Source: a virus
IMG/VR virus record: IMGVR_UViG_3300024264_000006
Span: 1-64,000 of that record
Length of the DNA: 64,000 bases
Direction: 5' to 3' (one strand)
Shown: in pieces, positions 1-64,000 of the stretch
Position numbering within the stretch: position 1 is the first letter of the stretch
How the letters are laid out: every line of letters starts with the position of its first letter
The notes under the pieces: model-generated
The model's input: only the letters and a program-made list of their open reading frames with translations
Databases searched by the model: none
What the model was told of the DNA's origin: nothing
Made by a program: the position numbers and the translations under genes

Positions 1-12
1 TTATTGATGCCA

Positions 13-381
13 TTAGTACTGGCCTCCGTTTATTGTTTGTTCTGTTAATTCTGTGGTCGTTTCAAATACTTCACTCGTTGAATTATAAACTAAGACGGAA
101 CCATTTACCTTGCTGCTGACATCAATACCTTCCAAGGTATTAATATTACCCCCAGACTGAATTGAGGTTTGCCATTCATTTGCTTCCGCATTGTAAACTA
201 AAATATGTTCGTCTTGAGCACCAGAAGCATTCACGCCCTGAATGTTGTTAATACTAACTACAGCTGCATTAACTTTTCGTACAGGACGGCCAACCGTTAC
301 TTTCTTTACGATTGTTATCCCTTTTGCGGAAACGTTGTCTACTGTAGTAGTTGTCCCGTCAGAACGTACCCTAATGGCCAT
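13..381 (-). CDS. Small tail-fibre/virion structural protein, hypothetical
   Basis: Protein of 122 residues with no signal peptide or membrane segment. The C-terminal half (about residues 75-120) has the pattern NTLEGIDVSS...GSVLVYN, a form common in marine phage fibre proteins where short beta-strand units are joined by Val-Leu-Val-Tyr-Asn turns; a related HILVYNAEANEWQ segment occurs earlier, so the protein is an imperfect duplication. It lies 6 bases downstream of the next structural gene, in the same orientation as the fibre block, and probably shares its late transcript. It is the last gene of the block inside the window. Being a virion component is inferred from context and composition; no family is recognised with confidence. 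Confidence 0.7.
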   Translation of the reverse strand: MAIRVRSDGTTTTVDNVSAKGITIVKKVTVGRPVRKVNAAVVSINNIQGVNASGAQDEHILVYNAEANEWQTSIQSGGNINTLEGIDVSSKVNGSVLVYNSTSEVFETTTELTEQTINGGQY

Positions 382-387
382 GCAATT

Positions 388-747
388 TTACCTTGTTACT
401 GAAGGTGATACTTTAATTTTTCCTTCCAAAACCCTTTCTATGATAGTATTACTATCTGAGTCTTGAAATTGGATTTCAACGTCATAAACGTATCTACCAC
501 GAGTATTCAATGTATCGGTTTGGGTGTTTGTTAGAGACATAGTAATTACCCCGTCTGTAGCCGGATCACCAACAATCGTAGTAAAATCTACGACATCGCT
601 GTCCGCAGTCGAGTTATAATTTCTTTTCATTTTGGCGTAACAGGTATATCCGGTCAAGTCTTTCTTAGACCCATCGGTTTCCACCAGTTCCAATTCAATT
701 GAAACGTCTGCGCCTTGATCGATGATGATTTCTTCGTATGTCGCCAT
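388..747 (-). CDS. Beta-rich virion protein, BppU/Ig-like fold candidate
   Basis: Protein of 119 residues. The early part reads as an alternating beta sandwich: an opening IIIDQGADVSIELEL strand, then DLTGYTCYAKMKRN, then GVITMSLTNTQTDTL and RYVYDVEIQFQD. This order resembles the N-terminal domain of baseplate upper proteins (BppU-type) and Ig-like phage proteins, in which a polarised input is followed by a permitted-range test on strands. It is preceded 35 bases upstream by a T4-type late promoter, so it is a late, presumably virion-associated product. Its neighbours are a small fibre protein and a dioxygenase-like gene. The fold assignment is a visual similarity only. Confidence 0.7.
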   Translation of the reverse strand: MATYEEIIIDQGADVSIELELVETDGSKKDLTGYTCYAKMKRNYNSTADSDVVDFTTIVGDPATDGVITMSLTNTQTDTLNTRGRYVYDVEIQFQDSDSNTIIERVLEGKIKVSPSVTR

Positions 748-781
748 TCCCAGTCCCAGTTAAGTGAATACTTTCTTGTTT

Positions 782-789
782 TATTTATA
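782..789 (-). promoter_or_regulatory. T4-type late promoter
   Basis: Exact TATAAATA on the minus strand, 35 bases before the start of the 119-residue virion protein. T4 late promoters consist of this single -10 element, read by RNA polymerase with gp55 and gp33. It lies inside an inverted repeat (775-781 with 791-797). Confidence 0.7.
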
Positions 790-811
790 TAAACAAGGAA
801 CTGAAAAATTA

Positions 812-1519
812 CTATTCTCCCGCAATTTCAGCGATTACTTCGTCCTGTAAATTGAGAGACATATCATTATGATTGAATATGAAGGATACTGTAATACGAT
901 TACAGTCTGTGGAGGCTGCGTGATAACATACCTTATCCGGTTCTTCGTGAAGACCAAAGTAACCAGCCTTTAACTGCCAGCCGGGTTCGTCTTGCATAGT
1001 TACGATCTTTTTGGTCTTCGGGTCTAGATACTTGAACCAACCATCTCCGGTCTCTGACCAAGAGAATATTAGATTATAGCCGGGAGCGTTCCAATTGGTA
1101 TGCCATGAGATGAATCCGCCTGGCGGATAAAAGGCACACAATGCGTTATTTCTTGTTCCTAAAAAGAGTTGAATCTCACTATTGATTTTATAGATAGAAT
1201 CAGTAATAATCTTTCTAGTGTTGTGGTCAGAACGAGATTTAAAACTTTTACCCATTTCTTTCGGGTCAGAAGGTTTAAAGTTTCTTGCCAAAAAGTGATC
1301 TGGGAACCCTTCGTGTCTATCCCCTTCTATTTGAATTAGATGTTTTAGGTATTCCTCACCGACCCACTTATCTCTTTGTGAAGCCTCTTTGTTTTGGTCT
1401 TCACATTGTAAGTGTGTGCTATCCTCAAAACCATCGATATTAGATATCTCAATATACTTGTTAAGAAGTTCAAGTATTTCTTCATTCTTTACGGGGACTT
1501 TTCTAATCATCTCTGTCAT
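812..1519 (-). CDS. 2OG-Fe(II) oxygenase-like double-stranded beta-helix protein
   Basis: Protein of 235 residues. The C-terminal half has the outline of a 2-oxoglutarate/Fe(II) dioxygenase: YPPGGFISWHTN at residues 131-142 gives the first metal histidine (H140), CYHAAS gives the second (H200), and R208 sits where the 2-oxoglutarate-binding arginine is expected. The acidic ligand of the usual HxD motif is Asn142 here, so the metal site is non-canonical and activity is uncertain. The start overlaps the stop of the upstream glycosyltransferase gene (ATGA), so the two are translationally coupled. Their place beside the tail-fibre genes suggests that they modify a virion protein or a sugar on it; that is inference. 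Confidence 0.75.
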   Translation of the reverse strand: MTEMIRKVPVKNEEILELLNKYIEISNIDGFEDSTHLQCEDQNKEASQRDKWVGEEYLKHLIQIEGDRHEGFPDHFLARNFKPSDPKEMGKSFKSRSDHNTRKIITDSIYKINSEIQLFLGTRNNALCAFYPPGGFISWHTNWNAPGYNLIFSWSETGDGWFKYLDPKTKKIVTMQDEPGWQLKAGYFGLHEEPDKVCYHAASTDCNRITVSFIFNHNDMSLNLQDEVIAEIAGE

Positions 1520-2250
1520 ATAATATACCCGTCTTTATCAAGACCGCATGAATAGTGTCTAAGAACAATACCACCTTCTGGATAGGGAGTTCTAGCAGGA
1601 TTCAATGCGTTGTAATAGTTCCACCTAAGATCATTATCAAAGATACCAACTTTTAGTTCTTTATATTTGGGGTCTTTGTTTACCAACCACCATAAGGAAA
1701 ACTGATCCCATGATCGGAGACTCTCAACATATCCTACTGGCCACCATTCACGATCCATTTGTTTGCGTGTAAGTTCCCACCAATCATTCATGAATTCACG
1801 GACGATGGGTTTACGCATATCATACAGACAAACACCACCGCAGAGATCAAAGATTTGTTTTCCCTCTGGACTATCAAACCTACGTTCCGCATAAACATAT
1901 TCACGGTCATCTGTCAATGCAGTAAACATAACATCATTATCAGCCATCTCATCAAAGACAGTTGAGATATCTTCGTGTTCACATTCCATATCTGCATCGA
2001 TGTAAAAGGTTAGGTCATAAGGAGACTTGGCCATACCCCAAAGCTTTGCACGATAGTGATTGTTACACCAGATTACTTGATCAAAGATATCACGATGAAG
2101 TTCCTCAAACATCCACTCTTCACACACAAGAGTTATCTTGGCATCTTCGTGGTAGTCTAGAATTGATTCGGATAGATTTATCGCATATCTATAAAAGTTG
2201 ATTTTATTAGATGCTACAATTACATACCCTTTACTCGGCTGTAGTGACAT
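1516..2250 (-). CDS. Glycosyltransferase, DxD type (GT-A fold)
   Basis: Protein of 244 residues. The N-terminus is a Rossmann-like strand followed by a region of unknown specificity, and the key motif is FYIDADMECEHED (about residue 82), a DxD-type metal and nucleotide-sugar site of GT-A enzymes. Later segments typical of retaining GT8-like proteins are LCGGVCLYDMRK (acceptor side) and SWDQFSLWWLV. No membrane segment is present, so the enzyme should be cytosolic. It overlaps the upstream coiled-coil gene by 20 bases and the downstream oxygenase-like gene by 4. It could glycosylate a fibre protein or a nucleotide; the substrate cannot be read from the sequence. Confidence 0.8.
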   Translation of the reverse strand: MSLQPSKGYVIVASNKINFYRYAINLSESILDYHEDAKITLVCEEWMFEELHRDIFDQVIWCNNHYRAKLWGMAKSPYDLTFYIDADMECEHEDISTVFDEMADNDVMFTALTDDREYVYAERRFDSPEGKQIFDLCGGVCLYDMRKPIVREFMNDWWELTRKQMDREWWPVGYVESLRSWDQFSLWWLVNKDPKYKELKVGIFDNDLRWNYYNALNPARTPYPEGGIVLRHYSCGLDKDGYII

Positions 2251-2701
2251 CCTCTTCTCTCTTCTTAAGTTCTTCCATTACGATCATGATTGCATACAAG
2301 TCAACTTCGACACGATTTTTTGCACGGCGAAGTTTAGACTTGAGTTGACGATTCTTAGAGTTCTTGATATCATCAATCTCAAATGCTTCTAACTTATAGT
2401 TGAAGAGTCTTTCTAGTTTACGAGCTTTTGCGTGTTCTAGTTCACGTTGTTTGTTTTCTTCGCTTTCCCGTTTACTTCGGGCATTCCGTTCTTCGGTGTT
2501 TGCGGTAATTAATTCATCACCAAGGGCTTCCACAACTTCTTCGTAGTCGGGATTGGGATTACCTTCTGCATCAACTTTACGAAGCTTCATAACTTGACGG
2601 GTAACTCGACCCACATCATCTTCAATCTCCAAAATACAGTTGAGCATTTCTTTCTCATCTGTTTCCCAGAATGCATTATCCATCCATTTTCTTGAACTCA
2701 T
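2231..2701 (-). CDS. Coiled-coil protein of unknown function
   Basis: Protein of 156 residues, highly charged. Residues about 75-150 are a long Glu/Lys/Arg-rich helix predicted by eye to form a coiled coil, and the N-terminal part contains ETDEKEMLNCILEIEDD. I recognise no family. It is the first gene after a probable early-type promoter (2750-2778) and overlaps the glycosyltransferase gene downstream by 20 bases, so it may be transcribed early and lead the short run through the oxygenase-like gene. Confidence 0.7.
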   Translation of the reverse strand: MSSRKWMDNAFWETDEKEMLNCILEIEDDVGRVTRQVMKLRKVDAEGNPNPDYEEVVEALGDELITANTEERNARSKRESEENKQRELEHAKARKLERLFNYKLEAFEIDDIKNSKNRQLKSKLRRAKNRVEVDLYAIMIVMEELKKREEDVTTAE

Positions 2702-2749
2702 TTCAGTCTCCTAATATAAATGATCTATATGGTATATAGGTCAAAGTTT

Positions 2750-2778
2750 ATGATACATTATAATAGATCAGTTGTCAA
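2750..2778 (-). promoter_or_regulatory. Sigma70-type early promoter, TTGACA-N17-TATCAT
   Basis: On the minus strand GCTTGACA carries the -35 hexamer at 2773-2778, and TATCAT lies at 2750-2755 with 17 bases between. A TATAAT also occurs closer to the -35 but at only 10 bases spacing. The -35 context GCTTGACA is shared with other promoters of this window (38745, 41206, 44027). The -35 overlaps the stop codon of the giant fibre gene. Confidence 0.6.
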
Positions 2779-5700
2779 GCTGTTCTTACATATAATGTAT
2801 ATGTTTGTATTGTACTCGACCCACTTTGGATTGTTAATCCAATGTAGTTACCTACAAAATCCCTTTGATAGTTACCTATGAAATCACGTGTGTAATTTCC
2901 AGTAAATCCAGTGGAATAGTTTCCTATGTAATCTCCAGCGAAGTCACGAGTACTTGTTCGTGTACTGGTACTTGTGTAAGCCGAAGTTCTAGTCCTACTG
3001 AATGCAGAAGTTCTAGTACGTGTCGATACTCTAGTAGAAGTTCTTGCATACTCACCTAAGAAATCACGTGAGTAGTTACCGACAAAATTTCCAGCAAAGT
3101 CTGTCACTCTATCTCTTGAGTAGTTGCCTATGAAATCACGTGAGTAATTACCTACGAAATTTCCAGCAAAGTTTGTTACTCTGTCTCTTATATATTCACC
3201 TAAGAAGTCACGAGTATAGTTGCCTATGAAGTTACCCAAGTAATCTCCAACAAACGTTCTACTATAGTTGCCTACAAAGTCACGTGCGTAGTTACCAACA
3301 AAGTCCCCTGTGAATGTTTGGAGACTATTTCTTGTGTACTCACCCACAAACGTTCTACTATAGTTACCCACAAAGTCACGAGTACTTGTTCTTGTAGAAG
3401 TTCTTGCGTATGTGGAAACTCTACCACGAGTGTATGTAGAAACACGGGTTCTTGAGTAAGCTGATACACGAGTTCTTGTAGAAGTCCTTGCGTATTCACC
3501 TAAGAAGTTACCAGCATAGTCGCCTGCAAAGTTACGTGCATAATCACCCACATAGTTACCAGCAAAGTCTCTGTTGTAGTTACCAGTGTAGTTACCAACA
3601 AAATCTCCAGCAAAGTTACGTGCGTAGTTTCCGACAAAGTTACCAGCAAAGTCTGTTACTCTATCACGAGTGTAGGCCGAACTTCTAGTACGTGTTGAGG
3701 TTCTTGCGTAGGCAGAAACTCTGTTACGAGTCGAAGTTCTAGTAGAAGTACGAGTAAAGTTACCAGTGTAATTTGTTATTCTAGTTCTTGCGTAGGCAGA
3801 AACTCTGTTACGAGTCGAAGTTCTAGTAGAAGTACGAGTAAAGTCACCAGTGTAATCTGTTATACGAGTACGTGAATAGTTACCTACAAAGTCTCCAGCG
3901 TAGTACAAAGTACGAGTATAGTTACCAGTGTAGTACAAAGTACGAGTATAGTTACCCGTAAAGTTACCAGCATAATATAAAGTTCTTGTGTAGTTACCAG
4001 CGTAGGACAAAGTACGAGTATAGTTACCCGCAAAGTTACCCGTAAAGTTACCCGTAAAGTTACCAGCGTAAGTAACGTTTCTAGAGTAGTTTACCGTTCT
4101 AGAGTAAAATCTGAAATATGGTTCTGGTTCATACCCAGTTCCACCCATGAACCATCTACTATAGATCACGCTTCTTGAATAGTTAACCGCTGCAACTCTA
4201 GAACGTGTTGATGTACGAGTCGAGGTACGAGTCGAGGTACGAGTGTATGTTCCCGTTGCGGTTCTAGTACGAGTGTATGTTCCGGTGCCGGTACTTGTAC
4301 GTGTTGAATCACGAGTGTATGTTCCCGTTGCGGTTCTAGTACGAGTGTATGTTCCGGTGCCGGTACTTGTACGTGTAGAAGTCCTTGTGTAGTTACCCAC
4401 AAAGTCTCCGGTAAAGACTGTCGCATAGTTACCAAGATAGTTACCCGCAAAGTCACCAACGAAGGTTCTGCTATAGTTACCAACGAAGTCTCCGGTAAAG
4501 ACCGTGGTATAGTTACCAAGATAGTTACCCGCAAAGTCACCAACGAAGGTTCTGCTATAGTTACCAACAAAATCCCCCGCAAAGTTTCTACTGTAGTTTC
4601 CTACAAAGTTACCCGCAAAGTTGGTTATCCTGTCACGGGTGAATGTGGAAGTTCTAGTACGTGTAGAAGTTCTAGTATAAGCTGCTGAATATGCACTTGT
4701 ACGAGTTCTAGTAGAAGTACGAGTATATGTAGATGTACGAGTTCTAGTAGAAGTACGGGTTGATGTACGTGCATAATCACCCACATAGTTACCAGCAAAG
4801 TTTCTACTGTAGTTTCCTAAAAAGTTTCTTGAATAGTTACCAGTAAATGTCCTTGCATAGTCACCTACGAAATCACCCGCATAGTTTGATACACGAGTTC
4901 TGTTATAGGTAGAGACCCTGTTACGAGAGTAATTCCCTACAAAGTCACCAACGTAATCTGTGATTCTAGTTCTTGCGTAGGTAGAAGTTCTAGTTCTAGC
5001 ATAAGCGGAAACCCTGTTACGTGTGAAGTTCGTTTCTCTATCACGAGTGTAGGCTGACACTCTTGTTCTGGTATAGTTTCCGACAAAGTTACCAGCAAAG
5101 TCTGTTACTCTATCACGAGTGTAGGCCGAAACTCTAGTTCTACTATAGTTCCCTATAAAGTTACCAGCAAAGTTGGTTACCCTGTCACGGTTATAAGTTG
5201 ATACCCTTGTCCTACTATAGTTACCAACATAATCCCCAGCGTAATTACCAGCAAAGTCTCTGTTGTAATTTCCTATGAAATCTCTGGTGTAATCACCAAC
5301 GTAATCTCCAGCATAGGTTGAGGTTCTGGTACGTGTTGAGGTTCTGGCGAATGTTGATCCACGTGATCTAGTATAACTTGAATTTCTTGATCTTGAATAT
5401 GCGGATGTACGTGTTCTTGCGTAAGCTTGATCCGCAGTATCTTTCTTCGTGTCCGTTGCAGTACCCACAGTTGCCCATGTTCCGGAGTCTGTGGGAGCTC
5501 CTTGTGAAGAGGAACGTAATTGGTAAGAACCGACTTCACCAGCGGTTGTTCTCAATGTTCTTACAAATGACCCAACAGTGTTCACGATGTCTGTATCAGA
5601 CATTTCTTGAATATCACCATCACTACGTAGACCAATTGGTCTCACCGTAGTTGGTGCTGTCATGGCATTTCTTTGATAGATGTTATATGGTACAGTAGTT

Positions 5701-6209
5701 CCGTCCGTCTGAGTGTCACTGAAGACCCCAGAAATATGAGTTGTATAATCTGCGCCGGGAGAAGAAGCCCCTAATTTGTATAAGCCAGGATATTCGGATG
5801 TTGCAATACGAGAATTAATTCTACGTGCAAGAATCGTCATGTCAGAGTCAGGCATCTCATAAAGACTTGGTACTGAACTTCCATCTTCCGCATATCCAAC
5901 GGGACGAAGACCTGATCCCTCGCTCGCTGTACCAGCTTTCTGATAAACTGTAGTTGTAGTACTTCCAGAGGTGATTGCAGATGCGGGGTGTGTTCCAACA
6001 GCTTGGTTGTTAAACGTGTCTACAAAAGAACCGATACTCGTACCACCTGTTGAGGTAAGAGTTATATCGGATACTAGATTTGTTCCACCAGCACTGGCAG
6101 CCAAGGCGTCTTTACCGACCACATAGGCAAGGTAGTTTTCATCAGTAGAATTCATCTCCTGAAGATCGCCGTTGGTTCCTTGTAATTTTAGTGGTACATT
6201 CGAAGACAT
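2775..6209 (-). CDS. Giant tail-fibre protein made of tetrapeptide repeats (1144 aa)
   Basis: Residues 1-255 form an N-terminal region related to a virion structural family of marine T4-like phages (PLKLQGTNGDLQEMNSTDENY, then ADYTTHISGVFSDTQTDGT and SYQLRSSSQG). From about residue 262 to 1122 the chain is an almost uninterrupted repeat of four residues: Tyr/Phe-X-Gly-Asn/Asp (for example FVGN, YAGD), Tyr-Ser/Thr-Arg-Thr/Asp/Asn, Ser-Thr-Arg-Thr and Arg-Val-Ser-Ala. A non-repeat insert (around VIYSRWFMGGTGYEPEPYF) interrupts it near residue 690. The C-terminal cap ends in TIQTYTLYVRTA. It is a paralogue of the next gene upstream, sharing N-cap, insert and C-cap. An arginine- and tyrosine-rich surface suggests binding to a charged polymer such as a sulfated glycan; this is inference. 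Length may vary by repeat recombination. Confidence 0.85.
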   Translation of the reverse strand: MSSNVPLKLQGTNGDLQEMNSTDENYLAYVVGKDALAASAGGTNLVSDITLTSTGGTSIGSFVDTFNNQAVGTHPASAITSGSTTTTVYQKAGTASEGSGLRPVGYAEDGSSVPSLYEMPDSDMTILARRINSRIATSEYPGLYKLGASSPGADYTTHISGVFSDTQTDGTTVPYNIYQRNAMTAPTTVRPIGLRSDGDIQEMSDTDIVNTVGSFVRTLRTTAGEVGSYQLRSSSQGAPTDSGTWATVGTATDTKKDTADQAYARTRTSAYSRSRNSSYTRSRGSTFARTSTRTRTSTYAGDYVGDYTRDFIGNYNRDFAGNYAGDYVGNYSRTRVSTYNRDRVTNFAGNFIGNYSRTRVSAYTRDRVTDFAGNFVGNYTRTRVSAYTRDRETNFTRNRVSAYARTRTSTYARTRITDYVGDFVGNYSRNRVSTYNRTRVSNYAGDFVGDYARTFTGNYSRNFLGNYSRNFAGNYVGDYARTSTRTSTRTRTSTYTRTSTRTRTSAYSAAYTRTSTRTRTSTFTRDRITNFAGNFVGNYSRNFAGDFVGNYSRTFVGDFAGNYLGNYTTVFTGDFVGNYSRTFVGDFAGNYLGNYATVFTGDFVGNYTRTSTRTSTGTGTYTRTRTATGTYTRDSTRTSTGTGTYTRTRTATGTYTRTSTRTSTRTSTRSRVAAVNYSRSVIYSRWFMGGTGYEPEPYFRFYSRTVNYSRNVTYAGNFTGNFTGNFAGNYTRTLSYAGNYTRTLYYAGNFTGNYTRTLYYTGNYTRTLYYAGDFVGNYSRTRITDYTGDFTRTSTRTSTRNRVSAYARTRITNYTGNFTRTSTRTSTRNRVSAYARTSTRTRSSAYTRDRVTDFAGNFVGNYARNFAGDFVGNYTGNYNRDFAGNYVGDYARNFAGDYAGNFLGEYARTSTRTRVSAYSRTRVSTYTRGRVSTYARTSTRTSTRDFVGNYSRTFVGEYTRNSLQTFTGDFVGNYARDFVGNYSRTFVGDYLGNFIGNYTRDFLGEYIRDRVTNFAGNFVGNYSRDFIGNYSRDRVTDFAGNFVGNYSRDFLGEYARTSTRVSTRTRTSAFSRTRTSAYTSTSTRTSTRDFAGDYIGNYSTGFTGNYTRDFIGNYQRDFVGNYIGLTIQSGSSTIQTYTLYVRTA
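2844..5423 (-). repeat. Tetrapeptide-coding (12-bp unit) repeat tract, fibre 1
   Basis: About 215 consecutive four-residue units coded by degenerate 12-base units. The aromatic (or Ser/Arg) position recurs every fourth residue. Synonymous codons are mixed, so the DNA is less uniform than the protein, consistent with an old repeat kept by selection on the protein. Confidence 0.9.
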
Positions 6210-6240
6210 TTATATCTCACACATTCTGTTAATCTTCTTC

Positions 6241-6248
6241 TATTTATG
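6241..6248 (-). promoter_or_regulatory. T4-type late promoter variant (CATAAATA)
   Basis: CATAAATA on the minus strand, 32 bases before the start of the 1144-residue fibre gene and inside the final codons of its paralogue. It differs from the TATAAATA consensus at the first base. Confidence 0.5.
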
Positions 6249-8700
6249 CATATCGAACATACAAGGTATAAGTTTCTATTACAGATGATCCTGAACCGAT
6301 AGTTGTTCCTGTGTAATTACCCACAAAGTCACGTGAGTAGTTACCTACAAAGTCTCTAGAATAATCCCCAATGAAGTCACCAGCGTAGTTCGATGTACGA
6401 GTTCGGGTAGAATCTCTCGTATAAGCTGAAACTCTTCCTCTTGTATATGCAGATACTCTATTTCTTGAGAAGGTATCTGTTGAATCTCTTGTGTAATCTC
6501 CTATAAAGTCTCTAGAGAAAGAATTTCCGAAATTTCTGCTGGAAGTTCTGGTGGAAGTTCTCTCGTAACTAGAAACTCTTGTACGTTCATAGTTACGAGA
6601 ATATTCTCCAAAAAAGTCTCTTGAATAGTTACCTTCAAAACTTCTAGTGTAATCACGTGCACTTGTACGTGTATAGTTAGAAGCTCTTGTCCTACTATAG
6701 TCACGAGAATATTCACCTAAGAAGTTACCAGCAAAGTCACGAGCACTTGTTCTTGTTGAGGTTCTCGTTGAGGTACGTTCATAGTTGCCTATAAAGTCTC
6801 TAGAATAATCCCCAATGAAGTCACCAGCAAAGTTACGTGCATAATCAGTAATACGAGTACGTGTTGAGGTACGTGCATAATCGCCAGTGAAGTCACCAGT
6901 GAATTCACCAGCAAACCCCACGATACGTTGCCGTGTATATTCCCCAGTATAGGTTCTGTCACCAAGATAGTTTATGTTTCTGTAGTACGTTATGGTTTCG
7001 TATCCGGTGCCGTCTGGGTCTCTGGAGAAACCGTGCGCCCTAGAAAAAGGAATATCGGTCGAAACCCTGTTTCTAATATAATTTCCAAGAAAACTCGGAC
7101 TGTTACTATACTCTCCAGTATAATAGACTGTACGAGTAAAATCTCTAAAGAAAAAGTCTATGGGTATACCATCACCGTCTACTTCAGGTGAACCAAAGGT
7201 GCCCACCGATATAATTGTTGCAGCTCTGTTTCTAGTAAAGGTTGCGGCAATCGATTCTCTAGTCGATTCTCTAGTCGAGTTTCGAGTATATTCACCTAAG
7301 AAGTTACCAGCGTAGTTACCAGCGTAATTACTACTTCTTGTACGTGTTGAGGTTCGTTGATAGTGACGAGTTGAGGTACGAGAATATTCACCTAAGAAGT
7401 TACCAGCGAAGTTACCAGCGTAATTACTACTTCTTGTACGTGTTGAGGTTCTCGTAAAATCTCTGGAATAGTCACCAATGAAGTCTCTAGTATAGTCACC
7501 TGTGAAATTACGTGAAAAACTCCTTGAGTACACTCCTTCATAAGCTCTAGCATAACCGCCTTCGAAATTACGACTGTAGTTTCCTAAGAAATTACGTGTG
7601 TAATCACCTATAAAGTTTCCAGTGTAACTACTACTTCTTGTACGACCATAAGCTGATACTCTAGTTCTGTTATAGTTACCTATAAAGTTTCCAGTGTAAT
7701 TGCCAGCGAATGTACGTTCATAGTTGCCAGTGAATGTACGTTCATAGTTGCCTATGTAATCTCCAGCGAAGTCACGAGTACTTGTTCTTGTTGAGGTTCT
7801 CTGATAGTTACGAGTCGAGGTACGTAGGTAAGCTGACGTTCTAGTCCTAGCGTATGAAGTTTGTACCAAATTCTTTTTAGTGTTTGTTGCAGTACCCACT
7901 GCTCTCCAAGAACCTGTAGCTGGTTGACCTTGAGAACTTGATCGCAATTGATAAGAACCAATCGCATTAGAAGGAGCTCTTCTTGTTTTTGCACGTTGAC
8001 CCAAAGACACTTTCATCTGTCTTGTAGTCATCGGAGTCAAACCTTGGAATGTTCCGGTCTTACCACCACTTCTTTTCACCGACATTAGTTTGGTGACTGC
8101 ACCATCACTATCCAATATACTTGTAGGAGAGGATTGCGTTTCTCTACGATATATGTTATAATCTACCTGAGTTCCATCGGTCTGTGTATCCGAAAAAATA
8201 CCTGAAGAAAATACAGCATAATCTCCGCCTGGCGAAGATGAACCCAACTTAAATTGTCCTAGATAATCAGATAATGCAATTCGAGCATTTAAACGATCCG
8301 CAAATATGTTCATATCCGAATCGGACATTTCATGAACACCTTCTAAAAGGCTTGACGGGCCATCGGTAGGTGGGTTATAATAGGCTATTGGTTTTCTAAA
8401 ATCCGAATCTGCTTCTGACGCCGTACCTAGAATCTGATAAAGGTTTGTAGTAGTAGATGATGAAGATATAGATGAGGCCGGATGAGTACCTACTGATTCA
8501 TTAAAGTAGGTATCAATAAAGGAACCTGTTAAAGTATTGCCACTAGAAGTTAAAGTTAAATTGCCGACATCATTATTTGTCTCAATAAGGTGTTGTCCCA
8601 CCAAATAAGATAGATAATTTTCTTCTGTACTACTTAACCTCTTTAAATCACCCTGATCAGGACTTTGGAGTTTAAGCGGTTTACTCTTCGCAATTGGCAT
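6244..8700 (-). CDS. Second tetrapeptide-repeat tail-fibre protein (818 aa)
   Basis: Paralogue of the 1144-residue fibre. The N-terminal 280 residues match it in order (PLKLQSPDQGDLKRLSSTEE, GIFSDTQTDGTQVDYNIY, SYQLRSSSQGQP), as does the C-terminal cap (TIGSGSSVIETYTLYVRYA). Between them, about residues 283-796, lies the same four-residue repeat, shorter and with more Glu/Asp variants (YERT, FEGN, GEYS). A longer non-repeat insert (about residues 490-590, including PDGTGYETITYYRNINY) occupies the position of the shorter insert in the paralogue. A small gap of 34 bases separates the two genes. The product is probably another part of the adsorption apparatus; two length variants may make two fibres or two segments of one. 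Confidence 0.85.
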   Translation of the reverse strand: MPIAKSKPLKLQSPDQGDLKRLSSTEENYLSYLVGQHLIETNNDVGNLTLTSSGNTLTGSFIDTYFNESVGTHPASSISSSSTTTNLYQILGTASEADSDFRKPIAYYNPPTDGPSSLLEGVHEMSDSDMNIFADRLNARIALSDYLGQFKLGSSSPGGDYAVFSSGIFSDTQTDGTQVDYNIYRRETQSSPTSILDSDGAVTKLMSVKRSGGKTGTFQGLTPMTTRQMKVSLGQRAKTRRAPSNAIGSYQLRSSSQGQPATGSWRAVGTATNTKKNLVQTSYARTRTSAYLRTSTRNYQRTSTRTSTRDFAGDYIGNYERTFTGNYERTFAGNYTGNFIGNYNRTRVSAYGRTRSSSYTGNFIGDYTRNFLGNYSRNFEGGYARAYEGVYSRSFSRNFTGDYTRDFIGDYSRDFTRTSTRTRSSNYAGNFAGNFLGEYSRTSTRHYQRTSTRTRSSNYAGNYAGNFLGEYTRNSTRESTRESIAATFTRNRAATIISVGTFGSPEVDGDGIPIDFFFRDFTRTVYYTGEYSNSPSFLGNYIRNRVSTDIPFSRAHGFSRDPDGTGYETITYYRNINYLGDRTYTGEYTRQRIVGFAGEFTGDFTGDYARTSTRTRITDYARNFAGDFIGDYSRDFIGNYERTSTRTSTRTSARDFAGNFLGEYSRDYSRTRASNYTRTSARDYTRSFEGNYSRDFFGEYSRNYERTRVSSYERTSTRTSSRNFGNSFSRDFIGDYTRDSTDTFSRNRVSAYTRGRVSAYTRDSTRTRTSNYAGDFIGDYSRDFVGNYSRDFVGNYTGTTIGSGSSVIETYTLYVRYA
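6313..7854 (-). repeat. Tetrapeptide-coding repeat tract, fibre 2
   Basis: About 100 repeat units of four residues coded on the minus strand, interrupted by a non-repeat insert near 6930-7225. Same unit types as in the downstream paralogue with extra units such as FEGN and YERT. Confidence 0.85.
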
Positions 8701-8714
8701 TCCACCGTCCTTTT

Positions 8715-11099
8715 TTAAGTATTTAAGAGAGTGCCATTCTCGTCATATATATCCACCACTCTACTTGCCATATGATTTAGCGCATTGACTATACTTGATG
8801 TTGCAGCTGAACTATCAAAGAAAGAAGCCAAATTAGAGAGTGATCCTATTCTAACGTCTAGCGTCCCGGCAGAATCTTGTAAGTCTTGCAAGTCACCCGC
8901 AACGGCATTCAATGCACGTACTACGTTGTCTCTTGAGTTACCTTGATATGTAGTCGCATCTAAACTACCCAATGTTCCGACTGCTGAGTCTAGATCGTTA
9001 ATCGCAGTTCTATTTGATGTAGACGTTGACCAACTATAGGGGTTGTCTACGTTGAATTGTACTGAAACACCAATACGTGCTTCATTAGAATCCATCTCAG
9101 ATTCTAGGGTAGTTACTCTCCCTTTGGTTGTCTGTAGTGAAGATACAGCAGAATCAAGTTCATCATGAACTTCGTTAATTGCACCACCCAAGTGACCGGA
9201 TGTTGTGTTTAGAGATGTACCCTGTATAATGTTTCCAACAAATGTTGCACTTGCAGCTGAATCAAATGTGACGTGATCCGCACTTCTGTTGCGAATTACT
9301 AGGTCACCACCACTGTTCTTAAGGGCACCATAAGTTGTACCACCGTCTTTCAGATATACAAAACCGCCATCTGCATCAAGACTAATGTTACCAGATACGT
9401 CAAGGGTCAGTGCACCAGTTCTGTTAATGGTTGTACCACCCATCGTGACGTTGCCACCTGTGGTTACTGTACCACCTGTGGTGACGTTCGCACCTGAGAA
9501 TGTCAGTGCAGTAGTCGTACCAGACTTAACGATCAGATTACCGGATGTATTGGTAAGAGAACCGTATGTGGTTCCCCCATCCTTAACGAACACGTCACCG
9601 CCGTCTGCATCAAGGACAATATCCCCAGCCGCATCTACCGTGTAAGTAGAAGGAGCGTCAATCTCATAACTTGCATCGTTACTAAGAGTGTGAGTTACCT
9701 CATCACTACCTGCTCCGTTCCTAAATCTAATTTGATTACCATCTGCATCCAATGTAATGTCACCAGACACATCAACTACAAAATCACCTGTACGTGAGAC
9801 TGTTCCATCTGTTTGGAAATGATAATCGGTAGTTCCACCGTCTTTAAAATATATGCCTCCACCGTCTGCATCTAGTGTAATATCTCCACTTACGTCAACA
9901 ATGAAGTCGCCGGTTCTGGAGATTGTGCCGTTGGTGTTGAATCTGTAGTCTTCTGTCCCACCATCCTGAATGATGACGTTACCACCATCCGCATCCAGTA
10001 TAATATTTGAACCAGCATCTACTTTAAAGTTTCTTACAGTGTTTACTGTGGCCGAATCAGCGTTTAATGTGTAGTCACTATCTACTGTGACTGTCTGGTT
10101 ACCATTGATATTTTCAATGTGGTTTCCACCAACTGAGTCGGTGAGGTTACCAGAGTGTTGAATTGTTGTTGTAGTGCCAAGACTGTACGTTACTCTTGTT
10201 GAACCAGCATCTTTAAAGGTGATGTTATCACCGGCTGCGTCGAGTACTATATCACCAGAAATGTCTAGTGTCAAGTTTCCTGTGCGAGAAATTGTACCGT
10301 TTGTTGCAAAGTTATAGTCAGTAGTGCCACCATCTTTGAATGTGACGTTACCGCCAGCTGCGTCGAGAATAATATCTCCGCCTGCGTCCACGGTGTAAGT
10401 AGAAGGTGCATCGATTTCGTATGTGGCATTGTCGTTAAGTGTGTGTGTTACCTCGTCACTGCCCGCACCGTTCCTAAATCTGATTTGGTTACCGTCTGCG
10501 TCAAGAGTAATATCACCCCCCGCATCGATCTCAAAATTACCACCAGCAGAATCACCAGTTACAATCTGACCCGCAACGGTCATGTCAAGAATAGTTGTTG
10601 TTCCTAAAGTAAGTTTTGCGTATTGGTCAGAGTCCTTTTTAAAGGTAACATCACCACCGTCTACGTTAATCTCAAGGTCAGCACCACCGTCAAATACGAA
10701 GTTAGGTGCACTGTTGATCTTCTTTGTGGATGCGTCGAATACTGCTTCAATCTCATTGATAGCATTCTTGATTGTATTCGCTTCAACATTCAGTGTGTCA
10801 GAGTCACCACCGATATATGCGTCGATAGCATTGATGGCTCCTGTAAGACCACTGTCCCGTACTGTGTTGATTGCATAGGAAAGGTAGTTAAGATCACTCT
10901 TAACATCACCACCGCCTGCACCGTGTAGGTCTGAGTCTAATTCGTTTAATGCACTTACTACGTCAGATGAGTCTGATCTTTGAGACGCACGTGTTGTTGT
11001 GGTCAATAAATCAGGGTCGCCTACGTTATTAGAGATAGTATTAACATTATCTCTGAAGATTTTAAACGAATCTGTTAAAGCTGTAATTGGACGTGCCAT
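8715..11099 (-). CDS. Tail fibre with repeated beta-solenoid motifs (794 aa)
   Basis: The N-terminus (MARPITALTDSFKIFRDNVN) and the following Ser/Asp-rich segments (DVVSALNELDSDLHG, GAINAIDAYIGG, TIKNAINEIEAVFD) form a helical, coiled-coil-prone attachment region. Residues about 130-600 are a repeat of roughly 35-50 residues whose core is GDITLDADGG-x-V-x-FKDGGTT followed by TNGTISRTGD and VDVSGD; at least seven copies can be seen. This is the pattern of a beta-solenoid or trimeric beta-helical shaft. The C-terminal 170 residues return to helical DSAV...L repeats. The gene follows a T4-type late promoter inside the small gene upstream. It is likely a fibre or whisker-like structural protein; receptor unknown. 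Confidence 0.85.
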   Translation of the reverse strand: MARPITALTDSFKIFRDNVNTISNNVGDPDLLTTTTRASQRSDSSDVVSALNELDSDLHGAGGGDVKSDLNYLSYAINTVRDSGLTGAINAIDAYIGGDSDTLNVEANTIKNAINEIEAVFDASTKKINSAPNFVFDGGADLEINVDGGDVTFKKDSDQYAKLTLGTTTILDMTVAGQIVTGDSAGGNFEIDAGGDITLDADGNQIRFRNGAGSDEVTHTLNDNATYEIDAPSTYTVDAGGDIILDAAGGNVTFKDGGTTDYNFATNGTISRTGNLTLDISGDIVLDAAGDNITFKDAGSTRVTYSLGTTTTIQHSGNLTDSVGGNHIENINGNQTVTVDSDYTLNADSATVNTVRNFKVDAGSNIILDADGGNVIIQDGGTEDYRFNTNGTISRTGDFIVDVSGDITLDADGGGIYFKDGGTTDYHFQTDGTVSRTGDFVVDVSGDITLDADGNQIRFRNGAGSDEVTHTLSNDASYEIDAPSTYTVDAAGDIVLDADGGDVFVKDGGTTYGSLTNTSGNLIVKSGTTTALTFSGANVTTGGTVTTGGNVTMGGTTINRTGALTLDVSGNISLDADGGFVYLKDGGTTYGALKNSGGDLVIRNRSADHVTFDSAASATFVGNIIQGTSLNTTSGHLGGAINEVHDELDSAVSSLQTTKGRVTTLESEMDSNEARIGVSVQFNVDNPYSWSTSTSNRTAINDLDSAVGTLGSLDATTYQGNSRDNVVRALNAVAGDLQDLQDSAGTLDVRIGSLSNLASFFDSSAATSSIVNALNHMASRVVDIYDENGTLLNT

Positions 11100-11330
11100 T
11101 TATAATTTCTCTACTATTTGCGAAAGTAACCCTTTAATATCTGACATCTCTTTCTTAAGAGTATCTACTTCTTTTTCTAGAGATTCTTTCCTTTTCTGTT
11201 CTTCTTTCCAGAGACGTTTTCGTTCACGTGCTGCCTGAATCTCATCTTTATTTATATTGATAACAGGCCCATACTCTCCCGCACGTGCGAAATCATTTGA
11301 GCCTTCTAATGCTATATACTTCTTCTCCAT
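11100..11330 (-). CDS. Small coiled-coil protein (76 aa) between fibre and baseplate genes
   Basis: Seventy-six residues: a short N-terminal segment ending NINKDEIQAA, then a charged helix EKEVDTLKKEMSDIKGLLSQ with heptad-like leucines that should form a coiled coil. Its start overlaps the stop of the 1910-residue gene as TAATG, indicating translational coupling. A trimerising or connector role for the fibres is possible by position, but no family is recognised. Confidence 0.75.
   Translation of the reverse strand: MEKKYIALEGSNDFARAGEYGPVININKDEIQAARERKRLWKEEQKRKESLEKEVDTLKKEMSDIKGLLSQIVEKL
11249..11256 (-). promoter_or_regulatory. T4-type late promoter
   Basis: Exact TATAAATA on the minus strand within the 76-residue gene, about 150 bases before the beta-solenoid fibre start. 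The distance is longer than for the other late promoters, so function here is less certain. Confidence 0.45.
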
Positions 11331-14300
11331 TAGATCGCCAATGCAATTGCTCTAAGGTCACGAATAATCGGAACCTTAGCACTGTTAGTTGACTCCATGA
11401 CGATCTTCAACTTAAATTTACGGAAGTCTGCAAGATCAGCACCATTCAAGTTGTTGATATCACCAAATCCACCAATAGTATATCGATATTCACGGAACTT
11501 ACTTGGGTTCGTGTCGGAAGGTAATACATTGTCCGAAGTTGCTAACACCCAAGCTTTAGCTTTAAGTCTATCTTCAGCTTCACCAGTCTTGTAGTAAACT
11601 TTAAAGTCGGCTTCGGGTGGTTTGTTTGCAGCAAGTATTACCTTGATGCCTTTTGCAGTCTCTTCCAATACCACTTCTTGTGTTATGTGTTTTGCCAAAC
11701 TAGAACCCGCAATTGTAGTTTCGGGGAAGTAAGTCAATGGCACATTGTATCCATCTGTAGATGCAGAATCCTGTTTATCGATCATGTTACCAATCATTGC
11801 CATACCGGCAGCCTGCATATCAATAACAGGAGATACTTTACTATCAGTTGTTGTCATAGACATCTGAATGATTGCAGATTTAGGATGACTGTAAGTCGCC
11901 AGTTCCGTTGACTCTTCATTCGGATTAATAATACATTTTGGGCCATTAAAGTAATTGTTCTTTTTATTCTGAATCAATGTGAACACATTGTCTTGTATGA
12001 ATCTACCAGATGAACTATCTACCAACGAAGAGTTCGAAGTGAACTTCGCTGACATGGTGATATTCGTAGTAGGCACTTTCATGGTCTGAACCGTAGGCCA
12101 AACCAAATCGAATGTTGGGTTCATACTACCACTACACTTACCACCACCGAATCTTCCTGCTTTGTCAAAGGCAGAATCCGCAAGGAATTGATACGCTGTA
12201 CCATCTACGGAAGTAACCTGTCGATTACCCGTGATACTTGATCCAAGAACACCGTTGTATCTTGTGGCAGCACCAAGACCAGCAATAGTTGTGATATCAC
12301 CTTGACGTAAACCATGACCTCTATTAATAACAGTTACAGTCTTAGCTTTGTTACCACCAGCATCAATGTAATCTTGAGGTACTGCAAATGGATTCTTGGT
12401 CAATACCGTAGGATCAACATTTACATTTTCCAGTAAAGCATTACCAGAAGTATTAAAGTCACATCTGAATAATTGATATGCCAAATCTTCTGTCTGAGAA
12501 GGTTCCCATAACAGAGAGTTTTGAGATTTAAACAATGACCCCAAAGTTGGTTGTTCAGCGATACGTTTCTCTGTAGAACCAAGTACAAAGTCTTCAACAC
12601 GAGAAATGTACGTTCTGTACTTCATAGACTGTGACTGTAGAACAATAGCATACTCGTGTGAATGGGCCAAGTAGATTGGTTCATCAAACTCAAAGTCTGT
12701 ACCATTGGCCAACATCTCTTCGATTGTAGGATCACTGTATGTATCCTCAATGGCAGTTACTTGCGCTTGTTGAACAATCGTTACTCCGCCTGGAACAATA
12801 CCTGTTGAATGAGGTACACCATTTACCGTAGGTCTAATCTGACACATTACAGGAAGACCTGTATCATCCTTACTCGCAAAGAACACACGTACTTTTTTAA
12901 CGAATACACCATTCGGATCATCTAAACCAACTTGGAAAGTTTGTGCAAGTGGGTCAGAATATACACCAATCGTAGTAGTGATTGTCTGAGAATCAACAAC
13001 CTCAGAGTTTGTTTCTGTTCCAACAACAGTTTCAGTTGAGGTAGTTTCCGTCTGAACGTCTGTAGCAGTTTCTTCAGTGACGGCCACATCTGTACTTGTT
13101 GTAAATGTACTTCTAGTATCTGTATCCTCTCTTGTCGATGCACTACCACTAACTTCTAAGATACGTGTACTGTGTACAATATCTTGCACAGGTTCAATGA
13201 AACCCGTTGAAGTGAATTGTGTAGTAGCAAATGACAAGGCCTCATCTTTATTCGGAACACTGATATCACACAGTAAAAACTCTCTTTGACCTGTCGGGAA
13301 ACGCATTGCTGAGTTGTTTGGTATTTCAAACTCACCCAGAATATTTCCGCTTGTATCAGAAATAAGATTTGCGTTTGCAGGCGTCTGTTCACTGTGTGTT
13401 ACAGCTGGTGTGAGACCAGCCGTTCTTGTCTCTGGGTCTCTATCCGAATGTCTTTTAAACACTCCTGTAGAAATACAGTAAGCACTAACATCAGTATTAG
13501 AAAAGAATGGGAAGTATCTTGTAGATGGACGAAGACCATCAGCTTTGAATGATACTTTTCTAGAACGCATCCAAGGGATGGAAATCAAATCGAATACACG
13601 TTGACCCACAATTTCACGCACAGTGTGTTCACCCGAAATTCTATTAACCGTTGTGGTTGTAGAAGTATTCGTTGTGATCTGTGTTTCTGTTTGGAACTCA
13701 GTCTCGGTTGTAGTAGTTGTAGTTTGAGCTAAAGTTGTAGTATCAATAGTCTCAGTAGTTTCACGTGTTTCTGTGGTTGTGGTCTGAATTGTATCTATTG
13801 TACCCACAGTAATAGTAGCACCACCACGGCGGCCTCCACGCATACCACCCGTCATTGGATTCTCATCTGCCCAAACGTCAGCAATAAGACCAAGTTGATC
13901 AGGGTCGGTAATTGTTACGCCACCAAAGGTACTCGTGAATTCTTCATGAGTTTCTTGAGAGACGATATCTGTCTGTGTACCCAAAGATGTTGTATCTGAG
14001 GTTGTACCTGTTACAGTCCAATCTGTTTGGTCTACGGTTGTAGTTTGTCCAGTGATCGAAGGTTCAAGAGTGTTACTTGTTTGAGATGTAGATGTACCAG
14101 TTACTTGACCTTGTGAAGCACCAACTTCTAAGTCATCAAGAGATACACCACCCCAATCCCACTCATGGTTGTTCCAGTTGACAGCATTAGATGTGTCAAG
14201 AACTGTTGGTTGGTCGATAATTTCTGGGGCTCTAACATCGGTCTCTTTCCAGTAATCGGAAGCAGGAGACATAGTAACATAACCCACAATCTTTTCAATG

Positions 14301-17062
14301 AAGAATGGGTTTAGGTTTTCTGTTCTAGAAGCAGTATTCTGTTGTTGATAAGGAACCACTGTATAGTCTAGGGTAATTAAATCCCCCGACTTTTTAACAT
14401 TCAGTTGACCCGCATTTGCAGAATCAAATCTAAGGTCGATTGCTGTTTCTTTCTTGCCCGGTCTTAATATTTTCTTCTGGGGATCAATCGTCGCACGATA
14501 TTCAACGCTTCTAATATCTGAGAAAGCATGGTTTGCAAAGTTGTCCACAAAGAAACCGGACTTAGTTCTATCTGCACCCGCAGAGTCCAAAGCTTTCAGT
14601 GATTGTGTTTTTAGTTCCAACATAGACAGAGTGGCCATTTCTTCCACTTTGTCAAGTTTGGTTTCGATCTTGTTGATGTCCGCCATCGTATATCCTTTCA
14701 AAGGAAGGAGACGAGCTTTCATATCTTTTGTATGAAGAGTAAACGGATTCAATTCATATTTGTACAGATCAATACAGTCTGTAGGTGTGTCGGGAAATGT
14801 AGGTGTAATTGATGCAGTACCTTGTAAGTATCTCAACTCACCCAAATTTGACAACACAAGTTTGTCTTTACGAGGCAGATAGAATTCTGCATCCATCTCA
14901 ACCGTGTCTGTAGGTTGAGGGAGTTCGTTTACAACAGTAAAGGAACCCGAACCGTTAGTAGCGGGACGGAAGTCCAACACGTCACGGAGAGATACCAAAC
15001 GTCCATTCTCCATTTTGTGTGCTGGGACATCTACGTAGTCAACCTGTCCTGTATAGGAATTGATTGCAAAGAAGTCGCCTGTACCATGTGAGAAGTACTT
15101 GAATCTAGCGAAGATCGTTGTACCATTACCACCAGCGGAGTCTGTGCTTGGTTGGCCAACACCTTTCCAGATAAGTTTACCATCATCATAGTGAGTATCA
15201 CGATGGCCTGTATCCAGTTTAAAATCTGTGAATATGTTATTTCCATCGGAGTCGTTGATTCGGACTCTGTTCAGAGAGAAAATGTCTGACTTACCAAGAG
15301 CAAGATACTTAACACCGTCACCATCTGAATCTAGTCTACCACTAACTGTGGCTTCTGTCAAGGTTTTAGGTCTAATTTTTGCAAGACCTTTTTTGACATA
15401 TGCGAGAATTTCTACCGCAGTACTGGCGGGTAGACCGGAAAGAGTGGCAGAAGTTGCGCCACCTGTTAAACTTGTTGTCACTGAACCTAAGAAACCATCG
15501 GCTGCAGATGCAAAAATCCAATCGCCTGTATTCTCAAAGGTTTCACCTGAAGTTGTTAGTGTGATAGTAAGTTCACCACCAGATGTCGCAGTCCCACTAA
15601 ACCTTCGTTGCGAGGACAATGAAACACTACTAAAATTCTTAGGTCTAGGAATAGGAGAATCAAATAATAGAGTTTTCTTCTTAGTCTCACGCAGTGTTGT
15701 ATTATTACTAAAATCGATGTTATAGTAATTCGATGTACTTGTACCTACGGAACGTACATTTCTCAAACTGTATGAGTTATTAGTAATCGTCACATCGAAC
15801 ACATGAAGTCGATATTGATTGTTCTGGAATTCTGAGATAGCACGAACCCTACATGTACCAATAGAGTTTTGTCCACCAGCAGTTCTGTACAGTTGTACTT
15901 CTTCACAATCATCAAAATTCAACATTCCCTTAGCGCCCAATGTATCGGATACTAGGAAATAGTTTCCGTAGTCGGCAAGAATACCTTGATTGTCAATTGT
16001 GGTTGTTTCTTGTGCACGCTTTACAACAATAGGTGTTGTTGAGGTTTTTTCGATTCGGAAACCGTCGATGTAAGCAAGGCCAGGATCAACTTCCAATTTA
16101 AAAGTCGTATCGTTATTAGGTAAGAATCTTGTCTTGAAATATTTTTTAATGAAGTTACCATGAATCTCACGGATACGTGTTGCTACGTGGTTACCGATTT
16201 CATTATATCCTTCAGAAGATAGTACCTTGTTGACTTCTTTTCCATCCACAATCTTAGAGTATGGGACATGGTTCTCATCCGAGTCTAGGTCTTCCAACTT
16301 AGATAGTGTTAGACGAATTCTGTATCTGTCTGCGCCAGGCGATGATCTGTTAGGTGTCGCCCCTTGGTTATCAAAGAGAGCATCGTCATCGGAAGAAGTA
16401 ACAATATCTTCTGTTACTTTGAAAACAATCTCACCACTATAGTTCTGATTGTACTTGGAGAGATAGATTGTTTGTGCCGGTGAGAATACAAATCGACCAA
16501 CAGCAAAGAATGAACCTTCACCAGTCTGATATGAAAGTCCTTGTCCTGTGGCAGGGTTAGATGAACTGTTTTCTTGTTGTACATCAAATGTATACGTACT
16601 GCCGTTAATAGTACCCGACAAGGTTTCATTCGCAGTTACACGAAGGGCTGTTTCTCCAGCCTGCGCTTGAGGTGTTTCTAGATAAGTGACGTAAAGTGTT
16701 TCGGGGTCAGTTGCAGTCGCAGCAAGTTTATCATCAACACGGATTTTAATTCCACTAGTCTGACCAACAAAAACATTATCAATAATATCTACGTTTGATG
16801 GTAGTGGGGTACTTACTTTAATTTTAATAAATTCAAGTTTCTTATTGAAAGATGAAGCAGAGTTATTTACGGGCGCACCGTCTTTGAAGACGTTCTGTCC
16901 TAGACGTGTGATCTCTTTCTGAACAATCGTTTGGAGTTGAGTTAACTCACGGGCCTGTAGAGCACGTCCACTGTTAAACAGGATGCGATGATATCCATCA
17001 CTGTCAGCGTGATCGTCCTTGTATGTAGTATTAAATACTTGTTTATTAAAAATCTTTGTCAT
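11330..17062 (-). CDS. Very large virion structural protein, DUF4815-like (1910 aa)
   Basis: The N-terminal 350 residues (NKQVFNTTYKDDHADSDGYH, GRALQARELTQLQTIVQKEI, FKDGAPVN) match the DUF4815 type of phage tail/baseplate proteins that precede long fibres. The middle is beta-rich. Residues about 985-1125 contain Thr/Glu/Gln-rich low-complexity runs (for example TTTLAQTTTTTTETEFQTE), with a second such run near residue 1290 (TATDVQTETTSTETVV). The C-terminal 500 residues are again ordered beta-rich sequence (for example YSDPLAQTFQVGLDDPNGVF). The gene sits 11 bases downstream of gp8, so it belongs to the baseplate periphery, analogous in position to T4 gp10 and gp11; direct homology to those is not claimed. 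Confidence 0.85.
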   Translation of the reverse strand: MTKIFNKQVFNTTYKDDHADSDGYHRILFNSGRALQARELTQLQTIVQKEITRLGQNVFKDGAPVNNSASSFNKKLEFIKIKVSTPLPSNVDIIDNVFVGQTSGIKIRVDDKLAATATDPETLYVTYLETPQAQAGETALRVTANETLSGTINGSTYTFDVQQENSSSNPATGQGLSYQTGEGSFFAVGRFVFSPAQTIYLSKYNQNYSGEIVFKVTEDIVTSSDDDALFDNQGATPNRSSPGADRYRIRLTLSKLEDLDSDENHVPYSKIVDGKEVNKVLSSEGYNEIGNHVATRIREIHGNFIKKYFKTRFLPNNDTTFKLEVDPGLAYIDGFRIEKTSTTPIVVKRAQETTTIDNQGILADYGNYFLVSDTLGAKGMLNFDDCEEVQLYRTAGGQNSIGTCRVRAISEFQNNQYRLHVFDVTITNNSYSLRNVRSVGTSTSNYYNIDFSNNTTLRETKKKTLLFDSPIPRPKNFSSVSLSSQRRFSGTATSGGELTITLTTSGETFENTGDWIFASAADGFLGSVTTSLTGGATSATLSGLPASTAVEILAYVKKGLAKIRPKTLTEATVSGRLDSDGDGVKYLALGKSDIFSLNRVRINDSDGNNIFTDFKLDTGHRDTHYDDGKLIWKGVGQPSTDSAGGNGTTIFARFKYFSHGTGDFFAINSYTGQVDYVDVPAHKMENGRLVSLRDVLDFRPATNGSGSFTVVNELPQPTDTVEMDAEFYLPRKDKLVLSNLGELRYLQGTASITPTFPDTPTDCIDLYKYELNPFTLHTKDMKARLLPLKGYTMADINKIETKLDKVEEMATLSMLELKTQSLKALDSAGADRTKSGFFVDNFANHAFSDIRSVEYRATIDPQKKILRPGKKETAIDLRFDSANAGQLNVKKSGDLITLDYTVVPYQQQNTASRTENLNPFFIEKIVGYVTMSPASDYWKETDVRAPEIIDQPTVLDTSNAVNWNNHEWDWGGVSLDDLEVGASQGQVTGTSTSQTSNTLEPSITGQTTTVDQTDWTVTGTTSDTTSLGTQTDIVSQETHEEFTSTFGGVTITDPDQLGLIADVWADENPMTGGMRGGRRGGATITVGTIDTIQTTTTETRETTETIDTTTLAQTTTTTTETEFQTETQITTNTSTTTTVNRISGEHTVREIVGQRVFDLISIPWMRSRKVSFKADGLRPSTRYFPFFSNTDVSAYCISTGVFKRHSDRDPETRTAGLTPAVTHSEQTPANANLISDTSGNILGEFEIPNNSAMRFPTGQREFLLCDISVPNKDEALSFATTQFTSTGFIEPVQDIVHSTRILEVSGSASTREDTDTRSTFTTSTDVAVTEETATDVQTETTSTETVVGTETNSEVVDSQTITTTIGVYSDPLAQTFQVGLDDPNGVFVKKVRVFFASKDDTGLPVMCQIRPTVNGVPHSTGIVPGGVTIVQQAQVTAIEDTYSDPTIEEMLANGTDFEFDEPIYLAHSHEYAIVLQSQSMKYRTYISRVEDFVLGSTEKRIAEQPTLGSLFKSQNSLLWEPSQTEDLAYQLFRCDFNTSGNALLENVNVDPTVLTKNPFAVPQDYIDAGGNKAKTVTVINRGHGLRQGDITTIAGLGAATRYNGVLGSSITGNRQVTSVDGTAYQFLADSAFDKAGRFGGGKCSGSMNPTFDLVWPTVQTMKVPTTNITMSAKFTSNSSLVDSSSGRFIQDNVFTLIQNKKNNYFNGPKCIINPNEESTELATYSHPKSAIIQMSMTTTDSKVSPVIDMQAAGMAMIGNMIDKQDSASTDGYNVPLTYFPETTIAGSSLAKHITQEVVLEETAKGIKVILAANKPPEADFKVYYKTGEAEDRLKAKAWVLATSDNVLPSDTNPSKFREYRYTIGGFGDINNLNGADLADFRKFKLKIVMESTNSAKVPIIRDLRAIALAI

Positions 17063-17073
17063 TTTCTACAACC

Positions 17074-18471
17074 TTAGAGTTGAATTACAATTTTGATATC
17101 TTCGGTCTGATCTGTTGACCTTTCAACAGCAGCACGATTATCAATATATAGAAGTTCTCCAGACAACGGATCAAATTCACCTTTAATGGTGTTTGATACT
17201 GTTGCAGTAGTTGAACCACCACCTTCGACAATACTGATCGTTTCGCCATTCTGGAATGATCCATATCCCGTATAGTCTGATTGGTGAAAGAAGATTCCAC
17301 TAGAATCCACGTCATCAATAAAAGCTTTAACACCAGAAGTAGCACCTTGTACAACAAGATCATCTACGAATGGGCCATCGTTAACTGAAGTCAATGTTAG
17401 TTTAGATAACCCTAATCCAGTTTCTTGAGTAAACACAGCTGAACTATCTTGAATCAACAGATTCTTCAACAACACTACCTGTCTGAATTGTTGATCTACA
17501 AGAAAGTCGCCATTCTCAATACCCGTTGGTTTTGTGTTAAACATAATAGCACCAGACTTAAGTTCGTCTCGTGGGTCTGCACCAACACCATTGGTTGGGC
17601 CAATAATTGCCCGAATTTCAGCAGAGTCTCCGCCTCCACCACTAATACTAACACTTGCTCTGGTATAACCCGCTCCAAATGCAATACTATTATCTGAACT
17701 ATCTTTTACAGTAACTTTGGTGATTGCACCACCGACAACAGTAGGAACTGCTTTTGCGTTTGTACCGTCACCAACAATTTCTAGAGTTGGGGGTGATGTA
17801 TATCCAGTTCCACCATTTACCACTGCATAACCCAGAATTTGGCCAGACACAGAATTTTGTTGAACTAACTGTTGTTCCACATCTTCCGCTGGAGAGTCTG
17901 AGTCAACTCCGATCTCATCTGCAAGAAGAGTAGCACCAGCACTATCCTGTACTTTTGCGACAGGAATGTATGCGGTAGAAATAAACTTGGAGGCTTTCAA
18001 TGCACCGATAGAGTACAGGAACTTCCACATATACCCGTCAGCCGTACGGAATGCGTCTCCTGTTGTATTACCAGTAGGTTGAACCGTTGATGCGACTACT
18101 TGAGGTGGGTTTGCATTAGTCTTACCCTGTTGTAGACACATATAAATTTGTTGGTTTGAATTCATAACATAGTATGCATTCGTAGGATATCCGGATTGTG
18201 CATCGTCATATGCAGAATAGATAGCACCAGATGTCCAGTTGTAACGTGGTACAACAAACGTTTGGTCAGTGATATTCTTAATAGACTGCATACCCAGACG
18301 TGCAAGTCTCTGTTCCCTTAGAGAGTTGGTGGGGTTTGGTGCAAGATCAGAATCATTCCAGTCTTCTGATTTACCAATACCCGCATAATAAAAATTATCA
18401 GAATCTTTGATATCTACAAGGATATCTCTGATCGAATTCTTTCTTTGTCTGTCAAAAACTACGGCTGTCAT
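17074..18471 (-). CDS. 8: Baseplate wedge protein gp8-like
   Basis: Protein of 465 residues; T4 gp8 is 334, so this carries about 130 extra residues. Recognition rests on the N-terminal half: FYYAGIGKSEDWND, then YPTNAYYVMNSNQQIYMCLQ and RTADGYMWKFLYSIGALKA, which are the most conserved strings of the gp8 family in marine T4-like phages. In T4, gp8 dimers join the wedge and bind gp10 and gp7. The gene lies between the fibre-connector gene and the DUF4815-like gene, in the canonical baseplate order, and has a late promoter variant (18520-18527) 48 bases upstream. Confidence 0.9.
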   Translation of the reverse strand: MTAVVFDRQRKNSIRDILVDIKDSDNFYYAGIGKSEDWNDSDLAPNPTNSLREQRLARLGMQSIKNITDQTFVVPRYNWTSGAIYSAYDDAQSGYPTNAYYVMNSNQQIYMCLQQGKTNANPPQVVASTVQPTGNTTGDAFRTADGYMWKFLYSIGALKASKFISTAYIPVAKVQDSAGATLLADEIGVDSDSPAEDVEQQLVQQNSVSGQILGYAVVNGGTGYTSPPTLEIVGDGTNAKAVPTVVGGAITKVTVKDSSDNSIAFGAGYTRASVSISGGGGDSAEIRAIIGPTNGVGADPRDELKSGAIMFNTKPTGIENGDFLVDQQFRQVVLLKNLLIQDSSAVFTQETGLGLSKLTLTSVNDGPFVDDLVVQGATSGVKAFIDDVDSSGIFFHQSDYTGYGSFQNGETISIVEGGGSTTATVSNTIKGEFDPLSGELLYIDNRAAVERSTDQTEDIKIVIQL

Positions 18472-18484
18472 TTTTTTATCCTAT

Positions 18485-19489
18485 TTAACTTAATATTGCA
18501 CCGGCGGAATCTATACCAGTATTTATTATGATCCATTCAGTGTTATCCCAAATACACGTAGCAGATTGATTTACCGCAAGAGTTATAGTTGAGAAATTCT
18601 GTAGATTCGATGGTGTGATTGTCGCAGTACCACTATTCTGATTTACTAAGTATTTAATAATACCTCTTTCCGATCCATCAGGCATTCCAATAGTTATTGA
18701 ACTACCTGAGTTGAAAAATGTAAGAGGTTTGTCAATATCAACATCTCCATTAGATGTCATGATTTGATAAGAAAGTTTTAGTCTACTCTGAATTTCAACA
18801 CCACCAGTTCCTTTTGCTTTCAAACCAAGGTCGATGTCATTATCTGTACCCACAGCTTCTATAACAGGTGTGTTGTTATTTGAAGCGTTGGTTAACTTAA
18901 AATGATTTACTGCACCAGCTGTTGAAACAAATTCAAATATCTGGTTACCATCACTGTCTTGCAACTCTGTTCCAATCTTAGGATTGTTCAACATAGGTGC
19001 GTTGATGGTTTTGTTGTTTAGTGTTTGTATTGCATCATTGAAAGTAAACTCGTCGGAGTCAGTCAATAAAGGTAGGTTGATATTTCTATCACCAGTTACC
19101 TTAGCTGCAATTAGACTGTATTGAAACAATGCGCCTTCACTATCCATGAGTTCTGGTTGTACCAAAGAACTTGTGAGTACAATCTTGTTGGCCATTGTTT
19201 GTGTTGCAGAATCAACAATAACATCCCCAGTGTAGTCGGGGAATAAAATAGTTCTGTCAGCTGTCGGTTCATTGACACCGATAAATGTCTCATTAGTGTC
19301 GTTAAGTCTTCCTTCGAAAATAATACGATCACTATCAAAAGATATCAAAGGCATCAAGACAGTACTATCCCCACCAAGTTTCTGATAGATTTCTTGGAAG
19401 TTTTGTTCTATCTTGAGACCAGCACCACGGAGAGTATCACCCGTTCCGTCATTTGCTGTTGTGCCTCTGTTAAGTATCTGTCGTGTCAT
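18485..19489 (-). CDS. gp9-like tail-fibre connector or fibre protein (334 aa)
   Basis: The first 45 residues, ILNRGTTANDGTGDTLRGAG followed by LKIEQNFQEIYQKLGGD, resemble the N-terminal coiled-coil segment of T4 gp9 (the collar that links long tail fibres to the baseplate), including the TGD motif and the NxDF-like helix. The remaining chain is beta-rich with repeated NNKTINAPMLNNPKIGT and TNASNNNTPVIEAVGTDNDI units and a terminal IIINTGID segment, as in marine phage fibre proteins. A perfect late promoter lies 28 bases upstream. Connector is the likeliest role, but the C-terminal part is not gp9-like. Confidence 0.75.
   Translation of the reverse strand: MTRQILNRGTTANDGTGDTLRGAGLKIEQNFQEIYQKLGGDSTVLMPLISFDSDRIIFEGRLNDTNETFIGVNEPTADRTILFPDYTGDVIVDSATQTMANKIVLTSSLVQPELMDSEGALFQYSLIAAKVTGDRNINLPLLTDSDEFTFNDAIQTLNNKTINAPMLNNPKIGTELQDSDGNQIFEFVSTAGAVNHFKLTNASNNNTPVIEAVGTDNDIDLGLKAKGTGGVEIQSRLKLSYQIMTSNGDVDIDKPLTFFNSGSSITIGMPDGSERGIIKYLVNQNSGTATITPSNLQNFSTITLAVNQSATCIWDNTEWIIINTGIDSAGAILS
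18520..18527 (-). promoter_or_regulatory. T4-type late promoter variant (AATAAATA)
   Basis: AATAAATA on the minus strand within the last codons of the fibre-connector gene, 48 bases before gp8. One mismatch to TATAAATA. Confidence 0.45.
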
Positions 19490-19516
19490 TTTAGTTTTCC
19501 TAAAAACTTATAGTTC

Positions 19517-19524
19517 TATTTATA
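19517..19524 (-). promoter_or_regulatory. T4-type late promoter
   Basis: Exact TATAAATA on the minus strand in the intergenic gap, 28 bases before the connector gene start, which is the usual distance for T4 late promoters. Confidence 0.75.
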
Positions 19525-19529
19525 CAACT

Positions 19530-20570
19530 TTATAGGTTGGGGTTATACGCAGAATCAAATAATTCATCCAGATTTGAAATACCATCTGAATCGACCCAAT
19601 CGAACTTATCTTGGTCGATTGTTTCAGTACTGCTGAGACCCATACCTGAACCTTGTGCATCCGTATCGTCATCAAACGTAGGTGCGTCTGCCTCAAGATA
19701 CTCACCCATCGTCGAGTAGAGGTTAGCCACTTCTTCGATAGTGATATTTTGTAAGTCATTAATATCGTTACCGCCTGGGTTTGGATATGTGGATTCTGAT
19801 CCAAGGTTCGTTCTAAACAATTGTGTTGTCCCGTCTGGTGCGTTGAAGTTAAATAGACCTGTCATACTTGATATAGCATCTCTACCCATTGTTGCGATAC
19901 CCTCAACTTCAAATTCGGGGATATCTTTTAAGCCTGGGAATGGTTGTTCTTCAATATTAAGGTCAAACTGACCAACAAGTTGAACTTCTGCACCAAGATA
20001 CATTCCAGCTGGATGTACAAACAACTTGTAAGGTTTTCTCCACTGAGATACAGACAGTTCCGTCTTAATCAACAGTGCATATTGTTGATAAAGCTTATCG
20101 TCGGTGAGATATCTCTGAGATTCTGCACCAATGATAGATTCACCTACATTGAATATTTGTCTCTTTGTATATACAACATCCGGATCGACGTTAAAGAATG
20201 TACGAAAGAATTGTTGTATAGAGTACTTAGTACCCTTTGATTTATACAGTGTACTAGAGTACTTTGCAGCAGCTCTTTTATCCGTGAACCCTTCAAAATA
20301 AGCTTGACCCAAAAGTAATTCGTCTTCAATATAAGAAAGTAATTCTAAATCAGTCTGCGTTACATCACGTGTGTAAAACAACTCTTGAATCAAATGTGAA
20401 GGTGATTCCACCGTTTCTTCAAATTTGAAATACTCCTGTAAGAACGAAACGAACTTAGGATAACTTTCTACAATGTGTTGCGATAGAGCGTCTTCAACAA
20501 CGTACTCACGTATATTGGGTTCACGTCTCCCAATATCAATAAGAGTTCTATCTATTTGTCGACTATGCAT
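19530..20570 (-). CDS. Baseplate wedge-associated structural protein (346 aa)
   Basis: Follows gp6 directly; its ATG overlaps the gp6 stop (TAATG). The first 200 residues are the conserved part: NIREYVVEDALSQHIVESYP, FVSFLQEYFKFEET, STLYKSKGTKYSIQQFFRTF and VYTKRQIFNVGESIIGAESQ. Such a protein always accompanies gp6 in marine T4-like phages and may take the place of part of T4 gp7 (T4 gp7 is 1032 residues, so this is much shorter). The acidic C-terminus (about residues 270-346) is weakly conserved in appearance. Wedge membership is inferred from the position and coupling. Confidence 0.75.
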   Translation of the reverse strand: MHSRQIDRTLIDIGRREPNIREYVVEDALSQHIVESYPKFVSFLQEYFKFEETVESPSHLIQELFYTRDVTQTDLELLSYIEDELLLGQAYFEGFTDKRAAAKYSSTLYKSKGTKYSIQQFFRTFFNVDPDVVYTKRQIFNVGESIIGAESQRYLTDDKLYQQYALLIKTELSVSQWRKPYKLFVHPAGMYLGAEVQLVGQFDLNIEEQPFPGLKDIPEFEVEGIATMGRDAISSMTGLFNFNAPDGTTQLFRTNLGSESTYPNPGGNDINDLQNITIEEVANLYSTMGEYLEADAPTFDDDTDAQGSGMGLSSTETIDQDKFDWVDSDGISNLDELFDSAYNPNL

Positions 20571-22399
20571 TAATTATCGGCCTTTGTTATGACAGCACGT
20601 GCAATTGATCTTGCGTTGTCGAAGTTAAGAATGTATTGTTTCTCAGGAACGATTGCAGATTGATTTGCTGGAACCGTTGCTAATTTAATATAATTAACAC
20701 CACCGATTACTGTATCGACTTGTAATCCCACAATACTTACTGTCCCCGCATCGGGATTGTATTGACCCACGTTATCGACGATAGGCTTATTAGTTGTGAG
20801 GTTGATTACTTGTAATTTGTTAGAGTTGAGTTTGTTTCTTACCTGACAGTTCTCATTCCTGAATACAAACGTAGAGGATGTGACCCTATACAAAACATCG
20901 TCGGGAGATGCAATTGCAGATGGGAAAGAGAATGAGTGATCTTGTTCTACTAACAAGGATGGTGCAAATCTTTGTTGCATCTTCACTTCTGCACGAGAAG
21001 ACAAGATAGAGGGACTGACATCATCCACTAGGGTCAACATGTTTGATCGACGGAATGCCTGTTCAAACTTACCTACACTATTTGAGAAATAAGTCTGTAC
21101 CGCAGTACGAACATTTTCCTGAATTGTGTTCAGAGAAAGAGATGTTAGGTTTGGGTTGAATCTGAAAAATACTTCGGTTTCGACCCAAGTCTTAACTGGA
21201 TCAGAAAACTTAATATCAAAAGTAGCGACAGCTAACTGAGACGCAAGGTCTACAATGCCAGTCTTAACCACTTCCTTTCTCTGTTCCGATACATCATCTT
21301 CGAATTCGATAGAAGAAAAAACAACACCAAACTCAGGCGTAAGATTGTCTTCTCCACCCCAACTAGAAATATCTTCAATCAGTGTGGCATAGTTTCTGAG
21401 AATCAATGAGTTATAGTCTGCGAAGGTGACCATCCTGTTCTGTGATGCGTACTGAAAGGGTGCATTCTTACGTATGGATTCTACAGTTTCTTTTTCACCA
21501 CCACCCACAGATTTAGTATATGTGGAAACAACAGGAGTTCTGTTGATAGTTTCTGTGATTTTTATTAGAGAAGAAGGTTCAAATGTAAGAGCATTATCTG
21601 CATTCGCACCGTTTACTGCCAAGTATTCTACTGTGATCTTTGAACCTGAATCCGGAGTCTGACCTAAAGTTGTACCATTACCGAATGATAATTCGAAATA
21701 TCCATTAGGCATTTCCTTAAGGATGTATAAGGTAGACTGTTCACTGATTGTTGTGGCCTTTGTGATGTTTGTGTATGTCACAAACTTACTAGTACTCGCA
21801 TTCTCATACACTTTAACAATTGCAGTAGAGATATCAATGTTCTTGTCTGGAATGATATAGACCGCATTCTCGTCGTTGTCACCAGAAATGAAAGTCTTTG
21901 TCTTTGCGTTTCCCTCAAATACAGAAATCTTATCGTTACCATCAAGAGTTTTAAATTGATAATAACCCGCACCATCATCGGATGCGATTAGTGTCTCGTT
22001 TGTTTGGAAGGTGTATGTGTTAACATCTACTTTAGTTGTAAATTTATAACCTGTCGATATTGTAATTGTCTGTTGACGGTCTGCAACGTTTGACAGGTTC
22101 ATTGCCATCTTAATAATGGCTTGCGATGCGGTCTTTGACTTAGGAATATAACCAATTGCTTCGGACAATTGTACAAGTGAACTACGCAGTTGTGCAGTAG
22201 ATAGAAAAGATTCATTGAGAGCAAAGTTAGCGGTCAGACCGTTAAGGTGTGTATTGTACGCCAACACGTCTAACATGTTTGACAGACCAGAGGCCTCAAA
22301 GTTGTAATCCTTGAACTCTTCTTTCTTCTGTAAGAACGTCTTAAGATTGTTCTTAATATTTGCGAAGTCCAGTGCGGACGATTTAATTGTTGTCGCCAT
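20570..22399 (-). CDS. 6: Baseplate wedge protein gp6
   Basis: Protein of 609 residues, close to T4 gp6 (660). The N-terminal signature FANIKNNLKTFLQKKEEFKD, then SGLSNMLDVLAYNTHLNGL and LNESFLSTAQLRSSLVQLSE, is that of gp6/J-type baseplate wedge proteins, which form the dimeric ring at the inner baseplate. The middle contains KNAPFQYASQNRMVTFADYN, another conserved gp6-family segment. The gene overlaps gp25 upstream and the 346-residue gene downstream by TAATG junctions, matching the T4 module order gp25-gp6. Confidence 0.95.
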   Translation of the reverse strand: MATTIKSSALDFANIKNNLKTFLQKKEEFKDYNFEASGLSNMLDVLAYNTHLNGLTANFALNESFLSTAQLRSSLVQLSEAIGYIPKSKTASQAIIKMAMNLSNVADRQQTITISTGYKFTTKVDVNTYTFQTNETLIASDDGAGYYQFKTLDGNDKISVFEGNAKTKTFISGDNDENAVYIIPDKNIDISTAIVKVYENASTSKFVTYTNITKATTISEQSTLYILKEMPNGYFELSFGNGTTLGQTPDSGSKITVEYLAVNGANADNALTFEPSSLIKITETINRTPVVSTYTKSVGGGEKETVESIRKNAPFQYASQNRMVTFADYNSLILRNYATLIEDISSWGGEDNLTPEFGVVFSSIEFEDDVSEQRKEVVKTGIVDLASQLAVATFDIKFSDPVKTWVETEVFFRFNPNLTSLSLNTIQENVRTAVQTYFSNSVGKFEQAFRRSNMLTLVDDVSPSILSSRAEVKMQQRFAPSLLVEQDHSFSFPSAIASPDDVLYRVTSSTFVFRNENCQVRNKLNSNKLQVINLTTNKPIVDNVGQYNPDAGTVSIVGLQVDTVIGGVNYIKLATVPANQSAIVPEKQYILNFDNARSIARAVITKADN

Positions 22400-22854
22400 T
22401 ACCTTAACCTATTTAATTGTGTTGTGAGAGTTACCTCTTCACCTGAATTTATTACCCTGAATACTACATCTATTTGTAAAGAGTTAGCATCGTCTAATTC
22501 TTTGCAGCTGACCTTAAGGGTCTTATAGTCTACCCTTGGTTCATATACCCTTATTGCTTCTTTAATATTGTTCTTGATCGCCGACTTATCAAACATCGTA
22601 TCCAGTTCAAATAGGAAAGCGTATAAGTTTGCACCATATCCTGGCTGAAACGGTTTCTCGGCAGGGCCTGTAGTAAGAAGATTCCTAACAGACTGTTTTA
22701 CCGCAGCTGCTTCAGTCTTCTTGTACACATCCCCTGTCTGTGGTTTGTTAGCAAAAGAAAGATCGATGTCGAGATTCTTTCGGTTCTTTGTTGTTCTAAA
22801 AGTAACCGAATCTAGATTCTTATCTTCTTTTGATAGTGCACGTCTAATTGCCAT
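22399..22854 (-). CDS. 25: Baseplate wedge protein gp25
   Basis: Protein of 151 residues (T4 gp25 132). The family core is visible: SVRNLLTTGPAEKPFQPGYG near residue 60, LFELDTMFDKSAIKNNIKEA, and the EPR motif (YEPRVDYKTLKV near residue 110) that defines gp25/TssE-type proteins. gp25 binds the gp6 ring and initiates sheath attachment. A perfect late promoter precedes it by 26 bases, making it the first gene of the gp25-gp6 unit. Confidence 0.95.
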   Translation of the reverse strand: MAIRRALSKEDKNLDSVTFRTTKNRKNLDIDLSFANKPQTGDVYKKTEAAAVKQSVRNLLTTGPAEKPFQPGYGANLYAFLFELDTMFDKSAIKNNIKEAIRVYEPRVDYKTLKVSCKELDDANSLQIDVVFRVINSGEEVTLTTQLNRLR

Positions 22855-22879
22855 GGTGATCCCCGATATATCCTAGTTC

Positions 22880-22887
22880 TATTTATA
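22880..22887 (-). promoter_or_regulatory. T4-type late promoter
   Basis: Exact TATAAATA on the minus strand between the 196-residue gene and gp25, 26 bases from the gp25 start. Confidence 0.75.
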
Positions 22888-23478
22888 CTATTTCAGCAGG
22901 ACTTCCACCAACTCTTTTTTAGAAAACAAGTTCCCATTAAATTGACTTTCAATCTTCTGGTCAAACACAACATCGTATGATGATGGAATGTTAGGAAGTT
23001 CTACCAGAATAGTAGCTGTCAAAGAACCATCGGGGTTATAGGTGTCATAGTCCAAGACCAAACGTTTAAATCTTGCGTTGTCTTTTATGTGAACTGCGAC
23101 ATCAAATGTTCTTTCTAAATCAAGTTGACCATTACCATTAAACACATTATACCCAACCATACGTCCATCAGCTTTTAGTATATTGTCTCCACCAAGAGTT
23201 TCATTCGGGCCTGCCTCATAGAGTCCCTCAGACACTTTCATTTTAATATCCGGAAACAAATCTTTTTCCGAATTGATAATATTCATAATGTCAGCATGAA
23301 GTAAAAGATTGCGTGCTATTTGCGCTCGGTCTTCTGCTTTGCCAATATGACCTAGACTAGAAGCTCCATATCCTAAAAAATTAGATACGGAAACATTCTT
23401 CGAAAGTTTCAGTTTCGATGTTATGGTTCTAGGATCATATTGATCTGGGTTGTAAAGAGGGTCTGCTAAATATAACAT
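22888..23478 (-). CDS. Baseplate-region virion protein (196 aa), M15-like outline
   Basis: Not assigned to a T4 gene. The N-terminus MLYLADPLYNPDQYDPRTIT and the segment NFLGYGASSLGHIGKAED look like a conserved marine-phage protein placed between the gp5 needle and gp25. Residues about 80-115 (SEGLYEAGPNETLGG, then DGRMVGYNVF) recall the substrate-binding region of M15 D,D-carboxypeptidases, but the His and Asp metal ligands of that family are not evident, so enzymatic activity is not claimed. It is 2 bases from the needle gene, so it is likely part of the hub or central spike assembly. Confidence 0.65.
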   Translation of the reverse strand: MLYLADPLYNPDQYDPRTITSKLKLSKNVSVSNFLGYGASSLGHIGKAEDRAQIARNLLLHADIMNIINSEKDLFPDIKMKVSEGLYEAGPNETLGGDNILKADGRMVGYNVFNGNGQLDLERTFDVAVHIKDNARFKRLVLDYDTYNPDGSLTATILVELPNIPSSYDVVFDQKIESQFNGNLFSKKELVEVLLK

Positions 23479-23480
23479 TG

Positions 23481-25019
23481 TTATGCTCCGTCACTATCAC
23501 CCAGAATACCACTGTCCACAATGGCATTCTGTATTTCTTTTTCTACACTCTCTTCCAGTTTCGTAACCGTGAACTGTTTACCAAGACCTTTCTCACTGTT
23601 ACCCAAAGGAGTAGTACCAAAAGTTGTTGTTCTTCCAACACCAGCAGTTCGTCCAATAGCGGGTGGTGTACCCACATCAAATTCAGTATTGATGATTCCA
23701 TCTATCGCCGCTTGACCACCAAGAACATCTTTGTTTGTATGATCACGCACTGCTTGTCGTATTTCTTCGGTTGTGGGTTCTCCATTATCGAATATGCCAC
23801 CATACCCATCTAGGTCTAGAATCTTACTCTTAAGAGTTCCACCACCATCGATTGTTACACTACGAATCGCATATGATCCACCAGCAAGGTGAAGTCCTAC
23901 TATCGCACTATTTGGTGGCGGAGCTGAAGGTGGTAGAGGTATGGGTGAAGGTGGCACTGGTGGTAATCCAAATCCTCCCGCACCAAGAGATGATGCAGAT
24001 GCTGCTGATGTTGCCGTCACAGCAGTCCAAGCGTTAATCGCACCTGTCGCCGTACCGATTACTGATCCGAAGAATGTTGCACCGGATAGTGGTTGTGGGC
24101 CCAGTGGGCCTGAATATGTCTTACCGACAAAATCTACAAGATCACCACCAAATGTTCCTTTCATACCAATAGCTGATACAGTCATACCAGATATGTTACA
24201 TGCTTTTCCAACCATAACGGCTTCTGACTTACCAGACATGATTAGAGTTCCGTCAGCAGCTACCTCTATCGACCCTTCGGACATAATATCATGTTTACCC
24301 TTGGTGATAGTCTTGCGGAAATCACCCAACACGGTATCCGTTGCGTTACCCATTGTTGCGATACTACTATTCTTCTTGGTAATATATTCGTGGTTACCCG
24401 AAGTTGTTGTTCTATCGTCTTTACCAATACGAGTTTTTCTTTGACCTTTTATTTTTGTGTTGTGGTTACCACCAACATCTAGGTTGAAGTTACCACCAAC
24501 ATACATGTCAAGATTACCCTCATAGGCAATTTCAGTGTCTCCCTCAACAACAATCTTAGTGTTACCACCAACAGTCTCATATTTGTTTTCGGCTGCGCTA
24601 ATCCAGATAGAACCATCTTTACGCATTTCAATACCAGAACCCGTAGTGTGTTTAATTAGTATTCGTTCATTACCTTCCGTATCATCAATCTCAATGACAT
24701 GACCGGAATGTGTTTCGGTTACTTTATTAAAGGGATATTTTGATCGACCTGTATTAGATTCAAACTCAATAGACCCATCGTCTCCCTGTGTTGCAGTCCC
24801 AAGACCCATATCAATTTTAGGGAATACCGCAGACATCTTAAGGTCATTTGGTTTATCCTTTTGTCCTACACCACCCGCCCCACGAGCCGCACGATTGATA
24901 GAACTTTCACCCCAATACTCTTCACGAGGAAATTCACCAGTTGGGTCTTGAAACCCATACTTGTTTGTACCCTCTTTCTCTTGAATAGTACCCTGTTCTG
25001 CTTCTGTCTTCTTAGCCAT
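23481..25019 (-). CDS. Baseplate central spike / beta-helical needle (gp5 C-terminal part)
   Basis: Protein of 512 residues. After a disordered N-terminus, residues about 100-270 form a long ladder of short strands: GSGIEMRKDGSIWISA, ENKYETVGGNTKIVVEG, GGNFNLDVGGNHNTKIKG and EYITKKNSS, with VGGN repeats as in the triple-stranded beta-helix of T4 gp5 and VgrG. A Pro-rich stretch (PPVPPSPIPLPPSAPPP) near residue 355 and a C-terminal domain follow. No lysozyme domain is present, unlike T4 gp5. It lies next to the amidase-like gene and the OB-fold gene, so the parts of gp5 appear as separate polypeptides. Its role would be the membrane-piercing spike. Confidence 0.8.
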   Translation of the reverse strand: MAKKTEAEQGTIQEKEGTNKYGFQDPTGEFPREEYWGESSINRAARGAGGVGQKDKPNDLKMSAVFPKIDMGLGTATQGDDGSIEFESNTGRSKYPFNKVTETHSGHVIEIDDTEGNERILIKHTTGSGIEMRKDGSIWISAAENKYETVGGNTKIVVEGDTEIAYEGNLDMYVGGNFNLDVGGNHNTKIKGQRKTRIGKDDRTTTSGNHEYITKKNSSIATMGNATDTVLGDFRKTITKGKHDIMSEGSIEVAADGTLIMSGKSEAVMVGKACNISGMTVSAIGMKGTFGGDLVDFVGKTYSGPLGPQPLSGATFFGSVIGTATGAINAWTAVTATSAASASSLGAGGFGLPPVPPSPIPLPPSAPPPNSAIVGLHLAGGSYAIRSVTIDGGGTLKSKILDLDGYGGIFDNGEPTTEEIRQAVRDHTNKDVLGGQAAIDGIINTEFDVGTPPAIGRTAGVGRTTTFGTTPLGNSEKGLGKQFTVTKLEESVEKEIQNAIVDSGILGDSDGA

Positions 25020-27080
25020 TTAATTTACCAATCTTGTTCCGGTTGTTGCAATATCACGTCTGACCTTACCAAACTTCTTCCTCACAAACTCACCGACATT
25101 AAAGTATGGTTCTTCTCTTCCTTCCAGTTCTCCGATACCATATATTTTGGCGCCGGGATATCCTTTAAAGAATGTATCCAGAAAGGTTTCTAGAGTTTTA
25201 TATTGAGACCCCGTAAAAGAGTCACCTGACCTAAAAGCATTTGGAGCTTCTGTTCCTGTAGGTGCGTCGATACCACCAACGAGGGCAATATTAATAGACT
25301 CGTTTCTAAAATCAGCGGGGTCTACTTTAGATATCAACGTGGTAGGTATTCCCCTTTGCATAGTCCCATCTCTACGAATCAAATAGTGAAACTGAATAGT
25401 GTCGAATCCACGAGCTTTATGATCTTCGTGAATCATCTGAGATGTCAAGTATTGATCAATAAAGGTTTCTGTAGAGTGAATGATAAGTTGTTTTACGGGT
25501 CTCTTAACCAAACGTACTTCAGCTTGCAGTTCTTCTTTCGTATCACATGTTTGGAATACAGCAGGTTTCTTTTCTGTGTCAGAAATATTAGACTGGGTAG
25601 TTTCGTTTATCTCACCAGTCTCAAATTTGATAAAGGTATCGAAATCACTTGGATACTCCTGAATATCAAAAGATTCTTTCCAAGTACTTCTGTCCTGATC
25701 CCCAACTTTTATTTGTTTTGTTAGGGTGGTGTCAATATCACTTAAAGCGATTTCAACAATATTCATGATGATTTCAAACTCAGAAATCTTCTTGGGGTCT
25801 ATCCCCTGTAGTTTACATTGAGAAACAGTTCTTTCAACAAGTTCTCTTGTGTTACGGAATCCTTTCTGAGCAGAAAGTATTTTAGATATTTCCGGATCGA
25901 CACCTACGTTTTTACTACCGACATTTTGAACCGCAGCTGCAAGGTCTTTTGGTGCACCACTTTGTACCTGAGAAATTACACTGGAGATATCACTGTTACC
26001 GATACCACCAGAACCACTAGATTTAATTCCTGTACCAACAAGAGACGTTGCAGATGTTAATTCACGAATTGTATTACTGGCTGCTCCGGTAGAATTTTCG
26101 CTTATATCCTGAAGACTACCTCCACCAGTAGAAACACTTCCAACAAACTCTTTGCCTTGATTAACTAGACCTCTTACTGAATTGATCTCGGCATTGACTT
26201 CTGCTTTAGTTTGATTTACGGTATTTACAATACCGTTGACTTCACTTGCGACCCCTTTTACTTCGCTGCTAATATCTTTGTATGCGCCACCAAGTTGTCC
26301 TATCGAACTACCATCGTCTTGTAACAGGTTATCAGTAAAATCTGATACCGGATTGATATCTTGAATTGCGGAAACCTCATTCAATACTCCAGTAACGTTT
26401 GAAGAAATATTATTTACAGTATCCGTAAATTCTTTCAAAGTTGAAACATTCGAGATACTACTCAGACTCCCAGCTGCATTATCTATAGACGATAGAAGAG
26501 AGTCTGCTTTTCCAGACATGGTTTCGCCTGTTTTGGTTATGGCGTCCATACCACTTCCACCAATACCTTTAGCAGACAAACCATCTAGAATAGAACCCAG
26601 TCCAGTTATAAGTGTAATAATTGATGCAATCTTGCCCGCAAGGTCTCCACCAATAGCTTCTATGGTCGATGAAGATGCAAAGGCAGCTGCAAGTCCAGCA
26701 GAGTCTCCACCAGTAATCATGTTTAGAATAGAACCATCTGCATTCGCCGAGTCGAGAAGTCCCGCTAACGGGGGAAGTTCTTTTGTTGATAAGTTTACTT
26801 CTGCTGTGGTTCGATCAAGTACTCCACCAATACCAGTTACATCTTCTGTAAATTCTACAATTGCATCACCTTTATCGACAATGCTTCCCGCAGTCGTAAC
26901 TTTAGATTCTAAACTTCTAAAACCACCTACGACTTCACCAGCTTCTTTACCCAATAACGTGGCATTTTTTACAAGATTAGCTCTATTAACTTCATCAATC
27001 TTTTTAGTTAATGAAGTGTCAAGGTTGTCTTTCTCAACTTTTCTTTTGAGTGCGCCTTCTACGTCTGATCTAATAGTCAT
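25020..27080 (-). CDS. Hub-associated protein with C-terminal amidase_2-like domain
   Basis: Protein of 686 residues. Residues 1-455 are Ser/Gly/Ala/Val-rich with many Ile/Leu heptads (long rod or low-order helices). Residues about 540-680 resemble an N-acetylmuramoyl-L-alanine amidase of the T7-lysozyme type: QLIIHSTETF keeps the first zinc histidine and FHYLIRRDGTMQRG the substrate-cleft strand, followed by INIALVGGID. However, the second zinc histidine of the GHxxxxxxK region is absent (IGELEGREEPYFNV), the cysteine/aspartate ligand is Glu, and the catalytic Tyr is Phe. It therefore looks like a non-catalytic or altered amidase fold. By position it replaces the T4 gp5 lysozyme domain between the OB and needle genes. 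Confidence 0.75.
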   Translation of the reverse strand: MTIRSDVEGALKRKVEKDNLDTSLTKKIDEVNRANLVKNATLLGKEAGEVVGGFRSLESKVTTAGSIVDKGDAIVEFTEDVTGIGGVLDRTTAEVNLSTKELPPLAGLLDSANADGSILNMITGGDSAGLAAAFASSSTIEAIGGDLAGKIASIITLITGLGSILDGLSAKGIGGSGMDAITKTGETMSGKADSLLSSIDNAAGSLSSISNVSTLKEFTDTVNNISSNVTGVLNEVSAIQDINPVSDFTDNLLQDDGSSIGQLGGAYKDISSEVKGVASEVNGIVNTVNQTKAEVNAEINSVRGLVNQGKEFVGSVSTGGGSLQDISENSTGAASNTIRELTSATSLVGTGIKSSGSGGIGNSDISSVISQVQSGAPKDLAAAVQNVGSKNVGVDPEISKILSAQKGFRNTRELVERTVSQCKLQGIDPKKISEFEIIMNIVEIALSDIDTTLTKQIKVGDQDRSTWKESFDIQEYPSDFDTFIKFETGEINETTQSNISDTEKKPAVFQTCDTKEELQAEVRLVKRPVKQLIIHSTETFIDQYLTSQMIHEDHKARGFDTIQFHYLIRRDGTMQRGIPTTLISKVDPADFRNESINIALVGGIDAPTGTEAPNAFRSGDSFTGSQYKTLETFLDTFFKGYPGAKIYGIGELEGREEPYFNVGEFVRKKFGKVRRDIATTGTRLVN

Positions 27081-27901
27081 TATCCGCCCCCATACCTATC
27101 ATTAAGTTCATATGCTTTTCTTTTTACATCACCAACATCCACACCCGTTGTAGAACATACCGCTTCAACTTTACTGGACAAACTGCGTCCCAATATTTTT
27201 GGTTTTGTTTCGGTTATTTCTTTTAAAACAAAGTCTACCTGTTTATCAAAGTTTTGGAAATCTGGACTGGAATTTTTTAAGGAATCTAATCGTGTACCCG
27301 TGAAGTTATCTATACCAAAACTACCATCATCGTGGCCACCCGTAATCATACCACTAGCTATATCTAGTTCAGCAGTAAGTGCGATAGAACTCTCAAAATC
27401 CAAACCAGCATCTAAGGCTTTCTTTAACGTTCCTCCAATCCTACTATCCTTTACTTCATTTGTTATATCGCCAGTGTTCTCATTTTCTGTTGCGACTAAA
27501 TCTAAAAGTTCTGTAATAGTATCAGCGTCATCACCAATAGGATCGAAACCCAGTTGAATGGGTGTTGGTGTTGTTATGTGCGGTAAAGAACCTATTACAA
27601 TAGGAACCTGTGAATACTTTCCGTCCATAAAGAAACCGAAGATCAATGATCCCGCTTCAATTCTTGGTGTTGAACCAAGTCCAGAAGTACCACCCTCTGT
27701 TGTTGGAATCAACACTTGGGCCCAAGGTAATGCAGACTGTGGTATATCTTCAAGACTAGGACTATGAACACCGTGGATACGAATCTGAACGTATCCTTCA
27801 AGACCCTCACCTGCTGGCGGTCTTGCATTGATAACAAGTCCGGTAAACCACCTAACATGGTCACCATAAAATTCTGAAGGTAATCCTTTAGGTAATTCCA
27901 T
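27080..27901 (-). CDS. Baseplate hub gp5 N-terminal OB-fold protein
   Basis: Protein of 273 residues. The first 110 residues are the gp5 OB-fold domain: FTGLVINARPPAGEGLEGYV, QIRIHGVHSPSLEDIPQ, ALPWAQVLIPTTEGG and GSLIFGFFMDGKYSQVPIVI are the strand-turn-strand hallmarks. The C-terminal 160 residues are unrelated helical sequence. In T4 this domain plugs into the gp27 trimer; here it is encoded next to gp27 (the stops and starts overlap as TAATG). The neighbouring two genes supply the other gp5 parts. Confidence 0.85.
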   Translation of the reverse strand: MELPKGLPSEFYGDHVRWFTGLVINARPPAGEGLEGYVQIRIHGVHSPSLEDIPQSALPWAQVLIPTTEGGTSGLGSTPRIEAGSLIFGFFMDGKYSQVPIVIGSLPHITTPTPIQLGFDPIGDDADTITELLDLVATENENTGDITNEVKDSRIGGTLKKALDAGLDFESSIALTAELDIASGMITGGHDDGSFGIDNFTGTRLDSLKNSSPDFQNFDKQVDFVLKEITETKPKILGRSLSSKVEAVCSTTGVDVGDVKRKAYELNDRYGGG

Positions 27902-29247
27902 TAGAAACTCTTATTGCCGTAATTAAATTTGCTTATATTTAATGTTGTCGTATGTTTTCCATTACCACCAGCTGTTTGCAAATGATGATGAATATTAGTA
28001 ATTAAGAAGTCACCACTCAGTAGTTTAGATGCATCTGTTTTGGTTTCATCACCATCTTCAGGTATTCTCACATCAATCCTGTCTCCAACACCAGCTTTAG
28101 CAGCAATTATATCTGCTCCGGTAACGGTAATTTCATACGAGTTCTTCATCATTAAATTCAAAGCTGCTTGAGTTTTGATCTTATGATGATGTTTATCTGC
28201 ATCCGGTTCCCAATGAATACTCTTGTAGTTTGTGCCGGGTCTGTATGTCTTTCTATTTAACACTTGATGAACAAACCTAGAATCCGCTGTATGTGCAGGC
28301 CCTACTCCTTGCAAACTAAAATTTGGATCGTATGTGTTTTTACTACCACCATTATCACTTGGTATTGCATCAACAACATCCATGACTGAAAGGTGTTTAG
28401 GAACCCAACCCTTAATAGTTGCATCATCAAGTTCTGTCATTGCATAGGACGATCCTATGGTGCCTGTAAGTATATGGTTAAATGCGTCTGAAAGTTTTGA
28501 TATACTCACATCATGAATTTGTTTATGTCTTTGTCTAAAACTTTTTGTAATCACATCTGCTTGAGTTTCTGCTCCCGAATAAACGTAAGGGTCTTCCATA
28601 TTAAATGGGGGAATCTCTAGGAGTCTGTCCAAGGTAGCCAGTTTTAGTTCGTCGTTAAACACACTTCCAAACAATAGGAAAGGCATTCCTGTAGTTGTAG
28701 ATGCACGATCCCTCAACCATTCACAGGCTTCTAGTGGATGCATGTAAGGAACGATAGCTTTCCAGTTCTCTTGTATAGACGGTTGAATTACTTTTTTACA
28801 ACCCTTACCTATTTTAGAACTTAATATATCAACAATCTCATCTTCTAACTTTTTACCGTTACCAATAGCTTCACTGAACTTTGTTGCCTTACTGGCAGTC
28901 GCATGTTCGTCGATAAGATTTAGAAGCCAAACTGTACTTTTCGCATCTGCAACACCACTCTTTTCTATTCTTCCAGCAGAATGCACGTGCCATTTTTTAG
29001 TCCAAGTCTGATCACCCACATTATCTTTAATGGTCATAACAAGACTTTCTGTACCACGGAATTTAAATCCTTCAAACCAACCCGTTTGATCAACAAGTAA
29101 AATATTGCCTGTACAGTATGGCATAGTGATATCTTCAAAGGCCTCGTATTCCAGTATCACTTGAAAAATATCAACAGAACTTCCTGTCGAACTAGTAAGG
29201 ATTGCCGACTCTATTTGAAAAGTTGGCCCGTCAAATCTATCTTGCAT
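27901..29247 (-). CDS. 27: Baseplate hub protein gp27-like
   Basis: Protein of 448 residues (T4 gp27 391). The N-terminal half has the tube-like beta-barrel pattern of gp27/VgrG N-domains: FQIESAILTSSTGSSVDIFQ, ITMPYCTGNILLVDQTG and FKFRGTESLVMTI. The central segment YMHPLEACEWLRDRASTTT is typical of marine gp27 homologues. The C-terminal half carries a His-rich segment (DADKHHHKIKTQ) and INNIHHHLQ-type strands before the final NISKFNYGN. gp27 forms the trimeric hub ring that bridges the baseplate to the tube. Its neighbours are gp53 upstream and the OB-fold gp5 protein downstream, as in T4 module order. Confidence 0.85.
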   Translation of the reverse strand: MQDRFDGPTFQIESAILTSSTGSSVDIFQVILEYEAFEDITMPYCTGNILLVDQTGWFEGFKFRGTESLVMTIKDNVGDQTWTKKWHVHSAGRIEKSGVADAKSTVWLLNLIDEHATASKATKFSEAIGNGKKLEDEIVDILSSKIGKGCKKVIQPSIQENWKAIVPYMHPLEACEWLRDRASTTTGMPFLLFGSVFNDELKLATLDRLLEIPPFNMEDPYVYSGAETQADVITKSFRQRHKQIHDVSISKLSDAFNHILTGTIGSSYAMTELDDATIKGWVPKHLSVMDVVDAIPSDNGGSKNTYDPNFSLQGVGPAHTADSRFVHQVLNRKTYRPGTNYKSIHWEPDADKHHHKIKTQAALNLMMKNSYEITVTGADIIAAKAGVGDRIDVRIPEDGDETKTDASKLLSGDFLITNIHHHLQTAGGNGKHTTTLNISKFNYGNKSF

Positions 29248-29248
29248 C

Positions 29249-30367
29249 TTACGTCACTTCTCTAAGTTTTGTATATACTCTTTGTGCTACCCGATCAACG
29301 ACATCAGCTTTTAACACTTTGATTTGTTTTAGTTCGTCGTTCTTTTGTTTATAGTATTCCTGTACAGTAACAGCAGTAACATTAGATGGAACGTTTTGTG
29401 TGTATGGATCGATATCAACCCACTCACTTTCTATACGCAGTTCTGCATTATCAGCAGCCTCTACTGCACGTGCAGCTGTTTTCCTATCGGATGATACCAG
29501 AATGTTAGATACGTTGTCAAGATCAAATGCTACGTATTGAGTTTTTTCGTAGTGATGCACAGCTTCATATTGATGCGATTCTTTAAAGAGTTCAACCGCA
29601 ATTGTAATACCTGTTGTCTGATCGATGTAAGAAATAGACTCGGTATCACCAAAGTTATTATCTTTAGGGTTACCGACATACAACGAAGCAACCACGGTTA
29701 CTACTGTGTTTTCAATAAATGGAATGTTCTGGAATGTTGCTTCCTTTCCAAGTGAATCCAAACTTCTTTCAATTGTATCATCCATGATTACACCATCACG
29801 GTAAAACGTCCAGAGACTTGAACTGTGGAAAGTTTTACGGAATGAGTCATCTACTTCAATAGTAGCGAATCCTGTCTCTGATACTGATAAGGTGAATTGT
29901 TCTTGTTCATCCAATACTGTATTGGTGGTGTCAATTACCATTTGACCAAGTTCAGGGATTCTACGGACAATTGTTCCTATTGTACCAGATACCGATCCGG
30001 TCACAACTTGTCCTACACGAAACGCAAAGTCTCCTGTAGTAAAATCGTCTTTAGTTGTTACTGTCCTATGAGGATATCTAACCTTTACGATATCACTTAC
30101 CTTTTCCTGTGCGACAGGCCATCCAGATTCACGCAGATGATCATTCATTAAAAAGAATGTCCAATAGTAATCTGGACTACCGTAAAGTTCGTATGATACG
30201 TTATCCGGTCTGTCGCCCGATAGAATCTGATAACTTTCATAGAATGATAAGTCTTGCTTTACCTGATCAAGAATATCTACGTATGAATGAATTGCCTGAA
30301 ACAGAGCAGGACGTGTCTCTTCACCGAAGTTGTATAATAATGGTAAAAAACTTTGTATGTATTTCAT
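29249..30367 (-). CDS. 53: Baseplate wedge protein gp53-like
   Basis: Protein of 372 residues; T4 gp53 is 196, so a beta-rich insertion and C-terminal extension are present. Recognition: FYESYQILSGDRPDNVSYEL, YGSPDYYWTFFLMNDHLRES and GWPVAQEKVSDIVKVRYPHR near the N-terminus, the signature of gp53. The C-terminal 80 residues contain the helical tail (YKQKNDELKQIKVLKADVV). gp53 docks onto gp25-gp6-gp7 wedges to complete them. It lies 2 bases from gp27. Confidence 0.9.
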   Translation of the reverse strand: MKYIQSFLPLLYNFGEETRPALFQAIHSYVDILDQVKQDLSFYESYQILSGDRPDNVSYELYGSPDYYWTFFLMNDHLRESGWPVAQEKVSDIVKVRYPHRTVTTKDDFTTGDFAFRVGQVVTGSVSGTIGTIVRRIPELGQMVIDTTNTVLDEQEQFTLSVSETGFATIEVDDSFRKTFHSSSLWTFYRDGVIMDDTIERSLDSLGKEATFQNIPFIENTVVTVVASLYVGNPKDNNFGDTESISYIDQTTGITIAVELFKESHQYEAVHHYEKTQYVAFDLDNVSNILVSSDRKTAARAVEAADNAELRIESEWVDIDPYTQNVPSNVTAVTVQEYYKQKNDELKQIKVLKADVVDRVAQRVYTKLREVT

Positions 30368-30382
30368 TGCTTTGCCCTGTTA

Positions 30383-31498
30383 TTATGCATATATGATTGG
30401 AGGCTGTTCATCACCACCGTCACCACCGTTACCACCGTTACCACCCGAACTTAACTGTGGCACATATTCCTCTTGTTTTCTATCAAGAGTTGCAGACTCA
30501 ATAAAGTTCAATGTTATTTGTGTTTCTACTGGTTTACCGTCTTTGTGGAATGCCATGCCATTGGGGTTTGTTGTTACAGAAAGGTTTCTCAGATATGAGG
30601 GTTGTATTTGGACAGGTTCCCATCCTCTAAAACTGGAAACTTTAATTTTAAATTTTTCTGGATACTTGTAACCAACTCTAACATCACCAACCATAATCGG
30701 TTCTGGATATAAAAAGTGTCTGAAGAAATCTACGATACCGTCAACAGCGCTTGCTTCCTCAGCTGAAGAAGGAACTAAACTAAAACTGAATGAGAACTCT
30801 CTCATGTTGACTCTTTTAAATAGAGTCCTTTGGTTTGGAGCAACAGTTACTCCGGCTGCTACATTACCCGCAGCTGCAATTCCAGCACCAGCAATTCTTC
30901 TGGTCGCTCCTGCCAATGTGATAGCTCCTAATCTTGCTGCTTCAGGACTTGCACCACCACTAACTGCGTCTATGATAGATTGACCTACAGATGTTGCTAC
31001 GCCAAACGTGCCTTCGGTTGCATCTGACAAGGTGTCATCTGTCATACGATTCAACGCTAGTGCCCCAGTCGGCCCTAGATCGACACCATCAAAAGCAACA
31101 CCTTCTGCAACCTGAAATCCTGGCGGTAAATATAAAACTACTTGACCATCAGGGTCTTGTAAACTCATCTTACCCCTAGTAAAAGGTTGAACCTCTTCAC
31201 CTATACCGAAGAAATCTTGAAGAATGCCATCCAACTTACCTCCAGCGTCCCCAAGAAAATTATCAACGGCTTCTAGTCCACCCTTAACATCATTATAAAC
31301 TTCCTTTGCATCATCAAAAAACTCTTGGAGTTTACTAGGTTCGCCTTGTTCCTCAGATTCTTTTTCTATATTTTCTTTTGCTTTTTCCAGATCAGTACCT
31401 TCAGCTCGAGCGTTTACCTCGGCATTTTCTGAACCAATAACGTCAAAGCTGACATAACCCAGCCTTTCTTCTACTTTAGATGGAAACCTTAATGCCAT
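30383..31498 (-). CDS. 48: Baseplate tail tube cap gp48-like
   Basis: Protein of 371 residues (T4 gp48 364). The C-terminal third contains the gp48/gp54-type tail-tube fold signature: RTLFKRVNMREFSFSFSLVP, ASAVDGIVDFFRHFLYPEP and PEKFKIKVSSFRGWEPVQIQ. The middle is an Ala/Gly-rich segment that may cross the tube lumen. The end is a glycine-rich tail. gp48 caps the hub and, with gp54, starts tube polymerisation; gp54 is found at 33233-33955. The gene is the first of the minus-strand block, with a perfect late promoter 40 bases upstream. Confidence 0.85.
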   Translation of the reverse strand: MALRFPSKVEERLGYVSFDVIGSENAEVNARAEGTDLEKAKENIEKESEEQGEPSKLQEFFDDAKEVYNDVKGGLEAVDNFLGDAGGKLDGILQDFFGIGEEVQPFTRGKMSLQDPDGQVVLYLPPGFQVAEGVAFDGVDLGPTGALALNRMTDDTLSDATEGTFGVATSVGQSIIDAVSGGASPEAARLGAITLAGATRRIAGAGIAAAGNVAAGVTVAPNQRTLFKRVNMREFSFSFSLVPSSAEEASAVDGIVDFFRHFLYPEPIMVGDVRVGYKYPEKFKIKVSSFRGWEPVQIQPSYLRNLSVTTNPNGMAFHKDGKPVETQITLNFIESATLDRKQEEYVPQLSSGGNGGNGGDGGDEQPPIIYA

Positions 31499-31509
31499 TT
31501 TAAAATCCT

Positions 31510-31517
31510 AATAAATA
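31510..31517 (+). promoter_or_regulatory. T4-type late promoter variant, plus strand (AATAAATA)
   Basis: AATAAATA on the plus strand in the divergent gap between gp48 and gp4, 37 bases before gp4. Confidence 0.55.
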
Positions 31518-31537
31518 GTTTTGAAATAATCTACGTT

Positions 31538-31545
31538 TATTTATA
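31538..31545 (-). promoter_or_regulatory. T4-type late promoter, minus strand
   Basis: Exact TATAAATA on the minus strand in the same 55-base divergent gap, 40 bases before gp48. The two promoters face apart and their -10 elements lie about 20 bases from each other. Confidence 0.7.
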
Positions 31546-31553
31546 AGGTTTTT

Positions 31554-32030
31554 ATGGCATATTCGGGAAAGTATAGGGTAAAGAACAAAAACAAATATAT
31601 TGGCGACCCTACACAAGTGGTCTATCGTTCTCTGTGGGAAAAACATGCCTTTAAATGGGCAGACGATAACCCCAAGATTAAACGATGGGGAAGTGAAGAA
31701 GTCATTATACCATACTTATATGAGGTTGACAAGAGATATCACAGATATTTTATGGACTTGATTGTCGAATACACAGACGGTAAAGTGGTTCTTATTGAGA
31801 TCAAACCCCACAAGGAAACAAAACCTCCTACGGGCGCACGTAAGACTAAAAGGTATTTGAGTGAAGCAATGACCTTTGTCAAGAATCAAAACAAATGGGA
31901 AGCTGCAAACGAGTATGCGAAAGACCGTGGATGGCAGTTTACGATCTGGACAGAGAAAGAACTGTCTAAGATGGGAATCTTACCCAAGTCAACCAAACCG
32001 TTGAAACCATACAGTCGAAAGAAAAAATGA
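31554..32030 (+). CDS. 4: Head completion protein gp4-like, PD-(D/E)xK nuclease fold
   Basis: Protein of 158 residues (T4 gp4 150). YIGDPTQVVYRSLWEKHAFK and the following WADDNPKIKRWGSEEVIIPY match gp4. HRYFMDLIVEY holds D68, and VVLIEIKP holds E82 and K84, the D...ExK arrangement of PD-(D/E)xK nucleases (TnsA-like). gp4 completes the head after packaging, perhaps by trimming the genome end. It is the first gene of the plus-strand block, and its stop overlaps the next start (ATGA). Confidence 0.9.
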   Translation: MAYSGKYRVKNKNKYIGDPTQVVYRSLWEKHAFKWADDNPKIKRWGSEEVIIPYLYEVDKRYHRYFMDLIVEYTDGKVVLIEIKPHKETKPPTGARKTKRYLSEAMTFVKNQNKWEAANEYAKDRGWQFTIWTEKELSKMGILPKSTKPLKPYSRKKK

Positions 32031-32614
32031 GAAAAGTGTTTTTTATTGGTTACAATAGGACTGCGACAACATCCTTTCACGAGATGTTTATTAAGTGTGG
32101 GTATAAATCAATACACTGCATTGCAAAGGATGAGGGCCATATTGGAAGAATCATAGAGGATAACGTTCTCAGTAATTCACCTATACTCAAAACTATTGAT
32201 GGTGCAGACGCATACTCTGACCTGTGTTTTATGAAGTTGGGTAGGTGTGTAGAGGGACAACAATATTATCGTGAACTGTATAATGAATATCCGGATTCGT
32301 ACTTCATACTACAGACCCGAAAACTTGAAGATTGGATTCGTAGTAGATCGAAACATAAGAGAGGAGACTTCATGAAGCGGTGTATGAAGTTTTGTCAGAT
32401 CAGAAATGCTAGAGAGATGCGAGACCATTGGAGAAAAGAAAGAACCGGATTTGAAGTCGAGGTAATGCAGTTCTTTTCTCTTCGTTCCAAAGCAAGATTT
32501 ATGAGGTATGACATCGACAATAACCACATTGTTGAACTCATAAACTTCCTCAAGTCAGACTTTCCCGACCTTAATGAAAAGAACTTTGGTCATAGAAACA
32601 AAACACTCCGATAA
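32027..32614 (+). CDS. Sulfotransferase-like P-loop protein
   Basis: Protein of 195 residues. FIGYNRTATTSFHEMF at residues 6-21 fits the 5'-phosphosulfate-binding loop of PAPS-dependent sulfotransferases, and FILQTRKLEDWIRSRSK near residue 92 fits the 3'-phosphate-binding strand and helix that follow it. It is short for a sulfotransferase (usually 250-300 residues). It overlaps gp4 by 4 bases, so it is co-translated inside the head/tail block, an unusual place. A substrate on the virion or host surface is possible; nothing in the gene names it. Confidence 0.7.
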   Translation: MRKVFFIGYNRTATTSFHEMFIKCGYKSIHCIAKDEGHIGRIIEDNVLSNSPILKTIDGADAYSDLCFMKLGRCVEGQQYYRELYNEYPDSYFILQTRKLEDWIRSRSKHKRGDFMKRCMKFCQIRNAREMRDHWRKERTGFEVEVMQFFSLRSKARFMRYDIDNNHIVELINFLKSDFPDLNEKNFGHRNKTLR

Positions 32615-32618
32615 AACA

Positions 32619-32626
32619 TATAAATA
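32619..32626 (+). promoter_or_regulatory. T4-type late promoter
   Basis: Exact TATAAATA on the plus strand, 26 bases before the 194-residue structural gene, directly behind the sulfotransferase stop. Confidence 0.75.
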
Positions 32627-32651
32627 AAGATAGTAAAATAGAGGAACCTCT

Positions 32652-33236
32652 GTGTCAAATATATTTAACAGATTAGAACTACAGGCATTCAGGGCTGGGA
32701 TTACACCCCGCACTAAGGAAAGCCGTGAGTGGTTCATGAAGAAAGCAAAGAATCTTCGATCTATCAACCGTGAAGCGTTGATGGATGAAGACCCACTGAA
32801 AAGACGAAGTAAACAGATTGTGGGTTCTATGCAGATGTTTTTCTATGACCCGAAACATAAAGACACACTACCATACTATGACACGTTTCCGTTGGTGGTT
32901 GTTGTAGGGCCTGCTGAAGGTGGGTTCTATGGTTTGAATTTACATTACCTTCCACCTATTCTACGTGCGAAGATGTTAGATGGTCTCATGGGTATAGCAG
33001 GAAGTAAATTAGATGATAACAGTAAATTCAAATTGTCTTATGCAATGTTGAAGAAGTCATCTAAGTTGAAGTATTTCGAACCTTGTTTCAAACACTACTT
33101 AAACAAACACGTACAGAGTAAGTTTGCAGAAGTACCAGCACCAGAGTGGGAGATTGCAACATTCTTACCAACAGCGAACTTCCGCAAACGTAATTCTAAG
33201 AAAGTTTACTACGATTCAAGGCAGATGTTAGGATGA
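32652..33236 (+). CDS. Conserved myovirus virion-associated protein (194 aa)
   Basis: Protein of 194 residues with a positively charged N-terminus: NRLELQAFRAGITPRTKESR, then MEEWFMKKAKNLRSIN-type basic helix. The body (PLVVVVGPAEGGFYGLNLHY, LPPILRAKMLDGLMG) is a compact alpha/beta fold without a recognised catalytic motif. Proteins of this outline stand directly before gp54 in marine T4-like phages; whether it protects DNA ends or is a tail component is not clear. It ends 4 bases inside the gp54 start and has its own late promoter. Confidence 0.7.
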   Translation: MSNIFNRLELQAFRAGITPRTKESREWFMKKAKNLRSINREALMDEDPLKRRSKQIVGSMQMFFYDPKHKDTLPYYDTFPLVVVVGPAEGGFYGLNLHYLPPILRAKMLDGLMGIAGSKLDDNSKFKLSYAMLKKSSKLKYFEPCFKHYLNKHVQSKFAEVPAPEWEIATFLPTANFRKRNSKKVYYDSRQMLG

Positions 33237-33955
33237 GCAATAGCATAGACGATTTAAAAGGTGCTGTAGGTGGTGGATCAGGGTTTGCATTACCCAACCT
33301 ATTCAAAGTAATACTACCTGAGATTGCAGGCATTGGGCCTAGAGAGTTAGAGGTACTCTGTAAAAGTGTTGTATTGCCTGGCAGACAGATTCAATCTCAA
33401 GATTATCAGACTGGTACTGCAACTAAAAAGATTGCAACCGGATATATCACACCAGATATTTCTTTAACATTTTATGTGATGAATGATCACAAAATTACTA
33501 GATACTTTGATGAATGGCAAAGATTGGCCCATGATCCTATAAACTACACGGTGGGTTATTATGAGGGTGAAGGCGGATATGGTCAAACCGTCACAATCGA
33601 ACAATTACAAAAGGGTGCTGGATTTTCCTTGTTTAAAAAACAACTTGGTTTTATGGATAAGGTTCCGCAATCAATTAAGAACCATCTACCGGACTTAGGA
33701 TTTATTGACCTCTCTCAAGGAGAGATAGATATAAGTCTTGGGTCACAAAGTAATTCAGTGAGGAAGATAGAGTTGCTTCAAGCCTATCCGACTTCCGTGA
33801 ATGAGATACAATTAGGTAACGATCAGAATGATCAAATTACTGAATTGAGTGTGCAGCTTTCATACAAAGACTGGTATGATAAAGGTGCAAAAGGGCCGAA
33901 TAGTGGTCTTGGTGATGCCATCATTGGTGGTGTACTGGGATCATTGTTGAATTAA
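33233..33955 (+). CDS. 54: Baseplate tail tube initiator gp54-like
   Basis: Protein of 240 residues (T4 gp54 320). The tail-tube fold is visible in ALPNLFKVILPEIAGIGPRE, VLPGRQIQSQDYQTGTATKK and ISLTFYVMNDHKITRYFDEW, patterns shared by gp19, gp48 and gp54. The C-terminal part (ITELSVQLSYKDWYDKG) is also conserved. gp54 sits on gp48 and templates the first tube hexamer. It is followed after 25 bases by gp26. Confidence 0.85.
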   Translation: MSNSIDDLKGAVGGGSGFALPNLFKVILPEIAGIGPRELEVLCKSVVLPGRQIQSQDYQTGTATKKIATGYITPDISLTFYVMNDHKITRYFDEWQRLAHDPINYTVGYYEGEGGYGQTVTIEQLQKGAGFSLFKKQLGFMDKVPQSIKNHLPDLGFIDLSQGEIDISLGSQSNSVRKIELLQAYPTSVNEIQLGNDQNDQITELSVQLSYKDWYDKGAKGPNSGLGDAIIGGVLGSLLN

Positions 33956-33980
33956 ATAATTTTAAATTAGGAGAAGTGAT

Positions 33981-34688
33981 ATGGCGTTGCCAGTAATTAA
34001 TAGTAGTCCACAGTATGATTTGGTTATTCCGTCTACAGGACAAAAGGTTGAATTCAGGCCATACTTGGTCAAAGAAGAAAAGGTTCTTATGGTTGCATTT
34101 GAATCTGGAGACCAGAAACAAGCAACCAAGGCCATCGGTAATACATTGAATGCATGTATTACGACAGATGACGTAGATGTATTCGAACTCACAACATATG
34201 ATATCGAATACCTTTTCACGCAGATTAGAACGAAATCTGTTGGTGAAACATCAAGGGTAGTTATCCCTTGTACTTCTTGTGAACACAAGAATGACGTAGA
34301 GATTAATCTGGAGACCGTTCAAATTGAGAACGCAGAGAACTCTACAGAGACTATTAACATTACGGATGACATTCTTCTTGAATTGTGTTATCCGACATAC
34401 CGTAGAATTCTAGATCAAGAATCTACAGGTACAGGAGAGGATGGTCTAGTATTGGCAGAAACATGTGTTAAAGCCATCTTGACCGAAGAAGAAAGATTTG
34501 ACGTTACGGAATTGAGTGATGGAGAACTGAGAGAGTTCCTTGAAAATCTGACTACAGATCAGTTCAAGGGAATCACAGATTTCTTGATCAGGATTCCGAA
34601 ACTGGAACATACAGTGGAGTTCAATTGTGTTCAGTGTAAAGAAGCTAACACAACGACATTGAGAGGGATGAGAGATTTTTTATCCTAA
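33981..34688 (+). CDS. 26: Baseplate hub / tail chaperone protein gp26-like
   Basis: Protein of 235 residues (T4 gp26 208). KVEFRPYLVKEEKVLMVAFE near residue 22 is the gp26 signature. Two CxxC pairs, C97-C100 and C216-C219, suggest a structural zinc site. The gene lies between the tail-tube-like gp54 and the tape measure, exactly where lambda G lies between the major tail protein and gene H. The last three sense codons contain a T TTT TTA heptamer in register, from which a -1 shift enters a 61-codon frame (see the gp51 entry). Unshifted synthesis gives this 235-residue protein; the shifted product would be about 295 residues. Confidence 0.85.
   Translation: MALPVINSSPQYDLVIPSTGQKVEFRPYLVKEEKVLMVAFESGDQKQATKAIGNTLNACITTDDVDVFELTTYDIEYLFTQIRTKSVGETSRVVIPCTSCEHKNDVEINLETVQIENAENSTETINITDDILLELCYPTYRRILDQESTGTGEDGLVLAETCVKAILTEEERFDVTELSDGELREFLENLTTDQFKGITDFLIRIPKLEHTVEFNCVQCKEANTTTLRGMRDFLS
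34676..34682 (+). promoter_or_regulatory. Predicted -1 ribosomal frameshift site (T TTT TTA)
   Basis: Slippery heptamer with gp26 zero-frame codons GAT TTT TTA, followed by TCC TAA. After slipping back one base, reading continues as ATC CTA AAC through 61 codons to a TAG at 34865-34867. This heptamer is the X XXY YYZ form, with the same sequence as the HIV-1 gag-pol site. The downstream frame has no ATG or Shine-Dalgarno near its start. Confidence 0.75.
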
Positions 34689-34867
34689 ACCTTTCTCACG
34701 ATAATTTGGTCAATCATTACAAGACCAATTTTTCGTTAATGCAACATCATCATTACAGTTTGACTGAATTAGAAATGATGATGCCGTGGGAAAGGGAGAT
34801 ATACGTTAGTATGTTAATTGATTATGTTAAGGAAGAAAACGATAGATTAAAACAAATTAAAAAGTAG
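34682..34867 (+). CDS. 51: gp51-like C-terminal extension reached by -1 frameshift
   Basis: Sixty-one codons in the -1 frame relative to gp26. Its sequence begins ILNLSHDNLVNHYKTNFSLM and continues with a helix-rich end that includes MMMPWEREIYVSMLIDYVKE, a pattern typical of tail-assembly chaperone extensions that precede tape measures. No ATG lies upstream of residue 20 of this frame and no Shine-Dalgarno fits one. The upstream stop in this frame is a TAA about 35 bases before the heptamer. In T4, gp51 is a separate 249-residue hub-assembly factor; the match here is by position and by the helix motif, so the name is provisional. Independent expression from a weak non-ATG start remains possible. 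Confidence 0.65.
   Translation: MLNLSHDNLVNHYKTNFSLMQHHHYSLTELEMMMPWEREIYVSMLIDYVKEENDRLKQIKK
34698..34736 (+). other. Hairpin 3' of the slippery site
   Basis: TTGGTC (34706-34711) pairs perfectly with GACCAA (34723-34728) around an 11-base loop; the outer part, ACGA with TCGT and AA with TT, extends the stem across two T:T mismatches. It begins 15 bases after the heptamer, longer than the usual 5-9, so the stimulatory structure may be a pseudoknot using this stem. Confidence 0.55.
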
Positions 34868-34878
34868 AGTATTAATCA

Positions 34879-37191
34879 ATGGCAGATGCAACTTTAAAGG
34901 ACGTAATTGATCGTCTTAAGAGAGAAGGACAGTTAACTAGAAATAGTTCTACTGGCCATTCTATTAGGACAGTGAAAGAAGTTCTGGCAGAACAACACGG
35001 TCAAGACCGAACCTTGTTGCAAGACATGAAGGATGCGTTTGCCTCAATATCACGTTCTGAATCCGGAGTAGAGTCTGAAGAAACAGAAACCACTAATCCC
35101 TCTGGGCAAACCAAAGGGGACATCGAAGAAAGACAAAGAGAAACCGACGATTTTAATTCTAGTCTTCTAGAAGCTCAACTAGAAAATAACAAACTCATGA
35201 CCGATCTTATTAGCGTCATGAAAAAAGGTAATAAGGGTGGGAACAATATTGGTTTATTTGGCCGAGTGTTGGGTGGAGCAGCTGCTGGACTTGCATTAGG
35301 TGCTGGTGGTATCGCTGCACTTGGTTTAGGTATTGGTGCATTCTTTGTTGGTTTACAAGCAAGTGACCTTGCGATTGGTTTCTTTGATACCCCCCCAAAC
35401 TATGACAACATCATTGCTGGAGCGAAAGCTGTAGGTCAAATATTCAAAGAACTGGATGCTCAAACAATTGTATCTGTAGGTAGTCTGTTGCTTGCTGGTG
35501 GTTTTGCCGGTCTATTTGGTAAATTTGCTGGATTTAGTGTAGCTGGTGGTATGACTGCTATCGCAATGGGTATCGGTGGATTTTTTGCCGGTTTCCAACT
35601 TGCTGAAAAGGGTCTTACTTGGTTGGGAGTAGTGGATAAACTGGACAGTCTTAAAGCAGCTGCACGAGGTGTAGGTGACTTTTTCTCGGAATTCATAAAA
35701 CATGAAAACGCCTTAGAAATGGCCGGAGTAATGTTAGGGGGAGCAGGATTTGCAGCTCTCTTTGGTGTTGGAAAATCTGTAAGCGCAGCTATTGGTATGA
35801 CATTGATAGGTGCTGGAATTGCCGGATTCTTTGCTTCGTTTGTCGGGTTAGATGCTCTTTCTGGAGCACTTGGTGCAAATGGTAGCAATCTTGGCCCCAT
35901 GATGGAGAACATTGCTAAAGGTTTAACAGCATTCTTTAGTCTGCCTGCGGCCGCAATAGCTGGTCTTTTTGTTGCGGGTGGACTATTTGGTTATGCGCCT
36001 GGTTTGGGTGTTAAAGCTGGAGTCGGTCTTGCAATTGTAGGCGCCGGTCTAGGAGCATTCTTTGCGGGATTTGGTGCAGCTGACGCCGTAGCTGGTCTAC
36101 TTAGAAGTGATGGTAGTACCATGGCATCATTGATGACTAACATGGCCACTGGATTGTCTGCACTTGCAGAAGTCGATGGTATGGCATTACTTGGTACTGC
36201 TGGTGCGATGTTAGCGATGGGGCCTGCTATGCTTGCATTCTTGGGAGCTAAAGGATTGCTGGGAGTAGCTGACAGTTTCGCCGCCATCAAAGATTTTGTT
36301 GGTGGTCTATTTGGTGCTGAGGAAGGTAAAAGTCTTTTTGAAAAGGTTGCTGATTCTCTTAATGCATTTGAGGACGTAGACGGTAAGAACCTTCAACATA
36401 TTGCGGATTCTGTCCAACCTCTTATTGATTATGCACACGCACTAGAATATTTTGAAGGCATGAATGTAGATCAAATAACAGAAAAACTCAAAGACCTTGG
36501 GTTAGTTATGGGTGACATCAACAAACTCATGATCGCCTTATATGAAGGCGGAGAAATAGTAGATGGTGTCTTTAAGGGTGTAACGGTCAAGGTTGGATTG
36601 AAAGATGTTCCAACAGAAGAGATAGAAGCCAAGTTGAAACCTATTGCTGTAGCGTTGGACATTGATACATCATCGCTTGACGGAAAGGTATTGACAATCG
36701 GTGCTGAACTGGCAGGTCAGTTGAATGATGTCGTTGTTGAAAATAACGTTACTGGCGATGCGACTGAAACTTCAACTAACCTAGTGATTCCAGAAGAACT
36801 TCGTACCCTTGACAATCCGTATATACCCGATACAGATGAGATGAAAGAGAATTCGACAGAAGGGACGCCACCAAACTTTAAATTAGAAACCCCTCCACCT
36901 GTCTTTGATGGGTTGAAGGTAGAGTCTCCAAAGGTTGAAATCCATGCGCCTAATCTCACACCACCAACAGACATAGAGGCGCCACAAGCATCTAAAAGAG
37001 AAATACAAAATATGGTGTTGGGACAACAACAGCAAGAACTTGCTACAACAACAAGCAACAATAACATAAATGTTATTGACGCTAAACAAACCGCTGTTAC
37101 CACAAATAGCAGCAGTTCATCAACAACAAACTTGATAGGTTCAAGGGGTTCTTCCATGAATGGTAGTGCTCCGTCATGGCGAATTGGATAA
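34879..37191 (+). CDS. 29: Tape measure protein gp29-like
   Basis: Protein of 770 residues (T4 gp29 590). The N-terminal 100 residues are charged (TLKDVIDRLKREGQLTRNSS). Residues about 120-480 contain about five repeated hydrophobic modules of 75-90 residues, each with Gly/Ala-rich helices ending in the pattern IGGFFAGF, followed by a charged linker (for example GVVDKLDSLKAAARGVGDFF). The C-terminal 250 residues are Pro/Thr/Asn-rich and disordered-looking. Tape measures set tail length at roughly 0.15 nm per residue, suggesting about 115 nm. Its position behind gp26/gp51 supports this. Confidence 0.85.
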   Translation: MADATLKDVIDRLKREGQLTRNSSTGHSIRTVKEVLAEQHGQDRTLLQDMKDAFASISRSESGVESEETETTNPSGQTKGDIEERQRETDDFNSSLLEAQLENNKLMTDLISVMKKGNKGGNNIGLFGRVLGGAAAGLALGAGGIAALGLGIGAFFVGLQASDLAIGFFDTPPNYDNIIAGAKAVGQIFKELDAQTIVSVGSLLLAGGFAGLFGKFAGFSVAGGMTAIAMGIGGFFAGFQLAEKGLTWLGVVDKLDSLKAAARGVGDFFSEFIKHENALEMAGVMLGGAGFAALFGVGKSVSAAIGMTLIGAGIAGFFASFVGLDALSGALGANGSNLGPMMENIAKGLTAFFSLPAAAIAGLFVAGGLFGYAPGLGVKAGVGLAIVGAGLGAFFAGFGAADAVAGLLRSDGSTMASLMTNMATGLSALAEVDGMALLGTAGAMLAMGPAMLAFLGAKGLLGVADSFAAIKDFVGGLFGAEEGKSLFEKVADSLNAFEDVDGKNLQHIADSVQPLIDYAHALEYFEGMNVDQITEKLKDLGLVMGDINKLMIALYEGGEIVDGVFKGVTVKVGLKDVPTEEIEAKLKPIAVALDIDTSSLDGKVLTIGAELAGQLNDVVVENNVTGDATETSTNLVIPEELRTLDNPYIPDTDEMKENSTEGTPPNFKLETPPPVFDGLKVESPKVEIHAPNLTPPTDIEAPQASKREIQNMVLGQQQQELATTTSNNNINVIDAKQTAVTTNSSSSSTTNLIGSRGSSMNGSAPSWRIG

Positions 37192-37223
37192 CATTATGCG
37201 TAATATAATAAGAGAGAGTACGC

Positions 37224-37697
37224 ATGGTAGAGATAGGAGTAGCGATATCAATCGCAAGTTCGGCATATAATGCCATTAGGGGCGCAGTAGAAAGGGGTAG
37301 AGAAGCCCAAGAATTGGTTCACGTCTTCTCTAAATTCTTTGATGCGTCCGATCAGATTAGTGAAGCGAGTATTAAAAACTCAAAAGCACCGAATGTCACT
37401 AAACTTTTTAGTGGAAGCAGTGTTGAATCACAAGCACTAGAAATCACAGCGGCTAGACATAAGATCATGGCCATGGAAAAGGAACTCAGAGATTTTCTAA
37501 TATACTCTGGTCAATCTGCATTCTATGAAGATATGATGGAAGAACGCAAGAGGATACGCAGAAGAAGAATATTGGTTGCGAATAAAGCGGCTGAGAAAAG
37601 GGCATTCTATATTGACATGGTTGCGTTGGTAGTTGGTATTGGAGTTTCTGTCGCAACGATTGTTTTCACAGTATCATTCATTGCCAGTGCATCATAA
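37224..37697 (+). CDS. Membrane-anchored protein (157 aa) after the tape measure
   Basis: Protein of 157 residues. Residues about 60-125 are helical and charged (LEITAARHKIMAMEKELRDF, then EERKRIRRRRILVANKAAEK). A C-terminal membrane segment MVALVVGIGVSVATIVFTVS spans residues 132-151. The end FIASAS suggests the bulk sits in the cytoplasm and the tail crosses the inner membrane. It closes the plus-strand block, followed by a terminator. It may relate to DNA ejection or to the tape measure, but this is speculative. Confidence 0.7.
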   Translation: MVEIGVAISIASSAYNAIRGAVERGREAQELVHVFSKFFDASDQISEASIKNSKAPNVTKLFSGSSVESQALEITAARHKIMAMEKELRDFLIYSGQSAFYEDMMEERKRIRRRRILVANKAAEKRAFYIDMVALVVGIGVSVATIVFTVSFIASAS

Positions 37698-37702
37698 AAA
37701 AA

Positions 37703-37719
37703 GGGGACATAAAGTCCCC
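37703..37719. terminator. Bidirectional terminator hairpin between convergent genes
   Basis: GGGGAC (37703-37708) pairs with GTCCCC (37714-37719) around a five-base loop. On the minus strand it is followed by a run of T (complement of the A run 37696-37702), a typical intrinsic terminator for the gp32 transcript; on the plus strand the T tract is weaker (CTTCTCT). Confidence 0.85.
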
Positions 37720-37738
37720 CTTCTCTAATAGACAATAA

Positions 37739-38659
37739 TTAGTCTTCTTGTGCCATCTTGGCAAAGTAAGATAATGTATCGTCTTCGTCATCTTCCTTAC
37801 CCACGGCAGGGGCAGGAGAACTAACGATCTCAGGTTCAGGAGCAGAACGTCCAACGTTCTCTTCCGCAGTCTGAGAAATGTTTGCAGTAGCAGCTACTGC
37901 GTTTGTACCTACAGCAGTACCAAGTACTACCTCAAGGCGACCCTTCAACTCATCATATGGTTTGAAGGATTTTGGTGCAGTGAACTCACCCAGATCGAAC
38001 ATCTGGTTGTAAGTCGCTTCCAGTTTCACTTCGTCCGCTTCGTAAAGGGCAGAAGGTGCTTTGAACTCAGACTTGTCATAGTTACGGTAACCCGCTACAT
38101 TACGAATCTTGAGTTGGAAGTCCGCACCATTCCAGAAATCGAAAGGAACCACTGGTTCTTCGCCTGGAAATTCTGGTTGCATTTTATCCATGATCTTATC
38201 GAAAATCTTCTTTCCGAAATCATAGAGAAATACCTTGCCGTTATTGGCAGGGTTTGATGGGTCTTGAACCACAAGGATGTTAGACACATAATGAAGTCTA
38301 CGCTTCTGTTTACGTGCAGTATCCTTATCATCTTCAATACCAGAATTCCATAGTCGAGTGTTAAGTTCAGACACAGGATCGTTCTGACCAATAGTAGTCA
38401 AAGACTTCTCAATGTACCACTGACCAGATGGCCCTTTAAAGAAGTGATCCCAATACCGTACCCAAGGCAACTCTTGTCCTTCAGCCGCTGGCAAGAAGCG
38501 AACAACGGCATAACCGTTACCACCTTCATCGACAGTAGGTTTCCAGAAACGGTCATCACCGTAGGATTTTTTTTCAGTACCACCACCATTCATTTCATTG
38601 GCGGCAGATACCAGTTTAGTTACGTCCATTGATTTGGACTTAAGATTAGCAAAGCTCAT
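37739..38659 (-). CDS. 32: Single-stranded DNA-binding protein gp32
   Basis: Protein of 306 residues (T4 gp32 301). RLHYVSNILVVQDPSNPANN and GKVFLYDFGKKIFDKIMDKM are the gp32 core, and QWYIEKSLTTIGQNDPVSEL corresponds to the T4 zinc region. T4 uses H64, C77, C87 and C90 for zinc; in this stretch the cysteines are replaced (EKSLTTIG, DPVSELNT), so no zinc site is visible. The acidic C-terminal tail (KEDDEDDTLSYFAKMAQED) that regulates binding is kept. It binds ssDNA in replication, recombination and repair. Promoters overlap upstream (early-type and late-type). Confidence 0.95.
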   Translation of the reverse strand: MSFANLKSKSMDVTKLVSAANEMNGGGTEKKSYGDDRFWKPTVDEGGNGYAVVRFLPAAEGQELPWVRYWDHFFKGPSGQWYIEKSLTTIGQNDPVSELNTRLWNSGIEDDKDTARKQKRRLHYVSNILVVQDPSNPANNGKVFLYDFGKKIFDKIMDKMQPEFPGEEPVVPFDFWNGADFQLKIRNVAGYRNYDKSEFKAPSALYEADEVKLEATYNQMFDLGEFTAPKSFKPYDELKGRLEVVLGTAVGTNAVAATANISQTAEENVGRSAPEPEIVSSPAPAVGKEDDEDDTLSYFAKMAQED

Positions 38660-38720
38660 ATATTTCTCCGTATTTTATTTGTATATCTTTGTATTAACGT
38701 TTTATCCACGTATGCATCAT

Positions 38721-38750
38721 ATAATACACTATTTATACGCTGTGTGTCAA
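38721..38750 (-). promoter_or_regulatory. Early-type promoter for gp32, TTGACA-N18-TATTAT
   Basis: Minus strand TTGACA at 38745-38750 in the context ACGCTTGACA, spacing 18, TATTAT at 38721-38726. A late promoter element lies inside this spacer. Confidence 0.65.
38730..38737 (-). promoter_or_regulatory. T4-type late promoter within the gp32 early promoter
   Basis: Exact TATAAATA on the minus strand, 71 bases before gp32, between the -35 and -10 of the early promoter. Use of both would keep gp32 expressed throughout infection. Confidence 0.6.
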
Positions 38751-39332
38751 GCGTTTTTTAAACCAAGCAACTAAAGAAACTCTTCTTCCTTTGGTTATCT
38801 TGGTTACTTCATGAAAAGTGCTAGATGGAAAAGCAACGGTTTCCCCTACTTTTAAATCTATCACTTGACTTCCGTTCCGTTCTCTATCTTCAAAAAGACA
38901 AAGTTCTCCACCCTCTAGATTGTCACTAGTATATATTAAAGTACTACTAGAGACTTCTCTATCGTACAGGTGGGTTTGTTTAGCTAGTTCTGTAAGTTTA
39001 GGATTAAGTTCAAGAAGTTCTTTCTTTCCTGAAAATGTATCCTTATGTAGAGCGAAGTAAGACCCCTCCACATACTCAAGTAAATCGATCTGACCAATCT
39101 CCACTTCAGGATTCCCCAACCACTCTTCAAGTTCATTCATGGTGTCAGGGATCATGGTTTGATTTATCACTACTCTGTGAGTTTTACGATAATCGGGAAT
39201 ACTAACACCATGACTATTACTACCAGCGGTTTTAATAATAGCATCAGTTTTGGCCACGTCTTCACAACAGTCCAAGAGTTCTTGAATAGACTCTTCAGTA
39301 AGAGCGATTCCTTTTTTTATTATCCCAACCAT
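38733..39332 (-). CDS. Prolyl-4-hydroxylase-like 2OG-Fe(II) oxygenase (A)
   Basis: Protein of 199 residues. The metal and cofactor residues are in place: H96 and D98 in ALHKDT, H174 in FHEVTKI and R184 in the KGRRVSL strand, the HxD...H...R set of prolyl-4-hydroxylase-type oxygenases. The core beta-helix is preceded by two N-terminal helices (EESIQELLDCCEDVA). It overlaps the paralogous gene downstream of it in map order by 13 bases. The substrate may be a proline or lysine of a phage or host protein, or a small molecule; not visible. Confidence 0.85.
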   Translation of the reverse strand: MVGIIKKGIALTEESIQELLDCCEDVAKTDAIIKTAGSNSHGVSIPDYRKTHRVVINQTMIPDTMNELEEWLGNPEVEIGQIDLLEYVEGSYFALHKDTFSGKKELLELNPKLTELAKQTHLYDREVSSSTLIYTSDNLEGGELCLFEDRERNGSQVIDLKVGETVAFPSSTFHEVTKITKGRRVSLVAWFKKRLTHSV

Positions 39333-39913
39333 ACAACCAAAACCTCACGGTAACCAGACCGAATCTTTGTCACCTCATGTAGAAAGTGTGACGGAAAAAA
39401 TACTGTTTCTCCCGACTCTAGTACAATTTCATGAGCCAGTCCTTTTCTCCACACAACTAGTTTACCCCCTTTGAGGTCTTCAGAATGATCCAACATGGTG
39501 ACGGAAGTTACCCTCCGAAGCGTATGTTGTCCTGAAGAATCGATAGTCTTCTGATCATCTGTGTGTGGGGAAAAGATATCACCCTCAACATAACGCACAT
39601 AGTTTATATCTATAACTTTAATATCAGGATCAATTGAACGACTAGCAAACTCGTTTATTGGACTTACAATATCAGGTATTTCAGCTGTTGTAATTGCTTT
39701 ATTTTTACTCTTCCTAAACTCAGAACCTAATGCAGTAGTCAGTTTCTCTGTACTGGCCTTTTTGCCAGTTTTTGCCTGTTCGACATATATGGATTCACTT
39801 GATCCATCACTAACATGCGAAGAAACCCAAGGCGCATCATACTCCACCAACTCTTCACATTGATCGGAAGTTAGTATGTTGGCCTTAAGGGGTTCGAAGT
39901 CATAGTTAGACAT
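39320..39913 (-). CDS. Prolyl-4-hydroxylase-like 2OG-Fe(II) oxygenase (B)
   Basis: Protein of 197 residues, paralogous to gene A. H117 and D119 in FSPHTDD, H179 in FLHEVTKI and R189 in SGYREVLVVWL complete the HxD...H...R triad plus the 2-oxoglutarate arginine. Sequence identity with A is moderate and highest around the second histidine. Its start overlaps the gp33 gene by 8 bases. Two adjacent hydroxylases suggest a duplicated activity with different substrates. Confidence 0.85.
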   Translation of the reverse strand: MSNYDFEPLKANILTSDQCEELVEYDAPWVSSHVSDGSSESIYVEQAKTGKKASTEKLTTALGSEFRKSKNKAITTAEIPDIVSPINEFASRSIDPDIKVIDINYVRYVEGDIFSPHTDDQKTIDSSGQHTLRRVTSVTMLDHSEDLKGGKLVVWRKGLAHEIVLESGETVFFPSHFLHEVTKIRSGYREVLVVWLG

Positions 39914-40163
39914 CGAGAGTGCTCGTTGTGTTTTTAATGAAGTTGAGACCCATCGCCTCTACCTCTAAGTTTTCTTTGATTGAATCGTTCAGATACTTTT
40001 TAATATCCTCTACTTCAATGTTGTTTTTTTCACAGAGATGTACTATAGAATCAATATAGTTCATCCCCGTCTTCATCACTTCCGATTCCACCATCTTCGA
40101 AAAGTTCTTCTTCGTCAGGAAGTTCTTTTGTTCCGATTCTGTTGGGTTGATAGTTTTCGCCAT
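39906..40163 (-). CDS. 33: Late-transcription co-activator gp33-like
   Basis: Protein of 85 residues. MNYIDSIVHLCEKNNIEVED and NLEVEAMGLNFIK resemble the compact helical core of T4 gp33, which binds the RNA polymerase beta-flap and couples gp55 to the sliding clamp for late promoters. The match is by pattern and by the presence of many TATAAATA promoters here. The reading frame is embedded: its first 113 bases overlap the 3' end of the 222-residue gene in another frame. Confidence 0.7.
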   Translation of the reverse strand: MAKTINPTESEQKNFLTKKNFSKMVESEVMKTGMNYIDSIVHLCEKNNIEVEDIKKYLNDSIKENLEVEAMGLNFIKNTTSTLDV

Positions 40164-40719
40164 ACCAAATTACCTCAAGTTCTTTTGACCACACCTGTGC
40201 TATATCCGGATACCAAACTCCGAAAGTTCTTTTAGGAGTACCGTCAGGGTAGTAGGCCATTGCAACACAAACACGTTGCACTTTGGATTCCATATTGGCC
40301 CCATAACGGAAGTCACTCCAATGTCCAGTGGACAGGTAGTTCTTCATGTTTTTGACGTAATTGAAGAGATCGTTATACTCACCCCTTTCTTTGGAATTGT
40401 TGGAATGCTTTAGACTGGACATCCCCTTCAACTTCATCTCATTATCTTTGATCCACTCTTTAACTTTCAATGGGTGTAACCAATGATCGTCAGGTAAATC
40501 TCTCAGTGAATGATGGACAGATTTGAGACCAGTAGCGCCACGAGCGGCACGTGCTTTTGCAAGACGTTCAATCGCAGCCTCTTTCTGTTCTGGAGTCATA
40601 GGTTTACGTTTGCGTTTAATTTTCTTGCGCTCGTATCCCAACTCTTTCATGGCAGCGTTTTGCTTTTTACGGCGAGTTTCCGCTGCCTTCTGTCCTTTTG
40701 TCATTCTTCTTTTAACCAA
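40051..40719 (-). CDS. Basic protein with acidic tail (222 aa), marine T4-like conserved
   Basis: The N-terminus is very basic (MTKGQKAAETRRKKQNAA, ERLAKARAARG), followed by LPDDHWLHPLKVKEWIKD, SKVQRVCVAMAYYPDGTPKR, and an acidic tail ending EEELFEDGG. A similar protein next to gp33 is common in marine T4-like phages. The reading starts at TTG (aligning with M-x-KRRMTK homologues) or at ATG five codons later; the ATG has no better Shine-Dalgarno. Its 3' end overlaps gp33 by 113 bases. Function unknown; nucleic-acid binding is plausible from charge. Confidence 0.75.
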   Translation of the reverse strand: MVKRRMTKGQKAAETRRKKQNAAMKELGYERKKIKRKRKPMTPEQKEAAIERLAKARAARGATGLKSVHHSLRDLPDDHWLHPLKVKEWIKDNEMKLKGMSSLKHSNNSKERGEYNDLFNYVKNMKNYLSTGHWSDFRYGANMESKVQRVCVAMAYYPDGTPKRTFGVWYPDIAQVWSKELEVIWYGENYQPNRIGTKELPDEEELFEDGGIGSDEDGDELY

Positions 40720-40969
40720 AGCTTAAAAGTTTATCTATACGAAAACTACGCCATTCTTGAATATCAGTATCAAAAACACGTAGAGTCGTATCTCCACCTA
40801 CTGCCTGATCTACTGATCCAGACTTAGGCATTTTTTCTTCAGGAATTGAAGACATGTTCAGTGTCGCTTTCATTTCACGAACTAAACCGTCTTTCACTTT
40901 TTCAAATGAAAGAGATACTACGCCTTCACGTAACATATCTAACATTTCATCTCGACTTAAATCAACCAT
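40712..40969 (-). CDS. Small protein (85 aa), DLSRDEML family
   Basis: Start placed at ATG preceded by a good GGAGAAAA ribosome-binding site; an upstream start in the same frame is less likely. The protein begins MVDLSRDEMLDMLREGVVSL and ends TLRVFDTDIQEWRSFRIDKL. It resembles small SH3-like or WYL-like accessory proteins of marine T4-like phages. Function unknown. It overlaps the following gene by 8 bases. Confidence 0.75.
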   Translation of the reverse strand: MVDLSRDEMLDMLREGVVSLSFEKVKDGLVREMKATLNMSSIPEEKMPKSGSVDQAVGGDTTLRVFDTDIQEWRSFRIDKLLSFG

Positions 40970-41183
40970 TATTTTCTCCTTTGAAACGGTCACCATAGTG
41001 TGCATCAAGATATCGATCCGTATCCGGCCAGTGCATTTCAGTTTGGTCATCCAAGACTTCAATAGCCTTGTCTACCTTTTTCTTCATCATCATCTGTCTA
41101 CGTTGAGACTGTTGACGTTGTTGAACCTTCTGTGCAGCTCTTCGAATCATTGCGTACCTCTTAGCTTTAAAATGTTCGTCCAT
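40962..41183 (-). CDS. Small basic protein (73 aa)
   Basis: Very basic N-terminal half (FKAKRYAMIRRAAQKVQQRQ, then RRQMMMKKKVDK), followed by a hydrophilic end with HWPDTDRYLDAHYGDRFKG. A short AAGGAG lies 12 bases before the start, and a -10 hexamer overlaps the start codon itself. Unknown function. Confidence 0.65.
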   Translation of the reverse strand: MDEHFKAKRYAMIRRAAQKVQQRQQSQRRQMMMKKKVDKAIEVLDDQTEMHWPDTDRYLDAHYGDRFKGENNG

Positions 41184-41211
41184 TATATACTTATGCTCCT
41201 TGAGTTGTCAA
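41182..41211 (-). promoter_or_regulatory. Early-type promoter overlapping a start codon, TTGACA-N18-TATAAT
   Basis: Minus strand TTGACA (41206-41211) in the context CGCTTGACA, TATAAT at 41182-41187, spacing 18. The -10 overlaps the ATG of the 73-residue gene, so the transcript would begin inside that gene and drive the genes beyond it. Confidence 0.6.
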
Positions 41212-41724
41212 GCGAAACCATGACGGCGCTTGTCTTTTTGTCCAGACCATATTGAACCTATCCTGTTTGGTCTGATAAAAATTCCGATATGATTGTACAG
41301 GATCACCTTCAACAATACATTCGGGGTGTTCTTTAAATGCAAGTCGGAATGGTGTCACAGTACCTCTAGGAATGTTGATAGGCGGGACACACAGACGTGC
41401 ACGAAACTTTTTCTCGGAAAGATGTACCTTACCATAGCGGTAGGTATACTCCTCGCACAGCGCAACCCAGTGTGCGTAGTGCCAGTTATAGTTCCCCATA
41501 GTCTCCATAGTCCATAGGGTAGATGGATGTTTAGGATGAGCTATCTTGTAAAGGTCTTCGTTACCTTCATCACCATCCAAAATTCTATGAACGCTGCACA
41601 ACATCTGAGCGCTTTCGAGCGGCATCTTGACGATATGTTTATCGCATTGTGCTACCGCAGATTCCACAGCTTCCGGAAAAGGATTCTTCCTTTCCGGATC
41701 GTATTCAATTCCAAAGATATTCAT
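41191..41724 (-). CDS. Conserved marine-phage protein (177 aa), unknown function
   Basis: A long conserved family by pattern: AQCDKHIVKMPLESAQMLCS, VHRILDGDEGNEDLYKIAHP, NYNWHYAHWVALCEEYTYRY, LCVPPINIPRGTVTPFRLAF and GDPVQSYRNFYQTKQDRFN, ending WTKRQAPSWF. Some annotations link this family to DNA glycosylases, which I cannot confirm from visible motifs. The start is inside the promoter region; it overlaps the small gene downstream in order by 4 bases. Cytosolic; probably DNA-related by neighbourhood only. Confidence 0.8.
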   Translation of the reverse strand: MNIFGIEYDPERKNPFPEAVESAVAQCDKHIVKMPLESAQMLCSVHRILDGDEGNEDLYKIAHPKHPSTLWTMETMGNYNWHYAHWVALCEEYTYRYGKVHLSEKKFRARLCVPPINIPRGTVTPFRLAFKEHPECIVEGDPVQSYRNFYQTKQDRFNMVWTKRQAPSWFRLTTQGA

Positions 41725-41879
41725 TCACAATCCTCACTCTGCTTTTCAAACAAAGCAAGTATTGCTTCTGTCTGTTCGTTGATTCGATCAGCCTGTTCGC
41801 AAATTCGTTTTGCTTGATCTAATATCTCATCAACTTTTTCTTCAACTTCCTTTACCGGAAACGGTATCACTTTACCCAT
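41721..41879 (-). CDS. Small acidic helical protein (52 aa)
   Basis: Start chosen at ATG preceded by GGAGG, giving MGKVIPFPVKEVEEKVDEIL and a coiled-coil-like helix with QADRINEQTEAILALFEKQ. The longer in-frame start lacks a ribosome-binding site. It overlaps the preceding 46-residue gene by 8 bases and the gene after it by 4. Confidence 0.6.
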   Translation of the reverse strand: MGKVIPFPVKEVEEKVDEILDQAKRICEQADRINEQTEAILALFEKQSEDCE

Positions 41880-42012
41880 TGGGTTCCTCCCCTTTATGTT
41901 TTTTATAGCCTTCCTTCTCACGTTTCTTACGATCAACATGAGTAACAGGCCGATTGAACTTCTCCATGTTTTTAGCCACGGGGTTCGGTGTTTTGTTTTT
42001 GACTTTCTTCAT
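41872..42012 (-). CDS. Small basic protein (46 aa) of the MKKVKN-type
   Basis: Short ORF encoding MKKVKNKTPNPVAKNMEKFN followed by RPVTHVDRKKREKEG. The NPVAKNMEKFN segment is characteristic of tiny basic proteins that recur in marine T4-like phages. It overlaps the preceding 61-residue gene in another frame and its stop overlaps the next start. Ribosome-binding site weak. No function known. Confidence 0.55.
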   Translation of the reverse strand: MKKVKNKTPNPVAKNMEKFNRPVTHVDRKKREKEGYKKHKGEEPNG

Positions 42013-42157
42013 AATGTCTTTTCAACCATTCACCATTGCGTTTAAGGAACTCATCGAAAGACAGTCTACCGTCTCCCCATGTGTCCCGCTCTTCACAATT
42101 CTCAATATACATCTCTCTCAGATAAGAGTCGTATTCCATTCCTGTTAACCTCTTCAT
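41972..42157 (-). CDS. Small protein (61 aa)
   Basis: Begins at an ATG that overlaps the stop of the SprT-like gene (TAATG). Contains MKRLTGMEYDSYLREMYIE and an acidic/basic helix DGRLSFDEFLKRNGEWLKRH. The latter resembles part of an EF-hand loop but lacks all ligands. Function unknown. Confidence 0.6.
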   Translation of the reverse strand: MKRLTGMEYDSYLREMYIENCEERDTWGDGRLSFDEFLKRNGEWLKRHYEESQKQNTEPRG

Positions 42158-42702
42158 TAGTTGTTGAAAGAAGCAAAGTGTGGGAAGTGTTCCATGAACA
42201 ACTCACCCTCCAACTTGTACGCTTCCTTTTCCCAAGGTTGGTTCTCATACTCGTAACCGTCCGCTTTGCGACCTTTCCAAGCCCAACCACCTTCGTTATA
42301 AAGTTCGCCACGTAAGAACTGCTTTGCGTGAACCATCTCATGAGCAAGAGTCTGCATCATCTCAATAAACCCGATCTTGCGGCCGCTGATAGAACATTGA
42401 CGAGCAATATGGATTTCCGCATACTCACCCTGAACACCGTCACAAAGACCCATCGCACCACCTTCGCAGTTTGTTTTGAACTTGACGATGATCACTGGTT
42501 TACGTAAACGGCTCAAACCTAAACCCATGATTAACTTATTGATAAAGTAACCAACAATAACCTTGTTTTTGACACGGCCTTCGATCACCACTTCCATCAT
42601 AATGTAATCCTCAATCAATTCAACAGGTATATTATCCCCTATTTGGGGCTCAATGGCAACACTTTTATCATTGTTTTTTTCGATTATTACCCAATCTTTC
42701 AT
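42157..42702 (-). CDS. SprT-like zinc metallopeptidase
   Basis: Protein of 181 residues. The metal site is LAHEMVHAKQFLRG near residue 118 (HExxH, two zinc histidines and the catalytic glutamate); EKEAYKLEGEL downstream may supply the third ligand. SprT/Spartan proteases act on DNA-protein crosslinks or act as phage-specific processing enzymes. The preceding segment MEVVIEGRVKNKVIVGYFIN leads into the fold. It is one of a run of small genes with early-type promoter upstream. Confidence 0.85.
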   Translation of the reverse strand: MKDWVIIEKNNDKSVAIEPQIGDNIPVELIEDYIMMEVVIEGRVKNKVIVGYFINKLIMGLGLSRLRKPVIIVKFKTNCEGGAMGLCDGVQGEYAEIHIARQCSISGRKIGFIEMMQTLAHEMVHAKQFLRGELYNEGGWAWKGRKADGYEYENQPWEKEAYKLEGELFMEHFPHFASFNN

Positions 42703-42707
42703 AGGTT

Positions 42708-42818
42708 TTATCGATTGCGACCCTTTAGAAGGGCGTGGATTAGTTTAGCTTCTTTGCCTTTGATTCGACGATCCTTTTTGATCTCTTTCTCAACAGCTTC
42801 TTTATTGTACTTAGCCAT
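42708..42818 (-). CDS. Tiny basic protein (36 aa), KEAKLIHALLKGR type
   Basis: Thirty-six codons preceded by GGAGG: MAKYNKEAVEKEIKKDRR then KGKEAKLIHALLKGRNR. This string is a very common micro-ORF in marine T4-like phages. Its start overlaps the stop of the upstream gene (TAATG). Function unknown. Confidence 0.7.
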   Translation of the reverse strand: MAKYNKEAVEKEIKKDRRIKGKEAKLIHALLKGRNR

Positions 42819-42988
42819 TAGACCTCCCGTACCGTACAGTACGCTTCAGTGAGACGAACAACCTCAAGGGTTGCAACACCAGTAGGATTAGATGAAGCGG
42901 GGACATCCCGCACGATAACGGTGCTTCCCACCGTCATACCCGCACAAGCGGGGAAGTTTTGACTAACGCAGTCATAGGATAGTGTCAT
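42818..42988 (-). CDS. Small protein (56 aa), hypothetical
   Basis: Preceded by GAGAGGTG; encodes MTLSYDCVSQNFPACAGMTV then STVIVRDVPASSNPTGVATL. Two cysteines are present. Its stop overlaps the 36-residue gene as TAATG. An early-type promoter (43020-43048) lies 32 bases upstream. Function unknown; beta-rich. Confidence 0.65.
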   Translation of the reverse strand: MTLSYDCVSQNFPACAGMTVGSTVIVRDVPASSNPTGVATLEVVRLTEAYCTVREV

Positions 42989-43019
42989 AAATTCACCTCT
43001 CTCATCAATTTATATACCC

Positions 43020-43048
43020 ATTATACGGTATTCTTGTTCTAAAGGCAA
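43020..43048 (-). promoter_or_regulatory. Early-type promoter, TTGCCT-N17-TATAAT
   Basis: Minus strand TTGCCT (43043-43048) in the context ACGCTTGCC, 17 bases, TATAAT (43020-43025). Same -35 context as at 38745 and 61792. It precedes the 56-residue gene by 32 bases. Confidence 0.7.
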
Positions 43049-43070
43049 GCGTTTTCTTTAGAACATTTTG

Positions 43071-43355
43071 TTATTTACCAATGTGTTTTATATCACTTTT
43101 TGGAATAACCTGATACGCACCCTTATTGTAGGCTGGCGCAACAGTAAAGTTCTTAGACTCCCGATTCTTGTATGAGGTATCCTGCTCTGGTGAGTAGGGT
43201 GTGATCTCGTGAGACGGGTAATTTGGGGTCTCTCTCCGGAAACTGGGTTCTACCTTCAATTCTTTGAACTCCGGTGTACTCCGCTTCTTCTTAGACCAAG
43301 CGTTGTACTTCTTCTTCCTACCGTTGGGGTAGTGTCTCATAGAACCATGAAGCAT
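43071..43355 (-). CDS. Small basic protein (94 aa)
   Basis: Start placed at an ATG overlapping the bS21-like gene's stop (TAATG). Sequence MLHGSMRHYPNGRKKKYNAW is followed by YPSHEITPYSPEQDTSYKNR and ends KGAYQVIPKSDIKHIGK. No membrane segment or family recognised. Co-translated with the ribosomal-protein-like gene. Confidence 0.6.
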   Translation of the reverse strand: MLHGSMRHYPNGRKKKYNAWSKKKRSTPEFKELKVEPSFRRETPNYPSHEITPYSPEQDTSYKNRESKNFTVAPAYNKGAYQVIPKSDIKHIGK

Positions 43356-43606
43356 TAATATAACTCCCAACTCGCCTTTCTTCTACCCTCGTTCTGGGCT
43401 TTGAATTTCGCAAGTTTCTTATTTCTTTTGATTTTACTGTTAAGTTGATTCTTAACTTCGTTAGGTTTAACGTAGTATTGTCTCTTCTTAACTTCCTGTA
43501 CGACACCTGCTTTGTTGCAGGCTCTCTTGAATCTATTCAACATCTTGTTGAAGTCTTCGGTGTACTGGCCTTTATATCCAGTTTTTCTAGGCGTTACTTG
43601 TGGCAT
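43355..43606 (-). CDS. Ribosomal protein bS21 homologue
   Basis: Protein of 83 residues starting at an ATG preceded by GGAGAAAT. The segment DFNKMLNRFKRACNKAGVVQ then EVKKRQYYVKPNEVKNQLNS aligns with E. coli bS21 ([20 protein letters not shown], YEKPT...), keeping the RFKR-xC-x-KAGV core and the basic C-terminal extension. Phage-encoded bS21 has been reported in marine phages; it binds the 30S subunit near the anti-Shine-Dalgarno region, so the phage could alter start selection of host ribosomes. Role inferred from the family; it lies in an early-type gene run. Confidence 0.85.
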   Translation of the reverse strand: MPQVTPRKTGYKGQYTEDFNKMLNRFKRACNKAGVVQEVKKRQYYVKPNEVKNQLNSKIKRNKKLAKFKAQNEGRRKASWELY

Positions 43607-43973
43607 ATTTCTCCTGTGTTGTGAATGAGGCGAACTCATTCGGGTTAATTTTGTCGAATCCACAACCTGCTACGGCATAGAATTCTCCATCTTCGGTCTC
43701 AACAACGTCACCAACCGACATAGAGTACGGTCTCTCGTTGTTTACGAACTTGACTAGGGAGTAGTCCTCCCAGAGGTTCATCAATCTGAAAGACTCCTCC
43801 AGATCGTTTGTGTAGACATTCGCTACATACTTATAGTACTCAGCAGTACCGGATTGATACCCTTTAAAACCTTTATCGGCGTAAGCTGTGGTCTTGGGTG
43901 ATGCAGTCCATCCTTTAGAATTCACGAGGTCACCCTCTTCCGTGGACAGTTCAAATTGATATACTTTTAACAT
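43587..43973 (-). CDS. Conserved marine-phage protein (128 aa)
   Basis: Start at ATG preceded by GAGAGGTAAAT, 15 bases inside a longer frame. LKVYQFELSTEEGDLVNSKG, then YVANVYTNDLEESFRLMNLW and SMSVGDVVETEDGEFYAVAG. The last segment is a small beta fold common in marine T4-like phages. Its 3' end overlaps the bS21-like gene region by 20 bases. Function unknown. Confidence 0.75.
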   Translation of the reverse strand: MLKVYQFELSTEEGDLVNSKGWTASPKTTAYADKGFKGYQSGTAEYYKYVANVYTNDLEESFRLMNLWEDYSLVKFVNNERPYSMSVGDVVETEDGEFYAVAGCGFDKINPNEFASFTTQEKYATSNA

Positions 43974-44026
43974 ATTTACCTCTCTCATTTCAAATACAAG
44001 TATAGGCTACCATAATCGGCACAGCT

Positions 44027-44032
44027 TGTCAA
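44027..44032 (-). promoter_or_regulatory. Early-type -35 element (CGCTTGACA) before the 128-aa gene
   Basis: Minus strand TTGACA with the ACGCTTGACA context. The best -10 at 17 spacing is a weak TAGCCT, so activity is uncertain; TATACT lies 22 bases away. Confidence 0.4.
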
Positions 44033-44035
44033 GCG

Positions 44036-44043
44036 TATAAATA
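44036..44043 (+). promoter_or_regulatory. T4-type late promoter
   Basis: Exact TATAAATA on the plus strand, 37 bases before the 87-residue gene, in the divergent gap with the 128-residue gene. A second TATAAATA overlaps the start codon and is ignored. Confidence 0.7.
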
Positions 44044-44079
44044 GAAAAAAGATAAATTAATTTATAAACGGATATAAAT

Positions 44080-44343
44080 ATGAGTGACGATCTATTTGAT
44101 TTTGGGTTCACCATTGTAGATGAGGAAGAACTTGAGGTCGTACAGAAGGCAAACGAAACTTTGTCTCTAAATACAACTGCGGTCATATCCACTAAAGAAA
44201 AGTTGGATAAGTTGTTTAATGCGGTTCAACCCCTATTGAACAACCTAAAACAGAACCCAGAGAAAGAATATATACTTTGGCCTAATCGATTAGAGAAGAT
44301 TGAACAGTTTGAAGACCATATTCAAAAAATATACAAGGGATAA
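44080..44343 (+). CDS. Conserved small protein (87 aa)
   Basis: MSDDLFDFGFTIVDEEELEV, then KANETLSLNTTAVISTKEKL and NPEKEYILWPNRLEKIEQFE. This ILWPNRLEK string and the DFGF start mark a conserved but uncharacterised marine T4-like phage family. Late promoter upstream. It is followed after 2 bases by a 299-residue gene, with which it is probably co-transcribed. Confidence 0.75.
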   Translation: MSDDLFDFGFTIVDEEELEVVQKANETLSLNTTAVISTKEKLDKLFNAVQPLLNNLKQNPEKEYILWPNRLEKIEQFEDHIQKIYKG

Positions 44344-44345
44344 CC

Positions 44346-45245
44346 ATGAAATATAAGAACAAATCAGAATTTATTGTTCAGGGTGTTGCGGAAGACGGTG
44401 TTGTCAATTCCGTCATGATTCATCACGAGACTAAGAATGAGATAATCGCACCAGCTATAGGTGCTATCAAGTCACACAAACTAAACCATGAACCCGGCTT
44501 AATCATAGATTCAGATGTTATCAAAAACACTGTACTGACTCGTTCTCCTATTACATGTAACACAATTCAGGGTCTCCAGTCATCAGCGGATCATGATCGT
44601 CCTTTAGAAGTATTGTTTGTTGGTTACTACGATCAAGGCAGACAACTTAACTGGTTGATGGACAATCACAGTGAAACCAACTTGGTCTATAACAAAGATG
44701 GTATTCCTTACGATTCAAGAGAGATTTCTCAGATTGTTAAGTATGAGATTGCCTCACAATTTCACCCAGTCATTGCTGACCAATATCCCTATAACATGAA
44801 TGTCACTGTCGTGGAACCACCTGAGTCTAGACACCAAGGTGCAATACATGATGTCTATGATCGATTCAACATAACAAAACTCACATGCAACAAACAGTTC
44901 AAGTTTGGATCAACATCTTGGAAACTAACAGAGACTCCTGCTCGACAATTTGATGTTGTAGTGTTCACGTATGTTCCTAAGAAGTATGATGATACTACGT
45001 TTGATACAAGTTATGTTGCAGAGCGTTTAGGTTCAGCCATTAGACCAGATACAATTTTACTTGATGTTGACATTCAAGGTGAAGACGATGAACTTAGATT
45101 CTCAAACAGAGAGAACAAACTCGATATTAGTCCTCAAATAGTTAAGGCATTCTCTACACGTGCAGAATGGGATGAGGACGTTATTACTGGAAGATCAACC
45201 CATTTCAAATGGGTTTCAAAAGGTATCAGTGCGTATCAGATTTAA
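44346..45245 (+). CDS. Unknown protein (299 aa), Rossmann-like central segment
   Basis: Not recognised. A central segment PLEVLFVGYYDQGRQLNWLM and the later QFDVVVFTYVPKKYDD... DTILLDVDIQGEDDELRF suggest an alpha/beta fold with a nucleotide or SAM-type pocket, but no complete motif is seen. No membrane segments. The gene follows the 87-residue gene closely and converges with the P-loop kinase gene; their stops overlap by 4 bases. Confidence 0.6.
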   Translation: MKYKNKSEFIVQGVAEDGVVNSVMIHHETKNEIIAPAIGAIKSHKLNHEPGLIIDSDVIKNTVLTRSPITCNTIQGLQSSADHDRPLEVLFVGYYDQGRQLNWLMDNHSETNLVYNKDGIPYDSREISQIVKYEIASQFHPVIADQYPYNMNVTVVEPPESRHQGAIHDVYDRFNITKLTCNKQFKFGSTSWKLTETPARQFDVVVFTYVPKKYDDTTFDTSYVAERLGSAIRPDTILLDVDIQGEDDELRFSNRENKLDISPQIVKAFSTRAEWDEDVITGRSTHFKWVSKGISAYQI

Positions 45246-46117
45246 TCCCAGTCTACGTTCTTCGGAACGTATGCTTTGATCTTCTGACGAATCGACTTAT
45301 CTAGTTTCTCTATACTAAGAGGATTCTTACCGGAACGTTTGACATAGAAGTAGTTTGCATCTTTAACATACGAACCACCCTTGCCTGACTTGACTAGTTT
45401 TGCATCAACACCAACCTTGTTGAATGCGAACACGATGTCTCCGTCCATGTATCTTTTCAACCTAGTGCCCATGTTGATGATGTCGCCCATAGTGTTTGCG
45501 GCACCACGGTGAGTGTTGATTAGAATCTCTGAAGGAACTGTACGTGCACGTTTGGCATTCTGTGCTTGTGCAACTTCGATGTCGTTCACTACCCATACGA
45601 TATGGATGTTCTTCTTGTCGTAACCTAACTTCGAAGCATCCTTTGCAATCTTCTCTAACTTGTCTAGTGACTTGAGTGTCATGTCAAAGATAATGTTGGG
45701 TTTACGATCTTCTGGAGCAGCAAGAACACCACGGTAAAACGCTCGTTCTTTACGTTGATCGATTTTTAGAAAATTGCCCATGATATCGTGAAGCTTCTCT
45801 ACATTCTTAGGGTCTTTAAGATTCTTGGAAAGGTCTTCGATGTCTACACCAAGTTCTGTGGCGACACGTCTCTTAATAGCAGGAGTCTTTGATGCTAATG
45901 TTTTTAGTTCATCAACATCAAAAACTTTGCCTTCCAGACCGACTAGATTACTTAAAACAAATCCTTTACCAGAGCCAGCACCACCCGCCATAAGAACAAT
46001 GTGTCCGTAGTTGGGATAGGCTTGACCGCCAAAGGTAATGAGTTTTTCTAGAAGAGTTTCTGCCTCTTGCGAAGCATACAAAATCTCTTCATGCAAAAAA
46101 GAGTTAAAGGATTGCAT
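45242..46117 (-). CDS. P-loop kinase, zeta-toxin-like
   Basis: Protein of 291 residues. HIVLMAGGAGSGKGFVLSNL at about residue 38 is a Walker A loop (GxxGSGKG) with the beta-strand before it. KPNIIFDMTLKSLDKLEKIA gives a plausible Walker B strand, followed by NIHIVWVVNDIEVAQAQNA. This architecture resembles zeta-toxin-like and gluconate-kinase-like phage proteins. A late promoter lies 29 bases upstream. The substrate is unknown; phosphorylation of a nucleotide-sugar or of host UDP-GlcNAc are two options. Confidence 0.75.
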   Translation of the reverse strand: MQSFNSFLHEEILYASQEAETLLEKLITFGGQAYPNYGHIVLMAGGAGSGKGFVLSNLVGLEGKVFDVDELKTLASKTPAIKRRVATELGVDIEDLSKNLKDPKNVEKLHDIMGNFLKIDQRKERAFYRGVLAAPEDRKPNIIFDMTLKSLDKLEKIAKDASKLGYDKKNIHIVWVVNDIEVAQAQNAKRARTVPSEILINTHRGAANTMGDIINMGTRLKRYMDGDIVFAFNKVGVDAKLVKSGKGGSYVKDANYFYVKRSGKNPLSIEKLDKSIRQKIKAYVPKNVDWD

Positions 46118-46145
46118 TGTTGTCCCAGTCTGAGTTATATAAAGT

Positions 46146-46153
46146 TATTTATA
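46146..46153 (-). promoter_or_regulatory. T4-type late promoter
   Basis: Exact TATAAATA on the minus strand, 29 bases before the P-loop kinase, inside the last codons of the 44-residue membrane protein. Confidence 0.7.
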
Positions 46154-46283
46154 TAAAAAGGGCCACCAACCAAGCCAAACCAAATAAAATAACTACGTTT
46201 GGATATACAGTCCATACGGTCTTAATATCATCCCATGTACCCTTAGCGAGTCTGGTTGATTCTCGTTTAAATGAGTTCCACAT
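46149..46283 (-). CDS. Small membrane protein (44 aa)
   Basis: Short ORF with a good ribosome-binding site (GGAGAAA). Sequence begins MWNSFKRESTRLAKGTWDDI and ends with a hydrophobic segment VVILFGLAWLVALFI spanning one membrane. Its start overlaps the stop of the preceding 209-residue gene as TAATG. Single-span small proteins in this position are often lysis or inhibitor proteins, but nothing identifies this one. Confidence 0.65.
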   Translation of the reverse strand: MWNSFKRESTRLAKGTWDDIKTVWTVYPNVVILFGLAWLVALFI

Positions 46284-46912
46284 TACTTTTCTCCTGTTAT
46301 GATAGAAACATTATCGGGTATATTTATCTTAATTTTATTATGAGAATGGTACAAATAAAAGTTTACACCCTTAAATTCTGTGAACATGTGAGTCCAGATA
46401 GGACGCCAATTGTTTGCGAGTCTGTAGGTATTTTGTGTACCCCTATCACTCTCTAAGATCAAATCAGTAGAACTCAGAAGAGACATGTCAAATATAGAAT
46501 CGAATCCATAGATGTGTACCTCGTCAGCCCTCATGGTTCGACAGGCATAGTCAACTGCCATATGACCACAGGAATAATTTGTTGCTGCCTGTCCTTCGGT
46601 TTGGCCAGGCAACTGTGCGTAAGAAGGAATGTGTTGATGGAATCCTTTAATGTTCTGGGAATACTTCAAGTAGAAGTTTGGTTGCATTTCCATCCATCGT
46701 CTTGGTCTTGTACCAAGAACCCAATCATACATGTCAAGTTTTACCAACCCATCGGCAAGTGCCTTCATCATTTTGAAGTCAACCATACAGGTAGCATGTA
46801 CTTCTTTTTTAGGAATTTCGAATGGAGGCATGTTGCATATTAACAACTTGCCTGGCTGACCACGCTCAAACATATAGGCGTGATCGCCATTTCCCAGAAC
46901 ATTTACTCTCAT
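46283..46912 (-). CDS. Conserved marine-phage protein (209 aa), possible nucleotide-sugar enzyme
   Basis: MRVNVLGNGDHAYMFERGQP then FEIPKKEVHATCMVDFKMMK, YDWVLGTRPRRWMEMQPNF and AVDYACRTMRADEVHIYGFD. The opening GNGDHA strand-turn could be a Rossmann-type nucleotide site; the rest resembles the DUF115/MAF_flag10-like sugar-related proteins found near glycosyltransferases. Its function is inferred weakly. It overlaps the nuclease gene by 4 bases. Confidence 0.6.
   Translation of the reverse strand: MRVNVLGNGDHAYMFERGQPGKLLICNMPPFEIPKKEVHATCMVDFKMMKALADGLVKLDMYDWVLGTRPRRWMEMQPNFYLKYSQNIKGFHQHIPSYAQLPGQTEGQAATNYSCGHMAVDYACRTMRADEVHIYGFDSIFDMSLLSSTDLILESDRGTQNTYRLANNWRPIWTHMFTEFKGVNFYLYHSHNKIKINIPDNVSIITGEK
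46321..46328 (-). promoter_or_regulatory. T4-type late promoter variant (GATAAATA)
   Basis: GATAAATA on the minus strand, 38 bases before the 44-residue membrane gene, inside the 3' end of the 209-residue gene. Confidence 0.4.
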
Positions 46913-47319
46913 AGCGTAACGATACCCTTCTCAATTAAGTATTCACGATTCTTTAGATGTTCATCTTCAACATCATCTTTTGACTGACCATGATACCTTA
47001 CTGCGAGTCTCTTGTCAATCATTATTTGATTTATATTTTTCCCATCTACAATGAATTCACCAAGTATCCGACCAAACTTACCAGCCTTGTCTTTACTTGT
47101 TCTCAAAACAGATGTCTTACCTAGAGACTCTTTAAGAAACTTTCCAGCAAGTTTACCAAAAACCTTCTCCACTTTATCACGAGTACGTGATTCTGGTGTA
47201 TCGATTCCAAGAAGGCGAATGCGTTCCTTGTGAATCCAAATACCGAATCCTAAATCGATATCTACGTCAACCGTGTCTCCGTCTACAACACGTACAATTT
47301 TTACTGGATACTCAAACAC
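46909..47319 (-). CDS. Thermonuclease-like nuclease (SNase fold)
   Basis: Protein of 136 residues from a GTG start following AGGGGGG. YPVKIVRVVDGDTVDVDIDL gives the first metal-binding aspartate, ERIRLLGIDTPESRTRD supplies the Arg35 and Asp40/Glu43 equivalents of staphylococcal nuclease, and GKFGRILGEFIVDGKNINQI supplies the second catalytic arginine. A likely host-DNA degradation or recombination role. Its GTG start overlaps the stop of the preceding gene by 8 bases. No signal peptide is seen, so it is cytosolic. Confidence 0.85.
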   Translation of the reverse strand: MFEYPVKIVRVVDGDTVDVDIDLGFGIWIHKERIRLLGIDTPESRTRDKVEKVFGKLAGKFLKESLGKTSVLRTSKDKAGKFGRILGEFIVDGKNINQIMIDKRLAVRYHGQSKDDVEDEHLKNREYLIEKGIVTL

Positions 47320-47545
47320 TCCAAGTACCCCCCTCACCGTCTGTCAGAAAATGTTTTTTGATTGTTTCAATCTTTTCTTCTGCCTCGGCAATTTTAGTTA
47401 TTTGAGTTTCAATGGCCTCGACGATATCAGGATGTTCCCCAATACCAACAGAACTAGTTAAGTAAACTTCAGTGTTTGCTTTTGCTATTGCAATCTCACC
47501 TTCTAGTCTTTTTACTAGAGCTTCAATTAGACTTAGATTCTTCAT
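47312..47545 (-). CDS. Small conserved protein (77 aa)
   Basis: Start chosen at MKNLSLIEALVKRLEGEI with AGGAAGGA upstream; an 8-codon longer frame begins MKRRKEKK. Continues IAKANTEVYLTSSVGIGEHP and ITKIAEAEEKIETIKKHFL. This VGIGEHPD string is a recurrent marine T4-like phage feature. It lies within a lysis-related neighbourhood, overlapping the outer spanin by 23 bases. Function unknown. Confidence 0.75.
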   Translation of the reverse strand: MKNLSLIEALVKRLEGEIAIAKANTEVYLTSSVGIGEHPDIVEAIETQITKIAEAEEKIETIKKHFLTDGEGGTWSV

Positions 47546-47969
47546 CTTTTTTTCCTTCCTCCTTTTCATCTACCTGTTCTTCCTCTGAGTTAATAGTACG
47601 GTAGTAAACTACTACTTCCTTTAATTGATTAATGTATCTACGAATTTCTTGCATATTGTATGCCATGAGTTCATAGTCACCAACCGACATCGCTGTAAAG
47701 ACTAATTGTCCTTGATGTCTCTTCTTGATATCCTCAAGAAAAGTTTCGATGTTTTTATCAGATACAACATACCACTGTGGGTCTTTCAATGCGATTGCAC
47801 GTGGCATCTGTGGATGTGTGATCGGGATTTGTACCTCTACAGTACGAATTTCTACAGGTATTGGTTTAGGTGGTTCGTTCTTTCCCCAAGGGATAGACAG
47901 AGTAGAACATCCACTAATCATCAATGCTGTCGATAACAGCAGTATCGTTTTCAATCGTTCTGAATACAT
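47523..47969 (-). CDS. Outer-membrane spanin-like lipoprotein (Rz1-type)
   Basis: Protein of 148 residues. The first 22 residues are a lipoprotein signal: basic RLK, hydrophobic ILLLSTALMIS, then GC as lipobox (LMISGCS), so Cys21 should be acylated. The mature part is Pro-rich (PWGKNEPPKPIPVE) then helical, ending in a Glu/Lys-rich tail. Its start lies inside the inner-spanin gene in another frame, overlapping by 56 bases, the classical Rz/Rz1 arrangement. Together the two disrupt the outer membrane at lysis of Gram-negative hosts. Confidence 0.75.
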   Translation of the reverse strand: MYSERLKTILLLSTALMISGCSTLSIPWGKNEPPKPIPVEIRTVEVQIPITHPQMPRAIALKDPQWYVVSDKNIETFLEDIKKRHQGQLVFTAMSVGDYELMAYNMQEIRRYINQLKEVVVYYRTINSEEEQVDEKEEGKKDEESKSN

Positions 47970-48318
47970 CTTTTGTCCCCTTGTTTATACGTGTTTCAAT
48001 TAATCCCGGCTTCGCAGCTGCCAATCTAGATAGATCGTGTCTTGCGAAGATTGCCAGATACCGTTGCGCTTCCGCTTCAATCTCTGCATTACGAGTACTC
48101 ATGGTATTGAGTGCTTCGGTGGTTTTCTTCAGATTAGTCTGAAGTGCTTCGATAGTACGGACTTGTTCCGCCTGTCGAGTTTCGAATGCGGATATGACTC
48201 CCGCCTGAGTTTGTAGTTGGGCCTGCATCTCTTGAATAGTGCCTTGAGTTGTTTTGAAATAAACATACCCACCAAGACCCATTGCAAGGATGATCCCAAA
48301 TAAGACTTTACTAAACAT
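47914..48318 (-). CDS. Inner-membrane spanin-like protein (Rz-type)
   Basis: Protein of 134 residues: an N-terminal membrane segment VLFGIILAMGLGGYVYF (residues about 5-21), then a long coiled-coil helix TIQEMQAQLQTQAGVISAFE with EALQTNLKKTTEALNTMSTR, ending ENDTAVIDSIDD. Membrane anchor plus periplasmic coiled coil is typical of i-spanins. Its 3' end contains the start of the outer spanin. It overlaps the GT8-like gene upstream by 8 bases. Confidence 0.75.
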   Translation of the reverse strand: MFSKVLFGIILAMGLGGYVYFKTTQGTIQEMQAQLQTQAGVISAFETRQAEQVRTIEALQTNLKKTTEALNTMSTRNAEIEAEAQRYLAIFARHDLSRLAAAKPGLIETRINKGTKDVFRTIENDTAVIDSIDD

Positions 48319-48967
48319 CCATTTGCTCCTTTATAACTTCTTTTCCTTTATTACCAGTATGATGGACAATAAGAGGACTCTTAACCGCAATACCATCTAC
48401 ATAATCTAGTCGTAACGTATTGTATTTATGTGGTAACGGTTCGATGATTGACATCTTCATGATCTCATCACCACCCATCATTGCATAGAGAGTTTCTTGG
48501 TCACCTACCCATCCATCATTGATACACTGTTCTGCCCATGCACGTAGGATGTTTGGTTTACCCTCCCAAACAACGACACCTGAATTATACCACGCACCAT
48601 GCTCACCACGTCTCTTTGTCCACGGTCTGTCCTCTACCATACCAATCTTAAAGGGTACAGTAAGATCGAAGATAGGTGAGATATCTCCAAACACTTGACA
48701 GTCGGTATCTAACCAACAAACCTTTTTGGATTCTTCACATGCACGTAACATCGCAGAAGGTTTCTTGAACCAACCCTCAGCCTGTGTGAGAACATCTACA
48801 CATTCATGGATATTTTCTTCGACCCAGACACGCATGTCTTTGGACATACCAAAATCCATTACCAACAAAGGAGTGTCGTTATACTCCTTATAGTTTTCCC
48901 AGAACCAAGGTAATTGCCACTCTGTGTTGACATCACACCCCGTAATAAATAATTTATCTAATTTCAT
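48311..48967 (-). CDS. Glycosyltransferase, GT8-like (218 aa)
   Basis: FITGCDVNTEWQLPWFWENY leads, then WLDTDCQVFGDIS (DxD at about residue 86), AWYNSGVVVWEGKPN (acceptor region) and WVGDQETLYAMMGGDE, ending VHHTGNKGK. These four segments in this order are the GT8 pattern. The enzyme should use a nucleotide sugar and act in the cytosol. It overlaps the inner spanin and the downstream GT25-like gene by 4-8 bases. Confidence 0.8.
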   Translation of the reverse strand: MKLDKLFITGCDVNTEWQLPWFWENYKEYNDTPLLVMDFGMSKDMRVWVEENIHECVDVLTQAEGWFKKPSAMLRACEESKKVCWLDTDCQVFGDISPIFDLTVPFKIGMVEDRPWTKRRGEHGAWYNSGVVVWEGKPNILRAWAEQCINDGWVGDQETLYAMMGGDEIMKMSIIEPLPHKYNTLRLDYVDGIAVKSPLIVHHTGNKGKEVIKEQMDV

Positions 48968-49617
48968 TTTATATTCTCAATTTTATAATCTTCGTTATAG
49001 TTATGCTTTGCTAAACACCCTCGTTCTACTTGAATTGTCGTAAAGGAATCATCAGCCTTAGCAATAAAGGGGTAGTGTTCTTGCAACCAAGGGAAAGTGT
49101 CAAGATGTAAAAATACATCTGTAGGTTTTGCACGATTGTCTCTTGCAATATTAATCAACGCACTAGCACCTTTAGGTTCTACCTGATAGGCATGTGCGCC
49201 GGGAAAATATTGTTTGGTGGTCAGCGGGCCCACTCCAAGGTGATTAGGTATGTTCCATTTACCGTAAGAAGGTTTTCCTATGTTCATCACACCAGTAAAT
49301 GGTTTGTTTGGAATTGCATCCTCCAGAAAGGCATCATGTTCAAATATGGTATAAACTTCTTTTGACATCAAGCATCGTTTCCACAATGTATAGTGAGATA
49401 GGAAGGCAGATAGACAGTTTTCAAAACGAGAGTAAACCTCTTCGAAACCTTTTATGTTAATTCCTTCTCTCTCCGCAATCTTCACAGGATCATCTTTTGG
49501 TGTGATTGCCTTGAACATGTTGATTTCTGATCCATACTTTTCACCAGACCGCATACAACGTTCTGCAGCCGTAACTGATTTTGGATTATCAACTATACCA
49601 ATTACAAAGTTTTTCAT
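48964..49617 (-). CDS. Glycosyltransferase, GT25-like (217 aa)
   Basis: Start chosen at MKNFVIGIVDNPKSVTAAER after AGGATAAC. FENCLSAFLSHYTLWKRCLM then VYTIFEHDAFLEDAIPNKPF, the GT25 motif of conserved acidic residues after a strand, and HAYQVEPKGASALINIARDN. Typical of LPS-type or phage sugar transferases. Its neighbour upstream is a second GT25-like enzyme, so the two probably act on sequential steps. Confidence 0.8.
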   Translation of the reverse strand: MKNFVIGIVDNPKSVTAAERCMRSGEKYGSEINMFKAITPKDDPVKIAEREGINIKGFEEVYSRFENCLSAFLSHYTLWKRCLMSKEVYTIFEHDAFLEDAIPNKPFTGVMNIGKPSYGKWNIPNHLGVGPLTTKQYFPGAHAYQVEPKGASALINIARDNRAKPTDVFLHLDTFPWLQEHYPFIAKADDSFTTIQVERGCLAKHNYNEDYKIENIK

Positions 49618-49621
49618 TATG

Positions 49622-50542
49622 TTATCCTGTTGTCGAGGAAGGCCCACCTTGAACTACTGTGTAGTAAGGCCATATCACTTGCATCCAAGGGAAGAATTGT
49701 TTACACATTAATGCGTCATTAGGCCACATTCCTATTTCGTCTACTTTATCTAGTAGTTTCTTAGCAGCCCAAGGTTTGATGATGTACGCAGAGTTTCCCG
49801 CTAGACCTTGTGGTAAGGGATCGTCTCCAATGGTGTCCACGGAAGGAACTTTGTGAAATCCATGTTTACCAAACAATTTGCCATGGAAGATAGATGACTT
49901 ACGTGTGGCACCAATAGGACTATTGAGTCCAAGGATACCTCCGGAGAATTTGCCTTCTGGTTTTTGTTTACAAGATTCGTGCATATTCTTCCACTTATCT
50001 TTAATATCCCACGGGAGAACTGACATCTCTCTAGTGTCTAACCATCTGTTCCACCACTCCTCATCAATAGGTAGTGGTCTAGGATTTCCAATCTGATCCC
50101 ATCGGAACTGTCGAATAAACAATGCGTCTTGTTCTAGAACCATGATAGGTTCGTTCATGTCAATACAATGTTGCCACGCCCGCATGTGCGAGACCATACA
50201 TGCGATTACTTTACGATGGTCACCCGCTTCATACTTCTTTCGGTACAACCCCGTAGCAATGTCAAGACCATTTGCACGATCTTCTATAGGCCAAGTCCAC
50301 CTTGCACTTGAAAAGTCACGGTGAGATATGGATATCAATCCATCCCTTGCAGTGTCAGGCGTGGACGCATCCATCACGAGAGGATTGATATACGAATGAG
50401 TATTACGAATACTCTTCAACAATCGTCTGGTACTATGTGTCGCTGCTCCATCATCGGTCAATGAGATGATTATTGCTTTGATAAAAAGATTACCATTCAA
50501 ATCCGTCTGAGTTGGTTTAGGACTTTCTACCTTGTTCGCCAT
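49622..50542 (-). CDS. Glycosyltransferase, GT25-like (306 aa)
   Basis: Start placed at the ATG of MANKVESPKPTQTDLNGN with GAGG nine bases upstream; earlier in-frame starts would overlap the sulfotransferase gene. VSHMRAWQHCIDMNEPIMVL then EQDALFIRQFRWDQIGNPRP (acidic catalytic strand) and NSAYIIKPWAAKKLLDKVDE. The last segment is shared with phage GT25 enzymes. An alternative ATG (50566) is possible. Confidence 0.75.
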   Translation of the reverse strand: MANKVESPKPTQTDLNGNLFIKAIIISLTDDGAATHSTRRLLKSIRNTHSYINPLVMDASTPDTARDGLISISHRDFSSARWTWPIEDRANGLDIATGLYRKKYEAGDHRKVIACMVSHMRAWQHCIDMNEPIMVLEQDALFIRQFRWDQIGNPRPLPIDEEWWNRWLDTREMSVLPWDIKDKWKNMHESCKQKPEGKFSGGILGLNSPIGATRKSSIFHGKLFGKHGFHKVPSVDTIGDDPLPQGLAGNSAYIIKPWAAKKLLDKVDEIGMWPNDALMCKQFFPWMQVIWPYYTVVQGGPSSTTG

Positions 50543-50552
50543 CTCAATAGCC

Positions 50553-51254
50553 TCAACCACGTCCATTCCAGTAATTTTTCTGCGCTCCAGTGTCAAAATC
50601 AAAACCCCATTCATCTATGTCATCCTTATACCAATCAGCAATAATCTGAATGGTTTTATCGGTGTACATGTCTTGATAGGTTCCTTTATGTAGGTTTGTA
50701 ACATTGCGGGGTTCTGGATTAAACAGAATACCCATATAATCTTTTATGTCTTCGTTGTAGTTCTCAAATCGAAGTATGTCACTTTGTACGGTTCCAAACT
50801 TATCGACCACATGATCTTTGGCTGGATACCATCCACGTACTGCACGATGCCACATATAATCAACACCACCCCACTTATGACGTTCTTCTAGAAACGCTTC
50901 AAATGATGAAATGTCTGCATACCCATGTTCACCGTAGTGATCTGAACTTTTTTCAACCTCAATAACTTTCTTCGCAAACCAGTAACGAGATACTACACGT
51001 GACCACGGATTACGTACAATTGCAAATGATTTATATCCTTGACGAACCTCTTTCTTCAAGTCTTGCCAACGTGCATGTTCATACCCCATGACATCGCCAA
51101 CACTTCTCATCTTTTCTTCTAGGCCTTTTGTGTACTCTCTAGTTCTGTGTATATCAGGAGTACATACAATAATCTGTTTGCGTAAATCTGGGTTCCTACG
51201 TATAGTCATCCCACCGTTCTTAGGGATGTGGATGAATATCCTTGGACTATCCAT
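50553..51254 (-). CDS. Sulfotransferase (Sulfotransfer_2-like)
   Basis: Protein of 233 residues. FIHIPKNGGMTIRRNP near the N-terminus is the 5'-phosphosulfate-binding loop (HIPKxGG...), and FAIVRNPWSRVVSRYW near residue 79 is the 3'-phosphate-binding motif (RNPxxRxxS). The remainder includes MWHRAVRGWYPAKDHVVDKF. PAPS-dependent sulfation of a sugar or peptide is likely. It overlaps the methyltransferase gene by 8 bases and sits amid glycosyltransferases. Confidence 0.85.
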   Translation of the reverse strand: MDSPRIFIHIPKNGGMTIRRNPDLRKQIIVCTPDIHRTREYTKGLEEKMRSVGDVMGYEHARWQDLKKEVRQGYKSFAIVRNPWSRVVSRYWFAKKVIEVEKSSDHYGEHGYADISSFEAFLEERHKWGGVDYMWHRAVRGWYPAKDHVVDKFGTVQSDILRFENYNEDIKDYMGILFNPEPRNVTNLHKGTYQDMYTDKTIQIIADWYKDDIDEWGFDFDTGAQKNYWNGRG

Positions 51255-51876
51255 GTTTGATTCTCAGTATATAACTGTCCGGATATGCACCGAAACCTTT
51301 AATCTTGGTGGTGCGATAGTCGTAATGTTTTAAGTCATACTTCTCAACCGTGTTCATGAATCGGACGTGTTCAGGCATAGAGTATAGATGTGGTCTTGCA
51401 TCTGTCCAAGGATTAGACTTCATGCGGTCTAACATCCAAACGTCTTCAATGAAGTATACACCATCTTGGTCTAGTAAGTCAATAAGATTTTCAAATGTTT
51501 TTCTGTTTGCTTCGGGCCAGTGTGCACCATCATCAATGATAAAGTCAAACTTGATATCCCCCCACTCTCTTCTTATTTTCATAGCAAGAGCGGCATGAGT
51601 ACTGTCATGTTTCATCCACTTGACTCTTTCATCTTTCAGTACATCAATGGTTGATGCTTGATGTCTCTCAAAGATATCAATTGTGTAGATAGTTGCGTGA
51701 GGGAAATACTCTAGGAAAGCTTCGGTACTCTCTCCCCTGAAACATCCAACCTCAAGGATGTTGACTTGATCGTATCGACGATCTTCCATGTAGTGTTCGT
51801 AACAACGGTCATACTTATGTTTTTTAGTCCCCTTGTCGCAGTCATACTTATCAAATAAATTTCTTAACGTTCCCAT
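51247..51876 (-). CDS. SAM-dependent methyltransferase (cephalosporin-hydroxylase/macrocin-type)
   Basis: Protein of 209 residues. NILEVGCFRGESTEAFLEYF is motif I (SAM-binding glycine loop), TIYTIDIFERHQ is motif II, and FDFIIDDGAHWPEANRKTFE then LDQDGVYFIEDVWMLDRMK match the metal-dependent macrocin-O-methyltransferase/cephalosporin-hydroxylase type. It would methylate a sugar hydroxyl. Neighbours are a second methyltransferase and a sulfotransferase. Confidence 0.8.
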   Translation of the reverse strand: MGTLRNLFDKYDCDKGTKKHKYDRCYEHYMEDRRYDQVNILEVGCFRGESTEAFLEYFPHATIYTIDIFERHQASTIDVLKDERVKWMKHDSTHAALAMKIRREWGDIKFDFIIDDGAHWPEANRKTFENLIDLLDQDGVYFIEDVWMLDRMKSNPWTDARPHLYSMPEHVRFMNTVEKYDLKHYDYRTTKIKGFGAYPDSYILRIKHG

Positions 51877-52415
51877 TTCACATACATCCTATTTTCGTCG
51901 GGCATGAACTCTGTCACTCTAAACCCATTTTCTTTTGCAAATTCTAAATGATCTTCAATAGTCCAATTGAAGAAAGGAACTTCCCCAACTCTGTTGTTAC
52001 CGTGATCACGATGGCCTGGATTACATCTCCAGTAAACTCTTGCTTTGGGTTTTAATGCTTCTGCAACTTTCTGACATTGCAATCTTATTAAATCTCTATC
52101 ACCAAAATTCAAACTACCCAGACAAAGAGCCACATCAAAATGATCTTCATAGGGCGCACCAAATACTTCAAAGTCTTCTATTGCAATAACTTCATCCGCA
52201 CCTATATCGGTGATATCGATACCATGCAGATTAGGAAGATGACGCTTAAGAGGATTAACTCCACAACCGACATCAAGTATTCTTTCTTCTTTTGAGATTT
52301 CATCAATCAGTTTAAAACCTGTCCAATAGTATCGATCAAAACCAGCGGTACGTGAAGTAGGCCATGTATTCGTGAAGTAATCTTCTAAAAACTCACGGTG
52401 TGGATTTGTAAACAT
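51864..52415 (-). CDS. SAM-dependent methyltransferase (class I)
   Basis: Start chosen at MFTNPHREFLEDYF; longer starts lack a site. KLIDEISKEERILDVGCGVN is motif I, HGIDITDIGADEVI follows, DHFDVALCLGSLNFGDRDLI is motif IV and LKPKARVYWRCNPGHRDHG motif V. This set is typical of small class I methyltransferases. It overlaps the P-loop gene downstream in map order by 23 bases. Confidence 0.75.
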   Translation of the reverse strand: MFTNPHREFLEDYFTNTWPTSRTAGFDRYYWTGFKLIDEISKEERILDVGCGVNPLKRHLPNLHGIDITDIGADEVIAIEDFEVFGAPYEDHFDVALCLGSLNFGDRDLIRLQCQKVAEALKPKARVYWRCNPGHRDHGNNRVGEVPFFNWTIEDHLEFAKENGFRVTEFMPDENRMYVKWER

Positions 52416-52995
52416 AGACACAAATATCCCTCTCATTGTAATTATCAATAACAGCGGGATCAGACATTCCATAATCACTTAGACCTAATGCCTTCATGGT
52501 TCCCCTGTTAGTTGTACATTTAACTATTTTGTTCGTGTTATTATATATGAATTGATTAATAGCTTTATTTTGCCTTTGAATCTGTGAAAACATATTGTCT
52601 GGATTCTTATACCACTGGTAGTTGGGGTACTGAATATCAAACCCTCCACATTCCATCCACCAATCAAAACACTCCCAGTCATTTCTTACTACCAAAACAA
52701 TAGGATACTTCTTATAGTTATCTAACTGAGTCGCAAGAGTGTGTGACTTGATGAGACGTTGTTTACACTGGTCATGATAAGAATTAAAGGGTAAGTCCCA
52801 CTGATCCTTTTCAAACTCAAACTCCATGCCGGGGTCAAAGTATGAACCCGAATGTAATAAACCATTGTGGTGTTTATAAGCTCGATCAGATGACTTGTCA
52901 GTGATGTCAAAGTCCACGCATCGCATAAGACTATTCGCCACACTACTCCATCTACTGCCAGGCGCACCTGTCATTAGAACATAGTTATCTTTCAC
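52393..52995 (-). CDS. P-loop sulfotransferase-like protein (200 aa)
   Basis: VLMTGAPGSRWSSVANSLMR (residues 6-25) is a phosphate-binding loop resembling the GAPGSRWSS form used in sulfotransferase-like phage proteins. IVLVVRNDWECFDWWMECGG gives the RN-containing strand that follows the 3'-phosphate site. The remaining chain is helical with no further motif. Substrate unknown. Confidence 0.65.
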   Translation of the reverse strand: MKDNYVLMTGAPGSRWSSVANSLMRCVDFDITDKSSDRAYKHHNGLLHSGSYFDPGMEFEFEKDQWDLPFNSYHDQCKQRLIKSHTLATQLDNYKKYPIVLVVRNDWECFDWWMECGGFDIQYPNYQWYKNPDNMFSQIQRQNKAINQFIYNNTNKIVKCTTNRGTMKALGLSDYGMSDPAVIDNYNERDICVYVYKSTP

Positions 52996-53620
52996 TTTTA
53001 GGCCTTAATCCGTCCCAAACTTGTTGATCCAACCAGTGTTCTTCTACGTATCTAACGTACTTGCTATTCTGATCTTCGTCTAGATGAGCAAACACTTGTT
53101 TGTCCGAAAACGCAATAGGGAAGTCTAGTATCGTAGACAACCACTTCAGGTACATGCATTTGTGAAGGTACAACGACTCGTGTGATAGAAATGCACGTTC
53201 AACTTTTAGGTTGCGATAGTAATCCATCGCTTGTCCCAGAGTGATCTCAAATCGAACTCTCTTCTGTTGCAGTGCATTGATGTTTACATCCCTACAAACA
53301 ATCGCAACAGTAACCGCATAACCAGCTTCTTTCGCTTCGTCCACCACTTCCTGTATCTTAGGAACTTGACGTACACCATCATATACGAAAGGCACACTAA
53401 CGTTCGCTACCATGTAACGTCCGGTAAGTTTCTCTTTTGTTTTAGATGGGTCTACCCAACATTCAGCGAATGGTTCTTCGTCACTGGGAATCCAATACTT
53501 GTCTCCAAAGTCCCATCCATTTACATCCGGATGGACATTGAATATTTTACTGAAGAGGTGATTACCAGAACCCTGTGGGCCTGTTATAATAATAAGTTTT
53601 TTATCGTTGTTGTCCGACAT
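52985..53620 (-). CDS. P-loop sulfotransferase-like protein (211 aa)
   Basis: IIITGPQGSGNHLFSKIFNV (residues 10-29) is a phosphate-binding loop of the form GPQGSGNHL, and VTVAIVCRDVNINALQQKRV resembles the 3'-phosphate strand of sulfotransferases. A paralogue-like gene lies next to it, overlapping by 11 bases. No separate catalytic motif can be read. Confidence 0.6.
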   Translation of the reverse strand: MSDNNDKKLIIITGPQGSGNHLFSKIFNVHPDVNGWDFGDKYWIPSDEEPFAECWVDPSKTKEKLTGRYMVANVSVPFVYDGVRQVPKIQEVVDEAKEAGYAVTVAIVCRDVNINALQQKRVRFEITLGQAMDYYRNLKVERAFLSHESLYLHKCMYLKWLSTILDFPIAFSDKQVFAHLDEDQNSKYVRYVEEHWLDQQVWDGLRPKSER

Positions 53621-54275
53621 AAGTACGTACCTTCAAAGGATTCACTTCATCTGTTGGCCCTGTTCCGGAGTCGGGGGCAAACACGAAAAGGGTTACGTCT
53701 TCGTCATGTGTTATGAAATTGTGTAATGTATTACGTTCCATAAAAAAGACAGAACCTTTCGCAATCTGAAAGTGTTTGTGATTATCTAATTCAATTTCAC
53801 CATAACCATTTAGAATCAAACCGATTCTTTGACTAGGGTGAGTGTGTAGGGTTTGAGACATGTTTGCTGGAAAGTGTGCATAGTTGACAACAGGCAGTCC
53901 CGCACGAGGCGGACTGATTGCGTTACTATTAGTGCCACCATCCATGTAAGACAAGTTTCCTGTCGTTATACCGTCTGTGACATAAACAGTGTCTTCGTTT
54001 AGGTTCAACCCTGAAAACCTAATATCAACAAGAGTAGATGTTCCGTTATGCATTTTTGCCCAAAGGTTCTTACAGTTGGTTTGTAATGCATTACATGTCA
54101 TACCACCCACAGTAACTTTATCAGTACGGATTGATGTATCTAAAGATAGAAGGTATCTTGTCCCTTCATGTTCAGGTATTGGTACACTTTCATGTATACC
54201 CTTCCAGACATGAACTTGATATTGCCAAAGGTTTGTGACATTTGTAACTGAGTTGTGCGATAGATCGTTCATCAT
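53601..54275 (-). CDS. Cupin-domain protein (224 aa)
   Basis: The N-terminal 120 residues have no recognised motif. The C-terminal cupin is clear: QTLHTHPSQRIGLILNGYGE (HxH-x(n)-E-type motif 1) and FFMERNTLHNFITHDEDVTL (motif 2). Cupins hold a metal and may be epimerases, dioxygenases or carbohydrate binders. Its start overlaps the stop of the amidotransferase-like gene (ATGATGA), so the two are coupled. Confidence 0.75.
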   Translation of the reverse strand: MMNDLSHNSVTNVTNLWQYQVHVWKGIHESVPIPEHEGTRYLLSLDTSIRTDKVTVGGMTCNALQTNCKNLWAKMHNGTSTLVDIRFSGLNLNEDTVYVTDGITTGNLSYMDGGTNSNAISPPRAGLPVVNYAHFPANMSQTLHTHPSQRIGLILNGYGEIELDNHKHFQIAKGSVFFMERNTLHNFITHDEDVTLFVFAPDSGTGPTDEVNPLKVRTYVGQQR

Positions 54276-54850
54276 AATGTTAGTCCTGTAGCTTCTAGAA
54301 TTTCATCTGGTACAAATGGAACATCCATTCTTTCTGGATGCCATACTATAGCACAGATGTTATCCTTGATCCAAGACTCGCAGTCTCCTTCGGGATCAGT
54401 ACAGAGAATCTGTGCGCCAGGCGGTTTTTCCTTTATGAAGACGGTATGAAAACTATTGACCGCAACTTCTCTACCTTGTGTTTCATAGTAGTTGGTATGT
54501 TCTGAGAAGAAGTGTTTTTCTTTATCACCGTCAACTTGACCACGCAAAATGTGGGTAAGTAAGAAGGCACCATGACAAATACCCAGAACAGGTTTGCCCA
54601 TTGATACCATTGAGGTTGCTATTTCGGTTTCGGTGATGACACGAATGTCTTCGTTCCTACCACCAGTTATGATCAGAAGGTCTAACTCTTCAGCAAGTCC
54701 GTCATAATCTAAGTCCTTTCTGTTCGGAACAGGAATCAACGTGTGACCTTTGGTCAGAGGTGAATCATACCACCCATGATCAGTGAAGTCACCCGTGATT
54801 CCAGATCGTTCCGAATAAAGGACTACTCTTTGAGTCAGTCCAATTTTCAT
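54272..54850 (-). CDS. Glutamine amidotransferase-like protein (class I, C26)
   Basis: Protein of 192 residues. MGKPVLGICHGAFLLTHILR contains the nucleophile cysteine elbow (GICHG), and AIVWHPERMDVP contains the His-x-Glu pair (WHPE). The N-terminal half has RNEDIRVITETEIATSM and LLIITGGRN, typical of the fold. It would release ammonia from glutamine or cleave a gamma-glutamyl bond, depending on the partner; the neighbouring cupin is a candidate partner. Confidence 0.8.
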   Translation of the reverse strand: MKIGLTQRVVLYSERSGITGDFTDHGWYDSPLTKGHTLIPVPNRKDLDYDGLAEELDLLIITGGRNEDIRVITETEIATSMVSMGKPVLGICHGAFLLTHILRGQVDGDKEKHFFSEHTNYYETQGREVAVNSFHTVFIKEKPPGAQILCTDPEGDCESWIKDNICAIVWHPERMDVPFVPDEILEATGLTL

Positions 54851-54856
54851 AATCTA

Positions 54857-55555
54857 TTACCAGCCGTAGGCTTCGTTTACTAGTTCTCTTGATCCGTTCG
54901 CTTCTACCGTGTTTGAACACGAGATTTCGAAAAGGTCTTTACGCATATTTTCAACAACTGATTTAACACGTGATTGTGTTTTTTCATCTGTTGCAAGTTT
55001 ACGCAACTTCCATCCACCAATAGAGGAATGGAAACCTTCATCCTTTGCGATTGTACGATAACGAGTAGAAATAAATTCATCCTTGATCGTATCTGCCATT
55101 TGATTCCAGACTGCTTCCGCACGTCCTTCCGCAACTAACTGATAAGCAGCAAGAACTGCTTCATCATTTTCCGCATCGTACTTCTCTAGAAGTGTTGCAC
55201 CTTTTGCTGTGCCTGCTTGACGTTCTGCTTCAAGCGCTGCAGCAACATCAATCTTTTCACCCTTAATGTGCTCGATTACTTCTTTAACCATACGATAGTG
55301 CTTTGCTTCATCAGCTGCTTGTCTGGTTAGAAGTTCAAGTTCTTTAGGGTCTGCATTATCGTCTACCTTGGCGATCTGTGCAGAGATTTCTGTCATGTTC
55401 ATTCTTTCATTAACCATACGGCCAATGAAGTGATCAACCATTTCTTCTTCGGGTAGGTCACCTTCGAAGTAGGCTTTGACGTTCATTTTAGACGCTTCGA
55501 AAAGCGCTTGGTTTTCTTTGCGAAGTTGATTCACAAAATCTTTAGGTTGTTGCAT
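54857..55555 (-). CDS. Ferritin-like diiron protein (232 aa)
   Basis: Start chosen at MQQPKDFVNQ after a clear GGAGAA site. Four diiron carboxylate motifs are visible in helices: NERMNM, DEAKHY (ExxH), EGRAEAVW and DEGFH (ExxH), with spacings of a ferritin-like four-helix bundle. The last 30 residues diverge. Such proteins oxidise or hydroxylate small substrates or scavenge oxygen. It is at the start of a run with the amidotransferase-like and cupin genes. A late promoter precedes it by 50 bases. Confidence 0.75.
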   Translation of the reverse strand: MQQPKDFVNQLRKENQALFEASKMNVKAYFEGDLPEEEMVDHFIGRMVNERMNMTEISAQIAKVDDNADPKELELLTRQAADEAKHYRMVKEVIEHIKGEKIDVAAALEAERQAGTAKGATLLEKYDAENDEAVLAAYQLVAEGRAEAVWNQMADTIKDEFISTRYRTIAKDEGFHSSIGGWKLRKLATDEKTQSRVKSVVENMRKDLFEISCSNTVEANGSRELVNEAYGW

Positions 55556-55593
55556 AGGGTTCTCCTTTAATTTCACACTCTTAATATAGATAG

Positions 55594-56367
55594 TCACCTT
55601 GTGCTATTTATAACAATTTCTTTCTCAAACATCATGAGAATTTCATCATTTCTTTTTCGATACTCTTGTATCTCCTGTTCATACTTATCAAAGATTGTCT
55701 CTGTCGGTAATCCATATAGAAACAAATCCGCATAGTTTATTATCTGTAACTTACTATGTTTCCCAATCTCTTCATGGTTGATGACTAGATTCCTGTACTG
55801 GTTCTTCACCCATACTTCAGCGGGTCGTTTTTCTTTCCCGTCTTTAAGCCAGGCGTTTCTATATCCATAGATGTTACGTTCTAGAGACCATTCATCTCTG
55901 CCATGTTTCACGTATTGTAACACTGCAAGACTATACTTGTCAACAATATTATGAGGAACCTCTACACCAGAATCGTCAATCAACTTGCGGTCATCCTCAG
56001 ACATACTCATTCTTGGGGACAACCATTTTTTTATGAACATAAGTTCTAGGGTGTATTCAAATGAGTCATCATCACTTGCGTCGATGACATATGTGATAGG
56101 CACATCGTAGTGGGGTAGATAGTTTTCTATGTTTTGTTTTGCAACCAAGATAGTTCTATCGTCTACCTCTAGGGGTTCAGTAGTCCCATCAACTTGGCGA
56201 CAGTGAAGAGACCCACCGTACTCGTTCCAGATTACATTTCTCATACAGCCAGGATTAGTTGGCCACTTACCAGATTCATCTTCAGTAGTGGGATAAATTA
56301 ACTCAGTAAGAAACATACCCCCAGCACCAGACGGGTACTGTAATGCAAATTTTACTTTGGGTTTCAT
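55594..56367 (-). CDS. Unknown protein with an N-terminal glycine-rich loop (257 aa)
   Basis: FALQYPSGAGGMFLTELIYP resembles a P-loop of the sulfotransferase-like set, and ITYVIDASDDDSFEYTLELM follows as a strand. No other motif is recognised; the C-terminal half is helical and charged. It overlaps the downstream glycosyltransferase gene by 4 bases, so it may be a step in the same pathway. No function proposed beyond that. Confidence 0.55.
   Translation of the reverse strand: MKPKVKFALQYPSGAGGMFLTELIYPTTEDESGKWPTNPGCMRNVIWNEYGGSLHCRQVDGTTEPLEVDDRTILVAKQNIENYLPHYDVPITYVIDASDDDSFEYTLELMFIKKWLSPRMSMSEDDRKLIDDSGVEVPHNIVDKYSLAVLQYVKHGRDEWSLERNIYGYRNAWLKDGKEKRPAEVWVKNQYRNLVINHEEIGKHSKLQIINYADLFLYGLPTETIFDKYEQEIQEYRKRNDEILMMFEKEIVINSTR
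55605..55612 (-). promoter_or_regulatory. T4-type late promoter
   Basis: Exact TATAAATA on the minus strand, 50 bases before the diiron-protein start, within the last codons of the 257-residue gene. Confidence 0.65.
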
Positions 56368-57149
56368 AGTCCACGCATTAACTCTTTAATGTTTTCTCCC
56401 CCGTCAGGCAACTTGTCCTTCAGGAAGAAGTGAATGAACTCACAGTTATCTAAGTTTTTTACAGCAGTATACAATCCATTCCACTTAGGATTCATATGTC
56501 GAACAGGTACTTTATACTTCTTTAGAAAATAGTTCAGTAGTGTCTGATCGGTAGACCACTTCCATGCACCTTTACCGTCAACAAAGTCTTTGAACTCTGA
56601 ACGTTCAATAAATTGTTTACCAGACTGTCCCTTCAAAAATGGTAGGAAACTCTCAGAATTTAAAAGTATCATACCCATATTGAAGAACTCAAATCCATGT
56701 TGATCCGGTCTGAAGTCAATCTTGTTTGTATGCAAGTGTCCATACTGCATCATTGAGTAGTTCTGTATCTTGTTTACATACCAAGGTTCAATATCCATGT
56801 CACGTTCACAGACAGCCCCGAAGGCATGTTCCGTTCCAAAGTCTTCAAAGATATTTGGTGCGTCCGGTTTGATGTAGATGTCTGCATCTATGATTGCAAT
56901 CTGATCGTAGTTGGGTAGGTAATCAAAGGCCACTTCTTTCTCAAAGATAGGTAGATAACCACCATACTTCTCAAAAGACTCACGTGATCGATTCATGTTA
57001 AATGGATCGGGTGCAATACGATACACCGGAGAACGTTGCGTATAATGTACAATATCATGCTTTTGGCAATAATAAGAAACACTTTCAATACAATGTTCGT
57101 ATAATTTAGAAGGCTTGCCTACGGCAACCTGATAGATCATTCGTCTCAT
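56364..57149 (-). CDS. Glycosyltransferase, DxD type (261 aa)
   Basis: IYQVAVGKPSKLYEHCIESV, then YDQIAIIDADIYIKPDAPNI (DxD), FEFFNMGMILLNSESFLPFL and KWSTDQTLLNYFLKKYKVPV, ending FIHFFLKDKLPDG. The order strand, DxD, acceptor region, D-Q helix fits GT8-like or related GT-A enzymes. Cytosolic. It begins 1 base from the 76-residue gene and overlaps the 257-residue gene. Confidence 0.8.
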   Translation of the reverse strand: MRRMIYQVAVGKPSKLYEHCIESVSYYCQKHDIVHYTQRSPVYRIAPDPFNMNRSRESFEKYGGYLPIFEKEVAFDYLPNYDQIAIIDADIYIKPDAPNIFEDFGTEHAFGAVCERDMDIEPWYVNKIQNYSMMQYGHLHTNKIDFRPDQHGFEFFNMGMILLNSESFLPFLKGQSGKQFIERSEFKDFVDGKGAWKWSTDQTLLNYFLKKYKVPVRHMNPKWNGLYTAVKNLDNCEFIHFFLKDKLPDGGENIKELMRGL

Positions 57150-57379
57150 TAATATAGTTTCTCTATCTGATAATCAAAGGGTGTTGTTGTTTTGATTTCA
57201 AGAGACTTACCACTAGTCTGTGTACCCTTAAAATGTGTTTGTGTTTTCTTTGAAATAGACTTCATCCTGTAGACTCTTTTAGTAGTCTTTGGATCGAAAT
57301 CTGTACCGCCTTTATACCATACGGTCAGTTCGTACTCTTCAAGGAATAAGGTCTTTAACCATTCTACTATTTTTTTCAT
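57149..57379 (-). CDS. Small conserved protein (76 aa)
   Basis: LEEYELTVWYKGGTDFDPKT, then RVYRMKSISKKTQTHFKGTQ and LEIKTTTPFDYQIEKLY. A beta-hairpin-rich protein common in marine T4-like phages near radical SAM or glycosyltransferase genes. No function known. Confidence 0.75.
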   Translation of the reverse strand: MKKIVEWLKTLFLEEYELTVWYKGGTDFDPKTTKRVYRMKSISKKTQTHFKGTQTSGKSLEIKTTTPFDYQIEKLY

Positions 57380-58353
57380 GTTATCTCCCGATAGTCATTC
57401 AGATCGAAATCTGTACCATGCATCTTATATAGGTCTCTCTCATGGTTTGTCCAAACTAATACTTCAGGATCATCAATTAAGAAGTCACAAGACTTACAGT
57501 AATCCGGATAGTTACCTGTTCGGTGACCCTCACGTAACGCAGAGTACTCAGGGCCACGAATGACCTCTTCGATTGTATTCTCAGAAGTGTGACCCAGAAC
57601 CGCCTCTTCGTCTTGTCCTAATACTTGACAACAAGGTGCGACTGCGCCAGACTTACCATCTAACCCGCCTGCTCGTATGACAACATCAGGAGAAAAAGGC
57701 CTACCGCAACTCTTGACCCCGCCTTCTCTATCGTAGGAAGGTTTATAGACTCCGCTCCAGTTATGCATCTTCCAGATTTCTGTTTTGATACCAAGTTCTG
57801 CCACAAGTTCTTTATATTGATCCAACTCTTTATCAATGTTATCGTTATCAGTGATAAGATGATAGGTAGCAATAACACATTTACTCCCTGTTTTGTTAAC
57901 GTAATCGACCATCTCACGGATGTTCTGTTTAATTTCGTGATACTGTCCGTGGATTGTATTATACATCCACTTAGAGTAATCCTGTTCGTCTGATCCAATG
58001 AATGAGAATCTGTAGAAGTCAAGGCCTGCGTCAACGCAGTCACGCATAAACTTACCCTTCATTCGAAATCCATTAGAGAATGCGAAACAACTTGCGCCAT
58101 ACTTCTTGACAATCTTGACGTACTCAGGCATGTTTCTGTTGAGTGTAGGTTCACCGGAACCCTCCAGATTGACAACACGTAAACCATGTTGAGCACAATC
58201 TTTTACGTTCTTTTCGAACTCTACCAATCCCATCTTTGCGAGGAATCTTTTATCTCTTCCACCAGTTCTTCTGTCCTGTGGACACATACTACATGAATAG
58301 TTGCAACCACCGTTTATCTCTATAACGGCTCGATCAATACTAATGTTATTCAT
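57376..58353 (-). CDS. Radical SAM / SPASM protein (325 aa)
   Basis: The [4Fe-4S] motif CxxxCxxC is C17-N-Y-S-C21-S-M-C24, and LEGSGEPTLNRNMPEYVKIV is the SAM-binding GGEPT-type region. A SPASM-like cysteine set follows near the C-terminus: KSCGRPFSPDVVIRAG, VAPCCQV and YCKSCD. Such proteins modify peptides, sugars or nucleotides by radical chemistry. It overlaps the 299-residue gene (GT9-like) by 4 bases and follows the small gene. Substrate not visible. Confidence 0.85.
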   Translation of the reverse strand: MNNISIDRAVIEINGGCNYSCSMCPQDRRTGGRDKRFLAKMGLVEFEKNVKDCAQHGLRVVNLEGSGEPTLNRNMPEYVKIVKKYGASCFAFSNGFRMKGKFMRDCVDAGLDFYRFSFIGSDEQDYSKWMYNTIHGQYHEIKQNIREMVDYVNKTGSKCVIATYHLITDNDNIDKELDQYKELVAELGIKTEIWKMHNWSGVYKPSYDREGGVKSCGRPFSPDVVIRAGGLDGKSGAVAPCCQVLGQDEEAVLGHTSENTIEEVIRGPEYSALREGHRTGNYPDYCKSCDFLIDDPEVLVWTNHERDLYKMHGTDFDLNDYREIT

Positions 58354-59249
58354 TTTATAATACTTCTCATTTCATTTTCATATTTCACTGCTTTGTATTT
58401 ACTATGACCCAGCAGTTCATTGGGTCTGTTTAACCACCACCAGATATCTCTACCAAACTGTTTAACCTGTTCTGGTGAGTGGTCAGGATTAATTCTTATT
58501 GCATGATTGGTGTGGTATTTAGTTACTCCCTCTTTACTGATCACTGCAAGAGGTTTAGCGAAGTTCTTTGCAACGTAATGCCACATACCATCATAACAAA
58601 GCACGAGTCTACATGTAGATATGTGATATACAACTTCTCTTACAGGAGTTCTGTAACACAACTCAACTACATCTAATCCCGCTCGGCGTAGTTTCTGTAT
58701 TATAACATCCCAATCAAGCTTTGTCAACTTAGTTTTCCAGTCTCTTGGTTTTTCCGCATTGAACAGTGGTGTCCAGATTACAACCTTATTTCTTACTGTA
58801 TCTCTGAATGCTTCTTTTCGAAACAACCAATCATTGTCCGGAGACCTGTCACCTTTCCCGTCTGAAAATCTACCATTCTCAAACCAGAAACGAGCCTTCC
58901 AATCGCTGGTGTCTTCACCTCTTTCTTTCGGGTGCATGATTCTTTTGATTGAATTTTCAACCACAACGTCATCATCATACTTCCAATCAGTATATCTATC
59001 ACCAGAATAAAAGACGTGCGAAACCTCTACATCATCTTTCTTCGCATAAAGCGAGTGGATGTAGTCCATTCTTTCTATAATAGTTTCGGGGTCTTCGAAG
59101 TGATGTAAGTGATCTGGGCCATGTTCCCAGTGCATCTCTAAGTTGACTTTTATTTTCTGGGTGTGGGCGTGAAGGTGGACACAGTTAAGCGCCCACATGA
59201 AATCACCTACGCCAGGAGTTCCTCTCCACGTCACCTTTTCCATAACCAT
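58350..59249 (-). CDS. Glycosyltransferase, GT9/GT-B-like (299 aa)
   Basis: TWRGTPGVGDFMWALNCVHL at the N-terminus and CRLVLCYDGMWHYVAKNFAK near residue 225 resemble heptosyltransferase-type GT9 enzymes with a nucleotide-sugar Rossmann fold (GxGD-like start, then D-G-x-x-H in the second half). It is the second sugar-type gene next to the radical SAM gene. Substrate inferred only by neighbourhood. Confidence 0.65.
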   Translation of the reverse strand: MVMEKVTWRGTPGVGDFMWALNCVHLHAHTQKIKVNLEMHWEHGPDHLHHFEDPETIIERMDYIHSLYAKKDDVEVSHVFYSGDRYTDWKYDDDVVVENSIKRIMHPKERGEDTSDWKARFWFENGRFSDGKGDRSPDNDWLFRKEAFRDTVRNKVVIWTPLFNAEKPRDWKTKLTKLDWDVIIQKLRRAGLDVVELCYRTPVREVVYHISTCRLVLCYDGMWHYVAKNFAKPLAVISKEGVTKYHTNHAIRINPDHSPEQVKQFGRDIWWWLNRPNELLGHSKYKAVKYENEMRSIIK

Positions 59250-59260
59250 ATTTCATCCTG

Positions 59261-59590
59261 TTACCTGCCTTTACTAAATGCTTGTGCACCAAAGAATGCA
59301 GCCACAATACCAGCAACCGCTACAAAGTATGTAGGGGCCATATCACCTAGTGTTTTTGCTGCTTGATCTAGACCCACAAGTGAGGCAATTACCACCGCAA
59401 ACGGATACAACAATAAACCAAACAAGGCGAACCATGTCATGTTACGTTGTGCATCTCGCATCGCATCTTGGTCATCAAGTTCTTTTCTCTTGAACTCAAG
59501 AAACATTGCATGTTCTTCATCGGAAACTTTTCCGTCCCCATTCGAATCTGCGGGATGGAATTCTTTCGTTTTTACTTCTTCTTCTGCCAT
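59261..59590 (-). CDS. EF-hand membrane protein (109 aa), holin-like candidate
   Basis: Residues about 14-25 (DSNGDGKVSDEE) are a complete EF-hand calcium loop with ligands at positions 1, 3, 5, 7, 9 and 12. Two membrane segments follow: WFALFGLLLYPFAVVIASLV and YFVAVAGIVAAFFGAQAF. The same family is found in other marine T4-like phages. Calcium-controlled pore or holin function is a hypothesis from its architecture. It overlaps the carbamoyltransferase gene by one base. Confidence 0.75.
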   Translation of the reverse strand: MAEEEVKTKEFHPADSNGDGKVSDEEHAMFLEFKRKELDDQDAMRDAQRNMTWFALFGLLLYPFAVVIASLVGLDQAAKTLGDMAPTYFVAVAGIVAAFFGAQAFSKGR

Positions 59591-61149
59591 TAGAATACCC
59601 TTATGTTATATTTACTTTGCCAAAGTTTGGCATCTGCTTCATCATCTACCATTGGTCTCCCACGGATGTTCAAGCTAGTATTTAGTAACATTGGCACTCC
59701 AGTGCGCTCATAATATTCTTCTATAATCTTTCTGAATATAGACTGACAATCTTTACGTACAACCTGTACACGTGCGGTTCCATCTATGTGGGTCACGGAC
59801 TTATAGTCATGTAACGCTTTGGCTGTAAACTGCATGTATTCATTCGTTGGCCCTTCAAAGTACTCATCGACGTACTCTTCAAGAATGGCGGGGGCGAAAG
59901 GTCGGTACTTCTGCCTTCGTTTGATTTCGTTCACTGTATCTTTGACATCATATCGGACATCTGCAATTAGGGATCGATTACCTAATGCACGTGGGCCAAA
60001 CTCTGCACGTCCATTTGCAACACCGCATACTTTGTCTGATAACAAGTAATCTACAACCTCTGTTGGGTTGATCTCACGGTCAATATTAGTCCCCATGTAT
60101 GGAGTCCAGATTAGTTTGTTTCCACCAGTCTCTTCTGCCCAAGTCTTGGCAGCTGCACCAAGAGAAGACCCTGAGTCTGCGGGGGCGAGTGCAATATGCA
60201 CCTCATCAAACAGTTCGTGAAGTAGACTGTTGACCACAACATTCTGTGCACACCCTCCGGAGTAAACTAACTTCGATCCGTGATTACGTGCCTCACGCAT
60301 GATCTCCATGATAGCCTTTTCTGTAAACTTCTGTACAGATGCGGCTGCGTTCTCCGGTGTTGTTGCTTGGCACCTTTTGTGGAGTGCATGAACGAAAGAC
60401 ATTCTCATTTTTTCTCTTGCGGAATACTCTGAGGATATCTTGATACCCTTCATAAGTTCTTGCGCTTCGTCTGTGAATTGGTGATACTGTTCGTAAATCC
60501 AATCTGAGAACTCATCCTCTCCGTAGGAACTTAGTCCCATAACAACATACTCATCCTCAAAGGGACGTAGTTTAAGGGCCTTTGTAACTATACTGTAGAT
60601 AATCCCAATTGACTTAGGATAGTGCCACTCTTTGATTATGTTGAATTTGGAGTCCATGATAACGGAACACTGGACTTCTCCAGCACCATCTATAGACACA
60701 CATACAGTATCGTCCATAGAGTCCCAAGGGCGAGTGTACAGTGCGCCTGCACAATGAGATTCGTGATGTAAATGAAAATCATCGTATACTAGAGATTCAT
60801 GTTGAGGAACCCTGGCAGTATACTTTTCGATATCATCATCAGTTTTCCACTTTGCAAAGTGTCTGCCTTCAGGGTCAAAAAATTGGCTGCGGTTTTCCTC
60901 ATCTCTGACACCACCACTTACGTTGATTCCACCACGCTTACCAAACTTCAAGTCCCAATCTTCATAGAAGGAAATTTTTTCGTCTGATTTTTGGCCGACA
61001 AAATCCCAGAGTTTATCTGGGATCACCGCATCATTTTTTTTCTTTGACCAACGTTCTGCATGTGAAGCATAAGAGACAGTACCATCTTCTTCGATAACAC
61101 TGACTCCCGCATCATGATAGAACTCTGAGAATCCTACATATCGTGTCAT
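59590..61149 (-). CDS. Carbamoyltransferase, NodU/TobZ family (519 aa)
   Basis: SEFYHDAGVSVIEEDGTVSY is the N-terminal YHDA nucleotide-binding strand, DDFHLHHESHCAGALYTRPW the HHxxH metal region, VYSGGCAQNVVVNSLLHELF the YrdC-like glycine loop, and ANGRAEFGPRALGNRSLIAD the C-terminal signature. Family members carbamoylate sugars or antibiotics using carbamoyl-phosphate and ATP. Length (519) is typical. It begins 1 base from the next gene and sits in the accessory cassette. Confidence 0.9.
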   Translation of the reverse strand: MTRYVGFSEFYHDAGVSVIEEDGTVSYASHAERWSKKKNDAVIPDKLWDFVGQKSDEKISFYEDWDLKFGKRGGINVSGGVRDEENRSQFFDPEGRHFAKWKTDDDIEKYTARVPQHESLVYDDFHLHHESHCAGALYTRPWDSMDDTVCVSIDGAGEVQCSVIMDSKFNIIKEWHYPKSIGIIYSIVTKALKLRPFEDEYVVMGLSSYGEDEFSDWIYEQYHQFTDEAQELMKGIKISSEYSAREKMRMSFVHALHKRCQATTPENAAASVQKFTEKAIMEIMREARNHGSKLVYSGGCAQNVVVNSLLHELFDEVHIALAPADSGSSLGAAAKTWAEETGGNKLIWTPYMGTNIDREINPTEVVDYLLSDKVCGVANGRAEFGPRALGNRSLIADVRYDVKDTVNEIKRRQKYRPFAPAILEEYVDEYFEGPTNEYMQFTAKALHDYKSVTHIDGTARVQVVRKDCQSIFRKIIEEYYERTGVPMLLNTSLNIRGRPMVDDEADAKLWQSKYNIRVF

Positions 61150-61746
61150 TTAACCCTCTAGATATTCATAGATGTCTTTCCACCCTTTCATGAGTGGCAA
61201 TTCATTTCTATGCATGTTATAACCATGTTCCATTATAACACTATCTAGTCCGGCCTTATCTCCGGCTAATGCGTTTTCTACTTTATCTTCAACCCAGAGG
61301 TATTCAGTATCCTTGTACTCCGCAAGGGCTTCGTCCTTGTCAGCACCAGTGTCTAAGTAGACATACTTTTCAAACGCAGTCTCTCCAAACAACTTTTTAA
61401 GGTTTTGAGTTCTGAGTTCTCCCGCATGGGGATCAAGACTCAAACTAGTAATCGCATGGAATACGTATCCATACTCTTCATGCAGTTTTCTTACATAGTG
61501 GATAGCGTCTCTAAGGGGTGGTAAAAACCCAATAGCTGCACTCTCATTAAACTGTCTTACGAGTCTCTTACTCGCTTCTTTCTCAATACCATATGCTTTG
61601 TGGACAGTATAAACGTCCTCAACTTTCTTATGTCCATGCTGTTCCATCCAAATGTTAAACGCATAACCCCAGTTAAGGAGTACACCGTCAACATCTGTCA
61701 GAATTACTTTTTCGTAATCTGCTTTGCTCATTTTCCTTGTTTCCAT
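61150..61746 (-). CDS. HAD-type phosphatase-like protein (198 aa)
   Basis: Start chosen at METRKMSKADYEK after GGGAG. KVILTDVDGVLLNWGYAFNI is motif I (DxDG), FHAITSLSLDP is motif II (Thr/Ser), and YLWVEDKVENALAGDKAGLD is motif IV (ED and following Gly). The HAD fold can remove phosphate from a sugar or nucleotide. An early-type promoter precedes it. Its stop is adjacent to the carbamoyltransferase start. Confidence 0.75.
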   Translation of the reverse strand: METRKMSKADYEKVILTDVDGVLLNWGYAFNIWMEQHGHKKVEDVYTVHKAYGIEKEASKRLVRQFNESAAIGFLPPLRDAIHYVRKLHEEYGYVFHAITSLSLDPHAGELRTQNLKKLFGETAFEKYVYLDTGADKDEALAEYKDTEYLWVEDKVENALAGDKAGLDSVIMEHGYNMHRNELPLMKGWKDIYEYLEG

Positions 61747-61768
61747 AATAACTCCCACTTACTAATAT

Positions 61769-61797
61769 ATTATAGTGCATATCGGGAGTTTTGGCAA
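61769..61797 (-). promoter_or_regulatory. Early-type promoter, TTGCCA-N17-TATAAT
   Basis: Minus strand TTGCCA (61792-61797) in the context ACGCTTGCC, 17 bases, TATAAT (61769-61774), 23 bases before the HAD gene. Strongest of the early-type promoters seen here. Confidence 0.75.
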
Positions 61798-61802
61798 GCG
61801 TT

Positions 61803-62654
61803 TTATTTAAATATTTTGAACTTCTTTTCGTTGTAATGGTTGATCATATCGACCTTCCATTCACCGCCAGTGTAGTGACACATCTTAGCCTTTTCAAAGA
61901 ATTCTTCTTCAGTCGCATAGTGCGGGGAATCATTCCATGTCTGGTCTAGGATTAGATTGAGGTCAAAGTCATGTTTGACAAACTGACCTGATAGGTAGGG
62001 TTGATCGTTCATTAGGGACATATGTATCTGAGGCCCTTCAAAGTACCATTCTTTCCAATCATCAAACACCTTACGTGCACGTAGGCGAGCCTGTTTAGAC
62101 CAAACCACTACTCCAGTATTCATTATCTGAATTTTACTTGGTCGGTTTGGATGCATAGCGGGTGTGATGGGTATGCCGTGATGTTGGAACTTTCTGACTT
62201 GATCGTTGTAGGTACTCTCTTTGTAGTCCCAACCATTATATCCACCACCACTGGCAGTCCGGATATCACTTTCTAGAATACCTGTCACATCCCCCTCGTG
62301 GATATCAAAGATACTCTCATCGGTGTTTACTACAATATCAGTATCCGCAAAGAACACGTTGTCGTATTCATCAAAGATAGGATCGTAGATTAACCGTAGA
62401 CATTCAAAGAGACATACTGTGGTGTCCCTCTCATACTCATCTTTGGTATACACCGCTTGGTCTGAATACAAGTAATCAGCACCAATCTTATCGGCATATA
62501 TCTCAAACGATTTACGAGAGATGTTAGCACATTCACTATAAATCTTAGAACGTGATTGTCCTAAGATAGGCCCTCTCTGTTCATCCAGATCGGGGTTGAG
62601 GATCATGTACTGAAATATCAAGTTTTTCACTGATCCTTCTTTTTCCTTCGACAT
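61803..62654 (-). CDS. Glycosyltransferase, DxD type (283 aa)
   Basis: FEIYADKIGADYLYSDQAVY, then FDEYDNVFFADTDIVVNTDE (DxD), TGVVVWSKQARLRARKVFDD (acceptor helix) and MSLMNDQPYLSGQFVKHDFD. GT-A type, cytosolic. It ends the cassette. A small gene starts upstream and overlaps the first 74 bases of this gene in another frame. Confidence 0.8.
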   Translation of the reverse strand: MSKEKEGSVKNLIFQYMILNPDLDEQRGPILGQSRSKIYSECANISRKSFEIYADKIGADYLYSDQAVYTKDEYERDTTVCLFECLRLIYDPIFDEYDNVFFADTDIVVNTDESIFDIHEGDVTGILESDIRTASGGGYNGWDYKESTYNDQVRKFQHHGIPITPAMHPNRPSKIQIMNTGVVVWSKQARLRARKVFDDWKEWYFEGPQIHMSLMNDQPYLSGQFVKHDFDLNLILDQTWNDSPHYATEEEFFEKAKMCHYTGGEWKVDMINHYNEKKFKIFK

Positions 62655-62745
62655 TATGTATTTTCCTTACGTATCCTTCTTTTGAATACTGTTTATGTTT
62701 ATTCCGCTTTTTATTGCGGGAATCATATCGGCTGTATTTAGCCAT
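62581..62745 (-). CDS. Short basic ORF (54 aa), uncertain
   Basis: Encodes MAKYSRYDSRNKKRNKHKQY then SKEGYVRKIHNVEGKRRISE. The basic RNKKRNKHK run resembles micro-ORFs of marine T4-like phages. It overlaps the glycosyltransferase gene by 74 bases. A moderate AGAGGG site lies 10 bases upstream. Could be a chance frame. Confidence 0.4.
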   Translation of the reverse strand: MAKYSRYDSRNKKRNKHKQYSKEGYVRKIHNVEGKRRISEKLDISVHDPQPRSG

Positions 62746-62767
62746 GGCCGGTCAGACCCTCTTGCTG

Positions 62768-62905
62768 CTAAGAAACTGTGTAATTAATAATGGATGTTGT
62801 ACTAAACATAACAAACATTGCGGCTGCAATTAAAAAAACTGGGTAGACGCAATTTGCCAATAATGGATTTTTTTCTATCCATTTTTCAAAATCTTTTTCG
62901 TTCAC
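62768..62905 (-). CDS. Small membrane protein next to endolysin (45 aa)
   Basis: GTG start overlapping the endolysin stop (GTGA). Encodes MNEKDFEKWIEKNPLLANCV followed by a membrane segment YPVFLIAAAMFVMFSTT. One span, very short, immediately downstream of the endolysin: a candidate pinholin or lysis regulator. Not seen in the usual ORF lengths, so it would be missed by standard annotation. Confidence 0.55.
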   Translation of the reverse strand: MNEKDFEKWIEKNPLLANCVYPVFLIAAAMFVMFSTTSIINYTVS

Positions 62906-63360
62906 ACCTGTTCCATTCGGGACATCAATCTTTCTGCCCTGTTTGTGACCTGTCTATACCAACGACTATCACGTCCTTCCACTGCAGCTGTCTTCCAATC
63001 GCCTTCTGTCACGGCTGCATTGAATTTTTTAAAACCACTGAGACGTGTGCGTCCCATGTTGAACATCATATTAACCAAGACTTGCTGGACTTCTGAGGGT
63101 AACTCACCAAACTCCCGTTCTCCGTATAGAGCGAAACATTCTGAGATGGCAATATCAAGGTCTCCATCGAAACAACTCCTAACTCTTTCTTCACTGACTG
63201 CTGTACCAATTGGCCTTCCGTGTTCCTCGTCACTTTCTTTGATAAGGTGACCGACTCCAAAGGTAGCGTACCCAAGATGGTCGTTATAGATGACATATTC
63301 TACTCCTTCGTCGATTTTTAATTGTTCAAATATCGCTTCTTTTGTTTGTTCAGTTATCAT
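62902..63360 (-). CDS. Endolysin, T4-lysozyme-type (GH24)
   Basis: Protein of 152 residues (T4 lysozyme 164). LKIDEGVEYVIYNDHLGYAT has E18, D27 and T33 at the spacing of T4 E11, D20 and T26, the catalytic set, followed by FGVGHLI. The C-terminal helices (QVLVNMMFNMGRTRLSGFKK) complete the fold. It cleaves peptidoglycan in the periplasm; no signal peptide is seen, so it needs a holin. It overlaps PhoH by 11 bases. Confidence 0.9.
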   Translation of the reverse strand: MITEQTKEAIFEQLKIDEGVEYVIYNDHLGYATFGVGHLIKESDEEHGRPIGTAVSEERVRSCFDGDLDIAISECFALYGEREFGELPSEVQQVLVNMMFNMGRTRLSGFKKFNAAVTEGDWKTAAVEGRDSRWYRQVTNRAERLMSRMEQV

Positions 63361-64000
63361 TTGTTACTCCTAACATTTCTTTCGTCATGATGTAGTCACG
63401 TACAAAATCAGACCGTACAATGTCTGCCCACGTGAAGTTCACCGTTGTGAAGTTATTTAGGTGATCTATTACGTTAAGAAATTTCGCAAGACCACTTTTA
63501 TCATTGGACTTGACAAAATCACTCTGGTAATAATCACCACAAAAAATAATCCTACAGTTCTGACCCACTCGTGTAATTATCGAATCCAACTCATGGAATG
63601 TCAAGTTTTGCATTTCGTCTACAACTAACACGCAGTCGGTAAACGTAAGTCCACGTAGAAAAGATGTGGATGAGAATTCAATGAGGTTTTGTTTGGTCAA
63701 CTTATCATACGCTAGCGTATCGTCAAACAGTTCAGAACAGATTGCTCGATAGGGGCCTGTATATGCATCTACTTTCTCTTCGATACTGCCAGGCAGAAAC
63801 CCTATTTCACGGGTAGGTACAATAGAACGAACTACCACCACCCTTTCGATGACGGGGTTACCTTTGTCTAACGCTTGTTCTAACGCCAAGTATAAAGCGG
63901 AGAAGGTTTTACCCGTACCCGCACTTCCAGCCATTACAATATGATTCCCTTCATCCCATGACTTATACACCGTCTCTTGTGCGGCGGTGATCGGTTCGAA
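63350..64000 (-). CDS. PhoH-like ATPase, N-terminally cut by the window edge
   Basis: The frame remains open to the window end, so the N-terminus is missing. HIVMAGSAGTGKTFSALYLA is Walker A, DCVLVVDEMQNLTFHELDSI is Walker B with the PhoH signature VDEMQN, and RIIFCGDYYQSD the sensor strand. PhoH proteins are ATPases induced under phosphate stress and widely found in marine phages; function unresolved. It overlaps the endolysin gene by 11 bases. Confidence 0.9.
   Translation of the reverse strand, partial: FEPITAAQETVYKSWDEGNHIVMAGSAGTGKTFSALYLALEQALDKGNPVIERVVVVRSIVPTREIGFLPGSIEEKVDAYTGPYRAICSELFDDTLAYDKLTKQNLIEFSSTSFLRGLTFTDCVLVVDEMQNLTFHELDSIITRVGQNCRIIFCGDYYQSDFVKSNDKSGLAKFLNVIDHLNNFTTVNFTWADIVRSDFVRDYIMTKEMLGVTNDN

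Follow-up and report, generated by a model that had tools for sequence, protein, structure and literature searches.

The question raised by this locus is what a phage protein that consists mostly of four-residue units might be, and what it might be doing for the phage. This matters since the host range of a phage is set by its fibres, most of which, in abundant marine phages, lack annotation. The window, by which is meant the whole 64,000-nucleotide stretch analysed (positions 1 to 64,000 of IMG/VR virus record IMGVR_UViG_3300024264_000006, itself 147,636 bases), carries two such genes in tandem, here termed A and B. A preliminary description had placed at 2844-5423 a fibre of about 215 tetrapeptide units over about 860 residues; the paralogue at 6244-8700 was absent from it. 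Both proteins are very probably virion fibre proteins, forming part of the receptor-recognition apparatus of their phage.

A repeat selected as protein

The two genes are laid out as follows.

2775..6209, (-): fibre gene A, 1144 aa (ORF listing)
5424..6209, (-): A N-domain, residues 1-262, three tandem modules, the third without its terminal strand (AF2 pLDDT about 90; modules homologous by hhalign)
2850..5423, (-): A tetrapeptide repeat, residues 263-1120, about 215 units, with phase shifts (phase/lag analysis)
4035..4202, (-): A irregular insert, about residues 670-725 (in-phase listing and phase profile)
2775..2849, (-): cap at the C terminus of A, ...LTIQSGSSTIQTYTLYVRTA and stop, like the module-2 terminal strand of the N-domain
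6244..8700, (-): fibre gene B, 818 aa, tandem paralogue of A with the same architecture, adjoining A upstream
7855..8700, (-): B N-domain, residues 1-282, 49% identical to that of A
6313..7854, (-): B tetrapeptide repeat, residues 283-796 (in-phase listing and phase profile)
6901..7254, (-): B irregular insert, about residues 483-600, inside the B repeat
6244..6312, (-): cap at the C terminus of B, ...IGSGSSVIETYTLYVRYA and stop

The stretch first described, 2844-5423 (-), corresponds to residues 263-1122 of the 1144-aa ORF at 2775-6209 (-), the plan of which is a 262-residue N-domain, then a tetrapeptide-repeat region of about 860 residues, and then a 24-residue C-terminal cap. Over these 860 residues the period is real, that is, identity reaches 0.252 at lag 4 (z 14; shuffles give 0.107) and 0.323 at lag 8 (z 22), with the odd lags 1, 3, 5 and 7 depleted (identity 0.01-0.02, z about -8 to -9). 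What does not stand is the strictness that had been ascribed to it: The strongest lags are 8 and 24 rather than 4, there are shifts of phase around the irregular insert (about residues 603-680 and 700-775), and the tetrapeptide pattern fits 91% of residues 263-1120. The placing of an aromatic residue at position 1 and of Arg or Gly at position 3, as also had been proposed, is seen in the clean blocks (residues 263-602 and 776-1122), with F/Y at position 1 in about 70% and R/G at position 3 in 74-82%, and with both essentially absent from positions 2 and 4.

Between A and its homologue at locus L001, differences by codon position number 230/140/430, and 280 codons differ synonymously. As synonymous differences dominate between homologues, the repeat is under selection at the level of protein. 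The array, that is, is a selected protein sequence and not a DNA artefact. At L003:6553-10069 a homologue of A (90% identical) is split, inside the repeat, into two ORFs in different frames, reflecting either a sequencing or assembly error or instead a real frameshift.

The grammar of the repeat

Unit statistics were drawn from 13,122 units of non-redundant blocks, and as the selection of these units used the phase itself, their frequencies describe the period and do not test it. Position 1 is Y in 49%, F in 29%, R in 15% and S in 6%; position 3 is G in 42%, R in 38% and S in 12%; position 2 is T/A/V/S/I and position 4 is N/T/D, with Asn/Asp making up 51% of the latter. The core units can therefore be written [FY]-x-G-[ND] or [FY]-x-R-[TND], to which RxSx and STRT variants are added.

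These units do not succeed one another freely. Following an aromatic-x-G unit, units starting with R or S are almost absent (observed/expected 0.02 and 0.01), YxR is rare after YxR (observed/expected 0.15), and Tyr follows '..RT' in just 9 of 1,441 cases, with Phe, Arg or Ser free to occur there. Two residues on from a position-3 Arg, that is, one finds Phe, Arg or Ser and almost never Tyr; a codon effect is unlikely because Tyr and Phe both follow Gly-Asn and Gly-Asp freely. The uniform Tyr/Arg ladder that had been envisaged is partly opposed by this grammar, given that YxR is almost never found before Tyr and that YxR units rarely are consecutive.

Changes in length follow a related tendency. 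Repeat indels between homologues, by length modulo 4, number 256 (0), 111 (1), 187 (2) and 56 (3), so that 443 of 610 are even and lengths divisible by four make up the largest class, figures which, since homologue pairs overlap, express a tendency rather than an independent count. Both single-unit and two-residue indels are common. Superperiods, by contrast with the tetrapeptide phase, the one period that the whole family shares, vary by protein (8, 12, 24, 28, 36, 44 and 60 residues), those strong in single proteins being of 12, 24, 28 and 44 residues. A universal superperiod or coil was considered and rejected: The peaks at 24, 28 and 44 residues, higher than Markov models give, vary by protein and are for that reason attributed to duplication. 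Even indels along with varied superperiods would point to a beta-type strand in which parity is kept and length changes by one unit at a time, rather than to a fixed-coil solenoid, and this favours, at the level of sequence, an extended beta-type stalk.

Of the beta-strand face that the preliminary description proposed, what holds up is the strict i, i+2 alternation, which fits a beta-strand. Its further elaboration as a 'solenoid wall' or 'Tyr/Arg ladder' is not demonstrated, as AF2, run on the A repeat plus cap as a monomer (C-terminal 364 aa), returned a pLDDT of 33 and no confident fold. So low a score can come from intertwined oligomers, from disorder, or from a poor alignment alike.

A family of marine phage fibres

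A protein scan of viral contigs yielded 39 loci with the fibre, and at least 119 viral-contig stretches match a DNA pattern for FxGNYxRxFxGNY. Among complete members the plan of N-domain, then repeat, then cap is near-universal and is kept across distant contigs, the N-domain starting like PLKL..GDLQE....EENYLAY and the cap reading like TTI.S....IETYTLYVR.A. Many loci have two tandem members. Members range from 410 aa (L038) to about 3,340-3,370 aa (C48C1, L026), with repeat regions spanning some 140 to some 3,000 residues. The stalks of giant members contain globular inserts, one such domain being found again in proteins of Vibrio phages that are annotated 'virion structural protein'; FG-GAP, in L026, is the sole Pfam match among these giants.

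Neither A nor B has a match in Pfam, PHROGs, PDB sequences, or BFVD or PDB folds, consistent with the suggestion that no structure of this period has been solved, and the repeat is not described in the literature searched. The phage-database search that had been proposed matched no characterised repeat family and, among 50,697 phage records, found Phage C48C1 only. A match to Enterococcus phage Riverwalk (E 7e-6) falls where no gene is annotated and is put down to chance similarity, while bacterial genome matches to YPGx and YGGx, among 118 stretches listed, are low-complexity only. What we have here is a genuine, apparently undescribed family of tetrapeptide-repeat fibres of marine T4-like phages.

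Various ORFs lie toward the edges of this family. Short ones (178-283 aa; L007:2189-3579 and L009:2794-3552) have YTRT-type units and different ends, and the repeat thus exists as well outside of the N-domain/cap plan. A 1467-aa ORF (L010:3-4436, also L051) has a different N-terminus along with repeat units, and is found upstream of a canonical fibre. Diverged fibres at L421:3-2736 have six-residue FxG[ST]R units (again even), and have kept the family cap and downstream cassette.

N-domain and cap

AF2 gives residues 1-260 of A a pLDDT of about 90, versus below 50 for the repeat. The N-domain modules are related by hhalign (first to second, E 2.7e-6; second to third, E 1.7e-10), with the third diverging prior to its terminal strand. 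Among the 50,697 phage records the N-domain is found in Phage C48C1 only, and it has no structural match in BFVD or PDB folds. That it is likely an anchor is therefore a reading taken from its position.

The cap may supply what the third module lacks. Its best-scoring window is the module-2 terminal strand in 30 of 46 proteins, and with column shuffles of the scoring matrix 1/200 reaches the rank statistic and 0/200 the score, although by hhalign alone the similarity is weak (P 0.014). Being like the module-2 terminal strand, the cap may complete module 3, in which case the stalk would run out and back, i.e., would leave from and return to one place. This is a lead, as drawn from sequence likeness.

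Genomic neighbourhood

Three further genes border the fibres.

388..747, (-): LtfC-like, or L-shaped tail-fibre assembly, protein (phrog_3304 E 1.3e-16; PF23926 under the cut-off at E 1.1e-4)
8715..11099, (-): upstream structural protein with a gp5-like octapeptide tendency (phrog_9992 E 1.7e-8)
11330..17062, (-): VrlC-like DUF4815 protein bordering the host-recognition cluster (PF16075 E 2e-48; phrog_358)

For the 8715-11099 protein, lag 8 is the strongest, and DUF5649 and Gp5_trimer_C score below cut-off. The DUF4815 protein would, from size and position, be VrlC, a gene of its size and place in HTVC008M being so named. In pelagimyophages the genes that come next downstream of VrlC encode, in most genomes, the tail fibres, and the host recognition cluster also holds glycosyltransferases (PMC7029224). 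A and B lie beside baseplate and VrlC genes, i.e., near T4-type baseplate wedge, hub/lysozyme and tail-tube-cap genes; A accordingly sits in a tail-fibre region, as suits the fibre-like protein it was first taken for, and no known fibre protein in Pfam, PHROG, PDB or BFVD was matched by either it or B, in sequence or in fold. The nearest gp6 relatives are from C48C1 (40%) and then from cyanophages and HTVC008M (about 31%), and the source is a marine T4-like myovirus related to Phage C48C1 and pelagimyophages.

Elsewhere in the window, sugar-related and other genes are found at 44346-62654. These include a Nol-like carbamoyltransferase (59590-61149), GT8 (61803-62654), GT25 (49622-50614), a radical SAM/SPASM protein (57376-58353) and a zeta-toxin-like kinase (45242-46117).

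A three-gene downstream cassette

Three uncharacterised genes, a fixed set in place for about 90% of fibres, lie immediately 3' of the last fibre gene, with counts being of distinct fibres that have enough DNA.

2231..2701, (-): 156-aa charged, probably helical protein (50/57 distinct fibres)
1516..2250, (-): 244-aa glycosyltransferase-like protein, invariant DxD in YIDADME (45/48 distinct fibres)
812..1519, (-): 235-aa oxygenase-like protein, invariant HxN...H...R, motif only (37/40 distinct fibres)

In reverse, i.e., starting from the enzyme-like genes, a repeat ORF lies within 3 kb upstream in 63/70 and 71/76 loci. As these loci come from the best 80 of 355 and the best 80 of at least 582 relatives, the reverse figures describe close relatives. 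Among the exceptions inspected, L337, L421 and L444 do carry a family member at that place; L318/L319/L401 and L356 include contigs also giving L063 and L035, fibres which are further off or interrupted; and at L323 and L377 (one contig) no fibre was seen. Each cassette protein matches, among the 50,697 phage records, C48C1 only, which is the sole record with the fibre.

The enzymatic assignments of 1516-2250 and 812-1519 are at the level of motifs only. For the glycosyltransferase-like family D85 and D87, making up the DxD, are invariant; Pfam GT2 matches 18 of 31 members weakly (E 0.0018 at best), with the window member at 14.9 bits versus a cut-off of 23.3, and profile comparison with the two glycosyltransferase-8-like proteins of the window is not significant. 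In the oxygenase-like family HxN, H and R are invariant in 28 members, among which the HxD of the canonical 2OG-Fe(II) pattern, HxD...H...R, is absent, and no Pfam or PDB match to an oxygenase family or structure was found. Taken from linkage, modification of the fibre is probably the work of the two enzyme-like proteins, and the 156-aa protein probably helps the fibre to fold or assemble; genes so linked may, of course, be on one transcript and yet not act on each other. Conservation of the cassette suggests that the fibre has a dedicated means of assembly or chemical modification.

What the fibre may be

The reading that we consider probable is that A and B are receptor-recognition fibres of a T4-like marine myovirus, with an N-domain anchor, a length-variable stalk of a new type of repeat, a cap, and possibly post-translational modification. 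The three-module N-domain would anchor the fibre, with the repeat forming an extended stalk of variable length. Each chain most likely would be a beta-type strand, with the aromatic, Gly and Arg face inward and T/A/V/S and N/D/T outward, and chains would assemble with others, probably as trimers by analogy with other phage fibres. Globular stalk inserts of large members could bind receptors, and the cap would close the fibre. Counting for the fibre reading are the periodicity and parity, the even indels, the grammar, the neighbours, the linkage of the cassette, and the insert shared with Vibrio phages. The repeat, its grammar, the architecture, the location and the co-conservation are observed, and oligomer, strand packing, anchor, receptor binding and modification are inferred.

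Other readings begin from some of this same evidence. The tandem DNA units of 12-84 nt within the arrays, many at 79-98% match, are what a selfish or slippage-generated repeat with little protein-level meaning would leave, an explanation that is exceedingly improbable, contradicted as it already is by mostly synonymous change between homologues and also by the same residues being specified by varied codons and an architecture kept across distant contigs. The abundance of Y, R, G, S, T and N in the repeat, together with pLDDT below 50 throughout the repeat, would suit an intrinsically disordered, condensate-like protein, that is, a sticky, flexible tether in which Tyr/Phe and Arg would be the stickers and Gly/Ser/Asn/Thr the spacers; a disordered sticker chain would nevertheless not be expected to keep strict parity, to forbid certain unit successions or to have indels of even length, and AF2 monomer runs are poor evidence where intertwined fibres are concerned, so we think disorder unlikely. 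We are similarly doubtful of a monomeric beta-solenoid in which every coil would hold the same number of units. Alternation with inward aromatics and the strong superperiods of single proteins would agree with it, but superperiods vary between proteins, the frequent indels of four and two residues would break the register of a coil, and AF2, which reportedly tends to give repeats confident solenoids (PMC11795689), gave none here. A fixed-coil version of the solenoid in the preliminary description is in this way argued against.

A relationship with known fibrous tail proteins might be supposed instead, such that A and B would be triple-stranded beta-helices of the T4 gp5 type, with some octapeptides turned into two tetrapeptides. 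The [FY]xG[ND] unit is reminiscent of gp5, which repeats VxGxxxxx with N/D at one repeat position as a surface ladder (PMC4576200), lag 8 is high in both A and B, and the neighbouring 8715-11099 protein has its octapeptide tendency. The phase common to the family is 4 and not 8, however, an aromatic stands in place of Val, and A and B lack a Pfam match to Gp5_trimer_C, making this reading improbable. Were A and B other surface proteins, i.e., head fibres, whiskers, or proteins displayed on the infected cell, then an N-domain with no known attachment relative among BFVD and PDB folds would be less surprising; their adjoining of baseplate genes, VrlC and the LtfC-like gene makes that quite unlikely. 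The receptor-recognition fibre is the reading retained.

Comparison with known systems

The closest known system is Phage C48C1 (Kyanoviridae; OQ984149), the hypothetical protein WJE88074.1 of which has an N-domain with 47% identity across 92% of the query, along with the same repeat and same downstream cassette. Unlike A and B, that protein is about 3,340 aa, single copy and has several globular inserts; it is unannotated. In being downstream of VrlC and near glycosyltransferases, A and B resemble tail fibres of pelagimyophages and cyanomyophages (PMC7029224). No homologous fibre was found in HTVC008M, which at that place has a different type of fibre-like protein, without lag-4 periodicity. 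Many marine phage fibres that lack annotation could be named from the signatures seen here, i.e., the three-module N-domain, the [FY]xG[ND]/[FY]xR[TND] repeat, the YTLYxR cap and the three-gene cassette.

With the T4 gp5 beta-helix the shared features are a fibrous tail beta repeat and a Gly then Asn/Asp, at the kink, two positions past a large residue (here Gly at 42% of third and Asn/Asp at 51% of fourth positions). They differ in period (8 versus 4, with no octapeptide period common to the present family), in Val versus Phe/Tyr, and in the Arg units and transition rules that gp5 is without, and homology between these repeats was not detected. Pentapeptide-repeat proteins likewise have a short repeat with an aromatic or hydrophobic position facing one side, but their period is 5, in fixed 20-residue coils, versus 4 and no fixed coil. 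The preliminary description correctly had separated the A repeat from these (lag 5 identity 0.022) and from collagen, with its Gly at every third residue (lag 3 identity 0.023).

A regular repeat of tunable length and without a fold match, accompanied by two candidate modifying enzymes, makes for a testable and possibly new fibrous architecture. It is a tentative possibility, going beyond the preferred reading, that the repeat has a fold absent from solved structures, with succession rules of its own, and is hydroxylated and/or glycosylated by the co-encoded enzyme pair. If so, then the stalk of a phage fibre would be a modified repeat polymer, as collagen is.

Follow-up and report, generated by a model that had tools for sequence, protein, structure and literature searches.

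A probable -1 frameshift at the end of gp26 in a marine T4-like phage may yield short and long tail assembly chaperones

The DNA studied here (the "window") is a 64,000-nucleotide stretch of a 147,636-bp virus record, IMGVR_UViG_3300024264_000006. A sequence-only reading of it had proposed that gp26 is fused to gp51 by a -1 ribosomal frameshift upstream of the tape measure gene. The features that bear on this proposal are listed here in window coordinates.

33233..33955, + strand: tail-tube-like protein (gp54/gp19 type), upstream of gp26; PHROG 45 "tail tube", E=3.8e-32
33981..34688, + strand: gp26, probable short tail assembly chaperone (TAC-N), 235 aa; PF12322, E=1.6e-55; PHROG 150; Shine-Dalgarno (SD) sequence AGGAG upstream
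34662..34668, + strand: internal SD-like AGAGGGA, candidate upstream stimulator by anti-SD pairing, 7 nt before the heptamer
34676..34682, + strand: slippery heptamer T TTT TTA
34682..34867, + strand: -1 frame extension (TAC-C, "gp51"), 61 codons plus TAG; PHROG 634, E=1.2e-25; C-terminal part of PHROG 150; purifying selection
34686..34688, + strand: 0-frame stop TAA, one codon after the heptamer
34690..34700, + strand: 5' arm of a predicted long-range RNA helix, beginning 7 nt past the heptamer
34698..34736, + strand: local hairpin of the sequence-only reading
34785..34795, + strand: 3' arm of the long-range helix, from folding of a longer stretch and comparison with relatives
34879..37191, + strand: presumed tape measure protein, 770 aa, with Gly/Ala-rich hydrophobic repeats; by position, length and composition only

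The anatomy described in the sequence-only reading matches the DNA base for base: gp26 ends GAT TTT TTA TCC TAA, so that 34676-34682 read T_TTT_TTA in register. The -1 frame is indeed open from past a TAA at 34646-34648 to the TAG at 34865-34867, leaving 61 codons after the slip (34682-34864), and its first ATG is, as had been said, the 20th post-slip codon (34739) and lacks an SD sequence. The sole earlier start-like codon in this frame, a TTG at 34706, likewise lacks one. The proposed gene order—tail tube, gp26, shifted frame, tape measure—stands in part: the profile match supports the tail-tube gene, whereas the tape measure gene is presumed, having drawn no confident family match in Pfam and PHROG profile searches. 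In the profile search with gp26, residues 1-234 aligned to positions 5-232 of PHROG 150 (191 bits). The protein also carries paired CxxC motifs, at residues 97 and 216, with weak Pfam zinc-ribbon matches; these motifs suggest a zinc ribbon. T4 gp26 and the listed close relatives share them; the listed P-SSM2-type loci and the single listed Melnitz-type locus lack them.

How often would such a heptamer arise by chance at the end of a gene? T6 in slippery register was counted in 60 proxy genes (the window's longer ORFs), which contain 19,368 codon junctions. It occurred at four of them, so the last four codons of any one gene would contain it with a probability of about 8e-4. In two ORFs, 29251-30367 and 45244-46117 (minus strand), an in-register T6 heptamer occurs close behind the first start-like codon (base 17), and the true start may lie farther downstream.

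Alignment of gp26 3' ends from relatives, the check that the sequence-only reading had suggested, found the heptamer widely conserved. TTTTTTN was present in 80/80 loci of a first IMG/VR scan, and at 78/78, 76/76 and 2/2 readable junctions in scans seeded with P-SSM2, Melnitz and a vibriophage, respectively; pooled, the four scans give 236 of 236 IMG/VR loci with a readable junction, a count that related sequences inflate. Because the heptamer is conserved in all of these loci, a chance origin is excluded. The 0-frame stop lies zero or one codon past it in the 80 close relatives of the first scan. Among 23 sampled GenBank phages, 18 carry the heptamer; they belong to Kyanoviridae, Eurybiavirus, Emdodecavirus, Pootjesviridae, Schizotequatrovirus, Busanvirus and Ishigurovirus or are unclassified.

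The five GenBank phages that lack the heptamer are T4, Erwinia phage Cronus, Acinetobacter phage Konradin, Vibrio phage D506 and Listeria phage LIS04. T4 and Cronus have genes 26 and 51 as two separate genes in divergent orientation, and their gp26 retains the Phe-Phe pair but spells it TTC TTT. These two phages constitute a natural control: the T6 tract is gone where the genes are separate. In D506 (locus L092, 2755-2950), A_CTT_TTC replaces T6, TAATG occurs at the stop and the -1 frame is extension-like; a switch to reinitiation is possible. In LIS04 (Thornevirus; locus L096, 2696-2920), a gp26-like gene is followed by an extension-like stretch in the +1 frame, with no -1 heptamer, which points to either a different shift or a separate gene.

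To what do the short and fused products correspond? The extension matched PHROG 634, "baseplate hub assembly catalyst", as well as the end of PHROG 150. The match of the fusion to PHROG 150 was continuous, with residues 1-279 aligned to positions 5-276 of 282 at 229 bits (compared with 191 for gp26 alone). T4 gp51 covers positions 13-280 of this profile, and T4 gp26 covers 14-235. The fusion thus spans PHROG 150 from one end to the other, as T4 gp51 does, and gp26 stops where T4 gp26 does; the short form therefore corresponds to T4 gp26 and the fusion to T4 gp51. In blastp, the short form matched T4 gp26 (E=8e-11) and the fused form T4 gp51 (E=1.7e-5); PF12322 and PHROG 150 are shared with the T4 proteins. 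The two T4 genes lie on opposite strands, yet their products match each other (blastp E=3e-6) and both match PF12322; by this evidence they are paralogues.

The proposed gp26-gp51 fusion thus needs one amendment: the fused pair is homologous to the T4 proteins, but it is the whole fusion, not the 61-residue extension, that equates with T4 gp51. The "gp51" of cyanophages is evidently the extension only. We hold with high confidence that gp26 is a short chaperone (TAC-N, lambda-G-like) and the fusion a long one (TAC-NC, GT-like). With an AlphaFold2 model of TAC-N only (pLDDT 87.9), Foldseek returned no significant match to a solved TAC; the HK97 TAC 2ob9 appeared at a non-significant level (probability 0.30-0.33, TM (target) 0.38-0.44, E > 1). 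A profile search against solved structures gave no match.

The RNA around the heptamer was also scrutinized. The strong hairpin that had been noted downstream is real: its arms (34698-34711 and 34723-34736) are 86% complementary, with a folding energy of -11.1 kcal/mol and a z of -4.2. It is not, however, the better-conserved candidate for a stimulator. Its arms begin 15 nt past the heptamer, and its 6-bp core (34706-34711/34723-34728) is paired in 83% of cells in the relatives. Folding of a longer stretch revealed an 11-bp helix (34690-34700/34785-34795) that starts 7 nt after the heptamer and encloses 84 nt of the sequence that encodes the extension itself. Across 43 distinct relatives, pairing is kept in 94.9% of the helix cells, compared with 44-79% for slid versions; in a second, more divergent set, the figure is 89.7%. 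In the 43 relatives, three of the pairs show changes on both sides (33 cells vs. 13.8 in shuffles). With the protein held fixed, the observed pairing was 95.4%, vs. 80.5% under synonymous recoding and 91.9% under within-column permutation of synonymous codons. Correction for the tree left about 3.4, 3.1 and 2.8 independent same-direction comparisons for the three pairs, individually non-significant, and almost never one in the opposite direction. The long-range helix is, on these comparisons, the better-conserved downstream candidate; the local hairpin, with its core paired at 83% vs. 95% and its greater distance from the heptamer, was rejected as the main stimulator.

The P-SSM2-type phages lack the long-range helix. 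Their RNA can instead form an 11-bp hairpin that begins 5 nt past the heptamer and is 94.3% paired, with slight covariation. In each of the three large phage sets, pairing of the SD-like element upstream of the heptamer with the anti-SD is stronger than expected from synonymous recoding (observed/recoded: -6.26/-5.20, -8.79/-5.75 and -6.83/-5.49 kcal/mol). The layout is like that of dnaX, with an SD-like element upstream, the heptamer, and a structure within 5-9 nt downstream (here the helix, at 7 nt). Together, these elements appear to be a dnaX-like three-part signal and are candidates for a stimulatory role. A broader proposal is that this signal controls chaperone frameshifting, that its downstream element was swapped between lineages (the long-range helix in the window and Melnitz groups, the local hairpin in P-SSM2-type cyanophages) and that shifted ribosomes could also feed translation of the next gene; we consider the chances of its being right about even.

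Does the -1 frame encode protein? In each of 49 distinct close relatives (49/49), the scanned 150 nt held no stop in this frame, and both other frames always contained one. Single-base codon differences among these 49 loci were 16,441 synonymous vs. 6,706 non-synonymous in the -1 frame; in the other two frames, the ratios were 4,488:21,002 and 1,573:23,543. These counts are pairwise, hence non-independent, but the contrast is large. By this measure, the -1 frame evidently encodes a protein under purifying selection. The opening of this frame coincides with the heptamer, to within a few bases, in C48C1, Melnitz, phiWae14, avDM6, P-HM2 and L026, so the site of the shift can be pinned to the heptamer.

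The same protein could, in principle, come from a small gene of its own (gp51), with an independent start or with reinitiation after termination at the gp26 stop. The extension is frequently annotated so in databases, and TAATG or TGATG occurs at the stop in PVA23, phi-ST2, phiM7, RL2RES and Atu_ph04; in P-SSM2, an ATG lies 2 nt past it. Against this, no ATG occurs before codon 18-20 in the window and almost all close relatives, and an SD sequence is absent with rare exceptions. The conserved residues LSHDNLVNHYKTNF sit upstream of that first ATG, and a LSHDNLVNHYKTNFSLMQHHHYSL motif upstream of or around it is also conserved in the relatives. In most sampled P-SSM2-type cyanophages, the annotated gp51 ATG is buried in the conserved hairpin stem. 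Reinitiation, moreover, would leave the conservation of T6 and the continuity of the PHROG 150 match unexplained. We therefore judge a separate gene very unlikely as the source of the extension, and for the window's own group we rejected an independent gp51 gene, since it would have neither a start nor an SD sequence and would leave out residues that are conserved ahead of the first ATG. Where the stop overlaps a start codon, as TAATG or TGATG, a lineage could produce a separate extension protein in addition.

Slippage by the polymerase on the T6 tract might also produce the fused frame, and some relatives do have longer runs (7-8 T). Transcriptional slippage, however, needs no heptamer register, no helix at 7 nt and no SD-like element, all of which are conserved, and six Ts are few for polymerase slippage; we regard it as more improbable still. 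The chance that a sequencing error or a decayed gene mimics a frameshift, for which nothing speaks except the frame change itself, is negligible: the same junction recurs in 236 contigs and 18 GenBank phages, a conservation that rules out sequencing error.

The reading we favor, and consider very probable, is that one mRNA yields a short chaperone and a long form via programmed -1 ribosomal frameshifting at T TTT TTA. Most ribosomes would stop at 34686, releasing TAC-N (235 aa). A ribosome held by the SD-like pairing on one side and facing the helix on the other may pause, whereupon both tRNAs could re-pair one base back on the heptamer. A minority would thus slip and add 61 residues, giving TAC-NC (295 aa by the standard model). 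By analogy to lambda G/GT, both forms would jointly cover the tape measure protein as the tail is assembled. What the data display directly is the anatomy of the sequence; from it we infer the slip, the ratio of products and the chaperone action. The suggestion that this T4-type phage has a G/GT-like pair is upheld: relatives keep the heptamer, the -1 frame and the gene order (with a presumed tape measure gene), and homology between the fusion and T4 gp51 extends from one end to the other.

The presumed tape measure gene begins 11 nt past the -1 frame stop (34865-34879) and has no SD sequence. In most cases, the next ORF of close relatives and of P-SSM2-type phages likewise starts near the -1 stop (-11 to +11 nt), again mostly without one. 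By the same crude count, however, 37/61 window ORFs lack an SD sequence at the first ATG. The idea that translation of the tape measure gene is obligately coupled was rejected, as its missing SD sequence is a weak argument when more than half of the window's ORFs are in the same state. Coupling of the next gene to the -1 frame is a possibility; if true, it could tie the amount of that gene's product to that of the long chaperone.

These results bear on annotation. Cyanophage and marine vibriophage gp51, in which the N-terminal ~200 residues of the T4 protein are absent, has been treated as reduced (Sullivan et al. 2010, PMC3037559). Its shortness in cyanophages, about 20% of the length of T4 gp51 (PMC3037559), is explained if the extension is the frameshifted end of gp26, not a reduced gene. 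None of the 18 heptamer-bearing GenBank records has the fusion as a joined gene; the extension is separate, truncated or missing there. Among six such records (loci L263-L267 and L082), it is unannotated in S-WAM1, ACG-2014b, ACG-2014d and S-CAM4, and just its last ~30-35 residues are annotated in P-HM2 and C48C1. Neither the long-range helix nor the SD-like element turned up in our literature search; the full text of Vladimirov et al. 2022 lay outside that search. As far as could be checked, the conserved long-range helix with its compensatory changes, the P-SSM2-type local hairpin and the SD-like element are new here. The T4 lineage, with two paralogous genes in place of one frameshifted gene, offers a natural comparison of two routes to the same protein pair.

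Several known systems invite comparison. The -1 signal of E. coli dnaX consists of an upstream SD-like element, an A AAA AAG heptamer and a downstream local hairpin, and its shift leads to a shorter product. The window shares the three-part arrangement but has T TTT TTA, a long-range helix and a longer product. In lambda, gpG and gpGT are reportedly a short and a long chaperone made from one gene by -1 frameshifting; the slippery heptamer there is G GGA AAG. Lambda places this gene after a tail-tube gene and directly before the tape measure gene; gp26 of the window follows a tail-tube-like gene and precedes the presumed tape measure gene. The window phage differs in its heptamer, its longer short form and its paired CxxC motifs, and the likeness is one of gene layout. 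Among T4-like phages, frameshifting is said to be conserved in several groups, T4 itself using genes 26 and 51. T4 gp26 and gp51 are homologous to the window's short and fused products, respectively, but are encoded by two separate, divergent genes without the heptamer. The TAC locus of Vandenendeviridae/Andersonviridae (phage Adele, PMC12846349) is likewise myoviral, with a conserved poly-T near the end of TAC-N and an open -1 frame; its motif is given as GTTTTT, and the likeness is one of motif and frame. That paper, citing Vladimirov et al. 2022, mentions that TAC-N genes of T4-like phages contain poly-T slippery sequences, and another (PMC10885494, citing the same work) states that in some T4-like phages one short and one longer fused gene replace frameshifting. 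The central idea is thus already published in kind, as TAC frameshifting in T4-like phages (Vladimirov, Gautam & Davidson, Virology 2022, 566:9-15). That study reportedly assigns the gp26 family as TAC-N and gp51 as TAC-NC, as we do, and proposes frameshifting for some T4-like lineages but separate genes for the group of T4 itself.
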